Origin: Exobasidium rhododendri
Taxonomy: Eukaryota > Basidiomycota > Exobasidiomycetes > Exobasidiales > Exobasidiaceae
Assembly (NCBI GenBank): GCA_026210745.1
Contig: CP110630.1
Coordinates: 7,063,045 to 7,127,044 of the forward strand
Length of the DNA stretch: 64,000 nt
Reading direction: 5' to 3'
The notes under the pieces are model-generated. The model was given only the letters and a program-made list of their open reading frames with translations. It ran no database searches and was not told the origin of the DNA. Made by a program: the position numbers and the translations under genes. Numbering within the stretch: position 1 is the first letter of the stretch; the number at the start of each line of letters is the position of its first letter. Of this stretch, positions 1 through 64,000 are shown piece by piece.

Positions 1-192
1 TAATTCTCCCCAAGGAGGCACCTACACACACGCCTTCTGTGGATGATGCAGCTCGCTTCCTCTTTCCTTTCATGTTTCTACAATTACTATGGCTCCATTA
101 ATATGATTCTATTAGAATACAAGATTATAAATTAAACAAGAGTGTGGTAAGATCATGGATACTAAATTAAACAAGAGTGTGGTGTAAGATCA

Positions 193-1764
193 TCATGGAT
201 ACTGAGCCCCCACACCGGCAGGAATGGCAGTCTTCGTCATGGCCGCCGTACCACAGGCACTGCTGAACATGGCAACCTCGTCGTGGCCCACCCCGTCGAC
301 GACACAATTCTGATGACTGAAAGTGCCCTTGTAGAGCGTCTTTGCACCGCTGGCGAGAAGCTGCTGGTAGCCCGTGTAGCTCGAGACGTTTGCACCTGTT
401 GCCGCTAGGATGTTTGTATACGCCCACCATGCGTAATTCCTCTCTCTCCTGTTGACTCCTCCTTGTGCTTGACTGGCACAGTCCTCTACACCACCAGGAA
501 AGCGGTCGTTTGTGTCTAGATCGCCGACCAGGCTGACGACATCTCGAGTGATCCACCGTTGGAAAATCGCAGAAGCAGAGGTGAACTTGGCGGCTACGTA
601 TCTGGGCATGCCTGTAGAGACAAGCTGGAACGAGTACACCGTGCCATCCGAACAGGGATTGGCCACAGGACGCGCACCGGTGAAATACGCCTGACTAGCA
701 GCATTGGCGACGATGTATCTGATCGCGAACGGGTAGTTGCCGTTGTACAGCTGACTGTACCGTGAGACAAGATTCGCACCTGCCGAGTGACCCACAAAGT
801 AGACCTTGGCGAGGTTTGGGAATAAGCTCTTGTTGTTCAAGTACGTCAGAAGAGCGTCATACGTGTCCATAGTCGAACAGGAGACAGCACTGGGAGCCAC
901 TGCGTCCGCGCCGACAGCCCATGTCCCCGTCCCGTTCGCCCACGCAAGATTCACGGAAGGCTGATACCACGTAGTTGGGGCGATTGCATCAGTGTTGATA
1001 TAGAAGTTCGGCGCGGCTATGATGCCCGTCGTACCAATCACATTGTAGACGGCAGTAAAATAGTCCTGGAAGTCGCGGCCAGAACCGTGTTGAACAATAT
1101 ATGCAGACGTAGAAGCGCTCTTTGCGAATTGACTGTTGACGAACATGGGCACGGTGTTTGATGTGACACTACTGCACGGCTTGAACTGGGTCAGGGTAGC
1201 AGAAGGAGGCGAGGCAGGTAGTGTGGCAGTGGCACTCGCTGTACTGGTCGTCACCGTGCCTGCGCTTGAGATGGTCGTTGTGCTGATTGCACTTGTAGCA
1301 ATGGTGCTGCTTCCCGATACAGGTGTGTTCAGATTGCGGACGCCATACGTCGTCACAATCGTTCCGCCCGTCGAGTCTGGTCCTGTAGCGTATGTAGCCT
1401 TGGAGCTGGCAACGTAGACGCTATGCAGTGAGCAGTCGACGGTGCCGTAGGAGGACGACGCGACCTGAAAGAGCTGATAGAAGCCACATGTCGGCTTTTG
1501 GGTGCATAACAAAGCGCATTGTGTGATTAGCGCCTGGGTGATGCCTCCTGACGTGGCGAGGGACGAGTAGCCAAGACCGCCATCGGATGCACCAACAGAC
1601 GCCCGCTTAGAGGCTACGTTCCAGCTGACCTTGTAGCCTGTAGGGGCGATGAAGTCCGCAGTGCCTCTCTTGTCAGCTGTCCAAGGAGCAGCATCAGTAC
1701 CCCACAGAAGCAGAAGAAAGAGTACAAAGGACAGCAGTGTCCTGCAAGAGGAAGACGCGACCAT
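193..1764 (-). CDS. secreted alpha/beta hydrolase (esterase/lipase-like)
   Basis: An uninterrupted 523-residue frame begins with a hydrophobic signal peptide (about residues 8-25) followed by a Lys-Arg site that could be a Kex2 cleavage point. Residues about 40-145 hold a Cys-containing module resembling a PAN/apple-type segment. A Ser/Thr-rich linker (about 150-195) follows, then the hydrolase domain. The nucleophile elbow GHSAG places Ser327; His494 in VGHDEV is the likely catalytic histidine, with an Asp between them. The product should be secreted or wall-bound and cleave a carboxylic ester; the substrate cannot be told. It stands alone on the minus strand. A TATAAAG-like box lies on the minus strand near 1819-1826. 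The family is clear; the exact enzyme class is not. Confidence 0.8.
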   Translation of the reverse strand: MVASSSCRTLLSFVLFLLLLWGTDAAPWTADKRGTADFIAPTGYKVSWNVASKRASVGASDGGLGYSSLATSGGITQALITQCALLCTQKPTCGFYQLFQVASSSYGTVDCSLHSVYVASSKATYATGPDSTGGTIVTTYGVRNLNTPVSGSSTIATSAISTTTISSAGTVTTSTASATATLPASPPSATLTQFKPCSSVTSNTVPMFVNSQFAKSASTSAYIVQHGSGRDFQDYFTAVYNVIGTTGIIAAPNFYINTDAIAPTTWYQPSVNLAWANGTGTWAVGADAVAPSAVSCSTMDTYDALLTYLNNKSLFPNLAKVYFVGHSAGANLVSRYSQLYNGNYPFAIRYIVANAASQAYFTGARPVANPCSDGTVYSFQLVSTGMPRYVAAKFTSASAIFQRWITRDVVSLVGDLDTNDRFPGGVEDCASQAQGGVNRRERNYAWWAYTNILAATGANVSSYTGYQQLLASGAKTLYKGTFSHQNCVVDGVGHDEVAMFSSACGTAAMTKTAIPAGVGAQYP

Positions 1765-2540
1765 GGCAGGAGAAAAATTTTAATGAGAGGTGATCTGATG
1801 ATTGTACGGAGTCGTCCCTCTTTATACGTGAACACTGATCACATCGTGTGGCCCTCATCGAGCAATGTGTACCGGGGTCATATCCCCAAAGACAACATGG
1901 TCTCATGTATTCTGCTGAACGGGACGTGCCTGGCTTGGGTCACTACGATTTTTGTTACAGTGTGCAACACACAGCAAAAGATCCCTTTTCCGGAGGTCTG
2001 GATTCAACCGATTTTTGAGGTCGAGACCAATGGGTAAGGCTTTTTTCTCACACCCCGGGAGCGTGATTACTATTTCTTAGATCGCGTTGCTTCCCGTGGT
2101 AAGATCTTGTTTCAGAGATAAAAAGGGCAATTTATGATAGTCCCCATCTTGAGCGATTTCCGTATTGAACATTTCAAAAGTAAACATCAAAATTTAATTT
2201 CCCCCAATTGGGTCGTACCCGTTGTTTGTCCACGGGCAACTCGAGCGCCCCGCGTTTTCTTTCTTTCTTCACACGGATCGGAGTTCATTCTCATCACCAC
2301 ATTAAACGTGTGTGTGCACCCGTGCTATAGATATAACGTTACTGCTGTGGCTTATCCTAGATTTCGGGCATACGGAGGCTTGTTAGTAAAGGGTCTTATC
2401 AGGCACCGTTTTCCCAACTTTCACATGTGTAGAGTTTAGAGTAGATTGTCCGTTAGAGTCACCTATGAGGAAATAAAGGTGGATATAAGTTTGATGGTAC
2501 ATGATTAGATACAACGAGATGCGAGGGGGAAAGGGGGTTG
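1765..2540. other. intergenic spacer
   Basis: Non-coding by every sign I can read: short frames, no recognised domain. It holds the promoter of the secreted hydrolase and the 3' region of the LicD-like gene. Confidence 0.5.
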
Positions 2541-3861
2541 CTAGAAGTGGAAAGGCATGTAGGTGAGCGGCTTTGCGCGTTCAATGTCGATGAGGCGGTC
2601 CGGCACGGTCCTTCCCCCGTATTCACGTGACACGGTCTTGTTCTGCACGGGGTCGTACCACGTGGCCCTGAGAAGACACTCGGCATCCAGTGGGGTTGTG
2701 AACTCGAGAACCCTCTCATGCGACACGACATTGCGACACTCCTGATCGCAGTTCTGCGTTGTAGGACGAGTGTACGACTCGACGAGATCGGGGCAGCTGA
2801 CTTCACTGAATGCCTGGATTGTGTTGTTGAAGCGCCACGTCTTGAAGTGCGGCTGATCGTAGTACTTGTACTCTGCCAGGAGAATCTTCTCCGTCTCACG
2901 CGGGCACCACATGTTGAGCCCCTCAAAGACGCACTTGTGCTGCGGGTTGATGTCGTCGATGTCGTAGGCGTGCGGGCTTTTGTCCTGGAGGATCGTGGCG
3001 GTCTTGTTCATCTCCACGGTGAAGGGCATCACGTCCGATGACGGCGAATCGGACTGTGTGCTGGAAAGCGCGGTAATGTCGATGAAGAAGCCGGTCATGA
3101 CGTCGATCCACCGTGCATCGATGACGTTCTTCTCCTCGCCCATGTCGTAGTCGTGCTGGTTGAGGTTGCGGGTCTTGCGGATGAGGTAGTGCGGGTTCAC
3201 GAGCAGCATGAACCGGTCTTCCCACAGTACATTTTCGTACTCCTTGATCGCATGCAGCGCACCAAGACTGCACTGCACATCGATGTCCGTGTCGCCCGTG
3301 AAAATCTTCTGGCCCCTGAATCATGAGGAAAGAATGCAGTCAGCAGGCCGCACTTTACAACCACGAGTGACACGGATCAACTCACCATCGCTGCCCAAGT
3401 AGAGACCCATGCGCTAGCCAGAAGTGGAAGGCGTGCTGATCAGAGAACGACTGCATCGACTGGAGCAGGTGTCGATACAGAGACCGTCGAACGTGTGGTG
3501 AGTTGTCGAGGTTGATGTCTGTGTTGCCATACCCCAACTCTCTGTGCAGATTGCCGTCTACCTGTCGAAAGTATGGCTCTAGTCGAGAGTCCCACAGGCT
3601 GTTGTTGCTTGCAAGGGTGACATGTTGAGGCATGTGCCACTCCTCCTCGGAGATGTAGTGGCGGGCGATGCGATCTTCCGCCGTGGGAGGAGGTGAGAGA
3701 AGGTAGACGTGCAGAAGCTGTAGCAAGGCCAAGAAGAGCCCGAAGAACGAAAGGACGAGAGCAATCCTACTCCGAGTGATCTTGCCTATCAGCGATGACT
3801 GCGGTTTGTGGAAGAGCGGCTCGTAGTGTCGACGATCTTGATGCGATGGCAGCAGCAGCAT
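2541..3861 (-). CDS. LicD-family type II membrane protein
   Basis: Two exons, 3386..3861 and 2541..3315, joined across a gtgagt...cag intron in frame, give 416 residues. The start at 3861 precedes a short cytoplasmic tail and one membrane anchor (about residues 25-50); an ATG at 3957 in the same frame would add a second hydrophobic stretch and is less likely. The luminal part carries the LicD hallmark: an AHGSLLG segment, and across the splice junction an acidic metal-binding cluster DTDID at about residues 167-171. LicD-like fungal proteins are linked to phosphocholine or mannosyl-phosphate transfer to glycans in the secretory pathway. The acceptor here is unknown. The splice is well supported because it restores the motif. 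Confidence 0.85.
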
Positions 3862-5511
3862 CGTAGGTAATGTACAGTGATGACAGTGATGAGAGGGGCG
3901 GAGAAGGAAAAAGGCAAAGACGAAGACGACGACGAGCGGGTACACAGAACGACCCACTCTCGAAGATGGCAGTGCTTACCGCTCGCAACCTGTCTCTCCC
4001 ATTCTGCCCAATCTTTCCGGGGACGGCGACCACATACAACGCTTGATCGGCGCGGCGCACAAGCAACCGGGCACTTGAAGGCAGCAAGAAAGGAAACGGA
4101 CTTGATCAGGTACAATCTCGCGGGTGAATTGTGTCCGCCGCCCCTTTTCTTGAATGTAATTGATTAGTCTTTCCACATTCCGAATGCTGTACAGTTTACC
4201 GGTCGTGTGACGTGGACAATCAAGAATTAGAATTCTCGAAGGGGCACGACCGCCCTGTCACCGCGTCTGCGTGCCCTTTTGTAAAGCGCGCCAGACATTT
4301 GGGCATTAACAAAACAGATTGTCCAGCGCGATTAGCAGCCCAGATAATGCACGGCAAGTTATACTCAGACGTGCAATTTTAAGGGCGGCCGGTCTGCAGA
4401 GAAGATTTCTAGCAGTGATTCAAGAAAGCTTGGCAGATATGATTGTCACATGGATATCACTTGCCCGCTGTATACTTCCGGCCGTCTGATCTACTCGGGG
4501 TGTGGACAGATGGAAGATGACGGGAGAGAAGGGATACACTACAATTGATAGATCTCTTAAGAGCAGTGCCATACATGCAGCACGAAAGTGAGGACGAAGG
4601 GATGCGCGTGGGTTTGTAAGAACCGACGTGTGGTGGATATGAAGATGTTCCTCTTTCTTACCGCGCGCGACCACCAGTATAAGAGTGTGATTACGTAAAT
4701 TTTGGATGGACTAAAAACGTGAAGTATTACGTAAAGATTATTTGCAGAAACGTCTTGTCTCTAACCCTAATCGACACCATGTCACTGGCTTGTATCTCTA
4801 AATGTCATATACCTTCCTTCATAAGAGTACTTGCGACACGGAACACATTTACTGTGCTTGTAATATACTGTCGTCTACTGGAGCAAACGATGGCCTGCGA
4901 TTTGCGATCATCGTCTAGATGTCCATCGGAGACGCCAGGTGTGTTGTCACAACATCGGACTGCGAAACCGACTCAAGAATTTCGACTGCGTAGATTGGTG
5001 CTTACCTAGCATATTGCAATCGATCATCACCCCTAGAAGTAGAGGATAGATATCAACAAATGTTTTTACGATGGAGATGTGGTGGAAACCTGTACAGCAG
5101 TATTCGATTTACTGCAGTGCCACATTTAGACATACTCGTAGTGTGTTTGTCAAAATTTGGGCTAGTGGTACGGCAGCGAAGATACTCTGCACGACACAGA
5201 AATTGAAGTTGCTATGTGGCCCCTGTTGCAGTACCTGGATCGCAAACAATCTTTCTCATCCGTGCTTTACTGAACATTTTCTCTTGGCCTTGTATTAGAC
5301 ACCAAAGTGACAAAAAGATGGAAATTGGCAGCGCTTCAAGCTTTGGCAATCAAAGCGGCATTTTGATTTCACAGTCACATTTTCGAATGAAGGGACAGTC
5401 ACTTCCCTTCTATACAGAAAGATCGCATGAAACAGAATAGTATGAAATGACATGTGTCCTACAATGGAAAGTGGAAAGAGGGTGAGGGTATTTTGAGGAG
5501 AAGCCCTCCAT
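3862..5511. other. intergenic region, no gene seen
   Basis: About 1.65 kb without a convincing coding frame, RNA gene or repeat. Short frames on both strands lack family signatures and consistent splice sites. Confidence 0.5.
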
Positions 5512-6594
5512 TCACACCACACCAATTATTCCCAGCGAGGTGAGGAATTCTGCTACTCTGGCCATGTACTCTTGTCCTCCATAGCCAAGAAGCACTCCAT
5601 GTCCGGTGTCTTGAATGACGGCACCTGTGAATACGCCAGGTTGGTAAAAGCTAGGCTCATTAGCTGTCTCCGGGTCCGTGTTACAGTCGTCAGTAGTGCC
5701 GCACCAAATCTTGTCGTACTGTCCAATTGTCCATAGTGTAGGAATCGTTATGTTCTTGGTAAGATCAGTGTATGATTTGAGAGTAATGTCGGCTAATTCA
5801 GTTGCAGAAACGAGGTCTCTGTACTCTTCCTCATAAACGAGCTGAGTAGGATCATAAGTACCAGTTGGACCATAAAAGATACCTCGTTGACCTGGTTCGT
5901 TGGTCAAGTATGCGGGATCGAGCGCATAAGATTGCCCACTGAATTTGTCATCAAGTAATGCCGGGTACGTAAGCGATGTTGTGAGGCGGGTAATGGATCG
6001 AGGTGTCAAAGCACCGTGACCGACAGCATGTACGAGAATAGCATCTAGATCTTGATTCTGTGAAGCTTCAACCTGCGCAGTGAGACCACCCATCGAGTAG
6101 CCATTTGCGACAACCGTCTTATACTGAGAACCAAGAGAACCGTCGCGCAGGTAACCCACTACCTGATGAAGATTGCTTGCAGCCAAATCGAAGTTCAGCT
6201 CTGTTGCAGGGGGGTGATCGCTGTAGCCGTCACCTAATCTATCAAGGTTTAGTGTGGTGAATCCTTGTGCGGTCATATTCCGCACGTAATTATAGCGTTC
6301 AGGTTGATAAGGCCAATCGTAGTATATATGATTGTAAGAACCCCCATGGACTAGTACTTGCACTGGCTGCTTGCCGAGATTGTTGACATCGTTTGCACAT
6401 AATTGACCCCACAGCTGCATCGTAGCTGAACCGACCGTGACGGGAAAGTAATATCCCTGACATTGAGCCCCACTTGCAGAATTCGAGCCGGGAGGATCGT
6501 ACTTTGTCACTGTACTATCGCTACGCTTTATGGGCGTCGAAGAGACGAGCAAAGCCACCTTGAGCAAGAAAATGACCTCGAGTCTTAGTAACAT
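5512..6594 (-). CDS. secreted alpha/beta hydrolase
   Basis: A single-exon 360-residue protein with an N-terminal signal peptide (about residues 5-20) and a Lys-Arg site just after it. The alpha/beta-hydrolase signs are an oxyanion-hole motif LVHGG, a nucleophile elbow GYSMGG with Ser167, Asp294 in a GQYDKIW segment, and His332 in DTGHGVLL. Spacing fits the usual Ser-Asp-His order. It is not similar to the other secreted hydrolase at 193-1764, so the two are not a recent duplication. Substrate is unknown; lipase or esterase activity outside the cell is the likeliest role. Confidence 0.82.
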   Translation of the reverse strand: MLLRLEVIFLLKVALLVSSTPIKRSDSTVTKYDPPGSNSASGAQCQGYYFPVTVGSATMQLWGQLCANDVNNLGKQPVQVLVHGGSYNHIYYDWPYQPERYNYVRNMTAQGFTTLNLDRLGDGYSDHPPATELNFDLAASNLHQVVGYLRDGSLGSQYKTVVANGYSMGGLTAQVEASQNQDLDAILVHAVGHGALTPRSITRLTTSLTYPALLDDKFSGQSYALDPAYLTNEPGQRGIFYGPTGTYDPTQLVYEEEYRDLVSATELADITLKSYTDLTKNITIPTLWTIGQYDKIWCGTTDDCNTDPETANEPSFYQPGVFTGAVIQDTGHGVLLGYGGQEYMARVAEFLTSLGIIGVV

Positions 6595-7654
6595 TTGTTC
6601 TACCGTAAGCTTCAGATGGTGCAGTATTGTGCGATTCTTTGTGGTGGCGAATTGATTCGTCCCGCGGTGATATATTCTACGTAGTTGTATTAGTGGATTT
6701 TCGCAGGGTGGCGGTAATATCTTTGAGCCTTACAGACAGTTGGACAGAGAAGGAGGAACAGCCAACGTCCGTCATGCTCACTCAGAGACAGTTGACATAT
6801 ATATATGAGAGGTCGTACGATTGTGCAGTTACCACCGGTGAGGTGTTACTTATTGCGTTGCGAGACTGTCTCCAGTGCCACCAAGATGGATGCCAGCGAT
6901 GTAGAGAAGGGCGCTAACGGGATCGTAGCTTGTCGCAATCGGTATTCTGTGACTGTAGTAAGATATGGTAACCGACATTAGCAGGTATGAGAATTCTTTT
7001 CGAACCGTTCTCTATAAAGATGCCGTACGCAAGGCTTCTATTTCCCCACATATTTTTCCGAAATGAAATAGAGTCTGCTCGCACTGGAATTTGTTTCCTG
7101 CCTTTGCACATTAAGAGCCCGAGCTCTGAATGGTGCCCGAACTGAGGATGTGGGTACCACCACAAATAACATTGTACGTGAAGAGCCTAGTAGAATATGC
7201 CATTTTGGAAAAGTGGGGAAAAACCGCCGTTCGTCGACAAGCTATAAGCTAAGTTAGAGTGAATACTTGCTAGCAAACGTCTCGTGCATCAAACCCTTAC
7301 TCAGCCGAGACTTCGCAGACCTTAGATCTGCTCCAGAATTGGTGAACAAAATTTTTAGGATATACTTGCGCACTATCAATTTCCGCTTCCATGAAAGCGC
7401 GAAGATACCAATGTTTGGCGTTAGTTTATTTCTCAGTCTTGATGCTGTGGCTCGATGCACTGACATGAGCACTATAATCAGAGAGGAAACCACGCTCAAT
7501 GCGATCCACATTGCTGTTACGTTAATCCTTAGGAAAGTAGACCGCAGATCAAGAGCGTAGGTATCCTGAGATGGCAGCTCTATAGAAATATCACACACTG
7601 TCTTAGATTCAGCTGCACTACAGAGAGGACGAAGAGAATGACAACGCGAAGCTA
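6595..7654. other. intergenic region, no gene seen
   Basis: About 1 kb with only short frames. One minus-strand frame (7254-7598) has a hydrophobic stretch but no family signature, so I do not call it. Confidence 0.45.
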
Positions 7655-8620
7655 TCAGCTGCCTCCTTTCATGTCTTTATATATGGCTTCATAGTTGCCC
7701 TTCATGACGGCTGCTAGGCCCGATTGGTCGTCTGCGAAGAAGCGATCCACCGCATCGGTGAACCACTGGACCATGCCGACACTGACAGCAGGAAAATCCG
7801 ACCCAAACAAGATGTGATCCTTCTCCACGAACTTCTGTAGGGTAGCAAGATTGGCGTCGTACCCGCTGAGAGCTGTCTCGTAGTAGAATGATTTGAAGTC
7901 TTGCAGCATTTCATCGATTGACAACAAGCTTTCTCCAAATATGTTTGTGCCGACATGATGAGCAAGGACGGCTGCTCTACAGGCGAGAAAGGGCGTGCTA
8001 CCACCTGAATGAGACAGTATGATCTTGACACGAGGATACTTTCTTTTTGTACCGCTAGTCACCAGGTCGGCTGCCGCTTTGTATGTCTCATTTGGTACCT
8101 CGACGATCGGAATGGGAAGCAGCCTACTTGGCCCAACATTCGAGGACGGCGTTTGATCACCATGAAGAAAGACGATAGCATTTCGCTTATTAAGCGCATC
8201 CCAAAGAGATTCGTAGTACGTGTGTCCGAGATATTTGGCGTCCGAGCCTTTACCGTACGAACTGACTACGGATATACCATCTGCATGTAGCTCGTCTAAT
8301 GAGTATCGCATTTCCTCCAGAACAACATCCATGGATTCCGTAGCAAGTGGTAGCGTGGCAAAGAAGCCGAACCTCTCTGGATACCGCTTGACAATCTTGC
8401 TGGCGAACAAGTTGACTTCTCTGGCATTGGCTGCAGAGTTCGGCGAGGACAAGATTGCCTTTTGGATGCCGAGTCGATCCATAGCCTCGATGCTCACTTC
8501 TGGCGACCATGGATGCGCGTCTCGAGGAAAAGACCATCCAGTGGCCTTCTCCAGTGTCGAGATTTCTAGGGCAGGAAAGTAATGGTGGTGAACGTCGATC
8601 CGGGTCAGCGGAGGAGACAT
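7655..8620 (-). CDS. amidohydrolase-2 family decarboxylase (ACMSD-like)
   Basis: A 321-residue intronless enzyme of the amidohydrolase_2 / ACMSD family, TIM-barrel metalloenzymes that decarboxylate aromatic or semialdehyde acids such as 2-amino-3-carboxymuconate semialdehyde, gamma-resorcylate or 6-methylsalicylate. It shows the N-terminal metal motif in DVHHHYFP (residues about 9-16), a central FLHGD histidine (about residue 153), ILSHSGG (about 205) and the C-terminal metal Asp in LFGSDFP. Full length for the family. A promoter element shared with the first GPR1-type transporter lies about 240 bp upstream. Its place beside a CoA transferase and a P450 suggests a role in aromatic or ring-fission acid breakdown; the substrate is inferred, not shown. 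Confidence 0.85.
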   Translation of the reverse strand: MSPPLTRIDVHHHYFPALEISTLEKATGWSFPRDAHPWSPEVSIEAMDRLGIQKAILSSPNSAANAREVNLFASKIVKRYPERFGFFATLPLATESMDVVLEEMRYSLDELHADGISVVSSYGKGSDAKYLGHTYYESLWDALNKRNAIVFLHGDQTPSSNVGPSRLLPIPIVEVPNETYKAAADLVTSGTKRKYPRVKIILSHSGGSTPFLACRAAVLAHHVGTNIFGESLLSIDEMLQDFKSFYYETALSGYDANLATLQKFVEKDHILFGSDFPAVSVGMVQWFTDAVDRFFADDQSGLAAVMKGNYEAIYKDMKGGS

Positions 8621-8855
8621 GATGAATTTGTATACAGTAGGAGGAGAGGAGAGGAGTTTAAAGTACAGAGTGAGTAATCCAGGTGGCCTGCAGATTGACT
8701 TGAGACTATGTCGTCGAATGACTCTTTCGGGTCTTTGTTAGAAAGGCTTTGGAAAGTTCGTTTAATTTGACTCGGCAAAATGCACTCATGTCACTTCTGG
8801 CGGATTGCTTTCCTTCTTTTTTTTTTCTCCTCAAAGTTGCCGCCGACAGCTTCAT

Positions 8856-8879
8856 CAAAATAAAGTGGGGTTTAGCGCG
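8856..8879 (+). promoter_or_regulatory. putative shared promoter element, copy 1
   Basis: This stretch about 240 bp upstream of the amidohydrolase start closely matches 13179-13202 upstream of the GPR1-like gene that starts at 12891. The common core reads TAAAGTGG followed by TTTAGC. Both copies have the same orientation relative to their minus-strand gene. Function is inferred. Confidence 0.35.
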
Positions 8880-9305
8880 TTCAACAAACTAAGAAGGAAG
8901 AGGGATTAGTTTGCAGGGGAAGGGAAAGTGCAAATTACTTCGGCCGGATTGTCAAAGGTCGTCAAGAGTCGTTACATGGAGTGCACAGTACATTCTCGTC
9001 TTTCCTCAAATGCGAGTCTGTGCCTACCTACGCCGACACAGAAGATGCTACCTAGTTTTCCGAAATGTCTTGCTACGCCACCAGCCACAGTCCACAAAAG
9101 ATGCAAGTGGAGCAGCGACGTTCTGTACGAGACGTGCACTGCGCAACCGAGCCGTATGTAAGAGTTCTCACATGTATTTAGTCAGTGGCCCCGCGATCTC
9201 GAGAGATGTGGTAGAAGTGTGGAGGCTATGGAAATCTACATTTATGAATGCCACTGGTGGTAACATTCTCTAATGCAGACCGCCGGGAAGGGGGGGGGGG
9301 CTTGG

Positions 9306-9764
9306 TCACTTCCAAGCGTTTATGAAAAAAGAGGCTGCCGAGACTTGAAGACATTCGGATCGTGTACTCCGCCGAGTATTACTGCCAGAAGAAATTTCTC
9401 TCGTATCGTTAAAGTAGAAATGAGGAAAAAGAGGATGGCTAGTCCGTCTGTCGGTGGCTTCGCAGCACCCTGGTATCTGATGATACCCTCCCGTAAGTGG
9501 TGAAACATCGTGTAGGAAGGATACCGGCAAAGTAGCACCTTGATTCATATAGATTAATCCTTCTGCTGGCTTGGAGAAGATAGACGTCTCGAATATTGAC
9601 GAAGGAAGAGCTTTACCGAGAAAAGTAGACAGTATGTTCGTCAGAGGATGGTTGCCACCACGCAGCATACAATTTGCAGTGATATACCTTGAAATTGCTC
9701 GTGATCCTATCAGGCTGGCATCGTTACTTGTACCCGACGAAGAAGCTACTTGATCCGAAATCAA
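9306..9764 (-). pseudogene. possible glutathione S-transferase relic
   Basis: The frame from 9764 begins with residues resembling the end of the GST thioredoxin-like domain, where the substrate-binding segment precedes an SRAI-RYI helix. Here the motif reads GSRAISRYI at about residues 21-29. Downstream similarity fades, and a second plausible stretch lies in another frame (9320-9538), as expected of a decayed copy. There is no intact N-terminal half upstream. It could also be chance; the match covers only about 20 residues. Confidence 0.3.
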
Positions 9765-9844
9765 CTGTTATCCAATGCACCAGACGATACCAATATTCTT
9801 AATCCCCTCACGCTCCTCCCCTGAAAGTACCTGAAGCAAAAAGG

Positions 9845-11444
9845 ATGATACTCTCGACTGTCGCGTCTTTGGTGAAGAGCACTGCGCGGACGCAGGATAG
9901 TCAGATGCTGCTTCTGTCTCGGTCTTATCATAGCAAACTTTTCCGAACAGCAGATGAGGCAATTGCGGACGTTCGTTCAGGACAGGTGCTGCTTTGCGGC
10001 GGATTTGGGCTCTGCGGAGTACCTAATACGCTCCTACACGCGCTGGAAAGGAAAGGGAAAGAGCAAGTCCTAAATCTTACCTGTGTCTCCAACAATGCTG
10101 GCCTGAAGGAGCATGGACTGGGCAGACTCCTCGGCAAGGGCCAGATCCAGCGTATGGTCTCTTCCTTCATCGGCGGTAATACGCAATTCGAACAGATGTA
10201 CTTACAAGGTCAGGTTGAACTTGAGATGGTACCTCAAGGAACGTTGGCAGAAAGAATCCGTGCGGGAGCAGCAGGTATCCCTGCTTTCTTCACACCCACA
10301 GGAGCGGACATCGACACGAGTCAGTTGCCCCTCAAGTACAAGGCTCGAGGACCAGTGTCAGCGAAAGAAACGCCCATCATAGAGAAGCTCCTGCCAGTCC
10401 CTTTCCTTCAGACGTTTTTCGGGAGACCTCACAAACTTGAGGCAGCAATCTACGGAGATGTGGCTTTCATCCGAGCTTACAAAGCAGACAAGCTTGGCAA
10501 TCTCGTCTTCAGGTGAGCAGGCAGAAGAATCGTTCACTAGACACCTAACTTACTCCTGGTGTTTCCACAGAAAGTCGGCGAACAACTTCAATGCTGTGAT
10601 GGCCAAGAATGCGAAGATGACGATTGTAGAAGCCGAAGAGATTGTCGAGATTGGTGATCTGGATCCCGCATGCATCCATGTCCCCTCGATCTATGTCGAC
10701 CGGATCATACAAAGCAAGCCGGAGAGGCTCCCCATTGAGAAGGTCACATTGAAAGCACCCACCACGAATTCCGACAGTGTTCCTGACGCAAAAAAGACGA
10801 CGATATGTAGAAGGGCTGCACAACTCTTGAACGACGGCGAATATGTGAACTTGGGCATAGGAATGCCGATGGCTGTACCAGATTTCCTCGATCCCTCGAA
10901 GAGCATCTACATACAGTCTGAGAATGGCTTACTCGGCATGGGCGAATATCCATCATCACAAGATCAAGTGGACGCCGATCTAATCAACGCGGGCAAAGAA
11001 ACAGTCACGCTCTCGGTAGGGGGTTCCTACTTTGACTCTGCAGAGAGTTTTGCCATGATTCGTGGGGGCCACCTCGATTGTTCGATGCTGGGGGTGATGC
11101 AAGTGTCTGCCGTTGGTGATCTGGCTAATTTCATCATACCGAATCGACTGATCAAGGGTATGGGCGGCGCTGCTGACCTTGTTGCTTCGCCTGATCAAAC
11201 ACGCATCATCGCCCTCACCGAACACAATGCTCGCGATGGCAGCCCAAAGATCGTCGAGACCTGCACGCTTCCCCTCACAGGAGCAAGGTGTGTCTCGATG
11301 ATTGTCACAGAGTTAGCCACCTTCGAAGTGGACCGCAGAGCACAAGGAAGTGGTCTGACACTAGTCGAGTTGGCACCGGGAGTCAGCCTGGAGGAGGTCA
11401 CGCAGAGGACAGGTGCTACATTCCAGGTTCAGATTCCCTCGTAG
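9845..11444 (+). CDS. succinyl-CoA:3-ketoacid CoA transferase
   Basis: Two exons, 9845..10512 and 10571..11444, split by a gtgagc...cag intron, give 513 residues with fused alpha and beta subunits, the normal SCOT length. The N terminus is rich in Ser, Arg and Lys with an RSYHSK segment typical of a mitochondrial targeting peptide. The glycine-rich CoA-binding region lies in the alpha half (GGFGLCGVP). The catalytic glutamate is Glu340 in SENGLLGMG. The family moves CoA from succinyl-CoA to acetoacetate or 3-oxoadipate. Next to carboxylate transporters and ring-degrading enzymes it could activate a 3-oxo acid made by the cluster, but housekeeping ketone metabolism is equally possible. Confidence 0.92.
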
Positions 11445-11879
11445 CTACTTCATAACATCTCGCCAGCGGCTACGAATAAATACAAAGAGATGGAGATTGG
11501 TGCAGTCTTTTAAGAAGAAGGTCTATGTAGTAAGACAGACCGCACTGCAGAGTGTCTTTCATTCTCTAATGTGCTTGATTATACTTGTGTATGTCACGCA
11601 GATTGCCGCCAATACATATTCAAAAAGGCTGGTGAAGGCCGCCATATCGTACGAAAGGTTGTCCGCTTAATACATAACTTCAAGCATGTCGTCTGATGTT
11701 CTCGTACAGCCTTTTCCATATTAATCAAGGGTTGTTGAGGAAGAGATGACAATCAACAGTCTGAAACACTGGTTCACAATCTAACACATGGTGCACATTC
11801 CATCAAAAAGCGTGCAGAAATTATATTTCCACCGAGCAGATAAGGTGACAATGAGTACGACTACACGTTGAAGGAGCAT

Positions 11880-12891
11880 TTACACCTTTGGTGCCAAAGA
11901 GCCCAAAGGTAGAGAGAAGTACGACGTAGCAGGCGTCAAGAACGATCCAACCGCAAGATAATAAGCAACAAATGCTGTCACTATGCCAAATGCGCCACCT
12001 GTGTTTGACGTGTAAAAGTTCAATCAGCACAAGGAAAGAAGATTTTATTCTCTCTGTCTGAAATTCTCTCGCTTCTTACTGACCTGCGGTCTCGAATGCA
12101 GTATTTCCGGTATAATAGAAGGCTCCCAACATGGCAAAAGTCAGATCCAGGACGAAGAGAAGTAAAGCCAACGTGATTGACGATCTGACAGACGCTATCA
12201 AAAATAGAGTGGTGATGCCGAACCAGACTGCACAGAAAAGTCAGTTATTGTGTTACTGTTTCACTGCCGCTCACAGCGAACACTCACTCCACAAGTACAC
12301 TGTCGTGAACGAACAAGACAAGGTCACGAATCCCATGTAACAAAATGGTCAATTTTGAATTTACTATGATCGCTCCATCACTCGCTACTCACGACCCACG
12401 GCATTCTCGAATTCGGCATGCGACGCACCGCCTACTGCATACGCTCCCAGCTGACCATTGTAGGAACCTGTCTCACCGAAAAAAGGCACGAAGAAGAACG
12501 AAAAGCCCCACCAGAAGCATCCATAGCAGACAAAGATACTGGCTCCAAGGGTGTTTCCGGAAGCAAATTCCCACAGGCCAGCGAGATATTGAGCGAATCC
12601 ACCATAAAAGAGGCTGAGCGCCAAGACAGCGTTAGGCACTACAATTCCTTGCACATGAAGATTATAGAGCGACAAAACGAAGGTCGTTGTGGCGAACGAC
12701 ATGGCACCCAATGGAAGTGGATTTGCAATTCGACGATGACTAGCTCCCACGGCGATGAGATCGTCATTGGCAACGTGGCCACCGGGTGTGAGGCTGCGAC
12801 TAAGATCAGTGCCGTTTTGCAGTCCTACTCCACTCTTATAACTATTCTCGTTCATCTCTTCTGTCGATCTAGCCTGTTCTTCAGTAGTCAT
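11880..12891 (-). CDS. GPR1/FUN34/YaaH family acetate/carboxylate transporter
   Basis: Four exons (12393..12891, 12288..12299, 12084..12227, 11880..11998) give 257 residues with six membrane helices. The family signature NPLPLG starts at Asn57. The second exon is only 12 nt and supplies residues LYLW of a helix; every junction has GT-AG ends and the joined reading matches the family, ending in the usual YFSLP...PK tail. The family moves acetate, succinate or ammonium across the plasma membrane. It is divergent from a second, diverged member starting at 13403, and an element upstream resembles that of the amidohydrolase gene. Uptake or export of small acids is the probable role. Confidence 0.88.
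12288..12299 (-). other. 12-nt microexon of the GPR1-like gene
   Basis: Flanked by cag on its 5' side and gtgagt on its 3' side (minus strand). It completes the split codon left by exon 1 and leaves one base for exon 3. Skipping it would delete exactly four residues inside a membrane helix and keep frame. Confidence 0.75.
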
Positions 12892-13178
12892 TGCTATGGA
12901 CTGGCGCTCTTGAGTCTCGAAGAAGACGAAAGGAGAGGGAAAATGGGGCGGGTGAATTGTTTGAAAAAAGAGGTGCTGTCTCGTACTAGAACGATACGAG
13001 AAATCCGTTAAGTATAAAAGTCTAGCACTGGTTGCCCTAGCTTCAGAGTGGGGAAAGAAAGTTGACGAATCTGCTAGGAGCCACCATCAGCAATGCAGGT
13101 ACCACAGCTGCTACCCTTCCCATAGCTGCAGACTCCCCCACATTTTTCTTTTATCTCAGACGTCTGACAGAGGTGTAC

Positions 13179-13202
13179 CAAAGTAAAGTGGCTTTTAGCA
13201 CA
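13179..13202 (+). promoter_or_regulatory. putative shared promoter element, copy 2
   Basis: Lies in the divergent promoter between the two GPR1-like genes, about 290 bp from the start at 12891. It matches 8856-8879 at roughly 19 of 23 positions by eye. Confidence 0.35.
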
Positions 13203-13402
13203 CAGATTCCGCGTGGGGCTAAATTGTTTTATCGACTACGGAAGGCCCTTCGGTTCTGAAGAAGAGTAAAAGGCAATATATACGGCCTTGCTGGGGCTGT
13301 CGAACACCTTCTCTCTTTTCACTATCTCCTTGCAGCGCACAGAGCAAGACCAGGCTCAGTCAAATCCACCTTTCCCAATTCTATCCTTCTCAGCGAGGCA
13401 AA

Positions 13403-14379
13403 ATGAGCCGCACCTTTTCCGAGCAGCTCGGTTTGAAGCCTGACCCGCACGCTGCCGAGCACTTCAAGGCCGATGGTTACAATCTGACAAGGACGTTCAC
13501 CCGAGGTGGCCATCAGGTAGACAGCCAGCAGCCTGGTCTGCCCGTGTATCATCGTCGAATCGGCAAGTGCGTCTTGCTTCATGTCTACGTCCCTCGTATA
13601 TGCTCTCCCCTTACTGACGACGTTACTACTCTCACAGCCCTTATCCGCTCTTTGCCATTGGCATCGGCGCATCTGTGATCATGCTAGGTCTTATCTTTCT
13701 CAACGCTCGCGGCCTACAGAATCCTCAAGTCTTTCTCAACGTTGGTCTACCGATGGGCGGTTTTGCTGCCATGACTGCTGCCATGTTTGCGTTCGCAGAA
13801 GGCAACACTTTTCTGGTGAGCACGACGGTTACCTAGTGAGAGTGCGACACTTTCCTTTTGTATCTTAAGAATTCAAACTCTCTCCTCTGACAGGCCACTA
13901 CAGCGGGAACTCTTGCCGGACTCGTGGGTGGTCTATCGATCGTCTTTCTGCCTTGGGCCGGAATTCCAGCAGCGTATGCCGCACAGGCATCCAGTCCGGA
14001 GGAGGCAATGATAGACCTCTACAAAGCTCTTGGCATCGTCCTGTTTGCCTCCTCCGTCCCCTCCTTTATCCTCTTTTTGGCATCTTTCAAGACGGCCGTT
14101 CCGATCTCTGTTGCTGCTCTCTGTATCGTGACCGCGCTTCTCCTACAAGGGTCGGCGTACATTAGTTTCCCGCTGGTAGCCGTGACAAAGGCATCCGGTG
14201 CACTTCTCATCATCATCGGAGCCGTTCTGGTAAGTGAGAGTGGCGAGCACATGGATATGCCTTGAGACGTAGACTTGACAGCGTTTTACCTACGACAGTG
14301 GTTCTCGGCAATATCAGTCTTACTGCAAGAGGAGGGGATCATGATACTTCCAGTAATGCCCTTACCACGTATGGAATGA
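13403..14379 (+). CDS. diverged GPR1/FUN34-like membrane protein
   Basis: Four exons (13403..13566, 13638..13815, 13894..14229, 14299..14379) give 252 residues. The splice after exon 1 reconstructs HRRIGNPYPLFAIG, which aligns with the NPxPLG signature of the neighbour. About six hydrophobic helices follow. The signature Leu-Gly is replaced by Leu-Phe and the C-terminal tail differs, so substrate choice may have changed. It shares a divergent promoter of about 510 bp with the canonical copy, an arrangement that favours joint control. I infer a carboxylate or related small-solute transporter; the family call rests on the N-terminal motif and topology. Confidence 0.75.
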
Positions 14380-14924
14380 ACCACCTTTTCCCTTCCGATC
14401 TCCGTAAATGTATTAGACTTGTCTTGTCTGCTCATTGTTGAAATACAACCTTTATTTTGTTCGTCTTAATTGAAATCTTGCATGTGAATGACGATATCTA
14501 TAACCCTAGCTCTTGAATGAAGTGACAATGAAGATTAGTACGGGTTTGCTCTAAAGTGATTGGTTACCACCCCTGGCCCCCGATCCATCTCCGCGGCAAG
14601 GTGTCCCCACTTCTCAAAAGTCACACTGCAACACGCGTCCAAAATCGCTTTCCCCGCAGATTCGTGAATCTTTCTGGTTTGTGGGGATGGACGAGTCTGG
14701 AGGCCTCTAAGAGGTGGCAACCTGAATACTTCCCTATCTCTTACTTTCAACCCGCGCGAATTGGCTGCGTAACCACCGCGTTCGATAAGAAGTCTGAAGA
14801 CTTTTTACTCACCATTCCCCAAGGTAGTGGTATAATAGGCGCGTGGAAAAGGGGAAAGCCTCTACCCCCCCAGAGTAAGACATAATCTCTGACTCGGGAA
14901 GACCTACTGACCGACTTTGAGATC

Positions 14925-16568
14925 ATGGGGACCAGCTTCCAGCTCAGCAGCAGCGCTTTCGGAGCAGGACTGCTACTCGTCTTCCTGATCGTCTATATCG
15001 CTTATCCTGCAAAAAGGGCGATCAAGTCGCTTCCCCTACCTCCGGGTCCACCCAAGCTGCCTATCATCGGCAATCTACACCAGGCGCCTTCGCTAAACCC
15101 TTGGAGAGTGTATGACGAGTGGTCCAAGAAGTACGGCCCAGTGATGGCACTGCAGTACGGCAAGGACACATTGATAGTGCTCAGTACGCAACAGGCCGGA
15201 CGAGACCTGCTCGACAAGAAGAGCAATATCTACTCGTCTCGACCTCATCTTGTCATGGGAGAGAATGTCAGTCAGGGGATGAGGACGCTGTTGATGCCGT
15301 ATGGAGATCGTTGGAAGCGGCACATGAAGCTGCAACGTACGTATCTCGGTCCCACCGCCTCGAAGGGCTACCACCGTCTGCAGGGTGAGAAGTGATGCTG
15401 AGACATGCGCGTCCACCCTTTTCTTGGTTAATGACACACACCTTCTCTCTTTCTCGTTTCCCGCCCAGAGCTGGAAAGTCTGCAGCTCATGCTCGATATG
15501 TCGAAACACACGGAGGATGCAGTGTCCCAATTCCACCGATACTCGTCCAGCCTGATCTTTGCGTTAGGATATGGAAAGCGCCTGCCACGCGGCGACGAGA
15601 AGGAAGTTGCGGCGGTCGATCAGGTCATGGAGAATTTTCTATTGGCTGCTCGGGTGGGCACGTGGGTGATTGACGCCATCCCCATCCTCAACAGCCTGCC
15701 GACACTGGTCAATCCTTGGAAGCGGTGGGGAAATCGATGCCATAAGCACGAATCTGACCTGTACCGCAACAGCTACCGAGATGCGCTAAGCAGACCAGGA
15801 TACAATTGGAGCAAAGCAGCCCAAACCACTGCCAAGGATGACAAGGAGATGACGGAGCTGGACCTGGCGTACAACGTCGGGATACTGTACGAGGCGGGAT
15901 CCGACACGACGACGATGGCGCTGGAAGTGTTCACCATGGCCGTTGTGTGCAATCCCGAGGTCATGAAGCGAGCGCAGAAGGAAATAGATGAGGTGGTGGG
16001 GCGCCAGAGGATCCCCACGTTCGAAGACCAGGATCATCTCCCATATGTTCAGGCCCTGATCAAGGAGGTCCTGCGTTGGCGCCCAGTCACGGCCGGTGGA
16101 ATTCCCCATCTTGTCACCGAGGACGACGAATACAACGGCTACTTCATCCCCAAGGGGTCCATCATCATTCCCAATCACTGGGCCATGCATCGAGATCCTG
16201 TTCTGTTTCCCGAACCGGATCGCTTCAACCCCGAGCGATGGCTGTCAGACCCAGATCTAAAACACAACGCCTTTGGATTCGGACGGAGGCAGTGTGCCGG
16301 TCAGCATATCGCAAAAAACTCCCTCTTCATCAATGTGTCCCGCCTGTTGTGGTCGTTTGACTTCTCACACGCAGTAGCAACAAATGGCAGTCCCATTCCC
16401 ATCGACACATTAGCATTCACGCAGGGCTTCAACTCGCGTCCTCAGCCATTTGCGTACAAAATAAGGATTCGGGATGGGGCGCGAGCCAACTTGCTGGAGA
16501 GCATCTGGCAGGACACGGAAAAGGATATAACTGTCTTGCTGAACAAGGAGGCTGTTGTGGCCGCGTGA
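14925..16568 (+). CDS. cytochrome P450 monooxygenase (first)
   Basis: Two exons, 14925..15384 and 15469..16568, give 519 residues. An N-terminal membrane anchor (about residues 10-27) is followed by a proline hinge (LPPGPPKLP). The I-helix oxygen motif is AGSDTT, the K-helix ExxR is in KEVLRWRP, and the heme loop FGFGRRQCAG carries Cys429. I place the donor at 15385 because it continues the HRLQELES helix expected in fungal P450s; a donor-like gt at 15337 would delete about 16 residues. The enzyme sits in the ER membrane and uses a P450 reductase. As the first oxidative gene of the cluster it may hydroxylate the starting substrate. The CYP family cannot be assigned from the sequence alone. 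Confidence 0.9.
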
Positions 16569-17275
16569 CTCTTGTCGTTGTACATTTCTCCATCTGCTTT
16601 GACTGTCGCACGACGTTTCCTGAAACAGAAAATGTACATGCAGAATTCTACGTTTCCTTAAAAGGCGGTAGAACCGTCTCTGGCGGTCCGTACCGTGTTG
16701 AGATCTGAATACTGGGAGACGTCTTGCAGCATCTTCAGGAGATGTAGTGTCGATGTTGTCGAGATGGAACAGAGGCTAGTAACCTCACTATGACGGCAAA
16801 ACCCCGCAATCAGAGGGACAAGAGCAGCAGGAAGTACGGATTTGTGCTCGTAGTCGATTTCCTTCTCCCTCCTTGTGCACTGAAAGCACGACCTTCTGTC
16901 CCCATTCTCGACGGAGGCATGCAATCAGACGTGTATAGCGCCTATCAACCCCGACATGGGAAGATCTTCCCACCCCCACATTTCTCAGTGTGAATGATGC
17001 TATTCTTTCCCCGCGTTCCTTCCCCCCCACATAAATTTTGGCCTTTGAGAGATGCATTTGTCCGACAAGGCACCGGCTCCGAGGTTTCTGCCCTGGCCGC
17101 TCGTTGACAGGCGTCGGGTAAATAAGAAAACGCGTAGTTCCGATCCCAGGCACCAACTCCACGGCCTGGAGAGAGAAGAGATCTCATTTGTTCCTCCTCC
17201 CATGACGATATAACAAGGATATTGTGGCGCTACCTGGAGCCCGTTTACGATGCCCTCAACACTCTCTACACAATA
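16569..17275. other. intergenic region with MFS promoter
   Basis: About 700 bases with no coding sign. It holds the 3' end of the P450 gene and the promoter of the MFS gene, including a perfect copy of the cluster motif at 17058-17068. Confidence 0.5.
17058..17068 (+). promoter_or_regulatory. cluster motif site, MFS promoter
   Basis: The sequence TTGTCCGACAA is an 11-bp palindrome around a central C, about 210 bp before the MFS start. Its first nine bases are identical to sites at 23628, 25315 (opposite strand) and 29487. CGG-containing inverted sites are typical targets of Zn2Cys6 regulators. Confidence 0.5.
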
Positions 17276-19337
17276 ATGAGTACCTCCTTTGAAAAAGACA
17301 GAGAGCTGACAGACGTTCCTCGACTGGAATTGGATCACAAAGATGTCGTGTCCATTGACGAGCACGGTGAGGCTGCCGCCGATTACGAGCCTGAATTGCA
17401 TTGGCGTACGTGGATGGTCGAATTCGCCGCCATCTTTATTTGGTTCGGCATCAACTAGTGAGTGACGTTCGCCCTTCAGCTTGTGAGCACATATCTTCGG
17501 CAAGCGTCTGACTTTTACTCCACAGCGGAATCTCCTCCACGGGATTTTGGCTCACTCCCACGCTGGAAAAGATTGGAGGAACCGTTCCTGGGATCGGGCT
17601 CTGGTTTGCAGAGGGTTGCCTTGTATCGCAGTGAGCCTTTCCAGCGCCGAGTATATTATCCTCCTTGACAGACCGACTGATAACACACTCTTCACTTTGA
17701 CACAGAGTCGCACTGACACCGATCTTTGGCCTCGTCAGCGACTTTTCACCCACCATTCGAAAGTGGACGGCCATCGGTCTGTGTATCGTAGGTTCTGTCG
17801 GATTGTTTGTCGCGGGATCAGCTCATCATCTCAGCCCACAAGGAATCGTCGGCGTCTGCCTGTACGGTGTCTCGGTCATCGCATACGGTCCTGTTGCTGC
17901 GATCATTGCCGATGTGTTCCCACGGAGGATGCGCGGTGTTGCACAAGGTATTCTCTATGCTTGTGGTGTCGGTCTTAGTGGCTTCCTGGCTGATCTCGGC
18001 GGAGGCGGTCTGGTGAAGTACGTCTCGAACAACAACGGATGGCGCTGGAACCTGTACATGGCCGCCATCTTCGAGCTGACGGGCTGCGCACTCCTCGCTG
18101 TCTTCTATCAACCACTCCCCGTGAAGCAGAAGCAGGGGGACCCCACACACTGGCAGAAACTGATTAACTTCGACTGGGTCGGCATCGTACTATTCTGTGC
18201 GGCCATCGTGCCGATTATGATTGCTCTCGTATGGGGAAATTCGACGTTTCCGTGGAGTTCTCCCGCTTGCATCTCGACGATCAGCATCGGCTGCGGCTTC
18301 CTGCTCCTCTTCGTTGGACATCAGACATTCCTCAAGAAGGACGGCATCTTCAACCATCGCCTCTTCCGCAACCGCAACTTTGCACTCAGTCTGGTCGGAA
18401 TCTTCGTCGAAGGTGAGTGTAGATCCAACCACCAACTATGACGAGATGGCTAGTAACTCCTCACACCCCTCATCACTTCCTGCAGGAGTGACATATGTTA
18501 CCTTGAACAACTTCTTAGCACAGCAGGTCGGCACTTTGTACACTTCAGACCCTGTCCTGCTCGGACTGCACTTTGGTGTCTTGCTGTTGTGCAGTGCGAC
18601 CATGTGTGTGGTCTGGGGCTACTACTCCAAGCGATACCGCGACGTCAAGGTGCCTCTCGTCTGGGGCTACATTGGCTTCACAGCTGCCGCCGCTGGATTC
18701 AGTCAACTACGACCGTTCAGGGCATCCAATGCCAAAGCAGCCTACGGTCTGGCAGCCTTGATTGGCTTCAGCTTTGGAGGTCCACAAGGACTTATTCTTA
18801 CAACGACACAGCTCTCTGTTACGTCTGACCTGACCGGGATCGCCTCCAGCCTTAACATGGCCGCACGTTCGCTTGGAGGCGCTCTTGGATCATCGATTGC
18901 AAGCGCCATCTTCTCTGCAAAGCTCACTACTTACCTTCCCGTGTACACTGCTCGATTCGCTTCTGCTGCGGGTGTGTCTGCATCGGTACTGCCAGATGTA
19001 ATAGCCGCTGTTGCAAAGGAAGGAGCCGCGCTCAAGTCCTTCCCTGGTGTCACGGATGCGCAATTGCAAGCTGCCATCGTTGGCTACCTCGAAGCGTATG
19101 CTATTTCTTTCTCTTACATCTACTACTCGAGTGAGTGTGTTTCCCTCTCTCTCGCGTCCCAACACAAGACCTTTCTGCTGACTTCATTTTCTCCTCTTCC
19201 TCGTTACAGTCATCCCCTGGACTGCTACCGCTGCTCTCCTGCTGCTCTTCCTCAGACCGATGAAGGAGGAGATGAACTGGCACACCGATCGGCCAGTAGA
19301 AAAGGCTCTGCTGGAAGATGAAGAGCAGTCTATATAG
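17276..19337 (+). CDS. MFS transporter, TRI12/siderophore-type (DHA2-like)
   Basis: Five exons (17276..17457, 17526..17630, 17706..18412, 18486..19130, 19210..19337) give 588 residues. The N-terminal tail is acidic and cytoplasmic; about 12-14 helices follow. The loop with DVFPRRMRGVAQG matches the fungal trichothecene-efflux and siderophore transporter branch. I start at 17276; an upstream in-frame start at 17222 would add 18 residues. The protein should sit in the plasma membrane and either import the cluster substrate or export a product. The nearby motif at 17058 links its control to the Zn2Cys6 regulator (inference). Confidence 0.88.
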
Positions 19338-19672
19338 TGTTTACCCCGTTCCTCACCCTCTTTCTATGTCTGCGTTCTTCTCAGCTGCACTCCTGCACAT
19401 GCAAAAGCCCCCTCTCCGTCTGTATATAGTGTCACCGCGGTCCACATCTGAAGATTCGTAACATTATTGAATAGCGTGGCACTAGTTGCGTGCTTTCACT
19501 TTGACATCCTACATTTCGGGCAATTGCACTTTTCCTCGGTCAAATTGTGAAAAGTCAAAGGTCGAGGGCAGTCCGAAAAGCTTAAATGGATAAGGGGAGG
19601 AACGACAGCGAGAAATCTCTGCAGGCCACACTCACTTTCTCTCCACCTCTCTCATATCGATCTAGATTCATC
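19338..19672. other. promoter region of dienelactone hydrolase gene
   Basis: About 335 non-coding bases. A degenerate relative of the cluster motif (CGGTCAAATTG) lies near 19537, and CAATTG near 19524. Confidence 0.4.
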
Positions 19673-20922
19673 ATGCCTACCAAGATATCCTCGTGCTGCT
19701 TGAGCGGCCATCTGCATTCCGGTTCACCCCAGGGGAGCGAGACCAAGGTAGCCGGACTAGACGCCTATGTGACAGGAGACGAGCAAGAGCAGAGGGTGGT
19801 GCTCTTCATTACGGTACGATGCGGTAGTAGTAGTTGCTAGAGTAAGGGGAGACATGCAGCTGATCCCAGACCTGCTCTTCTTTCGTGTCAAAAGGACATC
19901 TTCGGATTCAAGTTGAAGGTGAAATTATTTCCTTGGAGCTTCCCTCGAAAGTGCTTCGATTCGCTCACTCTTACTCCTTTGCCCCAGAACGTGCGACTAC
20001 TGGCGGATGAGTATGCCAAGACGGGTCACTTCAAGGTCGTCGTGCCGGACTTCTTTGATGGTGGGTGCAGGAAAAGATAGTCTTCCATCTTCCTCGATAC
20101 TGACTAACCACCAACTATAATATACAGGCGACCACATCACTACGGATCACATGAAGACATTGACTCCGCTACACTCTGACGCATCTAGAAGTGACGAGGA
20201 AAAAGGAAGAGAAATGCAGGCTGCCTTTGCAGACGTCGGACCTTGGCTTGAGCGACACAACGATGACGTTGTTGGCCCCAAGATTGCACGGACAGTAGTA
20301 GCATTGAGTCAGGGGAGTGACAAGCTGGCCGTGCTTGGCTTCTGCTGGGGCGGCAGGCAGGCAATTCTGCTCGCAAATGGACAGCATTCGATTCGGTGAG
20401 GAACAGAAGAATCACAATGCATAGGACGTAATACACTAAAATCTGACTCTGACTCTTGATGTACGATCGATCTACTACTCGCAGCGCCATCGTGGCCAAT
20501 CATCCTTCCTACACCGAGTTTCCTGCTACTTTTGAAGCCATACAGAAGCCGGTCCTGATCCAGGTGGGAAACGATGATAGCGTGAGTGTGCCGAAGAGGT
20601 GCATGAACGAGTATGACTGCATGTCCCCACAACTATGTGCATCCCCGACTTTCTAGATGTTCCCATTTGATCAAGTGAAGCAAGTCAAGGACGTGCTCTT
20701 TGGCAAGAAGAAAGACGCAAAGGTGGTCGTCTACCCGGGCGCGTGAGTTGCCCTCCTTGGCTAGTCTCAAGGGATACGCTACTCTGACCGACTCTTGCAT
20801 CCACCCACAGCGTGCACGGCTTCTCCATTCGAAGCGATCAGAACGACAAGGCAGAAGTGCAGCTCAAAGAAGAGGCCACCCTGACTGCAATCAACTTTCT
20901 CACCGAGACGCTCACGGGATGA
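19673..20922 (+). CDS. dienelactone hydrolase family protein
   Basis: Seven exons (19673..19813, 19895..19918, 19988..20060, 20128..20395, 20485..20581, 20657..20742, 20811..20922) give 266 residues, normal for the family. The cysteine nucleophile Cys152 lies in GFCWGG, the acid is Asp199 or Asp200 in GNDDS, and the histidine is His232 in AVHGF: the Cys-Asp-His triad of dienelactone hydrolases. The second exon is 24 nt (DIFGFKLK), and that segment belongs to the conserved DIFG loop, so the microexon is real. Members open lactones formed in aromatic or chloroaromatic breakdown. The last 11 bases overlap the stop-end of the convergent regulator gene. Confidence 0.9.
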
Positions 20923-23558
20923 GGATACTCTCGCTGTTCGTCTCATTGAGGAGGGATCCATAGCTGCTCTGCCAACTGATCCAACTTGCCAGGTCGCCTT
21001 CGTCCATCGGCAGACTCAAAGGCATGTCCCAAAAACTGTCGTGTAGCTTGCTTAGCGGATTCTCGTGTAACGGTGCTGCCATTCTCTGCTGATGCTCTAG
21101 ACTGTTGCTGCTGTTGCTGCCAGCGCGAGAGAGTAGCTCTGTGAGACTGGGTGTGTGCGCCCGTGTCGGCGCTCTTGTCGGTGCTCTGGATTGCTGTCTG
21201 CTTGCGATGATCTCCTCTACTTGGCTGTGGTGCCGAAGGTCCCGCTTGGTGAGCTCGGATAAGGAGTTGAGCACCTGTTGGTATTGGAAGCTGCAGCGAT
21301 ACGTCTCCGAGACATGCTCCAGCCAATAGATGCACTGAACAGTGTTCAGGACTGTCAGTATGAGCCTTTCCTGCCCGTAGACTTCTGTACTCCGACTCAC
21401 TTTGTGCAGCGACGTCTGCGCCTTTGTGGCCAACGCGGCGTCTTTGCTGGTGGAGCTGATCAGGCAATGCATGATGCCTGCCTGGAATATCCTGACGCAA
21501 TCCCACACAGTAAGATATGATCAGTCTTTGCACGCAACACACGAGAAAAAGGGGGACGTGTGCCCACTCACAGAAAGATGATCGAGTGCGGACAACGGTA
21601 GATTCCAAGCGTCTCGTCGAGGGAAGTGGCGATGCGGACAATCTCATCGGCAGCTTCTGTGCAGAGCGTGTAGGAAGTCTTCTCACCGTTAGACGTCTTA
21701 TACACCGCCTCGACAGAGATAAAGGGACGATACAGGATCAGCCGTGTCGTGTGATACCAAAGCACAGTCATCAGCGTGTTGGTGGACGCCAATCGAAGCG
21801 ACTTGACCCGGACGAGAATGTCGATCGACTGACTGGCCCATGCTTCCAGACATGCATTCAGATTCACCGATGCCGCCAAGGAAACACGCTTGTCCGAGTA
21901 CTTTCTCGACGAGTAGATGTCTTCCTTGATCCTCTCGACGATTGTCAGCAGTTTGATCCAGCCAATGAAGGTGGTGATGCTGTGCACTCGAATGTTCGCA
22001 AAATCGTCTCGCTTCTCGGGTATGATCGCCTGGGCATCTTGCATCCAGTAGCCAAACTCGTCCGACTCGAGATGCGACGGGTAGTCGGCCTCCTGTGGGA
22101 TTCATCAGTCAAGGTGAGCATCCTCTTTCCTCTCATCATTCAGAAACGGCCACTCACCACCTCGGTGCTCCTCATCATGCTGGGTCGACCAAGAAGCAGC
22201 GACACGGATTGATCCATGGCATAGCAGATCCACACGGTTCGAAGCTTCTCCTGCTCGACGCTGGCCGAAGTCGATGCGGCTACGCGGGAAGGCTGATGCA
22301 GCTGCATGTCAAACGCTATCCGCACTGCCATTCCCGAGAACAGCCAGCCCTGACGAGTGTAACCCTGTGCCAGCTGTTAGTCGATGTCGTGAGCTCATTA
22401 TACACAGCATGATCACTCTTGCCACACTTGATGAGGCGACCCACCTCTCTCAATGCCAGCAGGACGAGTGCCTGGACAGTGTGCACGCTTGAATCGAGGT
22501 CCGTCAGATCTAATGCCGCCCTTGCACGACTGTAGTAGATCTCGCCCAGTCTGGTCGCCGAGGGTACGCTCCCAACCTCATTTGGCACGCTGCTCAGCTG
22601 TCGTGTGACGTCGATGCGACTGACGAGGGCGAGGATGGCGTAGTGAAGTGCCGGTGAGTCGCGCTCCACCCTGGCCTCGTCAAAGCACGGTCGGTATACT
22701 GTCGGGTCGTCATCAAGCAGAAGCATCAGTCGGCAGTCTCCATGATTGGGATGTGTACTCACAGATCGGCCACACAGGGTGCACAAAGGTCCAGTAGAGC
22801 TTGTAGAGCAACGTTTGCGTGGCTGGCTGATACGCTACGTCGTGCAGCTCCATCACATTGTCAATGTCCAGCATCATGGTGTACATCTCGCTGGAGTGGT
22901 CACCGATCTCGATGGCGCGTGAAGTACTGCTCGGACCCATGTTCGGGAGAAGGAGGGAGGAGTAGTGGTTCACATGAAGACCCTCTGTTTGCGTGAGTCG
23001 TTGCGCCAAGATTGTATCGTGAGATTCGGCTATGCTAGATGGCGTCCGTTGTATGAGGCTGTCGTCTGCTTCGTCTTGGTGGGCATGGTGGCTCTGATGA
23101 TCGTAGTCCGGCGGGCTGTATATCGGGTAGACTGGTGCATCGGCTGACTCTCCCGCCCCATCAGCTGTCGCACTTTCCCGCGAGGAAGTCCCCTTGCGCA
23201 CTTTGGGTCCCCTGAAGAGACAGTCGCATCACTATTCTGTTGAGACTGGGCCACTCGGCTCTTTACGTGCACACTCACCTCCTCTCAAGCGCAGAGTAGT
23301 GGCATGTCATATTCAACCGGCGGCATGTATCACATTCTGCGCCCCCTGAGCACTGTTTACCCCCAGCATGACAGGCACATCAGCGATGAATGCGCACCTT
23401 CCAGCAGTCGAGAGCGGACGACTCGCCTTGGTCTTTCTCTTTGCGCACACTGTGCAGGTCTTGGACACCAGGGTTGTGCTGATCCGGCGTCGTGGCATAG
23501 CGGACAACAGCCTCGCAGCACTGCCGCTGCTGCTGCTGCTCGTGCCACCGTGTGTCAT
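20912..23558 (-). CDS. Zn2Cys6 fungal-specific transcription factor
   Basis: Eight exons (23427..23558, 23279..23352, 22763..23211, 22445..22698, 22158..22364, 21572..22092, 21401..21491, 20912..21334) give 716 residues. The zinc cluster is Cys35-x2-Cys-x6-Cys-x5-Cys-x2-Cys-x6-Cys, split after Lys44 by an intron that starts gcgagt, a GC-AG intron. A linker with ERRGPK follows, then the fungal_trans domain (about residues 210-500) and a Ser-rich tail. I start at the Met at 23558; in-frame Mets at 23600 and 23498 are possible. It is the only regulator in the cluster and has a motif copy about 70 bp upstream, so it may control its own gene and its neighbours. It overlaps the dienelactone hydrolase gene tail to tail. 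Confidence 0.88.
23353..23426 (-). other. GC-AG intron in the zinc-cluster exon
   Basis: The exon ends in AAG and the intron begins gcgagt and ends aaacag. Removal brings the third and fourth cluster cysteines into the exact Zn2Cys6 spacing. No GT donor nearby does so in frame. Confidence 0.7.
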
Positions 23559-23627
23559 GGTGCGGTGGCCTTTCGTGGGGGGTTGGGGGACAAGACACAA
23601 ACTTTTTACACGGGCGCTGCTTTCCTT

Positions 23628-23638
23628 TTGTCCGACGC
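23628..23638 (+). promoter_or_regulatory. cluster motif site, regulator promoter
   Basis: TTGTCCGACGC, identical over 11 bases to 29487-29497 and to the complement of 25315-25325. It lies about 70 bp upstream of the chosen regulator start. Confidence 0.5.
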
Positions 23639-23876
23639 AGAGGAAGCTCTATCTTTACTATTCAACATCGAGGACGGCACTTTGTATTGAGGTCATATCG
23701 TATTATTATCATTATTACTGGCACGATTGAACGCGCGTTTTGCACTAACATTTTTCATCGAACTGCCTTTCACTTCTTCTCGTGTTGTTACGGTGCTGCC
23801 GTCTCCTGGAGCAGTGTGGCCCGTCACGCAATGGAGGAAGCATATCAAGCTACAGCACTATATACTTGGCATACAA

Positions 23877-25131
23877 TCAACGGATGTGATGACCACCATC
23901 GGCTGGACAAGCGGGGATGAGCAGGTGTCCTACGCTATCACTCGTATACATCGTCACACTCACGACCCCAGTCCGAGCCCGTCATAAAGGAAGCGCCATC
24001 ACTTGCGGTGAAGTAGATGCCTGCTGCGATCTCGTCAGGATGGGCAAAGCGATTCCTGTGCGGATGCAGTAGAGGTCAGCACTTCTATCAGTATACTTAG
24101 CTAGACTTGCTGCTACTTACATTGGCTGGTCGGTCAGGTAAATCTTCTTGGCCATCTCGAGATCAAAGCCGGGCGTCTGAAGGACTGCACGATGGGAGGT
24201 AGTGTAAACAGGATGTGAGCGTGCGATGCTAGCAGGTCTTTTTGCATGATACCTGTATGATACATACGAGGAGTCATCGTCAAGCCCGGGCTGACAGTGT
24301 TGATCCGGATATCGTGTTCTGCATTCTCCAACGCCAGTGCTCGACATCTGCAGGGAAGAATTTGTCAGGGACAGAGCTGCCTGCTGTAGAGTCAAACAGG
24401 TACGCACAGGCCAATGACACCGTGCTTGGCGGCACCTGAAAAAAGCAAGTGTCAGAGACATAGTATACCACCCTTCTTCTCATGCCGCCATCGCTCACAA
24501 TAGGCCGCCAGATGCGACTTGCCCTCGCTGCCCAATGACGACGATACGATAGTCAGGGAGCCACGTTGCAGGACTGGCTTCCAACTTGGTCCTCGATGAC
24601 TGTCGTCTCGTAGGACTCTGGGTTCCTGCTTTCGAAATTGGATGATCATGGCTTTGGCAACGCGCCAAGCTCCCTTGAGGTCCACCCGCATGATGGCGTG
24701 GTAGTCGCTGTCTTGCAGCATGTGGCCTTCCACTGGGCGGTTTGAGAGGTCAGCTCATGCTTTGGTATCCCTTTCTCGATAGTAAAAACGCACCAGTGGG
24801 ACCAGTGATGCCCGCTGTACTGATGGCGAAATCGATACGACCATGCAGAGCGACCACCTGCTGAACGAGACTGCTCAAAGACGCATCGCTGGTCACGTCC
24901 ACTTGTATGAAGGACACCTTTCCTCCAAACGTGTTCGCCGTAAGATCAGCATTGACGACCGTACAACCTGCTCGCAAGAATCGTCGTACACAGGACGCTC
25001 CAATGCCGGAAGAGCCTCCGACCTGCAAGAAGAAGAAAGAAGACAACTCATCAGCCCAGCGCGTGTCACGTCCGCTCCTCTTTCGTATAGCTGCTCACAA
25101 TGACTGCTATGAGAGAGTTACTCTTGGTCAT
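23877..25131 (-). CDS. short-chain dehydrogenase/reductase 1
   Basis: Eight exons (25099..25131, 24794..25022, 24499..24732, 24408..24435, 24268..24347, 24121..24184, 23964..24055, 23877..23902) give 261 residues. The Rossmann motif GGSSGIG follows the first splice; the catalytic Ser is in IVSSSLG and the active-site Tyr and Lys in AAYCAAKHG, with SPG and the usual C-terminal loop after it. I splice the last exon because it yields the conserved GSDWxxDGG ending; reading through instead ends at 23938 with the same total length and without that motif. A segment with RDDS...PVLQRGSL before the catalytic Ser is shared with the second SDR. The gene is divergent from the flavin monooxygenase and probably oxidises an alcohol intermediate. 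Confidence 0.85.
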
Positions 25132-25439
25132 GGTGGGCGCGTATGAGTGGGAGGGAGACTGAGAGAAGAGTCTGCTACCTTTCATTGAAGCTTACACAGC
25201 GAGCGCTCTGTCAAGACGACGCCGGTCAGGTCGCTAGCTCAGTCTGTGTGTGTGCGACATTTTTCCCCTCTCGGCTCCGGCAGCTTCGGGTCGGTCAAAG
25301 TCTAATTCGCAGCCGCGTCGGACAATTGACAATTAGGCTCTTTGCTGCGCTCTTTCAGGAACGCCTTCGGTCGCTCGACTCGTTTAAAGGAGGGGCTCCA
25401 CTTCCTTGTCGGACGTAAGGCCCCATCCATTACTTCGCC
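25132..25439. promoter_or_regulatory. divergent promoter between SDR1 and FMO
   Basis: A 308-bp spacer between two starts. It contains the cluster motif at 25315-25325, a CAATTG next to it, and a degenerate variant (GGTCGGTCAAA) near 25290. Confidence 0.55.
25315..25325 (-). promoter_or_regulatory. cluster motif site, SDR1/FMO promoter
   Basis: Plus strand GCGTCGGACAA, the complement of TTGTCCGACGC. With the next three bases it forms a 14-mer (GCGTCGGACAATTG) whose exact complement occurs at 29484-29497. Confidence 0.55.
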
Positions 25440-27971
25440 ATGCCTGTACCATCGTACACAACGTCCAAGATCGTGTCCACGATTGGCCATCTTCCTGGGT
25501 CTCTGCCATCTCAGCCCATTGCCGAGACGGTAGATCCATGTGATGTGGCTGCTCAAGTGGTCGAGAAGCTCAATGCAGGCACAGTAGAGGAAGGACTGTT
25601 CACCAAAGACGCTTTCTGGCGAGATCAGTTCACTCTGACACAGAACATGCGTACCTTCCACTCGTCCACCAGCATCGTCTCCGCATGGAACGATGTCGCA
25701 TCGCACTTTCGTCCGCGTTCCTTCCGGTTGAGCCCGGGCTCCTCGATGCGCTACCCGACATGGATAACGGCTACATTTACATTCGAAAGCAGCACGACAC
25801 CCGTGGCGGAATGTTCGGGCATCCTGTAGTGAGTACCCGTGACAGCTTTATGTATCCAGCCCTCGTAAAATTATGCCAATCTCTGCCTCGGCATCATCAG
25901 CTTGGTGCTTGTGGAGGAAGAATGGAAGATCTGGCTGTTCCTGACATGCCTGGAAGATTTCCAAGGGCACAAAGGCGTGGATTTGCGCACGGTAGACACA
26001 GACGTCCTTAGAGCTACTCCCGAATATCTGCAGCCGGTGCCGAGCCATATCATTAAGGGTGTCAATGGAGTCAACGGCGCTCCAAGGGCCAATGGGAGTA
26101 GTGGCGAGGTCAAGAAAAGTAATGGGACTAACGGTGTCAATGGCAGTAACGGACATCACACGAGGGAGGACTCGAAAGATCCTAGTGAGGGCGTCTACGA
26201 TGTCGCTATAGTAGGAGGTGGACAAGCCGGCTTAGGAACAGCAGGTTGGTGCAAGAGCTATGGACTGAAGTACGTCGTACTCGAACGCAACAGCAAGATT
26301 GGCGAGAACTGGACAAAGAGATACGACAGCGCCAAGCTGCATACATCGCATCGCTTCAGTGAGTGGCGTGTGTAGATAGTGTATATAGTACTACAATGTG
26401 GAGCTGATCATCTCACACATGCAGACGACCTTCCTTTTGGACCGACGTTCACAAAGGACGACCCTGACTGGCTCACCACGAAAGCCCTGTCAGACGGTTA
26501 TCGCAAGTACGTCGATGCGTTTGGAATCGTGAGTGTTGGGCTATTCTTTGTCGATTACCTCATGCTCAAAGCTTGACCGTTCATCAGAACGTGTGGACAT
26601 CGTCAACACTGGTACAACCTGCAGCCTATGAGCAAGACACAAAGACGTGGACGTTGCAGGTGGAGCGGGAGGGAAGCCCCGTCACTCTCCGCGCCTCTCA
26701 CATCGTCCTCGCCAATGGACTGCACGGCGCCGTACCGTTCACCCCTTCCTACCCCAACGTGGAGCACTATCGCGGCACGTCGATACACAGTGCAAACTAC
26801 AAGAATTGCAAGTCGTTTGCCGGCAAGTCAGGCATCGTAGTCGGCACCGCAAACACGGGACACGATGTGGCACAGGACATGTACAATGCTCAACTCAGTC
26901 AAGTCACTATGGTGCAGAGGGGGTGAGTGCGTTTGGAGTCCTATCGAGTGCGCATCTCCTCTGACAAACATTTCTCATCAGCGCTACCTATGTAGTCCCA
27001 CGGGAGCACTTTGTATCGCTCTTCGACCTGACATGGAACGACCAGATCCCGTCTGAGCTGTCTGATCGCTTCTTCTGGAGCACGCCTACCGCAATCAGTC
27101 GACTGATGACAAGCGCTTATCTCCATCCGTTGTCAGCCGAAGTCCCGTGAGTGCTCCACTTCAGTCACTAATCTGCTCATGTTGACCCTTCTCTCAATCA
27201 CCTCTCCTACAGCGAGCGCTGGAAGGCACTCGAAAACGTCGGCTTCAACGTCGACATACAGGGCGACTTCGTAGATCACCTTCTCGTTCGATTCGGAGGT
27301 CACTACATGTGCGTTGTCGAGGCTTTTCCTCCCTTTGTGACATCTCATTATGCTCACACACGTCTCATTCTTCATCCTTCATACAGGGACTGCGGAACGT
27401 CGCGAATCATTGCAGATGGACACATCAAGGTAAAGGGTCAAAGTGCAATCTCTGGCTACACTGCTACTGGCCTCAAGTTCGCCGATGGGACTACGTTGGA
27501 CGCCGATCTGATCGTTTGGTGTACCGGGTGAGTTCCGCCTCTCGCTAAATCGTTCCTGCGAAAGCGCCCATCTCTGACACATATCCTTCCACAGCTTTGA
27601 AGAGGGAATCAGTGAAGCTGTGCGTCCGATCCTTGGCGAGAAGGTGATGAAGCAGTTGAAGCCATACGTGCGTAGTGTCGCCAGAGTGTATACGTCTGTG
27701 GTCATCCTTGCTGATCTGTTTTATCTGTGACCATCAGTGGGGCGTGGATGAGGAGGGTGAGGTGAAGGGTGCCTTTGTTCCTTCTGGCGTGGAGCATTGC
27801 TGGCTAGCTGGAGGCGGCTGCTCTCATGCAAGGTGAGGCACAGACTCAGCATGTCTTGTGTAATAAGCGTGTGTGTTCTGACTTTTTCTGTGCAGGTACT
27901 TTACTCGGTTCATCGCATTGCAAATCCAGGCCGAGAAGTTGGGTATACCGATGGATCCGTACTACACATAG
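25440..27971 (+). CDS. flavin-containing monooxygenase (FMO/Baeyer-Villiger type)
   Basis: Ten exons (25440..25828, 25901..26358, 26425..26528, 26588..26922, 26982..27146, 27213..27308, 27387..27527, 27595..27667, 27738..27832, 27896..27971) give 643 residues. Residues 1-190 form an N-terminal domain seen in fungal FMO-like proteins; a low-complexity linker rich in Asn, Gly and Val (about 195-225) follows. FAD binding is in VGGGQAGLG near residue 235, the FMO/BVMO-like segment in YRGTSIHSANY, and NADPH binding in VVGTANTG. The C terminus has WLAGGGCSHARYFTRF. The enzyme inserts one oxygen atom, either into a ketone or onto a heteroatom. Sharing a promoter with an SDR suggests alcohol-to-ketone oxidation followed by ester formation (inference). 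Confidence 0.88.
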
Positions 27972-28116
27972 AAGTGTCTTCCCTTCTCTTTGTACTGGAT
28001 CCGTACTACACGTAGATGTCTCTCACTCTCCCATGTACCTGAAATAGACATCATCTTATCGAGGCTCTCCTATGTATCTGATACAAATATCATCTTGTCA
28101 ATCTCAATATGGGTTG

Positions 28117-29316
28117 CTAGTGCGCACTCCAGCCAGCATCTAGATACATGTTTGTGCCTGTGACAAAAGAGGCTTCATCGGAACAGAGAAAGTAACACGC
28201 AGATGCAATCTCATCTGGATGGGCAAAACGCTTGATTGCCTGCTGAGCGAGGTACTGCTGGACGTTGGCAAAGTCAAAGCCTTCTGCGAGCATGATAGGC
28301 GTGTAGACGCAGCCCTGTTTGCGATGTAGCAAGAGAAGAGGATTGTAGTAGGAGAAGAGGCTCAGTCAGCCTCTTCCTCAAGTCGCCTCCTCTCATCGTC
28401 GTATTCATCACTCACAGGGCTGATCGTATTGATGCGAATGCAATGCTCTACATTCTCGAGGCAGAATGTTTTCGAGATGCCGTTGACCTGCTTACCTTTC
28501 AGTCTCTAGAACTCTTTCTAGCGCTGTGATCACTTTGACAAAACTACTCACCCCGTGCTTTGCGGCCACTGTAGGACGAGAAAGAAGAAATCGTGATTAG
28601 AGTTAGCCACAGATTCTCTCTCTTCCTGCCAGCCTGCACGTACCGTAGCCACCCATATAGACGGATGCGTACATGCCGTTGACCGACGCAATGTTGACCA
28701 GACTGCCACGTTGACGGACTGGTTGCAAGCCTAGGTCGCTGTCGTCTCGAAGCTGTCTCGGCTTTTGTCCTCTCCAGTGAGTGACGAGCGCTTTGGTAAG
28801 GTAGAAGGTCCCGCTGAGGTCGATGTCCATGACTTTCTGCCAGTCTGCGCGTCGAATCTCATGGGCCAAGGACGTCGGCCCGCCGATTCCTGCACCTGCT
28901 ATGTGCATTACATCAAGAGTCAGTATGTCCTCATCACCGAACATTGTCTACATTCAACCCACAGTGCACGGCAAAGTCGAGTCGGCCGTAGTATGCTGAG
29001 GCGCTTTCGACGAGCGCCTGCACACTATCTTCGTCTGCGATGTCAACAGCGATGAAGATGCACTGCGCACCATTCGAGTTGAGCCGCTTCTGGAGCTCCT
29101 TGCCCAGCTTCTCGTTTCGATCGGCGATGATCACCTTTGGATGCCCCCGCCTCACAAACTCTTCCACTGTCGCCTTGCCGATGCCACTAGCGCCGCCGCT
29201 CTTCAGTAATACGATTCAGGTCAGCTAATATTCCCCTGCTCTGTCTCACTGGCCACACTCACCACCAACGTCACCAGGTCAGCTTGATCAACATTCAGAT
29301 ACGGAGAGTCTACCAT
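28117..29316 (-). CDS. short-chain dehydrogenase/reductase 2
   Basis: Six exons (29263..29316, 28963..29200, 28644..28898, 28552..28568, 28416..28487, 28117..28314) give 277 residues. The Rossmann motif SGGASGIG starts right after the first splice; the catalytic Ser lies in NIASVNG, Tyr and Lys in GGYVAAKHG, then INTISPG, and the C-terminal VTGTNMYLDAGW. The fourth exon is 17 nt and carries AAKHG, so the active-site Lys depends on a microexon. The insertion with RDDS and PVRQRGSL and several intron positions match SDR1, so the two are paralogues. The 3' end of the gene lies 145 bp from the convergent FMO gene. It is divergent from the CocE-type hydrolase. Confidence 0.88.
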
Positions 29317-29618
29317 GATGTATGTCGAAGCTGCGCAGCGTGAAGGTCTCCTTCGTCTCGGCACTTGATTGGCTTTAACGTTCCTCCAACCTGATCCAGT
29401 CGGATAATTGCATTGATTTATGACTTTGTATACTCACCGAAGCCATCGGCACGCGAGGAATAAGCTTTTGCACAGAAAGTGGGCAATTGTCCGACGCGTT
29501 GTTCCTCTCCCACGCATGCCTCTCTTTCTTATTCTACCGAAGGGCTTATATATCATAGCAATATGTGTCGCAGCGATCTGCCTTTCGTTCGCGCAAATCT
29601 AAGGACATCATCTCACAA
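29317..29618. promoter_or_regulatory. divergent promoter between SDR2 and CocE-type gene
   Basis: A 302-bp spacer. It holds the cluster motif at 29487-29497 and a one-base variant (GTCGGATAA) at 29399-29407, followed by ATTG as at 25315. Confidence 0.55.
29487..29497 (+). promoter_or_regulatory. cluster motif site, SDR2/CocE promoter
   Basis: TTGTCCGACGC, about 120 bp before the hydrolase start and 170 bp from the SDR2 start. Preceded by CAA, giving the 14-mer shared in inverse orientation with the SDR1/FMO promoter. Confidence 0.55.
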
Positions 29619-32036
29619 ATGGCACCCACAAAGGTAGACGGCGACTACGCCAAGAGTACAGGAGGCTTCGACAACGACTTTTCCTTTGCTGTGTCGAAAG
29701 CGCCCCCTTTTGAAAATTATGGCTTCCCCATGATCACCGAGTTCAAAGTCGCCTTTTGTGAACTCGAGAAGCCCGACGTTCATCCGGAGAAGACGCAGTA
29801 CCAGGGCAGTCCAAAGACAAGCACGGTTGTGCTGCCGGCAGGGCATGTCAAGGCAGAAGGATTCGGAAGGAAGCCACTCCCTTGCGACATGCACTACGAT
29901 CGAAACATCCAGATTGCCATGCGAGACGGAACAAAGATCTATGTCGACGTCTTCCGACCCGTGACGACGGACATTGTACCGACAATCATCGCCTGGTCGC
30001 CGTATGGAAAGACAGGAACAGGAGACATGACCTAGTGAGCCTGCGCATTGCAGTGAGGAGGGACTTGTGCCACGCCCTTCTGACGCTGATTTATTCGTCG
30101 CAGCGACAAGACCGGGCCGTACAACTGCGGCATCAGCCCGGACAGTGTCTCTGGCTACCATCAGTTTGAGGCGCCTGATCCCGCCGGTGAGTACTGAGTG
30201 TGAGAGCAGTATCTTGCATGTCGACTCACCCTCGCTTCTTCACACTCACTTCAGAGTGGACACATCGCGGCTATGCGGTGATCAATGTCGACGCCCGTGG
30301 TGCATTCGACTCGGAGGGTCACATGATGCGCTGGGGTCCACAGGAAGCGCTCGATATATATGACACGACACAGTGGGCCGTCGAGCAGGACTGGAGCAAC
30401 AAAGCGGTGACAATGTCGGGCAACTCGTGGCTCGCTGTGGCACAAATTAACGCCGCCGCTCGATGTGCTCATCCTGCATTGAAGTGCATCGCCCCGTGGG
30501 AGGGCCATTCTGTGGGTACACTATGCCCAGTCCGATGGTTCACATTGCTATTGCTAACTCATGTATATACTCAGGACCACTACAAGGACGTCATGGTGCG
30601 GGGCGGCATTCCTCAGGTGGCGTTTGGCAATTGGATGCAAAGCACGCTGGTCGGACGCAACAAGATGGAAGACACGGCAGCGATGGCGAAACTGCATCCG
30701 TTCCACGACAAGTACTGGAAGACGAAAGCGATTCCCGTGCAGGACATCACTGTTCCCATGTATCTCGTAGCTTCCTATTCGTCCTTCATCCACACCGCTG
30801 GATCATTGCGAACGTGGAAGGAGGCAAAGAGCAAGGAAAAGTGGATCCGCTTCCACAATGCGCAGGAGTGGTCCGACTTGTACACGCCGTGAGTGGTATA
30901 GAAGATCAACGCCGTGATCCTTCTTACTTACACCAATAATAGAGCAAACGTGGACGACCTGCAGAAGTTCTACGACTACTACTTGAAAGGGATCGACAAC
31001 GGGTGGAATGCGACTGCGCCTGTCCGCCTCTCCCTCATCTCCTTTCACGGCAAGGACAAAGATGTAGTGAACCGAGCCGAAGTAGCGTATCCCTTGACCA
31101 GACAGAAGCTCGTCTCGTTCCATCTCGACTCCTCTTCACTGTCCATGTCATCGTCGCAAGTCACTGCTGCTGCACTTGCGTCCTACGAGAGTCACCACCT
31201 CGTTGACTGCCTCGACTTTGCATGGAAGGCAGACAGGTGTGAGTGAAGGAAGAAATGCGGAGTACGACATACCCGCTCACCCCTCTTTAATACTACTGCA
31301 GACACCGAGATAGCAGGATACCCCGTCGTGAAGCTCTGGGTGTCGTGCCAGGAGAGTGACGACATGGACATACGCGTGCAGCTGCGCAAGAAGGACTTCA
31401 ACGGCAACCTCCTCATGCACAAGAACTTTGTCAAGGAGGAAGGCGGGGACAAGGTGCTGACGTGCCTTGGCCAAGACGAAGACATCTACGACTTTGAGCA
31501 GGTCAACATTCACCACTTCTTAGGCTCAACCGGGATGCTGCGAGCGTCTCATGCTGCTACGTACAACGAGGCAAAGTCGACGGTCAACGAACCATTCTAC
31601 GACCATGTGAGTGTGTCCCTGGTGGTATTCGTTATGTAGAGGACAGGTGCTGAATATATGAACAAACGCAGGACCGGTCGGTGAGCATCCCTCCTGGCAC
31701 CGTCATTTCCCTGCGAATCGGATTCTGGCCGACTGGAATGACATTGGATGCTGGGGAAAGCTTGGTCCTTCGTGTGGCGGGACACTCGTTGGTCTTGCCA
31801 GAGGTGAGATGTAGAGTCTGCACTGTGTAGATCTGAGCTGATTTTGTTCTTGCATCGCAGTTCAAGGTAATGACGCCCGATCGACCTACAGACTTCAACA
31901 AGGGCCGTCATACGGTGAGCGAGAAGAGTGATCGACGTCCCACTTCTCTCTTATACTTACTCACACTTTATATCTGAAGGTCCACACTGGCGGCCAGTAC
32001 GACTCACAGCTGATCGTTCCCGTCGTAAACTACTGA
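29619..32036 (+). CDS. CocE/NonD-type (X-Pro dipeptidyl-peptidase S15 family) hydrolase
   Basis: Nine exons (29619..30034, 30104..30186, 30255..30511, 30575..30888, 30943..31238, 31302..31606, 31672..31803, 31861..31914, 31980..32036) give 637 residues. The core reads IAMRDGTKIYVDVFRP, then WSPYGK, RGYAVINVDARG and the nucleophile motif GNSWLA with Ser224. A C-terminal jelly-roll (from about residue 400) carries the SIPPGTV and GG-QYDSQL segments typical of CocE-like esterases. No signal peptide is seen, so it is probably cytosolic. In this cluster it could cleave the ester made by the monooxygenase; amide or peptide substrates remain possible. Confidence 0.88.
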
Positions 32037-33092
32037 GATCAGTGTTTCTTGGTGCTTCCCTTCTCTGACTTATACGCATGTGATGCGATGTCTGCTTGCG
32101 AAATGAATAGATCACCTTTCTCCCCCCTCCTGTCTACAAGTGCAATCGAGTCTTGCCGTGGGCGATGTACAACTCCTTCCACGTCATGCCAAAGATACGC
32201 TTGTCAGACTTGACTTTTTGGTGATACTGGGTGGCGGCCTTGCTGCCTTGATTAGGTGCCGTATCGCACGTCCTTGAAAGCTTCCTCCCGACTAGTGTGA
32301 CACCACCACACACAAATTGGCGCATGATCAGACCACCCGGTATCATATCGTCATTGTATCATCGTCTCTCGTCCACATCGGTACTGCATGACCACACGAT
32401 GCCCGGGCCAGCCAATCATCATAACCTAATTTTCGACGCGAAAGATAGAGGGAGAACAAGCACGCTTGAAAACAGTGGGGTAGCCATAGCACGCACAAAA
32501 TAAAGTTTGGCGCATCTCGATTGATGTCATAGCGAATTTTATTTTACTCACCGTGTTTCTCGTTTAACCTTTCTCTCCTGTCGTGCGTTTATTTTGTTCG
32601 CCGCGACTTCTAATTGCACACACAGACTGCTACGATTCCGGTAAATTGTGTGGAGTAGAATTACTGTGACGCTCTTTGCGCGTCTTTTTGCCTTGGAGTT
32701 TATGCACCGACCGCGTGATTCGGACGAGTACAGAGGGAAATCCCCGACGAATCTGCTGCAGACGACGAAGGTCAGCGTGTAGGTGTGCTTGCGACTCACT
32801 TTGTGGGGAAGTAGACTAGTCTATCAATCGCATGCAAACAGTCCCGAGTCGTTTACAAGACCACAACCAAGTCCATTACAAGACCACACCGCTCCGGGAA
32901 AAGACCGTGTGAGCGCTCTCAAGGAAATATACGCAGGACGTACGTCATTGAAGGCGAGGTGTTGATAAATGGTCTTCCATATCGCACCCACCTTCTTTCT
33001 TTCTTCTCCTCACCTTCATCGTAGACTACTCTTACTAACATCAAATCAACGACCGAAATCGTCTATTCTCGCATCCCTCCTCTTCTTTGACC
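32037..33092. other. intergenic region with duplicated upstream block
   Basis: About 1 kb between the CocE-type gene and the first Cys-rich paralogue. The stretch 32513-32590 is closely repeated at 35001-35080 upstream of the second paralogue, including a shared TGATGTCATAGCG core. No coding sequence seen. Confidence 0.6.
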
Positions 33093-34256
33093 ATGAGTTT
33101 CCGCTGTGAATCGAACAATGTGACGCTGATCGGCAGCTGTTGCACACAACCCTACAACTCAACATCCGATCCTTCCGCTGACTATTTTTCGTGCAATTTT
33201 CCCGACGAACAGGGCATCTCCAGCTGCCGAATCAATGTCACCGCTTTCGCAGGTTCCAATGCAGGAATTAGATGCATCATGCCAGCAGCAAACGCAAACA
33301 GTTCCAGACGGACCAAGCCCAATTCCAAGCTCCACTGGGCAACGTATCTGCTAGCGACGGTGCTGCTCTTCATGCTCGTCAACGTCGCAGGCGCAGTGAA
33401 CAACATGGCTGCTATATCGCCAGATGGACGGTGTGGATGCTCTACTTGCGACCCTTCCAAGCTTCTAGTCGCAATGACGGTAGGCTACTACTCGGACATC
33501 ACTTGCCAGTCTCATCTGAAGACAGTGCAATACGCTGCCTTCAGTGACTCACCCCCTGGTTGTGCGTCTTGCAGTGCCGCCAAATTGCCATCCCTTCCGA
33601 CTGTGTATGCGAAGATCCTCTCTGACAACGGCAAAGTGCAGACTGTCTTTTCTTGCGATCAGGTGTGTCCGCCAGGGAAGATCAATTCACCACTTGCCAC
33701 TCTCGACGCAGGAAATGGTGCCTGTGTTCAGCTGATGGCACTCAAAGGAAATGAAGGGGTGGCGGTGTACAACGCTGGTGGATCTCCAGATCCACGCCTC
33801 TCTTTGAAAGTGGCAAAGAGTCTTTCTGCTAGATCGGAAAAGGAGAAAATAACCTGCAAGGGCTTCAAGATAGACTCGCAAGTAAATACATACACCGCTG
33901 GCATCGTCGTTTCTCCCACGGTGAATTGTCAGAATTCAGCCACCCCGTGCATCATCTCCAAGTCGGACCAACACACAACATCCGTGACAACATCCTACTC
34001 TGTAACAGCAGGAGACGACGTGTTCGGAATAAAGGCAGAAGCCACCTTTGGCCAGGACTATACTGATTCGGAAGCTACCACGATTCAAGAGTCAGTATCG
34101 GTGCCAATCAATCAGGAAGGCTACTTGGCCGTGTACTCCGCCGCCACTTTCTTCACCGGTACGTACATAGGCTGCAAAGGCGGAGATCAGGCGGGAACTG
34201 CTTTAGTGCCGAAGAAGAATGGCGTAATCTACCAGTTAGTCCTCACGAACGAGTGA
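33093..34256 (+). CDS. Cys-rich tandem family protein, copy 1
   Basis: A single-exon 387-residue protein of a family I do not recognise. It starts at 33093 (MSFRCES) to match the CES start of its paralogues; an in-frame Met two codons upstream is possible. The N-terminal domain has six Cys in the pattern C-x10-CC-x16-C-x10-C-x15-C, with N-glycosylation sequons. A hydrophobic segment (about residues 81-101) ending in VAGA looks like a membrane or signal sequence placed internally. A second Cys-rich domain follows (about 108-235), then a basic linker with dibasic-poor RSEKEK, then a C-terminal Ser/Thr-rich beta-like domain beginning ITCKGF (about 252-387). Function unknown; a surface or secreted role is inferred. 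Confidence 0.75.
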   Translation: MSFRCESNNVTLIGSCCTQPYNSTSDPSADYFSCNFPDEQGISSCRINVTAFAGSNAGIRCIMPAANANSSRRTKPNSKLHWATYLLATVLLFMLVNVAGAVNNMAAISPDGRCGCSTCDPSKLLVAMTVGYYSDITCQSHLKTVQYAAFSDSPPGCASCSAAKLPSLPTVYAKILSDNGKVQTVFSCDQVCPPGKINSPLATLDAGNGACVQLMALKGNEGVAVYNAGGSPDPRLSLKVAKSLSARSEKEKITCKGFKIDSQVNTYTAGIVVSPTVNCQNSATPCIISKSDQHTTSVTTSYSVTAGDDVFGIKAEATFGQDYTDSEATTIQESVSVPINQEGYLAVYSAATFFTGTYIGCKGGDQAGTALVPKKNGVIYQLVLTNE

Positions 34257-35673
34257 GTATCAGATCTTCACCATCTTCCTTCTTCATTATCCCTTCTCTC
34301 TCGTGTCTCCTTTGCCCTTGCTCTACTGTCTCCCTACTTGATCTTATCTCGATCATCCCTTGTTATTCCCTCCCCCAAACTCTTCACAATTCATATCGCT
34401 ACAGCACACTGTCTTTGAATCTGATAGCTGCAAAGAAGTCCGCCCTCTCGCTTCGCAACTTCCTCTCTTCTCCACTTGCGCCCTTCAGACTCTTCTCGCT
34501 CTTTAGCTATCCTCCTTTTTTCGTCTTGCCATCTCTTCTTCTTTTTGGGAGACTACCTTTACTCACATGTTAGCGATGTAAATCGGCGTAGTACACTATC
34601 AGACGTTTTCTACATAAATATACGGAATACTAGGGTAACCATGCTGACGGACGTGATTCCCCTTATTTTGAGAAGTATTGCAGTGCGACTAGGGAGGCCA
34701 CTTTACGCTTCATCGACACTTATTTCAGAGACTCGTCCATGGCGAACTTCTGCACAGACTGACGTGAATATGTAATTATTGCAGTCGCTCTGAACTCGCG
34801 CGTGGCCAGACTACAGGTCTATGGTCGTCTTTCAGTCCAGCTTACATCGACGTGGTTAATGCGCGACAGCATGGTCAAAGCAATGGTCTGACAATGTGTC
34901 GTCCGGGAACATGCAGCCTGCCTACTATGTCATCGACGCAAGGGAGATTAAGGCGGCCACACCTGAGACAGTGCATTGGTAGCACGCGAATTAGAGTTTA
35001 GCACATTTGAGCTGATGTCATAGCGGGCATTTCTTTTACTCGGTGTTTTTCTCTTTTTTTAATCTTCCTCTGCTGTCGTGCCGTAGTTCGGTGAGAGTAA
35101 TATTACCTACCCCGCTCCACTTCCCGCAGGGAGAGCTGATACTTCGAGGTAAGTCGAGCTATGGCTCTGTACTAGCTGGGATCTTATCTGTGTACTGACC
35201 GCATGGAAACTTGCATCATTGATAGGTGAGACGGCAATATGTCATGGAGATTGCCACCATACCTCTTGTGAACATATAGACTAAGTGGATGCACCGACCG
35301 CATGCAAATTTTGGCTTCGATGACGACCGAGTACACTGCGCGAGTGAGAGTGGGGAGAACGTGACAAGCAGTGCTGTGATACTTTCTTTCTGAGCAGTTA
35401 TTTGAGTTTGAACCGCATGGGACAGCTATCAATATCTGACGACGAGAAGGGTGCAAGCGATAGCCGAGTAGCATCCGAGAAGCATGCTGCTGCTATCGCT
35501 ATGCATCTCCTATAGGCTGCGTCTTTCGTATGACCACAATCTAGTAGTCAGACATCTATATAAAGATACGGAAAGAAGCGACCTCTTCTCATTTTTTTTC
35601 CCATCTCAACATCCCCTCATCTTCCGAACAAGCACACCGACCGCTCTCATCCTTTCGCATTCTTCCTTCCATC
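34257..35673. other. intergenic region within the tandem array
   Basis: A C/T-rich 3' tract (about 34260-34560), no coding sign, then the second copy of the upstream block at 35001-35080. A TATATAAA box lies at about 35558-35566, roughly 110 bp before the second copy's start. Confidence 0.5.
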
Positions 35674-36824
35674 ATGGCACACTACTGTGAATCGCTCGAC
35701 GTGAACGTGATGAAAGTTTGCTGCTCTACGCCATACAGCAATGATGGGGACTACTTTGCTTGCAACTTCCAAAACCCGCACGACATTGACTTGTGTTTGC
35801 AAAACATCACTTCGTATCAAAATTCCAGCCTTGGTATTGTCTGCACATCAGACGTTGCTGAAACGAATGGTTCAAGATGTAGCAGACATGCAGGAAGCAA
35901 TTCATCTTACTTTTGGACGAAGTACCTCTTGGTATCAGTGCTGATCTCCATGCTTCTCAGCGTGGCAGGTGCATCAAACTTGGCCGCCCTATCCCCCGAT
36001 GGACAGTGTCTCAGTCAGTGGTGATGACAGTAGGCTACTACTCGGATGCAAATTGCCAGAGCCTACTCAAGACGGTCCCATACAACGCATTTGACAACTC
36101 TCCGAAAGGCTGTGCTTCATGCGGTCCAGCAAGCCTACCGACTGGGCCAACAATGTATGCCAAAGTCATTTCAGGCAAGTCGGGAGTGCAATTGGACATC
36201 ACCAACAATCAGTCGTGCCCGCCGGGAGGAGCAGCTGATGTTGTAGCTACATTGAATGCTGGATCGGACAGCTGTGTACAATTGGAGAAAATCTCTGGAG
36301 GTGAGGGAGCAGCATCGTATGGCGGCGGTGGTGCCGTTCTACCACGTCGATCTATGGAAATGGAAAGAAAGGGTGGCGCGGTCTTACCACGTCGTTCTCT
36401 GGAAAGAAGGAATATCAACTGCAAGGGATTCAAGGTCGATAGCCAGCAAGACTCTTCCTCTGCCAGTGTACGCATCTCACCCACCATAGACTGTCAAAAT
36501 TCAGCAGCCCCGTGCACCATCTCAAAGTCAGACCAACACACCACCTCGGTCACTTCGTCGTACTCCTTTACAGCAGGAGGAGAAGTATTTGGTATCAAGG
36601 CCGAAGCCACCTTTGGACAGGCTTATACGGATTCTCAGAGCTCGGCTGTCATAGAGACATTTTCGGTACCTGTCAATCAAGTCGGTTACTTGACTACATA
36701 CGCCCTTGGCACCCTTTTCACCGGCACATACACAGACTGTAGTAGTGGAGGCGATCAAGCAGGTACTGCGTTGGCCCTCAAGAAAGATTCAGTACAGTAC
36801 CGACTCGTCTTGACGAACAACTAA
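35674..36824 (+). pseudogene. Cys-rich tandem family, copy 2, frameshifted
   Basis: The same architecture as its neighbours, but the frame that holds the N-terminal Cys domain and the hydrophobic segment stops at 36022-36024, and the rest continues in another frame to 36824. Alignment with copy 3 shows that about 19 bases are missing just after SPDGQC (near 36010). This removes the CxxC that follows in the intact copies and shifts frame. No GT-AG intron explains it, and the other copies have none here. The second part is otherwise open for about 270 codons and keeps its Cys. Its linker before the C-terminal domain holds two PRRS dibasic blocks instead of one. A recent inactivation, a programmed shift or an assembly error are all possible. 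Confidence 0.7.
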
Positions 36825-38796
36825 ATGATCTTTCGGTGACACTGTCCTTCCAGGCACAAGCTGCCGTTCGGGCCTAATTTTTTGTCTTCTCTTCTCTTCA
36901 ACAGAGATCAGATCCCCATCATTTCTTTCCTTTCCCGCCCGAACTCCCCTTTATATCGTCATATCCGCCTTCCCTTTCCTTTACTCTCCACCGGCTGCAT
37001 GTTCTACACCCGTACAACCTGCTCCGGTAATAATAATTTTCAAAAAGGCGACGTCTGCCGTCGAGTAGTTGTGATAGCTTCCAAATCTCATCGCTTGTTC
37101 AATGTCCCCTATCATAGAAGATCCTTCTTCTCTCTTCCTTAGTTTCTTCTGTCTCTCTACACTTTCATTTATGATTACCTTTTTTGCGATGTGCAAAAGC
37201 TCGACGCAATTAAAAGTTTCTTATATAATTACATAAACGATTGCAGCATGAGAGAGCGTCTTGGCAAGAGACCTTTTGCTGTCGCTGGTGATCTCCGGGC
37301 TTATCAGCGTTGCGGGGGCTTCAAGCTTGCCTGCTGCCATACTAGTCTAAATTTCGTCGCCTTTCCATTGTCAGCCATCGATGCTAATTACTCAAAGCAC
37401 GTGGCTCGTCTTGCCGATATCCGCACTCCGAGTTGCTTACATAACGTGTAGCCCGTCGCCCGTCAGAAACAGCCTGAATATTATCCTTTTCATCTATGTG
37501 TAGCGACGTGTTCGGAATGGACGCCGTTAAACGCTTGCATCTCTGAGCGCACTAAAAGCTACTTTCCATGCTGAACGCCTAAACATCCGCGACACGGCTC
37601 CGCATCGCACTTCTTAATTGACAACGCCTAATTAGCTGCTTCTTTTAGCGGGACGCCCGAAGTACATTGATTTATCCCGGCTCTGCCCAGCTCCGTTTCG
37701 AAACGTCCTTTGCGGATAATTCAGGCACTGTACATATAGTGTGAGAGTATATTCATCCTGCCTCGCACATATGATGACTAAAAACGTTCCTAAACCAGCG
37801 CAAATCAATGTGTCGAAGCTACTGCAATTTATCCGATCGGACACTCTGTACTAGCGCCGCCGGCAAGTTGCCCTACTCTCCTTGCAGCTGCTCTTTCTGT
37901 CATGTAATACCGAGACCGAAACTTCGTACCTAGCGTCGAACACTTGACGAATAACCGCGAGGTCGTTGCTCTCTTTTTCGCATCTTCCGACCCCACTTGT
38001 TCATTGTATGACTAAGGTGTTGACCCCTTCTCCCATGCGTAGCGTTGAAATGGCAGCAACTTCGACTTGTGTTAGTGCCCCTTTTTTGTTCACTTAAAGG
38101 CCACAGCATGGGCTTCAGGAACATACGACAGACTCACTCTGACACGTTCGCTTCGAAGAACATGACAGTAGCATGCTTTTCCATGCTTCTAGGACAAAGC
38201 GGTCCCGCAATCTGTTGTCTTAGCGGCCGGGTCCTGCGCCGGTCACCCGTAGTCGATCTTTCCATCGCACAGGCTGCTCTAATACCATACCTTGTACGAC
38301 CTCTGCAGAACTCTATATCATATACTGGACTGTGCGGTTCTTGACTTTGCCCACAGATGCCGAGAGATACGAGAAATTCAGTTATCAAGCGTCGTGATAG
38401 TACAGTAGCGAGCAATCCACGGTCGCACTGAAAGGAAATGCAGTCTTCAATATTTCTTTTTGGCTTTGTCCATTCACACTCTACCGTCTTTCAGCTGAAC
38501 CGAGTTCTTCTTTCACGACGCTGCTGCAACTTGCTATCTCATATGCACACTGCTTCTTTAGCATTGTATAGTCGACACGGGCACCAAAGCGACAAAAATA
38601 GAAAGGCCGCATGGTCTATTTCCCTGTGTATGACTTACGATGTAGTTCTTGACGTCTATATAAGACCGTTGTGTCCATGTCTCCTTTACCTCTTCTGTAT
38701 CCCCATCCCCCTCGCCTCCTCTTTCCTCCTTCTACTAGTACCTCTTCACTTCGAAGAAATCCTACGCAAATCCCCTCTTACTTCTTTCTTTCTTTC
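36825..38796. other. intergenic region with decayed paralogue trace
   Basis: Nearly 2 kb. It holds a C/T-rich tract (36880-37000), the trace described at 37270-37350, and a TATATAAG box at about 38656, some 140 bp before copy 3. Otherwise nothing I can assign. Confidence 0.5.
37270..37350 (+). pseudogene. relic of a fourth family copy
   Basis: One frame reads a hydrophobic run ending SVAGASSLPAA, which closely matches the internal membrane/signal segment of copy 2 (SVAGASNLAA). The match ends at a TAA, and no Cys domains flank it. It is best read as the remnant of another tandem copy. Confidence 0.5.
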
Positions 38797-39921
38797 ATGA
38801 ACTACAACTGCGAATCAGGTAACTTAGCTTTGATAAGCAACTGCTGTACTGCTCCCGTCAACACCTCCTCTGGCTACTTGTGCAATTTTCCTCAACAGCA
38901 AAACATCGCAAGCTGCTTACAAAACATCACCATGGCTGAAGGATCTAGCGCAGGCGTTGAATGCACATCGCAGACACCTAGTACGAGTAGTAGCCAAAGA
39001 AGCAAGCAAGTACACTCTTCCTTCTTCTTGATGACGAAGGTCCTACTGGGCGCACTACTGCTCTCCATGCTTATCAATGTTGCAGGTGCAAGTAAGGCTG
39101 CTTTATCGCCTGATGGACAGTGCCAATGCTCGCCATGCACTACTCAGTCGGTTGCAGCGGTGATCGGTTATTACTCCGATGAAAATTGCCAAAATATATT
39201 GGGATCGGTGGCTTACCTGGCATATGACAACTCCCCGAGTGGTTGCGCAAGCTGTGAACCAGCACAGATACCAGGTGGCCCATCCGTATTTGCCAGATTC
39301 AAATCTGGCAATGCAGACGCACAAACGGACATTACGCGTGATCAAACGTGCCCGCCAGGAAGTCCGGCTGCAGTCATAGCCACCATCAATGCTGGATCAG
39401 CTGATTGTGTACAGCTTCAAGGACTTACAGGCGAGGAAGGAGCGGCAACTTACCCAGTAGGCGGTGGAGTACTCCCACGTCGCTCAATGGAATTGGAAAA
39501 ACGAAGTAGTATCACCTGCTCAGGCTTCACCATCACCAGTCAAGAATCTTCGTATTCTCCAAGCGTTGCTACCTCCGTTATAGTAAATTGTCAAGATTCA
39601 GCAGCACCGTGTGCGATAACAGATTCAGATCAACACACCTCTTCGGTGACTTCTTCTTACACGGTATCAGCAGGGGTAGACGTTTTCGGAATTACGGCCT
39701 CCGTCACTTTCGGACAAGATTATACCGACTCTGAAGCCACAACCATTCAAGAGTCTGTTTCGATTCCAGTCAACCAAGAAGGGTACTTGAGCAGCTACTC
39801 CGAAGCCACTTTATATTCCGGTACCTTTACAGGCTGCAGTAGTGGAGGAGATCAAGCTGGTGAGGCTTTAGCACTCAAGGCAAAGACCGTGACGTACGCG
39901 CTGGTCTTGACGAACGGGTAA
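38797..39921 (+). CDS. Cys-rich tandem family protein, copy 3
   Basis: A single exon of 374 residues. I start at 38797 (MNYNCES), which aligns with the CES starts of the other copies. Six Cys form the N-terminal domain; sequons NTS and NIT suggest passage through the ER. The hydrophobic segment (about residues 75-95, ending NVAGA) lies internally, followed by QCQCSPC and the GYYSDENCQ Cys domain. The linker has VLPRRSMELEKR, with two dibasic sites suited to Kex2, then the C-terminal domain from ITCSGF with conserved SDQHTSSVTSSY, FGQDYTDSE and GGDQAG. No family is recognised; the alternating Ser/Thr pattern resembles beta-hairpin proteins. It is the best preserved copy together with copy 1. 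Confidence 0.75.
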   Translation: MNYNCESGNLALISNCCTAPVNTSSGYLCNFPQQQNIASCLQNITMAEGSSAGVECTSQTPSTSSSQRSKQVHSSFFLMTKVLLGALLLSMLINVAGASKAALSPDGQCQCSPCTTQSVAAVIGYYSDENCQNILGSVAYLAYDNSPSGCASCEPAQIPGGPSVFARFKSGNADAQTDITRDQTCPPGSPAAVIATINAGSADCVQLQGLTGEEGAATYPVGGGVLPRRSMELEKRSSITCSGFTITSQESSYSPSVATSVIVNCQDSAAPCAITDSDQHTSSVTSSYTVSAGVDVFGITASVTFGQDYTDSEATTIQESVSIPVNQEGYLSSYSEATLYSGTFTGCSSGGDQAGEALALKAKTVTYALVLTNG

Positions 39922-41156
39922 AGAACTACGGCAACTCTGTCCTTACGGGCGTAAGCTATTCCGCTGGCTCTAATCTTCGCTTCGCTTGATTTTGCTTCCT
40001 CCTTGTTCCCTTCAACACAGATTTCGTTTCCCTAAATATTGTTTCTTGTTCTATTCTCTTCACACATTCTCCTATTCCCCATGTTTCCCTTACTTAGCGT
40101 CCTTAGCTGCTGCGTTACACGGGCGCTCAGTCAACATTGCTCTGGTTGTATCTGAAGGTCCGAGCGGCTATCGTCTCTAGAGAATATTGGCAACAGCCTT
40201 TTGTCCCCTATGCTTCTTCACTCGTCTCTTGCTCTCTTTTCCTCGTACTTACTCTCTTCTCCTCTCATTCTCTCATCTCTCAACAAGACAGTCAATGTCT
40301 ATGGTAGATGGCTGTAAAAGGGCTCCTTGCAATGAAAAAAAAACGTCTTTTACATTACAACGAATACTGTGTGAATGCCGGTTCAGTGTGTTGGAGCAGT
40401 GCGACCCACAATAATGGATGGAAAGAATGTTCACTTTCCCTCTGCGGATAATAGATCCAGTCTACTATTCCACCGAAGAAAAGTTCGATCTCAAAGTACA
40501 AGAGCGATTTTAATCGTGTCTTGTCGTATACATATTATCTATTATTCTAAAAGGCTTGTAATGCGCTTCGCGATACTCCGAAGACCCCTTTCCAACTTGT
40601 ACGTGGCACAGTCACTATTCTGTCTTAGGGTATCTTTAATACGTCAAACGTCGATGTTGATGTTGTCATGACGATAGCGATCTTGAGTGCGTTGCTGTTC
40701 TTATGGACATCAGAGAAGGAGAGTGTCCAACCAATGTAAACGCTCAGATGATCATTTGCCGGCGAAGGTACTCAAAACTACCCTCGGCTGTCATAGTGAC
40801 GACTTAGAAATACACCCTCCCTCCAAACGCGCGGTGAAGCAGATCGAAAGCAGGGACAGCTCATATGCCTAGGTGTGGGTCGATCTTTCCCGAAGTCTTC
40901 GCTATTATTAGAGAGAGACATGGCGCGATTTGTGCGCACTCGACCTATGAAGATAATATAGTATTATCCCAGCCAAAGTACCCGTCCTCCACGGTGATAA
41001 ATACTCTTATTTCTTCGACTACATCAACGCATGAAGTGTCTGTAATGATCACGTGGACACCAACGAGTCTCTATGCCTGGTCACCAGCTAGAACCCTGTC
41101 AAGATCATGTACCCCACAGACGACAGATAGAAAGCCGTTTGCGTAAGATTTACACT
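39922..41156. other. intergenic region, no gene seen
   Basis: About 1.2 kb including a C/T-rich tract after copy 3. No coding, RNA or repeat signal that I can support. Confidence 0.45.
41154..41156. repeat. target-site duplication ACT (left)
   Basis: Identical to 44355-44357 just outside the other end of the Harbinger element. Confidence 0.7.
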
Positions 41157-41566
41157 AGGGGGTTTCACGCGTTTGCAACCCGAAACGTGATTTACAGCCA
41201 ATCGCGTTTAAATTTGAACACCCCACCGATCTCACTTTTTAACTTTGTACAACCATCACCACACCTGGTAAGTGGTAAAAGCTGGCTGACTGTTGTCCTG
41301 AGCCTTCTGGGTTAGCTAGAGAGCTTGGGAAGGGTGGAGGGGGCGTCTGGGAGACAGCTGCCGGGTCCCATTGCCACCTTGGCTCCCTAAAGCTGGCCCA
41401 AGAGGTAAAGGGCAACTATTGGCTGGCCGATGGGAGGTGCCAGGAATATGGGAGGTCATGCAATTTTTTTTTTACTGACCATAGGACTTTTCTCTTTGCG
41501 CAGCAGCACGCATGCCATTTTACACATCATCAACGCTCACCATCAACAACTTTCACACACAGGAGT

Positions 41567-43053
41567 ATGGTGCGCCACAGTTACCGGCAACAAGAACTAT
41601 CAGCAGCGTACAGCTTTGTGTCATACTTTGTCACTTCTTCACAGCTTCAATATCTTATGCAAAACAAGGTTGCCGTAAAGTACAATGGCGGGACGTCATC
41701 GCCTTCTTTGTATCAAAAAAAAGTAATGGTTGAGATTTTACAAGCTATTCTCCAGACTATTGATGACCTACAGGCAAAGCGCTACTTCCGCAAACGTATC
41801 ACTGTCCCAAAGACAGAAAAAATGATTGACAAAGTTGGATACTTTGCAGTACATAACCACCATCGCTACAGAGGATTCATGCGCATGACACCAGCAGCAT
41901 TTGATGACCTTGCTGCACGTCTGAAGAAGACTACGCCTTTTCTTAGGTGTAGCAACAGTACATTACACAAGCGGCTTGCCGTGGCAATGCACAGGCTAGG
42001 CAGGGCAGGAAATGGCGGAAGTGTTCGAGATGTTGCTTCTGCATGCGGCTGTTCAGAGGGTTCTGTTCACAATTGGACAAATATGGCTGTTGAGGGCTTA
42101 ATGAACTTGCAGCCTCTACAATCTTGTGGGCAAGTGAGTCAGAGCGAGCAGTAGCCAAGAAATGGGTGGCCAACAGATGTGGTGTTGATGAGTGGGAGAA
42201 GGGCTGGGCAGTGGTAGATGGTACACACATCAACCTTGCATTCAAACCTGGCCGACATCACCGCGAGTACTACAACTACAAACGCAACTACTCAATGAAT
42301 GTTCAATTAGTAATGTTGCCGCATTCGCTACGTATCATTGAATGTGTCATTGGCTTTCCAGGTTCTGCACAGGACTCAAGGGTGTGGGCTGCAGGGAGCA
42401 AGGTGTTGCGTAAGCCACGTCTCTATCTGGATGAAGGTGAATTTATCTGGACAGATGGGGGATATGGACATAGCGCTTTCACACTTGCTCCTTATACAAA
42501 TAGTAAGGCTTCTGGAGTCAAAGACCTTGCAAGATTCAACTATCAGCAGTCTCGTATCCGTAGTAGAGCAGAACATGGAATTGCTTATCTCAAGAACCGC
42601 TTCCAGGTATTGACAGGATACCGAGGAAATTTATACAGAGAACAAGACGAGATGAACTTTTCAAAAGTGGTTATGGCATGCATTGTGGCACATACAATTG
42701 CATCGGCACATGATAAAATAGCTGATATTGAGACATGGCTTAATACAGACAACATGGATGGAAGTCTTTTTGAAGGGGGTCTAGGTGCGGCTGCTGATTT
42801 AGAAACAGCTACTGTTTGTGCTGCCCCTCTTATTGACAAAGATCTATTCCTGCATCGACAACAAGCTCAGCAGGCATATGAAGAACAGTCTAATCTTGAG
42901 AAGGCACAGAGAGGATCAAGCAGTTTTGATCATCTCAGAAAGCAGAGAGCACTCGATCTTCGAGAGGAGATGCACTTGGCGCTCTTTGAAGCACATGATT
43001 GGGATTTTGTAGACACTGACAAGTCTTCACGCAGGAAAGAGCGTGCTTGCTAA
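41567..43053 (+). pseudogene. Harbinger DDE transposase, frame broken once
   Basis: The first part (41567-42154; internal Met at 41738 is also a possible start) carries the RGFMRMTPAAFDDL segment and a helix-turn-helix-like GSVRDVASACGCSEGSV region. The second part, in the next frame and ending at 43053, has the catalytic residues: Asp in VVDGTHI, Asp in GFPGSAQDSRVW and Glu in RAEHGIAYLKNRF. Family alignment places a one-base slip near 42088-42100, where the frame should pass from AVEG to LNELAAST. No intron of normal size explains it. The rest is intact, so inactivation looks recent or the base is a sequencing error. Confidence 0.8.
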
Positions 43054-43067
43054 AGACAATCTTGAGA

Positions 43068-44240
43068 TCAAGGATTTGGTGCAGAAAAGTGCTGTTGTTG
43101 GGCCCCTCGTGCTAGATCAAATAGAACTTGCATCATGTTTTGTCTTTCCCTTGCCAAGTCTTCTCTTTCTATACGTCTCTCCTCTTGTGCAAGTTCAATT
43201 TTCTTTCTCTCAAAATCCAATTCAAGTTCACGCCTCTTGGTGATCTCACGCTCAACTTCTGCTTGGTGTTTGTATGTTCCATCCATGGCTTGATGCACGG
43301 TGTTTGACATCATTTCCTGTGCTGACATATCTTTCCGTGGCGTGCGTCCACTTGTCTTTCTTTTGGTAGACACTCTTGTCACGCTGGGACTTCTTGAGGC
43401 TTCCATTTGGTCATCCTCATCACCAATGTCCTCCTCGTTGTCTAGCCAAGATGAATGATTGTATTGCAGCCTCTCAGCTAATGGATCATGCTGAGAAAGA
43501 TTTATAGAGCTTTCCAGACCAGAAAGACCTCGACCATTCTGCAAGTTGGTATCGCTGTCACTGTCATCCACTACATCAGCCACATAGGTAGACAAAGGTG
43601 GTGCATGCTGCAGAGCCGGCGCATGTGTTTGGCTGTTGCTGCTGCTTGCAACAATGCCGTCAATCTCATTGTCACTATCTCCTCCATAGCCAGCACTTGT
43701 TATGAGGCTTGTTGGTCCAACATCTTGTCGGTCAACCATCATCTTGTGCCATGTCTCCCACCAGGGCACTTTAAGCAAAAGATGCTCTCGTTGCGTTCTC
43801 AGCTTTGTTCCTGCAGTAAGCTCTTCAAGACGCAACCCTTGTCCTGTCTGGTCAAGTCTATCCCTCTCCTGCTTGTAAACCTTTTGAAGTGAAGTAATCT
43901 TGGATCGAATGCGGTCTGGATAAGCTGATGAAGTGTTGGGCCAAACCTCTCTGTATACACGTCTAAGTAGTGTGGCCTTGCTTGTTGAGCCAATACGTGT
44001 ACCTTCTGGATTACGTCCTGGGAGGAGAGCAGCTTGCAAGGCAGGTGAGGTATATAAACAATTGACCAAAGAGTCTACTTCTGCATCTTGCCAAACATGT
44101 GCGCTGCGGCGTGGACTGTGAGGTGGAATCATGTTATAGGAATTTTTATAGAGGAGATGAATAAGGAAGACGTGAATCGTGTTTCGTGCCAAACAGGCTC
44201 TTGAAGCTGATTTGGGCCAATCGTGATTGGACTGAATCAC
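43068..44240 (-). CDS. Harbinger accessory Myb/SANT-like DNA-binding protein
   Basis: A 390-residue intact frame convergent with the transposase and 14 bp from it. Residues about 45-155 have the Trp-spaced helical pattern of Myb/SANT-like domains in Harbinger accessory proteins (HVWQDAEVDSLV, then YPDRIRSKITSLQK, then WWETWHKMM). A disordered acidic middle follows, then a basic patch (TKRKTSGRTPRK) and a long coiled coil of Glu/Arg repeats (about 305-375). An in-frame Met about 36 residues in may be the true start, since the first residues overlap the subterminal repeats. Such proteins carry the transposase to the nucleus and bind element ends. Confidence 0.82.
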   Translation of the reverse strand: MIQSNHDWPKSASRACLARNTIHVFLIHLLYKNSYNMIPPHSPRRSAHVWQDAEVDSLVNCLYTSPALQAALLPGRNPEGTRIGSTSKATLLRRVYREVWPNTSSAYPDRIRSKITSLQKVYKQERDRLDQTGQGLRLEELTAGTKLRTQREHLLLKVPWWETWHKMMVDRQDVGPTSLITSAGYGGDSDNEIDGIVASSSNSQTHAPALQHAPPLSTYVADVVDDSDSDTNLQNGRGLSGLESSINLSQHDPLAERLQYNHSSWLDNEEDIGDEDDQMEASRSPSVTRVSTKRKTSGRTPRKDMSAQEMMSNTVHQAMDGTYKHQAEVEREITKRRELELDFERKKIELAQEERRIEREDLARERQNMMQVLFDLARGAQQQHFSAPNP

Positions 44241-44338
44241 GATTCACTTTTTACAGCCAAAAACCACCAACACGTGGCAAAGTTGAATCGTGATTCACTT
44301 GAATCGGGTTTCAAACACGATTCGCCTCAATCGTGAAT
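44165..44338. repeat. subterminal palindromic repeats of the Harbinger element
   Basis: Several variants of TGAATCGTGATTCA and its parts lie between the accessory gene and the right inverted repeat. They are a likely protein-binding array. Confidence 0.6.
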
Positions 44339-44357
44339 ACGCGTGAAACCCCCTACT

Positions 44358-44899
44358 AGGGACTCCTCTTAGTTGCGAATGGCAGATTCCCCAGTAGTTT
44401 TGACGCTCGGTGAAAGGGGTGTTTGTCATAAAAGCTCTTCACGCCGATAGTCTTATAAACTGTAACCCTACAGCAGCAATCCTTCCTACAGAAAGGTAAC
44501 GAAGTGAGTTGAAGTAGAATCAATTTACGATGTGTACCTAAGCCCTAAGCCCTAACCCCTTTGAAAATGTCGAAAAATTGTCGTTCACATTTATCTAGAT
44601 TCGCACTATCGCGCGACATCATTACAAAAGTGCTTAACGCCTAAATGAATTACAGTGTAGCGAGCTCGAAAAAAGGTGATGCCCTTAGTTTCCTCGGTAT
44701 TCTGCGCGGGTAATGCCGATGGAAAACCTCGAGAGTCTATAGATACGCGGTGATTAGATCCGCTTCTAACCCCGGATTGCACATTCGCCTGTCATGTGAG
44801 AGAAAGTGCGAGCCCGGGATGTATAAAGAAGATCTTCCTTTGATTCCTCTCCATATCATTGAACTACTCTGCCTGCTTCGTTGGCGTTTACAGTATACG
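44358..44899. other. intergenic region with telomere-like motif
   Basis: About 540 bases without genes. At 44536-44558 three imperfect CCCTAA units stand in a row (CCTAAGCCCTAAGCCCTAAC). Confidence 0.5.
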
Positions 44900-46414
44900 A
44901 TGCGCTCCACCAACACCGCACTGGAAGGCGATTCGAGCGGCGCACTGCACCATCACGTCACCACCGACAGCGACACGTCGCACCCGAACGAAGTAGATGA
45001 GGAGAAGGCGGAGGCCGCCAATACTAAAATAGAACAGGCCCCACCTGGTCCACCCCCGCTGTACCTCCCCAAAGAAGCGTACTTGACAGTCGTGGGAGGA
45101 TGGATCGCGCTCTTCTGCAGCTTTGGCTTCCTCAACGCCTTTGGAGTCTTTCAGGCCTACTACAGCACATCAGGCGTCATACCACCCACATCCACCTCGA
45201 CCATCTCCTGGATTGGCTCCGTACAGTCCTTCTTCATTCTATCAGCAGCACTCGTGGCAGGCCCTCTGCAGGACAAGTACGGCCCAAAGCCGCTAATGCT
45301 GGCATTCGCGCTTTGCTTCTCCCTGAGCTGCATGATGGTGTCGCTATGTTCAGAGTGGTGGCAGCTGTTCCTGGCGCAGGGCGTGTTCCAAGGCATCGCA
45401 CTCTCCCTCGGCTTCACACCTCCGATGGCATGCGTTATTCTCTGGTTCAAGCACAAGTCACCCATCGCCGTCGCCGTCATTGTCTCTGGCTCATCGGTCG
45501 GCGGCGTTTTGTGGCCGATCATCGTGAATGCGCTCTTGAATCATGCTGGGTTTGGGTGGACTTGGCGCGCAATCGGCTTCATCGGCTTGGGCTTGCTCCT
45601 GCTCACAACGCACCTCGTCTCCGTGCCTAGCTTAAATCGGATACCAAGTGATGAAAAGAGCTTCACTGATGACCGCGGCGTCATCGCTCGCTACATGATC
45701 AAGCCAGCACACGAGCGTCCACCTCCCCGGCCTTTCTTCTACTGGAACGCTTTTAAGATCCGCACCTTCACCTGCTACCTCGTCGCCTTCTGGTTCTTGT
45801 ACCTCGGCTTCTTCTTCACCTTCTTCTACCTACCTTCATGGGGTTTGTTGTACGGCCTATCGGAGAACATGTCCTTCTACTCGCTGTCGATCCTCAACGC
45901 GGCTTCTTTTTTTGGCCGACTCTTTCTGCCGTTCGCCTCGTTCAAGCTCGGACCGTTCAACGTACTCCTGATCTGCTCCATCATCTCTACACTGCTCGTC
46001 TATTGTGAGCTGGCGGTGACCTCAAGCGTGGGTGTTCTTGTTCTTGGCGGATTCTACGGATTCTGGTCGGGAGGGTTGATCTCGATGATGGCTCCCTGCG
46101 CGGCCAGTCTCATACCTGACAAGTCTCGCATCGGTGGAGCAGTGGGTATTCTGACTGGCATCTGCTCCATATCGGCACTGATCTCGACACCAATCTGCGG
46201 CTGGATCATAGCAGCGCCTGCTTCTCCCTTCAAGGGGTACAACGGTGCGCAGGGCTTCTCTGCTGCTGCTCTGACTATAGCGTCCATTCTCTTCGTAAGT
46301 GGCCTCATGAAAATCGTACTTGCGTCGCATCCCGATGAGATACTCACAGCCTTGGCCCCTGTTCAGTTTGCAAACAAGCTCATGCTCAATCGCAATCCGT
46401 TCGGTAGGGCATGA
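44900..46414 (+). CDS. MFS transporter, monocarboxylate (MCH) type
   Basis: A single exon; the start at 44900 gives 504 residues. A Met at 44750 would add a 50-residue extension unlike the family, so I prefer 44900. The acidic N-terminal tail is cytoplasmic. About 12 helices follow, with GGWIALFCSFGFLNAFGVFQ in helix 1 matching the fungal monocarboxylate-transporter-homologue branch, and GPLQDKYGPK in the loop between helices 2 and 3. Members include riboflavin and carboxylate carriers. It lacks introns, unlike the other MFS gene here. Substrate is unknown. Confidence 0.88.
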   Translation: MRSTNTALEGDSSGALHHHVTTDSDTSHPNEVDEEKAEAANTKIEQAPPGPPPLYLPKEAYLTVVGGWIALFCSFGFLNAFGVFQAYYSTSGVIPPTSTSTISWIGSVQSFFILSAALVAGPLQDKYGPKPLMLAFALCFSLSCMMVSLCSEWWQLFLAQGVFQGIALSLGFTPPMACVILWFKHKSPIAVAVIVSGSSVGGVLWPIIVNALLNHAGFGWTWRAIGFIGLGLLLLTTHLVSVPSLNRIPSDEKSFTDDRGVIARYMIKPAHERPPPRPFFYWNAFKIRTFTCYLVAFWFLYLGFFFTFFYLPSWGLLYGLSENMSFYSLSILNAASFFGRLFLPFASFKLGPFNVLLICSIISTLLVYCELAVTSSVGVLVLGGFYGFWSGGLISMMAPCAASLIPDKSRIGGAVGILTGICSISALISTPICGWIIAAPASPFKGYNGAQGFSAAALTIASILFVSGLMKIVLASHPDEILTALAPVQFANKLMLNRNPFGRA

Positions 46415-47720
46415 GTGAGGCAAAGGAAGAATAAGATCGAAAGTGTTATGTACGTTAATCGATTCTAGGTGCTACTCTTCCTTATTCGAATTTCCCATCA
46501 TTCTTCACATGTTGAATGCACTTATTAGAAGCGCTCGAATTTGACCTCCTCATATGGCAAGCTCCGTGCAGAGATATTAGAACCCACTTGAAAGTACACT
46601 AGAACGAACAGTAGCCAAGAAGCGTACCTATTCAGGGGCGTGGTCAGACGTTCATCTCGTCAAGATAACAGTACTGGCAAGAGTGCGGAGGTGTGGAGCT
46701 ACGCAAGGAGGGACATACGTATGCGAATATGATGCCTGTGCTTGCCTGCCTCTGAAGCCCAACGACAATGGCATGTCTCTCAAGTGGTGCATTATCATAT
46801 GTCTGATCGCTGTTTCTCCTTTCTCCAAACTTAATCATGCTTTGTTCTGCTTGCCATCGCTGGCTCTCTGTCTATCTGGGCGTACTCTTGTAAGTGCGCT
46901 GATGTTTAAGAAGGCGTAATTGTTTGGCTTCAAAGTAGGGCTGACAGAGATCTGGCATATGAGGAGTATTTATCGAAAATAGGACGCCGTATTGAGAGGC
47001 ATAGATAGAATAAAATGTAGTGTGTAGCAAGATAAGCATCGACTGGACTCCACTTTGATTGTTTAGTTCCGATCCGATGTCAGACGCGCGTGGAGGGGCG
47101 CGGCGTGCTTCCGATCCGATGGCAAAGGCCTTCTTCCCCCCGCATCCTTGAGTCGGATCGGAAGAGTAAAGGTGTTGACGAAGCTTTGTACCAAGCTTCC
47201 CTCGGTATGGCCAAAGGTGTGCATCCCATTGATAAGAATATGAGTTCTTATTGCAGCACGTCTCAGCCGAGACGACGACGAAAGGTGCTATGTCGCCAAA
47301 GCTTGTCAAAAAGCTAGCTTTTGATTATATACCTCCAAAAGAGGGGCTAGCTTCCGAGAGCGATATGCCGGCTAATCTTGTCAGTCACGATAGAGAGGCG
47401 ATTGACCCCACACCCCCGCTTTGCGTACATTGGCCCACTTTACGCGTAAGAACTCGAGAAGGACACGCGTCCCAGGCAATGATGACCCTGCTAGCGCCAA
47501 AAGCCTTGTCAAGATCCCGGCACTTGACCAAAGACTCCGAAATTAGAGCTAGCTTCCGATGGGAGACACAACGGGCAACTCTTCTCTTATCAGAGCTAGA
47601 GCGCATATATATATTCAACAACAAAATCGGACTATAAAGCGGGGCATGCCTCCTCCTCTGCATCACCCCGCCTCGAATAAATAAACAGCTGAAGCCCTCT
47701 ATAACGGGAGCGTACAGAAG
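46415..47720. other. intergenic region upstream of second P450
   Basis: About 1.3 kb without a supported gene. It has repeated TCCGATCCGAT-type words (47068, 47109, 47153), two CTAGCTTCCGA words (47349, 47549) and a TATAAAG box at about 47633, 88 bp before the P450 start. Confidence 0.45.
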
Positions 47721-49454
47721 ATGATGGACAGCACTACCTCGCTCTACCTCCTTATCGCCGCCTCTCTCGGGTTGTTCGTTGTCTACTATGCCTCTTCGAT
47801 AGGATCTAGACAGAGAGGTCTGCCACCGGGGCCACCAACAACACCGCTCCTAGGCAACCTTCTCAGCATACCACCTCGTTATGCACACCTCTACTTTCAG
47901 CAGCTATCCAAACAGTATGGTCCTGTCATCTCCCTGAAGCTCTTCAATCACACCATGGTAGTCCTGAACGATGCTGCCAGCGTTCGAGAGGTCCTAGACA
48001 AGAACAGTAGCAGCAGCAGCGAACGACCACCTATGCACATCAACGACGCTCTCATCTCAAAGGGTGCGCATATCCTTTTGGTCAACGGCAAGCACAACAC
48101 ACTGCTACGGAAGCTCTGGAACATGACACTGTCGAAGGACAAAGTTGCTGATCACATCCCGTTGCAAAATGCAGAGGGCACCGCCGTACTCTACAACATA
48201 CTCAAACGACCCGACGACTACTACACGGAAATGAGACGATACTCGGCTTCCCTGACTCTGTGCATTGCGTTTGGTAAACGGTCGCCAACGTATCTTGACA
48301 AAGATGCCAGTGGCTTCAGTCCAGAAATCTTTTACGATCTCGAGCATCGATTTGTGAGTTTTGCACAGTAGTGGATGTTCCTGGTGTCCTTCTGATTTTC
48401 TTCGTTCTACAGAATTTCTTCCTGGAAGTTGGCGCTGCTCCCCCACTCGACCTCTTGCCGATATTGAAAAAGTTGCCGGGCGCATGGAGGAAGCAAGCTG
48501 CCGATTGTCGAAAGGACATGATTCAACTCTATCGCAATCAGTTGTACCAAGAAGTCAAGACAAAGATGCAAAGCGGCCATTCGACTGGTTGCTGGATGGA
48601 AGAATTGATCGAGAAGAACAAAAAAGATCAACTCGGTCTTAGCGAAGAAGCACTGGCTTGGAATGGTGGGGTGATGATGGAAGGTGGTAGCGACACAACA
48701 TCCGGCGCTCTCTTGACCTTTACCCTAGCGGCCGTACTCCATCCGGAAGCAGTCGAAGAGGCTTGGCGCGAACTGGACAAGGTGGTCGGTCAAGATAGAT
48801 CGCCGACATTGGACGATAACGAGAACCTACCCTACTGCAACGCATTCCTCCGCGAGGTCATGCGATGGCGTCCTGTAGCTCCGGCCGGCGTTCCTCACGT
48901 CACCACGCAAGACCTCATCGTCAACGGATACACGATCCCCAAGCACTCTGTTGTCATAGGAAACACATGGGCTGTGCTGCATGACGATAAATTGTTCGAG
49001 AATCCAGAGAAGTTTGATCCATCCCGGTTCATGAAGTCTGAGTTCGGCGTCAGGGAGGGTGTGTCGTCCAATGCAATGAGATGGAATCTTCCTTATGGAG
49101 CAGGTAGACGTATCTGTCTCGGTATGTGGTTGGCAGAGAACGTGAGTGTCGGGGCATTGCGCGCGAAGGGGGTGGTGTCATACCGTATCATCACTCACCC
49201 AGTTCCTTCTTACGCAGTCACTCAAGATCAACATTCCCAAACTTCTTTGGGCTTTCCAGTATAATCACAAGTTGGATGCAAAGACAGGTCAGCCCATACC
49301 CGTGTCCGACAACGACTTTGAGCCTGGCCACTTGACCGCACCGCTGCCTTTTGCTTGCGACATACGACCGAGAAATCAACATATCGCCAAAGTGATCGAG
49401 GAGGACTATGCGCGCGAGAAGACGCTTCTGGATAGATACGAAATGGCAGCGTAG
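47721..49454 (+). CDS. cytochrome P450 monooxygenase (second)
   Basis: Three exons (47721..48353, 48413..49141, 49218..49454) give 532 residues. An N-terminal anchor (about residues 5-25) precedes LPPGPPTTPLLGNL. The I-helix has GGSDTT, the K-helix REVMRWRP, and the heme loop YGAGRRICLG holds Cys446. It is clearly distant from the P450 at 14925 in sequence and intron positions. The Met pair at the start leaves one residue of doubt. An ER-bound monooxygenase is certain; its substrate is not, and nothing beside it points to a pathway. Confidence 0.9.
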
Positions 49455-50178
49455 ACGTGCGAGAGGCAGGCTTAGCTTCGGTGTGACCTTCCTTCGTTGT
49501 ATGCTTCCATCTGCCTCTCCAGACTTATTGCAATGACAACCCAAGTAAGACCAGAGTGTCGCAGTAGACAGTGTCAGACAAGAGGCAGCTGGGCCTGGCC
49601 CTGCTACCGATCTCGATTCAGATTCTCATAATGAAGACGATCGTCGTCGACGTCATCACGGGGATGAGATGGGTGAAAGCTCATATGGATCACCAAAGAC
49701 TGGCCGGGATACTAGAGCAAAGGTGAACCCCATGCAAAGTCTACTTTGTGTTGTAGGCATCTTTGTCAAAGTTCATAGCTTCTTCCGGGATACAAACTTC
49801 ACCTTCAAGCCAGGACGCAGCGGACAGTAGACCAAACATTGTCGGGGCCAGCAAAGGAAAGGTCGTCTTGGGAAAGGTACAGGCTCCGGAGGAGTAGCGC
49901 CGCTGAGTTAGGGAGGAAGAAAGCGAGCCGGGTCAACAGTGGGCACCCTTCAAGCAAATTGTGCCCGACATAAAGAGTTTCAGTGCAGCTCCACATCTTT
50001 CTATACTCACTGTAGGCTGCACACATGCACGACGAGCGTGCAACACACTCGATCGAGGAGTATACGTTCCTGTTCCACAGCTTTCTCGACTTCAGAAGTG
50101 GTGGAGGGTGGACAATAAGATTATAGTATTGGACACGTTATAAGGGAGAGCGTGACGATGGAAAGTATGTAGTCTATC
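49455..50178. other. intergenic region, no gene seen
   Basis: About 720 bases of 3' flanks of the P450 and the convergent membrane-protein gene. No further feature seen. Confidence 0.45.
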
Positions 50179-51126
50179 TCAATACACGGAAAGATCATTC
50201 ATTTGCATCTTCATATTGCGCTCAGAATTAGAGGGAACGATCGATGCTGCCATAGCTTCATAGTCGAGAGCTTTGTCGAAGTTGAAAAGCAGCAAGACAA
50301 GCAAGTTGGCGAGATCAGGCAGTGCTTGAAAGCAGTAAGCCCAGACGGCGTCTGTGTTGACTTCGTCATTCAACGTTCGATAGACGCGGACCAGATTAAA
50401 GGCCTGCGAGACCATGTACGTCAGCAGGAGTGGAACCAAGAGGAAGAAGGCGCGGTACGTCTCCCTTGGCACTCGAAAAGCGTACGTCGATGCTAGCACT
50501 ACCCCAATTAAGAAGCATGTCACGATGATTTGAATCCAGCCTCCTGCTTTGCGAAGTGCGACGCCCTGAGGGTAGTCGAGCCAGTAGTAGTCGAACTGTC
50601 GCAGAGAGCCGACTATATTAAGAGCGGCCACAGCAATGACAAAGATGCGATACCCGATGAAGGCGCGGTCTTCCAACTTTCTGAGTCTCCTCTCGTCTTT
50701 GTGGTCTGAGGATCTGTACCTCGTAGAGGACATTGCGGTACAGCACCTTCTATAGGCTATCACTAGACTCCCACAGAAGATGAGGAAGAATGTCGTGCCT
50801 GCACTGAGGATTGAGTAGGAAGCGGTTAGGATCTCCACCCAAGACTTCTCTTGAGCAAAGCTCGAGTCTGGTTGGGGTTGATTGTCGTCTGTATAGGCTC
50901 GCATGAAATAGCCGATCGTGCGAAAGGAAACAAAGAAGAGCAAGCTGATCCATGAGAGGCGAAGTGTCCTTTTCAGCTTGAAGGCGCGATACGTTCCCCA
51001 CACGGTGGCAAAGTAGAAGCCCGCAAAAAGACCGCCCAGAACCCAATCGGCCGTTGACTTTCCCGGGGATGGTAGGGCATAGTTGATGTTGCACGATGCG
51101 ATCGAAGCTGAGCCAGAGCAGTTCAT
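50179..51126 (-). CDS. seven-helix membrane protein of unknown function
   Basis: A single-exon 315-residue protein with about seven hydrophobic segments (near residues 28-48, 57-75, 102-128, 158-175, 195-215, 225-245 and 270-285), an outside N terminus with a Cys pair and a possible sequon at Asn2, and a charged loop between helices 3 and 4 (RYRSSDHKDERRLRKLEDR). The layout resembles fungal seven-helix receptor-like or RTA1-like proteins, but I see no decisive motif of either. The C-terminal tail is short and polar. Confidence 0.7.
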   Translation of the reverse strand: MNCSGSASIASCNINYALPSPGKSTADWVLGGLFAGFYFATVWGTYRAFKLKRTLRLSWISLLFFVSFRTIGYFMRAYTDDNQPQPDSSFAQEKSWVEILTASYSILSAGTTFFLIFCGSLVIAYRRCCTAMSSTRYRSSDHKDERRLRKLEDRAFIGYRIFVIAVAALNIVGSLRQFDYYWLDYPQGVALRKAGGWIQIIVTCFLIGVVLASTYAFRVPRETYRAFFLLVPLLLTYMVSQAFNLVRVYRTLNDEVNTDAVWAYCFQALPDLANLLVLLLFNFDKALDYEAMAASIVPSNSERNMKMQMNDLSVY

Positions 51127-53648
51127 GTCGGCAAGGTGAATGGAAAGAGAAAGTAGTAGACGCGAGAGTCGTCACAGTTAAAGCCTTTCGAACGAAAATG
51201 TCACAAAGTGCCGGAAGGAGAGAATGGGATGAACGAGAAGAGGTGGGAGACTGAAGTTCCAGCTACTTGACCTTCGCCTTTCCAAATTTTACCGAGTTCT
51301 CTTGTGTCAAACGGAGACCTCGTGTTTCTGTGCTGGTAGCAGAATTTAGAGTTTATCAGTTGCTGCTTCCTTACGATATGGCACTAGCTAGTCCCAAAAC
51401 ACCGGCGCGTGCATTAATGCAAAAGATGAAAAGATGAATGTCAGTTGGTAAAGAGCGGGTTAATCTCGGAACTTTATAAGATTGATACGGACATTGTTGA
51501 AAAATAGAGTTGAAGCAAATCAGCAGCATGTCTCATCACATGAAATTAGAGCTTTCCAGACGGGGGCCAGAAACGGTTAATGACATTTTTGAACAACAAA
51601 GTCCAGATAACCCCTCGCAAGAGCCGCTCCAACCACGAGAAAGGTGATTTAGATGTCCAAGTCGTAGATTTCGATGGCAGGTGGCCTTGAGAGGAGAGAG
51701 AGAGATGCAGTGTGACCAGGCAAAGGCTTGAGTATCTGACCAACAGTACGTGCGCCAGAGTGCGAGTAGAATCTTCTTGATAGAGCAAGCAGAGCATGAA
51801 ATTGAGAAAGTCGTCGGCAAACTCCAGTGCAATGTCCGAAGTCACGTATCGTTATCAAAAGCAGGCCGTAAAAGGGTGGTGTCCCCACTTGATATTACTT
51901 GGAGGAAGACGCAGGAAGCGGTGGCCATCATTTTGTTTGCCAGATACAACTTGTGTAGAGATTTTGTTGTGCTCGAGAATGCTTCCGTTGCCTCAACAAA
52001 TGGGAGCTTCTGGTAGATGAGGCAGGTCTGTGTGCCTGAGCTTGGTCGAGTGTCGTCTCTCGTTGCTCGTTCTCTGCGCCAAGTAAAATACTTGGTCTCA
52101 ACCGCGACCTCAGAGGAGACTGACTTGCACAGAAGTCATAAATTTCATCACTGTCATATCTTTCCTTACCATGGCTTTCGAAAACAAGATGTCTAGTGTT
52201 GGGCCCACTATATGGTACAGGTCGGCGACGTTGTCTGAGAATTTGCTGGCGGAAAGTAAGAAGGAAGCGAGGAATTGTCAAACTTTGCCAGCGTGGAGTC
52301 GAGCTTTTTGTATTTGAGCAGCTCATCCTAAGAAGTCGACACTATAGTGTCATCTAGAAAGCCGGCACCAGAGTGGTGTAGTCGGCTATGTAGAGTTAAG
52401 ATCAATGCCGTGGTTGTCAATGCGAAAGCACTGACTCCGATTGCTTGATTACACTCGTCGATGTTAATTGATATAGATGCATCAAATTGTCGACTTGTTA
52501 AAGGATTGGCATTTGTTTCTTCGAAAAATATGTCGGCCACTTTGCTTTGGGAAAAGGCTCCATTTTGTTTTGCCATCACAAAAAGATCCCTGGACTGCTT
52601 TTCGATGTGATAAGTCTCCCAAGTTCTTGACGAGTGTGTAAAAGAAAGGGTGCATAGATCACCCGTTTTGCAGGAAAGATCGGCGGAAGATGGACACATA
52701 AGAGAGGGTCCGCAATACAGGCCCTCTAACAGGGTAGCCCGGTGGCGGCAAACGCAGTCAAGTGGATCAGGGGAAACTATCCCCCCCTTCACCACAGGGT
52801 ACAACATAGGCTGTTATAGGCCTCCCCAGAGCCAATAAGCATCCCCACACCTCAGCAGGACTGCTGAGAGATTCACAGCAGCCTCCCGACGAGCAGAGAG
52901 CTCTATTCCCCAAGCCAATAGTCTCTAAGTCACTGGACAGCTGAAAAAAATCAGAACTAGGCAGTAGACGTTGAGAAATCGCCCCCAGAACCCACTATGA
53001 GAACTTTATGACTAGCAGAGCTCCAAATGATTTGAAACTATACAGTAGGCCATAGAAGCCTCCCCCCAACGAGCTGCTGCATTCAGAATGAAGCTTTTCA
53101 GAGTCTAAAAAGGTCTACTTATGAGTCGTCGCATTAAAAATGAGGATTCAGTAAATAAAACTTTTTGTTCTCCTAGGTAGATACTTTTAAAACTACACAG
53201 TAGGCCATAACAGCCATCCCCCGACGAGCTGCTTCATTTAGAATGAAGACTTTACAGAGTCTAAGAAGGTCTAAGGGTTACAATAAACCACCGACGGCCA
53301 ACTACCTTCTCTGTTTTGGCGCATCGGCACTATATCAGAGACGTGTTAGTCCAACACTCGCCAGCTCTAGCGCAACACTACCATACAAAAGCTGTCACTG
53401 CATACAACAATGATTGTATTCACCAATACAAACCCAGAGAGGAAGACGCGTCAAGAAAGTTGGATTTAGAGGCAGAACGGCTGTCTCTGAACAGAGAGGA
53501 CGTCTCTCTTTCTTCTATGCTCCTCTGGTGCCTAGTGAGTATTGAGAGAGGACGTGGGACAGATTCTCTATTATACACGTCTTCTTCAGAAAAATACAGG
53601 AAGATTCCCCCCGTACACTCCCCTCACAAATGAGTACGCGTCTTCCAA
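51127..53648. other. gene-poor stretch with degenerate frames and repeats
   Basis: About 2.5 kb. Minus-strand frames at 51536-51888, 51928-52326 and 52328-52807 show no family and cannot be joined with convincing splice sites; they may be a decayed gene. Direct repeats follow at 53034-53113 and 53189-53272. Confidence 0.45.
53034..53272. repeat. pair of ~80-bp direct repeats
   Basis: 53034-53113 and 53189-53272 share ACAGTAGGCCATA, CGAGCTGCT, AGAATGAAG and CAGAGTCTAA-AAGGTCTA in the same order. A weaker third relative lies near 52796-52915. Confidence 0.7.
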
Positions 53649-55826
53649 ATGAGCAGCAGTGATAGTGATAGCGGCAGTAATTACAGTGATGGCTTGCATC
53701 CTAGGAGAAGGAGGCAGCGGTCCATACCAATAAGAACAAACATGCGCCTTGTGCCCAACGTCAGCAGCAGGAGTAGAAGCAGAAGCAGTACCATACAGAG
53801 CAGTGAGGCAGCCTCTATAGAGGAGGAGGGCGCACTGATGGATGCCATCTTTCCAGAAGAGCGCAGCAGGCTTGATCTGGATGCCTGGAGCGTCACTGTG
53901 TCACCACAGGAGCTGATCCGCTTCTTTGGTCCCTTCACACCAGTCCAGATGGCGTCGTACAACAAGGACGCACCAAGGGACCTGCCTCTGTATGACAACT
54001 GGATCCTGGTGGCTACAGTGAACAGCCGGCTGATGGTGGCGCCTGAGTGGAAGGACGCCCTTATTGATGCTATACAGGCGCAGGGCCACGTCATCCTTCC
54101 CAATTCTTACCCTGCCGTCTTGATCATGGGCAACGCACAGATCAGTATCAGTGATCTGGTCAGGGCAATGGAGGCGGCAGAGGTGGATGCTGTGCGCATC
54201 ACTGGCTACGGCATGAAGCATCAGTTGAGAGAGGGCGTAGAAGAAGACATTGGCCAGCGTGATCATCCTCTGGCACACACCAACCGCTTTGACTTTGGGA
54301 CTACGTGGCCAACCAATGATGTAGTCCTCTTCCGGCCCAGTCCCACCTTCAAGCCTGTGCGCAGGAAGCAGTATCCCATGATAGTACCGCTGGGAGAGAA
54401 CTATGGCAGTACCTCTTTTACAGTGCGCTGGCCGCCAGAGGGGGGAGAGGATGTAACCATGATCGAGATCAAGGTCTACTCCCGTTTGATTCATCTACTG
54501 AAAGCAGGAGGGCACAAGGCGCCCACAGCTACCCCGTACAACTTCAACAAGCTTGTGGCCAGGCGTAGTATGATTGTGAAGAAGATGGCGCAGCTAGCCG
54601 CCTCCTCCCCCTTGATCTGGGGTGGGTGCCGGGTGGAAGCCAGTGTGTTTGCGCCCACAATGCAGCTAGCCAAGGCACAGATAGAAGCTACGCCTCTGCT
54701 TGACCTGAAGACATACACAGAAGGGGAGGAGCATGCACATCTTCACTTGGAGTGCCAGACGGTGTCCATGGAGCATCTGCTAGCCAACAGCAGGCGTCTC
54801 TTCAGACGCGCACAGCAGCTGAAGATCTTTGTAGGCAGCCATACCAGGACTACGGGTGCGCTGCACCGCCAAGTTTCTATTGATTTGTGTAATTCAATTG
54901 GGTTCAACTTTGGACGCCCAGGCAAGCCTACCAAGTGGGACAAGGAGCTGCCGTGGTGGTCAGAAGAGTTCATGCTGCAGCCAGACCTCTGTCTGCCCAG
55001 TGCGTACATCCATGCTGTGCGCTTCCTGGAGCCAAGACTGTCCCCAACAGAAGTGTTTGACATACGCAACCAGATCAGGTCAGAGGAGGACTGTGCTGTC
55101 TACTTTCTCATGGTACGCTCCAACCTGGTCTGCAAAGTGTGTGAAGACGGGGTCAATGATGCATACACAATAGTCAGGCGTGCTCCTCTGCGTCTCCAGT
55201 GCAAGAAGGCACGCCACGGCTTGCAGGGCAGAGGGCTACGTGCCTATCTTCTGGAATGTATGGTGCAGCGCCTTCTCCCCAGTCCCGACTTAGCCAACAG
55301 AAGGAGAAGGATCCAGGAGAACCCGCACCTGCGCATTCCAAGGTACGCCACACAGCAGCATGAACTGCAGGAGAGGATAGCATCAGCGTCCATCATTCCT
55401 GCAAGACGCACTGCCTCTCTGGAGGTTGTCATTGACTCACCCGTCAGAGGAACAGGAAGACAGCAGCTGGTGGACGTGGTCATTGACTCACCCGTCAGAG
55501 GAACAGGAAGGCAGCAGCTAGTAGACGTGGTCATTGACATGCCTAGAGCCCTCACGCCTCCCCTTACCCCACCTCCTACGCACAACACTGACTTGGCACA
55601 GGTCATAGCAGACATGCATGGCGTGACTGCGCTGAAGGACTTCTTCCTTCCCAGGCGTGCACTGATCCTCTGCCAGGCATGCAACGTCTCCACTGCACAA
55701 CTGAACCAAGACCATCAGAAGAATTCTTTCCGCTTGAGATGCCGGCTGTGCAAGAAGTCCTACAATGAGATGGCATGTAAGAAGCTCTTTGTGGAGTACG
55801 CGCTGGCAGATATGTTCCTCATGTGA
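53649..55826 (+). CDS. large zinc-ribbon protein of unknown family
   Basis: An intronless 725-residue protein. The first 55 residues are Ser/Arg-rich with a possible nuclear signal (PRRRRQR). A long globular region follows (about 60-560) with no motif I recognise. Residues about 590-640 hold a tandem pair of 17-residue units starting VVIDSPVRGTG (51-bp DNA repeat). Near the C terminus two CxxC knuckles (Cys675/678 and Cys698/701) form a probable zinc ribbon. An in-frame stop lies 18 bp before the start, so the start is fixed unless an intron precedes it. It is convergent with the TET/JBP-like gene, 225 bp apart, and both are intronless, unlike most genes here, which hints that they travel together. 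Confidence 0.7.
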   Translation: MSSSDSDSGSNYSDGLHPRRRRQRSIPIRTNMRLVPNVSSRSRSRSSTIQSSEAASIEEEGALMDAIFPEERSRLDLDAWSVTVSPQELIRFFGPFTPVQMASYNKDAPRDLPLYDNWILVATVNSRLMVAPEWKDALIDAIQAQGHVILPNSYPAVLIMGNAQISISDLVRAMEAAEVDAVRITGYGMKHQLREGVEEDIGQRDHPLAHTNRFDFGTTWPTNDVVLFRPSPTFKPVRRKQYPMIVPLGENYGSTSFTVRWPPEGGEDVTMIEIKVYSRLIHLLKAGGHKAPTATPYNFNKLVARRSMIVKKMAQLAASSPLIWGGCRVEASVFAPTMQLAKAQIEATPLLDLKTYTEGEEHAHLHLECQTVSMEHLLANSRRLFRRAQQLKIFVGSHTRTTGALHRQVSIDLCNSIGFNFGRPGKPTKWDKELPWWSEEFMLQPDLCLPSAYIHAVRFLEPRLSPTEVFDIRNQIRSEEDCAVYFLMVRSNLVCKVCEDGVNDAYTIVRRAPLRLQCKKARHGLQGRGLRAYLLECMVQRLLPSPDLANRRRRIQENPHLRIPRYATQQHELQERIASASIIPARRTASLEVVIDSPVRGTGRQQLVDVVIDSPVRGTGRQQLVDVVIDMPRALTPPLTPPPTHNTDLAQVIADMHGVTALKDFFLPRRALILCQACNVSTAQLNQDHQKNSFRLRCRLCKKSYNEMACKKLFVEYALADMFLM
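55427..55528 (+). repeat. 51-bp coding tandem repeat, two copies
   Basis: Two near-identical 17-codon units in frame within the 725-residue protein gene, followed by a partial third (VVIDMP). Confidence 0.8.
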
Positions 55827-56051
55827 CCTCACGCCATTTCTGTCTCTGACGTGTATGTTTATTATGTGTACAATTTAATGAATGACGTGTACTAGTATGA
55901 CGTGTATTATTAATGGCATGTACTAGTTAATGACGTGTATACTTAGTGCGCGTACTAACGATATACTTATGATATACACTATGTACTTAGTCAAACACGC
56001 TAAGTATAAGGGGATACGTAAAGAGTTAGATTACGCTAAGTATAAAGAAGA
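55827..56051. repeat. AT-rich convergent spacer with short repeats
   Basis: Four TGACGTGTA words at about 17-35 bp spacing, and two ACGCTAAGTATAA words. It may hold the terminators of both convergent genes. Confidence 0.5.
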
Positions 56052-57260
56052 TTAGATACATTGGAAGTCCTTTACATTGAAGAAGGGGGTGGTAGTGTGT
56101 AGCTTGCCCTTCTTGAGCTTGAGCAAGGAACCTGTGAGGAAGCTGATGGTACTTCCTCTCTTGCCCTTGGTGATTGGCTTGTTGGAGTGCCAGATAGTAC
56201 TAGGAGGGAAGGTGATCATGTCGCCACTGCCTAGAGCGGTGACTATGCCCGGTTGGTGCATTACCAGGTCCCCTCCCTCAAAGTCCCCAAAGGCCATGAC
56301 AGTGCACAAGGAGCATCTGTCATCTGCAGAGTCCACATGGGGACTGCAGTCTGCAGACTGCACTGGCCACTTGAGAGCATAGCCAGTGTAGGGCTGCCAC
56401 AGAGAGGCTCCAGCCTCTGCTATGCGCTTCTTGGTGTCCTCATCCTCCGTCCAGTCATCTGGGAAGGGGTGTTGGCGCAGGTAGCCGTCCTTCTGCCAGT
56501 TGTCCATCTTCAGGAAGACCTTGTTGAAGTGGATGGCAAGGTAGGAGACTATTTGTTGTCTTACCACCTCTGCACTCTCTCCAAAGACTAGGTGGCCAAC
56601 TTGAGACCGGTGCTGGTAGAAGCGTCCGTCCCAATTGGGCGCTCCCGGCACGTGACAGCCGTCCAAGCCTCGGAGTCTGAAGTGGCTCACTTGGTAGCCT
56701 CCAGAGCTGTTTCTAGAGGCTGTGGGAGAGGTGCCCACTGCCTTGACCACAGTAGCAGGTATAGCAGCTACCTCCTTTGCCCAAGTCTTTACAGCTTGGC
56801 TGTACTTGTTCTTGGGGTCACTTGGCTTCCAGTGTATGCTTGCAAAGTGTAGTCCGTCTCGGTCAACGACTACAACCGACTTCTCTTCTGGGCTAGCCTG
56901 AGATAAGTGCAGAAACCACTCTTCTACTTTCAGGGTAGCATCTCCCTTACTCTGGCTCTTGGAGAGCGACTCTGCCTTGGCCACCTCCTCTACAAAGGAC
57001 ATTGTCTTGCACAGGACCACTCTGCAGCCAGCCAGAGTGTAAATGCTGTGTGTAGGGGTACTCTGCAGAGGTGCCAACCGATAGTCCCTAGTCATGCTCC
57101 TAAACATCTTAGGGCCCCACGGATGTCCCTTTTTGGCCAACCGGTGGAGGTCTACCTTCCTAAAGTGTGCCTCTTTGTTGATCTCACACTGGTACCCTCT
57201 CACCTTACGGTTCACTGTATTGCCACTGTGTTTGAAGAGGTGTTTCTTGTGTCGCACCAT
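56052..57260 (-). CDS. TET/JBP-like 2-oxoglutarate/Fe(II) dioxygenase
   Basis: An intronless 402-residue protein with a C-terminal double-stranded beta-helix. The iron ligands fit His308 and Asp310 in HVDS and His358 in IWHSN; Arg368 in KGKRGS would bind 2-oxoglutarate. Between them FGDFEGGDL and GSGDMITF match the pattern of basidiomycete TET/JBP relatives, enzymes known for oxidising 5-methylcytosine or thymine in DNA. The N terminus is strongly basic, suiting DNA binding. In fungi such genes often multiply with transposons. Position about 7 kb from the telomere recalls the telomeric base J of kinetoplastids, but that link is only an idea. A general prolyl-hydroxylase-like function cannot be excluded. 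Confidence 0.7.
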   Translation of the reverse strand: MVRHKKHLFKHSGNTVNRKVRGYQCEINKEAHFRKVDLHRLAKKGHPWGPKMFRSMTRDYRLAPLQSTPTHSIYTLAGCRVVLCKTMSFVEEVAKAESLSKSQSKGDATLKVEEWFLHLSQASPEEKSVVVVDRDGLHFASIHWKPSDPKNKYSQAVKTWAKEVAAIPATVVKAVGTSPTASRNSSGGYQVSHFRLRGLDGCHVPGAPNWDGRFYQHRSQVGHLVFGESAEVVRQQIVSYLAIHFNKVFLKMDNWQKDGYLRQHPFPDDWTEDEDTKKRIAEAGASLWQPYTGYALKWPVQSADCSPHVDSADDRCSLCTVMAFGDFEGGDLVMHQPGIVTALGSGDMITFPPSTIWHSNKPITKGKRGSTISFLTGSLLKLKKGKLHTTTPFFNVKDFQCI

Positions 57261-57379
57261 TGCGTCTTAAGAAGGGGGAGATGGTTGTGGTAGGAAGGTA
57301 AGATGCAAAGTGAGGAATCGGTTGCCTTTATGTCTTTCACCTTTCCGTCTTTAGCTAAGTCACATGACTAAATGCCATG

Positions 57380-57420
57380 CCCCAACACAGTAAAGGCGCA
57401 TGGCCCTCTCTGTGTTGGGG
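57380..57420. repeat. perfect 11-bp inverted repeat (hairpin)
   Basis: CCCCAACACAG at 57380-57390 and its exact complement CTGTGTTGGGG at 57410-57420, with a 19-base loop. An overlapping GCCATGC/GCATGGC pair could form an alternative stem. Confidence 0.75.
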
Positions 57421-57430
57421 GTATGCGCAG

Positions 57431-57556
57431 CAAAAGACTTCGGCCCTAAGGCCTACTGTCTGGGTGGTAGACGTTCACCGTCTTTCGTGCATACTCCCGT
57501 AGCACATTGTTACCACCAACCCGCCCAAAAGACTTCGGCCCTGGGGCCTACTGTCT
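57431..57556. repeat. 31-bp direct repeat pair
   Basis: 57431-57461 and 57526-57556 both run from CAAAAGACTTCGGCCCT to GGCCTACTGTCT with two mismatches. Each contains the short palindrome GGCCCT-AGGGCC-like centre. Confidence 0.75.
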
Positions 57557-57825
57557 CTCCACCTGGGCTAGCTAGGCCCACCGGAGTGTTGAGGTCGGAG
57601 CTACCCGACCTCAGAAGCGTGACCCACTCGTACCAACCGCCAAGGATACCCCCCAAGGCAGAGACACGAGCAGACCGTTGCTCCACACAGCCGCCAAATT
57701 GGATACTTACTAAAGGTTCGACGAAGAAGGGGATATTTCTCACATCTAGACAGTAGCTTTCCTCAACCGGAACACTATGATTCCCTAGGGTGACCGACGT
57801 ATGTTCTAAATTCCCACTCCTGCTA

Positions 57826-57905
57826 CCTTGGACGGGAATCGAACCCGCGCCAGAAGGCAATAGAAATGAGTCAATGGAACGCCAGCCACTAACCTAAGTC
57901 CTGTT
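57826..57905 (-). other. tRNA-like remnant
   Basis: The minus strand has a good B-box/T-arm (GGTTCGATTCC) with acceptor-like CCAAGGT at the 3' end and a partly matching ACTTAGG about 75 bases upstream. The D-arm and anticodon arm do not fold, so it is not a functional tRNA. Confidence 0.35.
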
Positions 57906-57999
57906 ATGAAAGTATCGTCACCAAATTGCCTATTTAAGGGGAGTCTTGAGCCTGCTCGTGGCTCAAAATTGAGCCGAATCGGTAACCCCAGCAAAATAC

Positions 58000-58075
58000 T
58001 AGGATCAGGATTCGAACCCGAGCTCAATAGAGCACAAATAGACATTTAGCCGCTATACTACAGCGACTTGTATAC
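58000..58075 (-). other. tRNA-like remnant with perfect A and B boxes
   Basis: The minus strand carries TAGTATAGCGG, a perfect A box, and GGTTCGAATCC, a perfect B box, about 30 bases apart, resembling tRNA-His or tRNA-Asp. The anticodon stem cannot pair. It could still attract RNA polymerase III or TFIIIC. Confidence 0.4.
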
Positions 58076-58104
58076 TTTGAGCTACACAAATAGGGAATAT
58101 AATA

Positions 58105-59025
58105 CGCGTCTTAAGCTCAACACGTGGCTGCCTGTTTCATCGACCGAATCCCAATCTCGCCCCTGTATCGACACGCGTCTTACTTCACACGTGGCTGCCT
58201 GTTTAATAGAGAATATAACACGCGTCTTACTTCAACACGTGGCTGCCTGTTTCATCGGCCAAATCCCGATCTCGCCTCTGTATCGACACGCGTCTTACTT
58301 CAACACGTGGCTGCCTGTTTCATCGGCCGAATCCCGATCTCGCCCCTGTATCGACACGCGTCTCAAGCTCAACACGTGGCTGCCTCTCGCCCCTGTATCA
58401 ACACGCGTCTTACTTCACACGTGGCGGCCTGTTTCATCGGCCGAATCCCGATCTCGCCTCTGTATCGACACGCGTGTTACTTCAACACGTGGCCGCCTGT
58501 TTTATCGGCCGAATCCCGATCTCGCCTCTGTATCGACACGCGTGTTACTTCAACACGTGGCTGCCTGTTTTATCGGCCGAATCCCGATCTCGCCTCTGTA
58601 TCGACACGCGTGTTACTTCAACACGTGGCTGCCTGTTTTATCGGCCGAATCCCGATCTCGCCTCTGTATCAAATCGAAGGCTCACTTCACACGTGGCTGC
58701 CTGTTTCATCGGCCGAATCCCGATCTCGCCTCTGTATCGACACGCGTGTTACTTCAACACGTGGCTGCCTGTTTTATCGGCCGAATCCCGATCTCGCCTC
58801 TGTATCGACACGCGTGTTACTTCAACACGTGGCTGCCTGTTTTATCGGCCGAATCCCGATCTTGCCTCTGTATCGAAACAAAGGCTCACTTAAACACGTG
58901 GCTGCCTGTTGATTCGGCCGAATCCCGATCAACACGCGTGTTACTTCACACGTGGCCGCCTGTTTTATCGGCCGCATCCCGATCTCGCCCCTGTATCGAC
59001 TCGAAGGCTCACCTCACACGTGGCC
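58105..59025. repeat. 68-bp subtelomeric tandem repeat
   Basis: About 14 units, some truncated. In the best-preserved part the unit starts recur at 58471, 58539 and 58607. Nearly every unit holds ACGCGT and CACGTG, both palindromes known as protein-binding sites in fungi. Long plus-strand frames across it are artefacts of the repeat. Confidence 0.9.
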
Positions 59026-59039
59026 ACTAATCTCATCGC

Positions 59040-60560
59040 TATCGACAGGATGACATCTGTTTTAGGCATTGAGGACATTTGGAGCCCACAGACACACTGG
59101 AAAAGTGCCTCTACGGCGGCTATTCTGAGTCTCCAGCCCCTGCAGCTATTTTTGGTGAGACTACAACGGACGATACAATGCGCACACTAACTCCAGCTTT
59201 ACACCGTCGATCTTCTCTCCAAATGTCACTTATTCACCAGGATAGGTACGGTTGACCTGCATCTCCCACGACAACACTGTTAAAGTGCCTCTGTGGGGGG
59301 TGAATCAAGTCGTGCAAGCCTAATGAGAGGAACAGCACTGTATCGTAGATGTACCTGCCCTATCTGAGCATTACCTTCGATAAGATAGTACAGCGATGCA
59401 TACCCTGACTCCTGCTCTAAATTGCTGTTTGCAACTCATTTGTTGGTCACATTAGGTACGAGTGACATGCATCTGCCCCAATTACACAGCCAGAGTGCCT
59501 CTGTGGCGGTTAATTCATGTCATGCGAGCCTAACGATACAAACAGGAGTCTTGCGAGAGCCAAATACAGAGATGAGCATCTTTACTTCAGCACTCTATCG
59601 TCGATGCGCCGGCTCTATCTTGGATCACCTTCGATGCAGAAATACAGATGCGCGCACCCTAACCTCAGCCAGTATTGTCGATCGCAACTCACTTCTTGAT
59701 GAAGATGGGCACAGATGACCTGAATCTTCCCCGATTACACTGCCAAAGTGCCTCTGTGGCGGTTAATTCAGGTCATGCGAACCTCATGATAGAAACAAGA
59801 TTCTTGCGAGAGCCAAATACAGAGATGAGCATCTTAACTTCAGCTCTCTATTGTCGATGCGACAGCTCTATTTTAGCTACTTATGGTACAATGTAGCAAA
59901 GATATGTGCTCTGGCTTGAGCTCTTTATTTTGTCGATCACAACTCACTTCTTGATAAAGATGGGCACAGATGACATGAATCTTCCCCGATTACACTGCCA
60001 AAGTGCCTCTCAGGCGGGTAATTCTGGTCATGCGAGCCTAATGATAGAAAAGCGTTTCTTGCGAGGGCCAAACAGATGCGCGCACCCTAACCTCGGATCA
60101 ATAACTTCGACGCGTAAGATTTATCGTCACTAATCTTCGATACAGATATACAGATGCGCGCACCCTAACTCCAGCTCTATTTGTCGATCGCAACTCACTT
60201 ATTGGCCATAAGAGATACAGATGACTTGTATCTGCCCCAACTACACTGCCAAAGTGCCTCTCAGGCGGGTAATTCTAGTCATGCGAGCCTAAAGTTGGGA
60301 ACACAACTCTTGCAAGGGCCGAACAGATGCGCGCACCCTAACCTCGGATTGATATCTTCGACGCGTAAGATTTATCTTAGCGATACCCTTAATGGAGAAA
60401 TACACGTGCGCGCACCCTAACTCCAGCTCTATACAGCCAATATACACTATGAATGTCACTTATTCACTGAAATAGGTACCAATGACACACGTCTGCCACA
60501 AATACACTGCAAAAGTGCCTCTTTGGGGGCTTCTTTGTGTCTTCAACGCCTGGTGTGGTG
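59040..60560. repeat. ~254-bp subtelomeric tandem repeat
   Basis: Seven GTGCCTCT landmarks (59105, 59285, 59494, 59748, 60003, 60253, 60515) set a period near 254 bp, shorter at the inner end. Later units carry a GCGCACCCTAAC word, a telomere C-strand motif. Confidence 0.85.
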
Positions 60561-60859
60561 ACTCCAGTGTAATGCAGACGTCTAGCAGAGGTATGAGACG
60601 GGAGAAGGTTATCATCTGGCGCATCAAAAATACAACATTGCTCTGAAAGATGCGCTATGGCTATAGCTACCATATACAAGAAACGGCAGACAGATCATCA
60701 AGTAGCGTTTGGCTGTACGCGTGTCCCCGTTTCTAAAAAAGTGTCCCTGTCAAAATTTCATCCCGCCAGATTGAGTTCCAATCACTCTTAGTATGCTCCA
60801 TATATCTTCTTAACAGTGTACAGATGCCAGAAAAGGTGATTTGCAGGGTAGATACAAGT

Positions 60860-61790
60860 ATACGGCTGAGTGTCCAAGAGGCAAAACATGGTATTTTTCA
60901 AATCTGCTTCAGGGCTTAGTGACTCCACTCACACCTATGTATCTATATATGAAATGGTTCTGTGAAGTTTGAACGCAATTGCATGTCACAGCAAATACTT
61001 CACTCAGTAGCCAGTCTTGTCATTTAACGTGTCTCAAAACATGTTGCTCTAATGCATGTACGTGTTTTTGTGATTCAATTGAGCTCAAACTTGGTGTGTC
61101 ATGGTTTTAGACCAAGTGACACGTCATACTAGAAGATCATAAGAATCAGAGAGAAAAGTGCGTGCATCAAACTGTAAATGACAAGTACGGGCACTTCAGC
61201 GTACAAACCAAGATCATCACACAAAGAAGTCTCAAAATCAAAACAAAGAAGAGGCCAATCCATCAGAGGCGCATATTTAATGATGTCTTAGTGCTCTGAA
61301 GGTGGTTCACATAGTAACCAAGAGAGAACACCTAAGTGTCTTGGTATGCCAAACAAAGTATTTTTCAAGATCGTGTCAAGGCTTTGCTACTTCACTGTCA
61401 TTACCGTAATCATAAATAGACAGGCTCTGTGAAGTTTGAACACAATCACATGTCACAGTAAATACTTCACTCAGAAGCCAGTCTTGTCAATTCATGTGTC
61501 TCAAAACACGTCTCTCTTATGCATGTACGTGTTTTTGTGATTTGATTGAGCTTAGATTTGGTGTGCCATAGTTTTAGACCAGATGACACGTCATACTAGG
61601 AGCTCATGAGAATCAGAGAGAAAAGTGCGCAAAGTGAACTGTAAATGACAAGTACGGGCACTTAAGCGTACAAACTAAGACCATCATTCATGTAAGATGC
61701 AAATGTAAAACAAAAAAGATGTCAATCTATCAGAGGGGCTTATTCAATGATATCTGAGTGCTCTGAAGAGTCTATCAAGCATTCTTGCCA
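60860..61790. repeat. two ~467-bp direct repeats plus a partial third
   Basis: Copies from about 60860 and 61330 share long runs such as TGCATGTACGTGTTTTTGTG and AATGACAAGTACGGGCACTT. A partial third copy is at 61835-61925. No coding signal. Confidence 0.85.
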
Positions 61791-62274
61791 TACTTGACCC
61801 ATACAGACGTGACAGATCAGACGTCACATAGTGAAGTGTCATTTCTTGTGATTCAAATCTTCTCAGACTTGGTGTGGCATGTTTCCAGACTAAAATACAC
61901 ACCATACTACAAGATCAGACAGATCAGACACTTCTGTGCGCAGATCATTCCCGTTCATCCCCACAAGCGTCAACCAGCACCAATGGCCATTCCAGCGCAT
62001 TCTTGTTGTATTTTCCATGTTAAAGCAGTAGCGGTACATAGTATGAGTATGATCCAGCCCATTGCCAGCCCAGGAGATGATATCTTGGCCATCTTTCACT
62101 TGGCTGACATAGACAGCGCCGCTACAGCTGTCTGACATGGTATTGTCCCACTTTTTCATTAGTTAACAACGTTGTGACTTGGCAGAGGTGTAAGGAGGAG
62201 TGTTCCACATGACATACTACCCCATGGGTACCCATCTGTCCCAGTGTGCCCCAGTAAGTGAAGTATTCATGCAT

Positions 62275-62900
62275 CATTGACCAGCGGCTGCCCACCCGTC
62301 TCAGCCAGGCCCCCAGAAGATATACATAAGAGTTGTGACCAGCGGTTGCCCATCCGTCCAGACCCGCCCGGCTTATTGAACATATGAGCATAATTGACCA
62401 GGGTGGCCCATCCGTCCAGACCCGCCCCGCTTATTGAACATATGAGCATAATTGACCAGGGTGGCCCATCCGTCCAGACCAGGCTAGGGGCTCAGAGAGC
62501 CAGGCGGAGCTGACCAGCGGTTGCCCATCCGTCCAGACCCACCCCCGCTTATTGAACATATGATCATAATTGACAAGCGGTGGCCCATCCGTCCCCACAA
62601 GCCCCGGCTCATGGATTATAGGAGCATAGGTGACCAGCGGTGGCCCATCCGTTCAGACCCGCCCCCGCTTATTGAACATATGAGCATAATTGACCAGCGG
62701 TTGCCCATCCATCTGGGCCAGCCCCGCCAGAAAACACATGAGCGGAGCTGACCAGCGGTTGCCCATCCGTCCACCCCAGGCCCGCAATAGCATACATAAG
62801 CATAATTGACCAGCGGTGGCCCATCCGTCCAGACCCGCCACAGCTTGTGGAGTATAAAAGCGTAGCTGACCAGCGGTTGCCCACCCGTCCAGACCCGCTG
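62275..62900. repeat. ~59-bp subtelomeric minisatellite
   Basis: Eleven units marked by GACCAGCGGTTGCCCATCC or close variants at 58-61 bp spacing. The minus-strand frames through it repeat a short peptide and are not credible genes. Confidence 0.9.
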
Positions 62901-63587
62901 CCCCCGCTTGCCAATGCCAGGAAGAGTCTTGCAGCAAAGGGGCATTACACCAGCCAAAAACTGTGCTTTCCCCAACAGCCATCTGAGTGATGTCTCCATT
63001 TCCATGATTGGAATCCGTTGCAGCTTGGTAGGGCATGTTTTTGAGGCCATTCACACAACATACTAGAGAATCAGACAGATCCAACAAGGTTGCGCAACAT
63101 TCATTCCCCCAATCACCATGAAACACCAGTAAAGTACAGGCAGCGCAGATCGATGAATTTGCGTGATTTTGTTGTATTTCCAAGATCCCAAAGCATGGAA
63201 AGTCATGAGAGAGCATAACAAAGCATGGTTGAGGGCATTCCAGCTGGTTTGCGTGCTTATACAAAGGCATGATTCTGGACGTCCAAGGGGGGTGTAAAGT
63301 GGTGTTGCTGATATTGTTTGTGATTGAACGAGTGATTCAGGGTGGTCTGTGTGCATGCCAGAGTGTGTGCAAAGTGACTGGAGACAAGTTAGTAAGCAGG
63401 AAAAAAAGATGGCCGATGCAGGTGAAAAAGGTGAGATTTGGCTAAGTACAGAAGAGTGAATGCAGTGTTCAGGGGGGTCCAATACATCCAGAAAGCGCGT
63501 CAGAAGCAAGATATGAAGTAAGGAAAAAAGAGCAAAAAAAAGGAAAAAATGGAAAAAGGGAAATTTCGGAGGCGGGTCGGGCGGCAG
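62901..63587. other. unique subtelomeric spacer next to the telomere
   Basis: About 690 bases. The last 60 are purine-rich (AAAAAAGG runs). No gene seen; a minus-strand frame here lacks any signature. Confidence 0.5.
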
Positions 63588-64000
63588 GTTAGGGTTAGGG
63601 TTAGTCCCGATAGCTAGGGTTAGGGTTAGGGTTAGGGTTAGGGTTAGGGTTAGGGTTAGGGTTAGGGTGGGTTAGGGTTAGGGTTAGGGTTAGGGTTAGG
63701 GTTAGGGTTAGGGTTAGGGTTAGGGTTAGGGTTAGGGTTAGGGTTAGGGTTAGGGTTAGGGTTAGGGTTAGGGTTAGGGTTAGGGTTAGGGTTAGGGTTA
63801 GGGTTAGGGTTAGGGTTAGGGTTAGGGTTAGGGTTAGGGTTAGGGTTAGGGTTAGGGTTAGGGTTAGGGTTAGGGTTAGGGTTAGGGTTAGGGTTAGGGT
63901 TAGGGTTAGGGTTAGGGTTAGGGTTAGGGTTAGGGTTAGGGTTAGGGTTAGGGTTAGGGTTAGGGTTAGGGTTAGGGTTAGGGTTAGGGTTAGGGTTAGG
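63588..64000 (+). repeat. telomere (TTAGGG)n
   Basis: A nearly pure TTAGGG array to the window edge, G-rich strand running toward the end, so this is a right chromosome terminus. It is interrupted by a non-telomeric TCCCGATAGC near 63606-63616 and a GGGTGGG variant near 63665. Confidence 0.97.

Follow-up and report, generated by a model that had tools for sequence, protein, structure and literature searches.

The window analysed here, a 64-kb stretch of the Exobasidium rhododendri CBS 101457 genome (17.65 Mb), contains a metabolic gene cluster adjoined by a cytochrome P450 gene, with the following genes.

14925 to 16568, plus strand: cytochrome P450, adjoining the cluster
17276 to 19337, plus strand: MFS transporter
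19673 to 20922, plus strand: dienelactone hydrolase family protein (start placed by eye; the last exons alone were modelled and scanned)
20912 to 23558, minus strand: Zn2Cys6 regulator with PF00172 and PF04082 (manual splicing of the N-terminal part)
23877 to 25131, minus strand: short-chain dehydrogenase SDR1 (approximate model with a hand-trimmed start)
25440 to 27971, plus strand: flavin monooxygenase FMO (deposited as the shorter model CBS101457_002957)
28117 to 29316, minus strand: short-chain dehydrogenase SDR2 (approximate model; 36% identity with SDR1)
29619 to 32036, plus strand: CocE/NonD-type hydrolase (deposited as the shorter model CBS101457_002959)

Upstream of the P450 gene are a CoA transferase, at 3.5 kb, and an amidohydrolase, at 6.3 kb. 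Duplication of the cluster elsewhere in the genome was considered and rejected, the FMO and CocE relatives being distant; two CocE relatives contributed intergenic pieces, taken from the surrounding 10 kb, to the background.

The regulator gene is positioned inside the cluster, between the MFS/dienelactone hydrolase and SDR1/FMO genes. After hand-splicing of a GC-AG intron, its zinc cluster (CTVCAKRKTKCSGGAECDTCRRLNMTC) displays six cysteines with the canonical spacing CX2CX6CX5CX2CX6C. PF00172 scored 24.8 bits against a cut-off of 21, and the middle domain PF04082 (Fungal_trans) 76.1 bits against a cut-off of 23. A search of the genome returned 53 Zn2Cys6 stretches, all situated outside the window and none corresponding to the local regulator gene, which was missed because an intron splits its domain. 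The local regulator is likely the only Zn2Cys6 factor in the window, as judged with a search that is blind to intron-split domains. At the protein level, only two distant matches were obtained, with 24 and 26% identity, from the best 7,997 word-sharing candidates scored. Therefore, no characterised relative informs the specificity of the regulator.

A common word in the promoters of the cluster

The 9-mer TTGTCCGAC has four exact copies in the window, at 17058, 23628 and 29487 on the plus strand and at 25317-25325 on the minus strand. With at most one mismatch, 27 matches were found in the window, as compared to 13.45 expected (100 shuffles, maximum 20). The original prediction had announced an 11-bp motif in four promoters, and the four promoter occurrences are real, including that on the minus strand, for which the position given, 25315, corresponds to the start of the 11-mer footprint. 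The last three sites indeed agree over the 11 bases of TTGTCCGACGC. The MFS promoter shares only 9 bases with them, so that "four promoters" was a slight overstatement for the 11-mer, found in three. Two of the sites, said to agree over 14 bases, have 15 in common (CAATTGTCCGACGCG). The motif is better described by the 12-base word CWWTTRTCCGAC, which occupies five places in four promoters and, in reverse reading (GTCGGAYAAWWG), consists of one CGG with fixed flanks. The copies are distributed as follows.

17055 to 17066, plus strand: motif copy CATTTGTCCGAC in the MFS promoter, within the near-palindrome TTGTCCGACAA
19511 to 19526, minus strand: possible degenerate copy CAATTGCCCGAAATGT, upstream of the dienelactone hydrolase gene
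23625 to 23636, plus strand: motif copy CTTTTGTCCGAC in the regulator promoter, the proposed autoregulatory site
25317 to 25328, minus strand: motif copy CAATTGTCCGAC, between the divergent SDR1 and FMO genes
25406 to 25414, plus strand: weaker second copy TTGTCGGAC, 25 nt upstream of the FMO ATG
29399 to 29410, minus strand: motif copy CAATTATCCGAC, between the divergent SDR2 and CocE genes
29484 to 29495, plus strand: motif copy CAATTGTCCGAC, between the divergent SDR2 and CocE genes

Scores refer to a five-site motif model from which the copy at 25406 was left out. In minus-strand reading, this copy reaches 11.5, a level at which 0.04 equally good matches are expected per promoter length. 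The one-base variant proposed at 29399 is confirmed by a high score of 17.7. The looser relative proposed at 25290 is present, at a level where 0.18 equally good matches are expected per promoter length, and that near 19537 is outscored by its neighbour at 19511. The paired copies are spaced almost equally, by 80 and 79 nt, and such equality has a chance of 0.0135 under free positions; this was noticed post hoc and carries no weight. A CGG-N5-CGG direct repeat is absent from all four exact sites, a second CGG having been sought by eye five bases on. Within the 23 bases inspected, the exact sites contain a single CCG, except for the minus-strand site at 25317, which reads CCG-N3-CGG.

All four exact sites fall outside gene models, as predicted, and upstream of start codons. 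The MFS site stands 209 nt upstream of the ATG, and the regulator gene carries TTGTCCGAC 69 nt upstream of its own ATG. Between the divergent genes, the exact sites are located 185 nt upstream of SDR1 and 114 nt upstream of FMO, and 170 nt upstream of SDR2 and 123 nt upstream of CocE. Overall, four of the six upstream regions contain a clear site; that of the dienelactone hydrolase is weak (0.05 equally good expected by chance), and the P450 upstream region contains no copy above chance (0.69 expected). Coverage of the cluster thus appears incomplete: the word covers MFS, the regulator, SDR1/FMO and SDR2/CocE, perhaps also the dienelactone hydrolase, and apparently not the P450.

Rarity of the word and its specificity for the cluster

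The 12-mer CWWTTRTCCGAC occurs 17 times in the genome, with five copies in the cluster. The 12 copies outside the cluster compare with 7 copies genome-wide for the reversed control, and seven of these 12 lie within predicted genes or open frames of at least 200 aa; codon statistics on ten 1-kb pieces were too weak for coding calls, and open-frame length was taken instead. Two 12-mers at C3:4781192 and C3:4784437 were considered as a second regulon, which was rejected, both being within predicted coding sequence; this pair, 3.2 kb apart, adjoins a paralogous Zn2Cys6 gene. The 11-mer TTGTCCGACGC has 11 copies genome-wide (reversed control, 8), three of them within 5.9 kb in the cluster, so that the genome-wide scan suggested along with the original prediction found it uncommon, and commoner here. 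Among the other eight copies, five are inside predicted coding sequence (two of these in weak models) and three outside, and none is followed by a predicted start within 1 kb. The 9-mer is present in 164 copies versus 122 for its reversed control.

We defined nested sharing as a 9-mer common to four or more of the six promoters, combined with a nested 11-mer common to three or more. Over all words, equal nested sharing arose in 2 of 10,000 length-matched intergenic draws, both from low-complexity simple repeats, when background pieces were distinct and subtelomeres were left out. The same test on dinucleotide shuffles gave 0 of 3,000. A first null, with subtelomeric repeats in the background and duplicate draws possible, had yielded nested hits in 7 of 3,000 draws and shared complex 15-mers in 503 of 3,000; replacing it made the outcome more favourable to the finding. 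Both nulls took for the regulator an upstream region (23559-23959) that contains the last intron and exon of the modelled SDR1. In addition, leave-one-promoter-out models recover the main site of every held-out promoter, with at most 0.003 false hits expected per promoter. A cis-element shared within this cluster and specific to it is well supported.

The two divergent promoters carry their common 15 bases in opposite orientations, and this match represents their sole significant similarity (7e-5, next 0.27). Promoter duplication was therefore rejected as its source.

Candidate binders of the word

The word is, with good probability, the binding site of the local Zn2Cys6 regulator (20912-23558). 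An autoregulated, cluster-specific regulon, as proposed in the original prediction, is the best reading, since the centrally placed factor combines a canonical Zn2Cys6 domain with a copy of the word upstream of its own gene. The common word, its scarcity elsewhere and its location in promoters are observed directly; binding by the regulator and self-regulation, which we infer, fit the CGG core, the canonical domain and the site 69 nt before the ATG. The regulator also carries Arg and Lys at two aligned GAL4 positions that we take to be CGG contacts. Many members of the family bind paired triplets, whereas the site here has one CGG.

Because the word stands before most genes of the cluster, including that of the regulator, the clustered genes are probably switched together by the regulator encoded among them. 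In the presence of an inducer, probably the substrate of the pathway, the regulator bound at its sites would activate MFS, the divergent pairs SDR1/FMO and SDR2/CocE, and its own gene. The whole cluster would thereby be switched on together, with positive feedback.

It is rather unlikely that the word is a genuine regulatory site of another binder, be it a different Zn2Cys6 protein or a protein from some other class, that has the local Zn2Cys6 gene among its targets. Candidates exist, as 53 Zn2Cys6 stretches occur in other parts of the genome and the closest, at C1:7018782, lies 44 kb beyond the window, and neither the CAATTG flanks nor the near-palindrome TTGTCSGACAA is class-specific. However, a more broadly acting factor would be expected to have sites at other promoters, and the outside 12-mers number 12 (the reversed control has 7 genome-wide), with 7 in predicted genes or long open frames. 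If the local regulator is the binder, it could also repress itself and the cluster until released by an inducer, a reading compatible with the preferred one and, on that condition, unlikely. Two sites come close enough to start codons that they could hinder initiation (23628, at 69 nt, and 25406, at 25 nt), but the remaining sites stand 82 to 209 nt upstream, and most known PF04082 members that belong to catabolic or biosynthetic clusters act as activators. A coincidence or a duplication leftover devoid of regulatory function is very improbable: the word was chosen after the window had been read, and the SDR genes are paralogues, so that their promoters could share descent, but the all-word null gave only 2 in 10,000, every promoter is predicted from the others, and the 15-mer has the inverse orientation with respect to the SDR genes, with nothing aligning around it.

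With the local regulator as the preferred binder, the regulon might extend beyond the cluster. A further exact CAATTGTCCGAC is found at C1:256307; some 100 nt before it ends a stretch similar to an intradiol ring-cleavage dioxygenase (translation read by eye). Taken with the dienelactone hydrolase, CoA transferase, amidohydrolase, FMO, SDR and CocE-type esterase, this stretch could belong to a dispersed aromatic-ketone catabolic regulon. We regard such a regulon as improbable; it would let the Rhododendron parasite use or detoxify host phenolics, and its reader would be a zinc-cluster protein acting as a monomer on a word of unusual length, in paired copies 79-80 nt apart.

For a plant-parasitic basidiomycete living on Rhododendron leaves, regulator, site and target genes together form a concrete, testable prediction, and the site could reveal the pathway membership of genes ahead of chemistry. 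Footprinting of the word is feasible, sister genomes being available for E. cylindrosporum, E. phylloplanum, E. maculosum and E. vaccinii, as named in PMC13010171.

Comparison with known systems

A self-regulated cluster is an ordinary arrangement in fungi, and this example is uncharted. The open-licence literature on Exobasidium, Zn2Cys6 regulators and similar clusters, covered mostly as titles and abstract starts, contained no description of this regulon, and the literature matches listed for the letters TCGGACAA are unrelated by title. When the DNA-binding domain alone is compared, the zinc cluster aligns over all six cysteines with the solved structures of GAL4, LAC9 and PUT3 (E 0.0005 to 0.002). 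The sites of these three proteins are CGG...CCG pairs.

Ustilago maydis belongs to the same subphylum, Ustilaginomycotina, and its Rua1 is a C2H2-type protein, unlike the Zn2Cys6 regulator here. In the ustilagic acid cluster, Rua1 is encoded within the cluster, as is the regulator here, and controls all its genes (PMC10098057). That cluster makes a glycolipid and its gene content is different. The Zn2Cys6 regulator TerR of the Aspergillus terreus terrein cluster offers a second comparison: a CGG word was found in silico in the promoters of all but three genes (PMC4360782). The TerR sites TCGGHHWYHCGGH are direct CGG repeats with a 5-base spacer, whereas the sites here lack a further CGG five bases on and differ in their flanks. 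In the same account, TerR occupies a single CGG half-site, mainly as a monomer (PMC4360782), and in its consensus a T precedes the CGG, as in the word shared by the promoters here.

Gene content and subtelomeric setting

For the genome of Exobasidium rhododendri, a Rhododendron parasite, PMC13010171 gives Li et al. 2023 as the reference. The assembly comprises 17.65 Mb in four contigs, and the window is the terminal 64 kb of a 7.127 Mb contig, ending in a TTAGGG telomere array. The genes in and beside the cluster are listed below; the calls combine our own spliced models with Pfam and are approximate, being made without transcripts and with several ends set by hand.

Genes of the cluster and the adjoining P450 (own model and Pfam unless stated)
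14925-16568, + strand, P450
17276-19337, + strand, MFS transporter
19673-20922, + strand, dienelactone hydrolase (Pfam; only the 3' end modelled)
20912-23558, - strand, Zn2Cys6 regulator
23877-25131, - strand, SDR1
25440-27971, + strand, FMO
28117-29316, - strand, SDR2
29619-32036, + strand, CocE/NonD hydrolase

The zinc cluster of the regulator is split by an intron that, hand-spliced as GC-AG, gives the canonical six cysteines. The whole protein scores above the PF00172 and PF04082 cut-offs, and a protein search that scored the 7,997 best word-sharing candidates found only two relatives, both distant (Amylocarpus, Ilyonectria). The best structure match of the FMO is an FAD-dependent oxidoreductase (8acs), and solved relatives of the FMO include Baeyer-Villiger enzymes such as phenylacetone and cyclohexanone monooxygenase. 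Together with two dehydrogenases and a CocE-type esterase, the FMO may form a route that turns an alcohol into a ketone, the ketone into an ester and the ester into an acid. Our FMO and CocE models are longer than the deposited proteins, CBS101457_002957 (Exobasidium rhododendri, 492 aa; 100% identity over 73% of our model) and CBS101457_002959 (378 aa; 94% identity over 56%), respectively. The FMO search yielded 94 proteins; of those from other genomes, the best of full length comes from Zymoseptoria tritici, at 48% identity, and the recognised named fungal relatives are mostly ascomycetes, which raises the question of lateral transfer.

Amidohydro_2 and CoA transferase genes (7655-8620 and 10226-11444) lie near the cluster and may belong to the same catabolic neighbourhood; in the interval that separates the two, the strongest resemblance to the motif, at 9727, scores 11.2 and ranks ninth in the window. 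On the telomere side follow three tandem paralogues (33093-39921; 50-58% identical, two matching DUF6060), an open frame for a DDE_Tnp_4 transposase (42094-43053) at a distance of 10 kb from the cluster, and a second MFS gene together with a second P450 (44819-49454), the latter 34% identical to the cluster-side P450. A convergent gene pair at 53742-57260 encodes predicted proteins of 694 and 402 aa, neither with a Pfam match. Of the four further chromosome ends examined, three also carry it (L022, L023, L025), with protein identities between ends of 83-98% and 99-100%; it is a conserved subtelomeric pair. Tandem repeats of the subtelomere, whose units include ones of 68, 253 and 58 bases, and the telomere array occupy 58089-62898 and 63615-64000.

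A word shared by four cluster promoters

The original prediction placed four exact TTGTCCGAC copies in cluster promoters, and their positions hold with small corrections. The neighbourhood has six upstream regions, 2,712 nt in total. Just one 9-mer, GTCGGACAA, is common to four of them, and at each length from 8 to 15 the words with the widest sharing are those on this core. The 12-base form occurs at 17055 (MFS), 23625 (regulator), 25317 (SDR1/FMO), and 29399 and 29484 (SDR2/CocE); the consensus from five sites is CWWTTRTCCGAC. The divergent promoters each carry two outward-facing copies (25325-25406 and 29407-29487), 80 and 79 nt apart, a spacing with a post hoc chance of about 1% under free positions.

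Because the word had been picked after reading, chance was assessed on the best of all words tested. The pool for comparison consisted of 64 predicted intergenic pieces (81,010 nt), all from this genome but none from the cluster, and each of 10,000 draws took six length-matched pieces from it; the resulting figures are rough, since draws overlap and cover a small fraction of the genome. Of the draws, 31 had a 9-mer present in four or more of the six pieces, 37 had an 11-mer present in three or more, and 137 had a 15-mer present in two or more; without simple repeats these counts are 4, 12 and 41. The nested 9-mer/11-mer pair appeared in two draws, both simple repeats, and all three lengths nested in none of the 10,000. 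Among 3,000 dinucleotide shuffles of the six upstream regions, the corresponding counts were 1 (9-mer), 1 (11-mer), 12 (15-mer) and 0 (nested pair).

A six-site model, in which one row is out of register, ranks the five sites above everything else in the window (16.9 to 21.0; next 12.5), a circular result because the model was built from them. The fair test is leave-one-promoter-out scoring against 258,900 background bases, which is conservative because this background includes loci picked for carrying the 11-mer. The held-out main site was recovered in each of the four promoters, with 0.0027 expected false hits for MFS and 0.0015 for the regulator; for both divergent promoters, no background position was as good among 517,080 scored. 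The second SDR2/CocE site reached just 10.4 with its promoter held out. By the same scoring, the dienelactone hydrolase upstream region has a weak site, and that of the P450 none above chance.

Occurrence across the genome

Genome-wide, the 9-mer has 164 copies against 122 for its reversed control, the 11-mer 11 against 8 (3 of the 11 in the cluster), and the 12-base word 17 against 7 (5 of the 17 in the cluster). Five of the eight 11-mers outside the cluster fall within predicted coding sequence (2 in weak models) and three outside it; none of the eight lies within 1 kb upstream of a predicted start. The 12 outlying 12-base copies divide into 2 in predicted coding sequence, 5 in open frames of at least 200 aa and 5 in neither. 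The word is therefore no general promoter element, and the last five places may include a few remote targets. The sole lead to such a target is a copy at C1:256307 (L042, C1:255800-256800), about 100 nt past a stretch that, read by eye, resembles an intradiol dioxygenase and has an apparently interrupted frame. Elsewhere (L041, C3:4778800-4788799), a paralogous Zn2Cys6 gene is adjoined by several predicted proteins that share a similar layout and resemble a small tandem family; to judge by eye, some of them have signal peptides.

A candidate local regulon

The original prediction was right about the shared motif; its reading of the cluster as an autoregulated Zn2Cys6 regulon is likely. The local factor is the putative binder, and the genome holds 53 other Zn2Cys6 stretches. 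A single-CGG word with extended flanks, a local Zn2Cys6 gene and a site before that gene make the local factor the most likely binder. Bound at the word, the regulator would switch on the MFS gene as well as the SDR1/FMO and SDR2/CocE pairs, and would feed back on its own gene. A Zn2Cys6 factor able to act via a single CGG half-site is described in PMC4360782 (TerR, terrein cluster). The kind of system is already well known; the value here lies in a specific prediction for a group that has been little studied.
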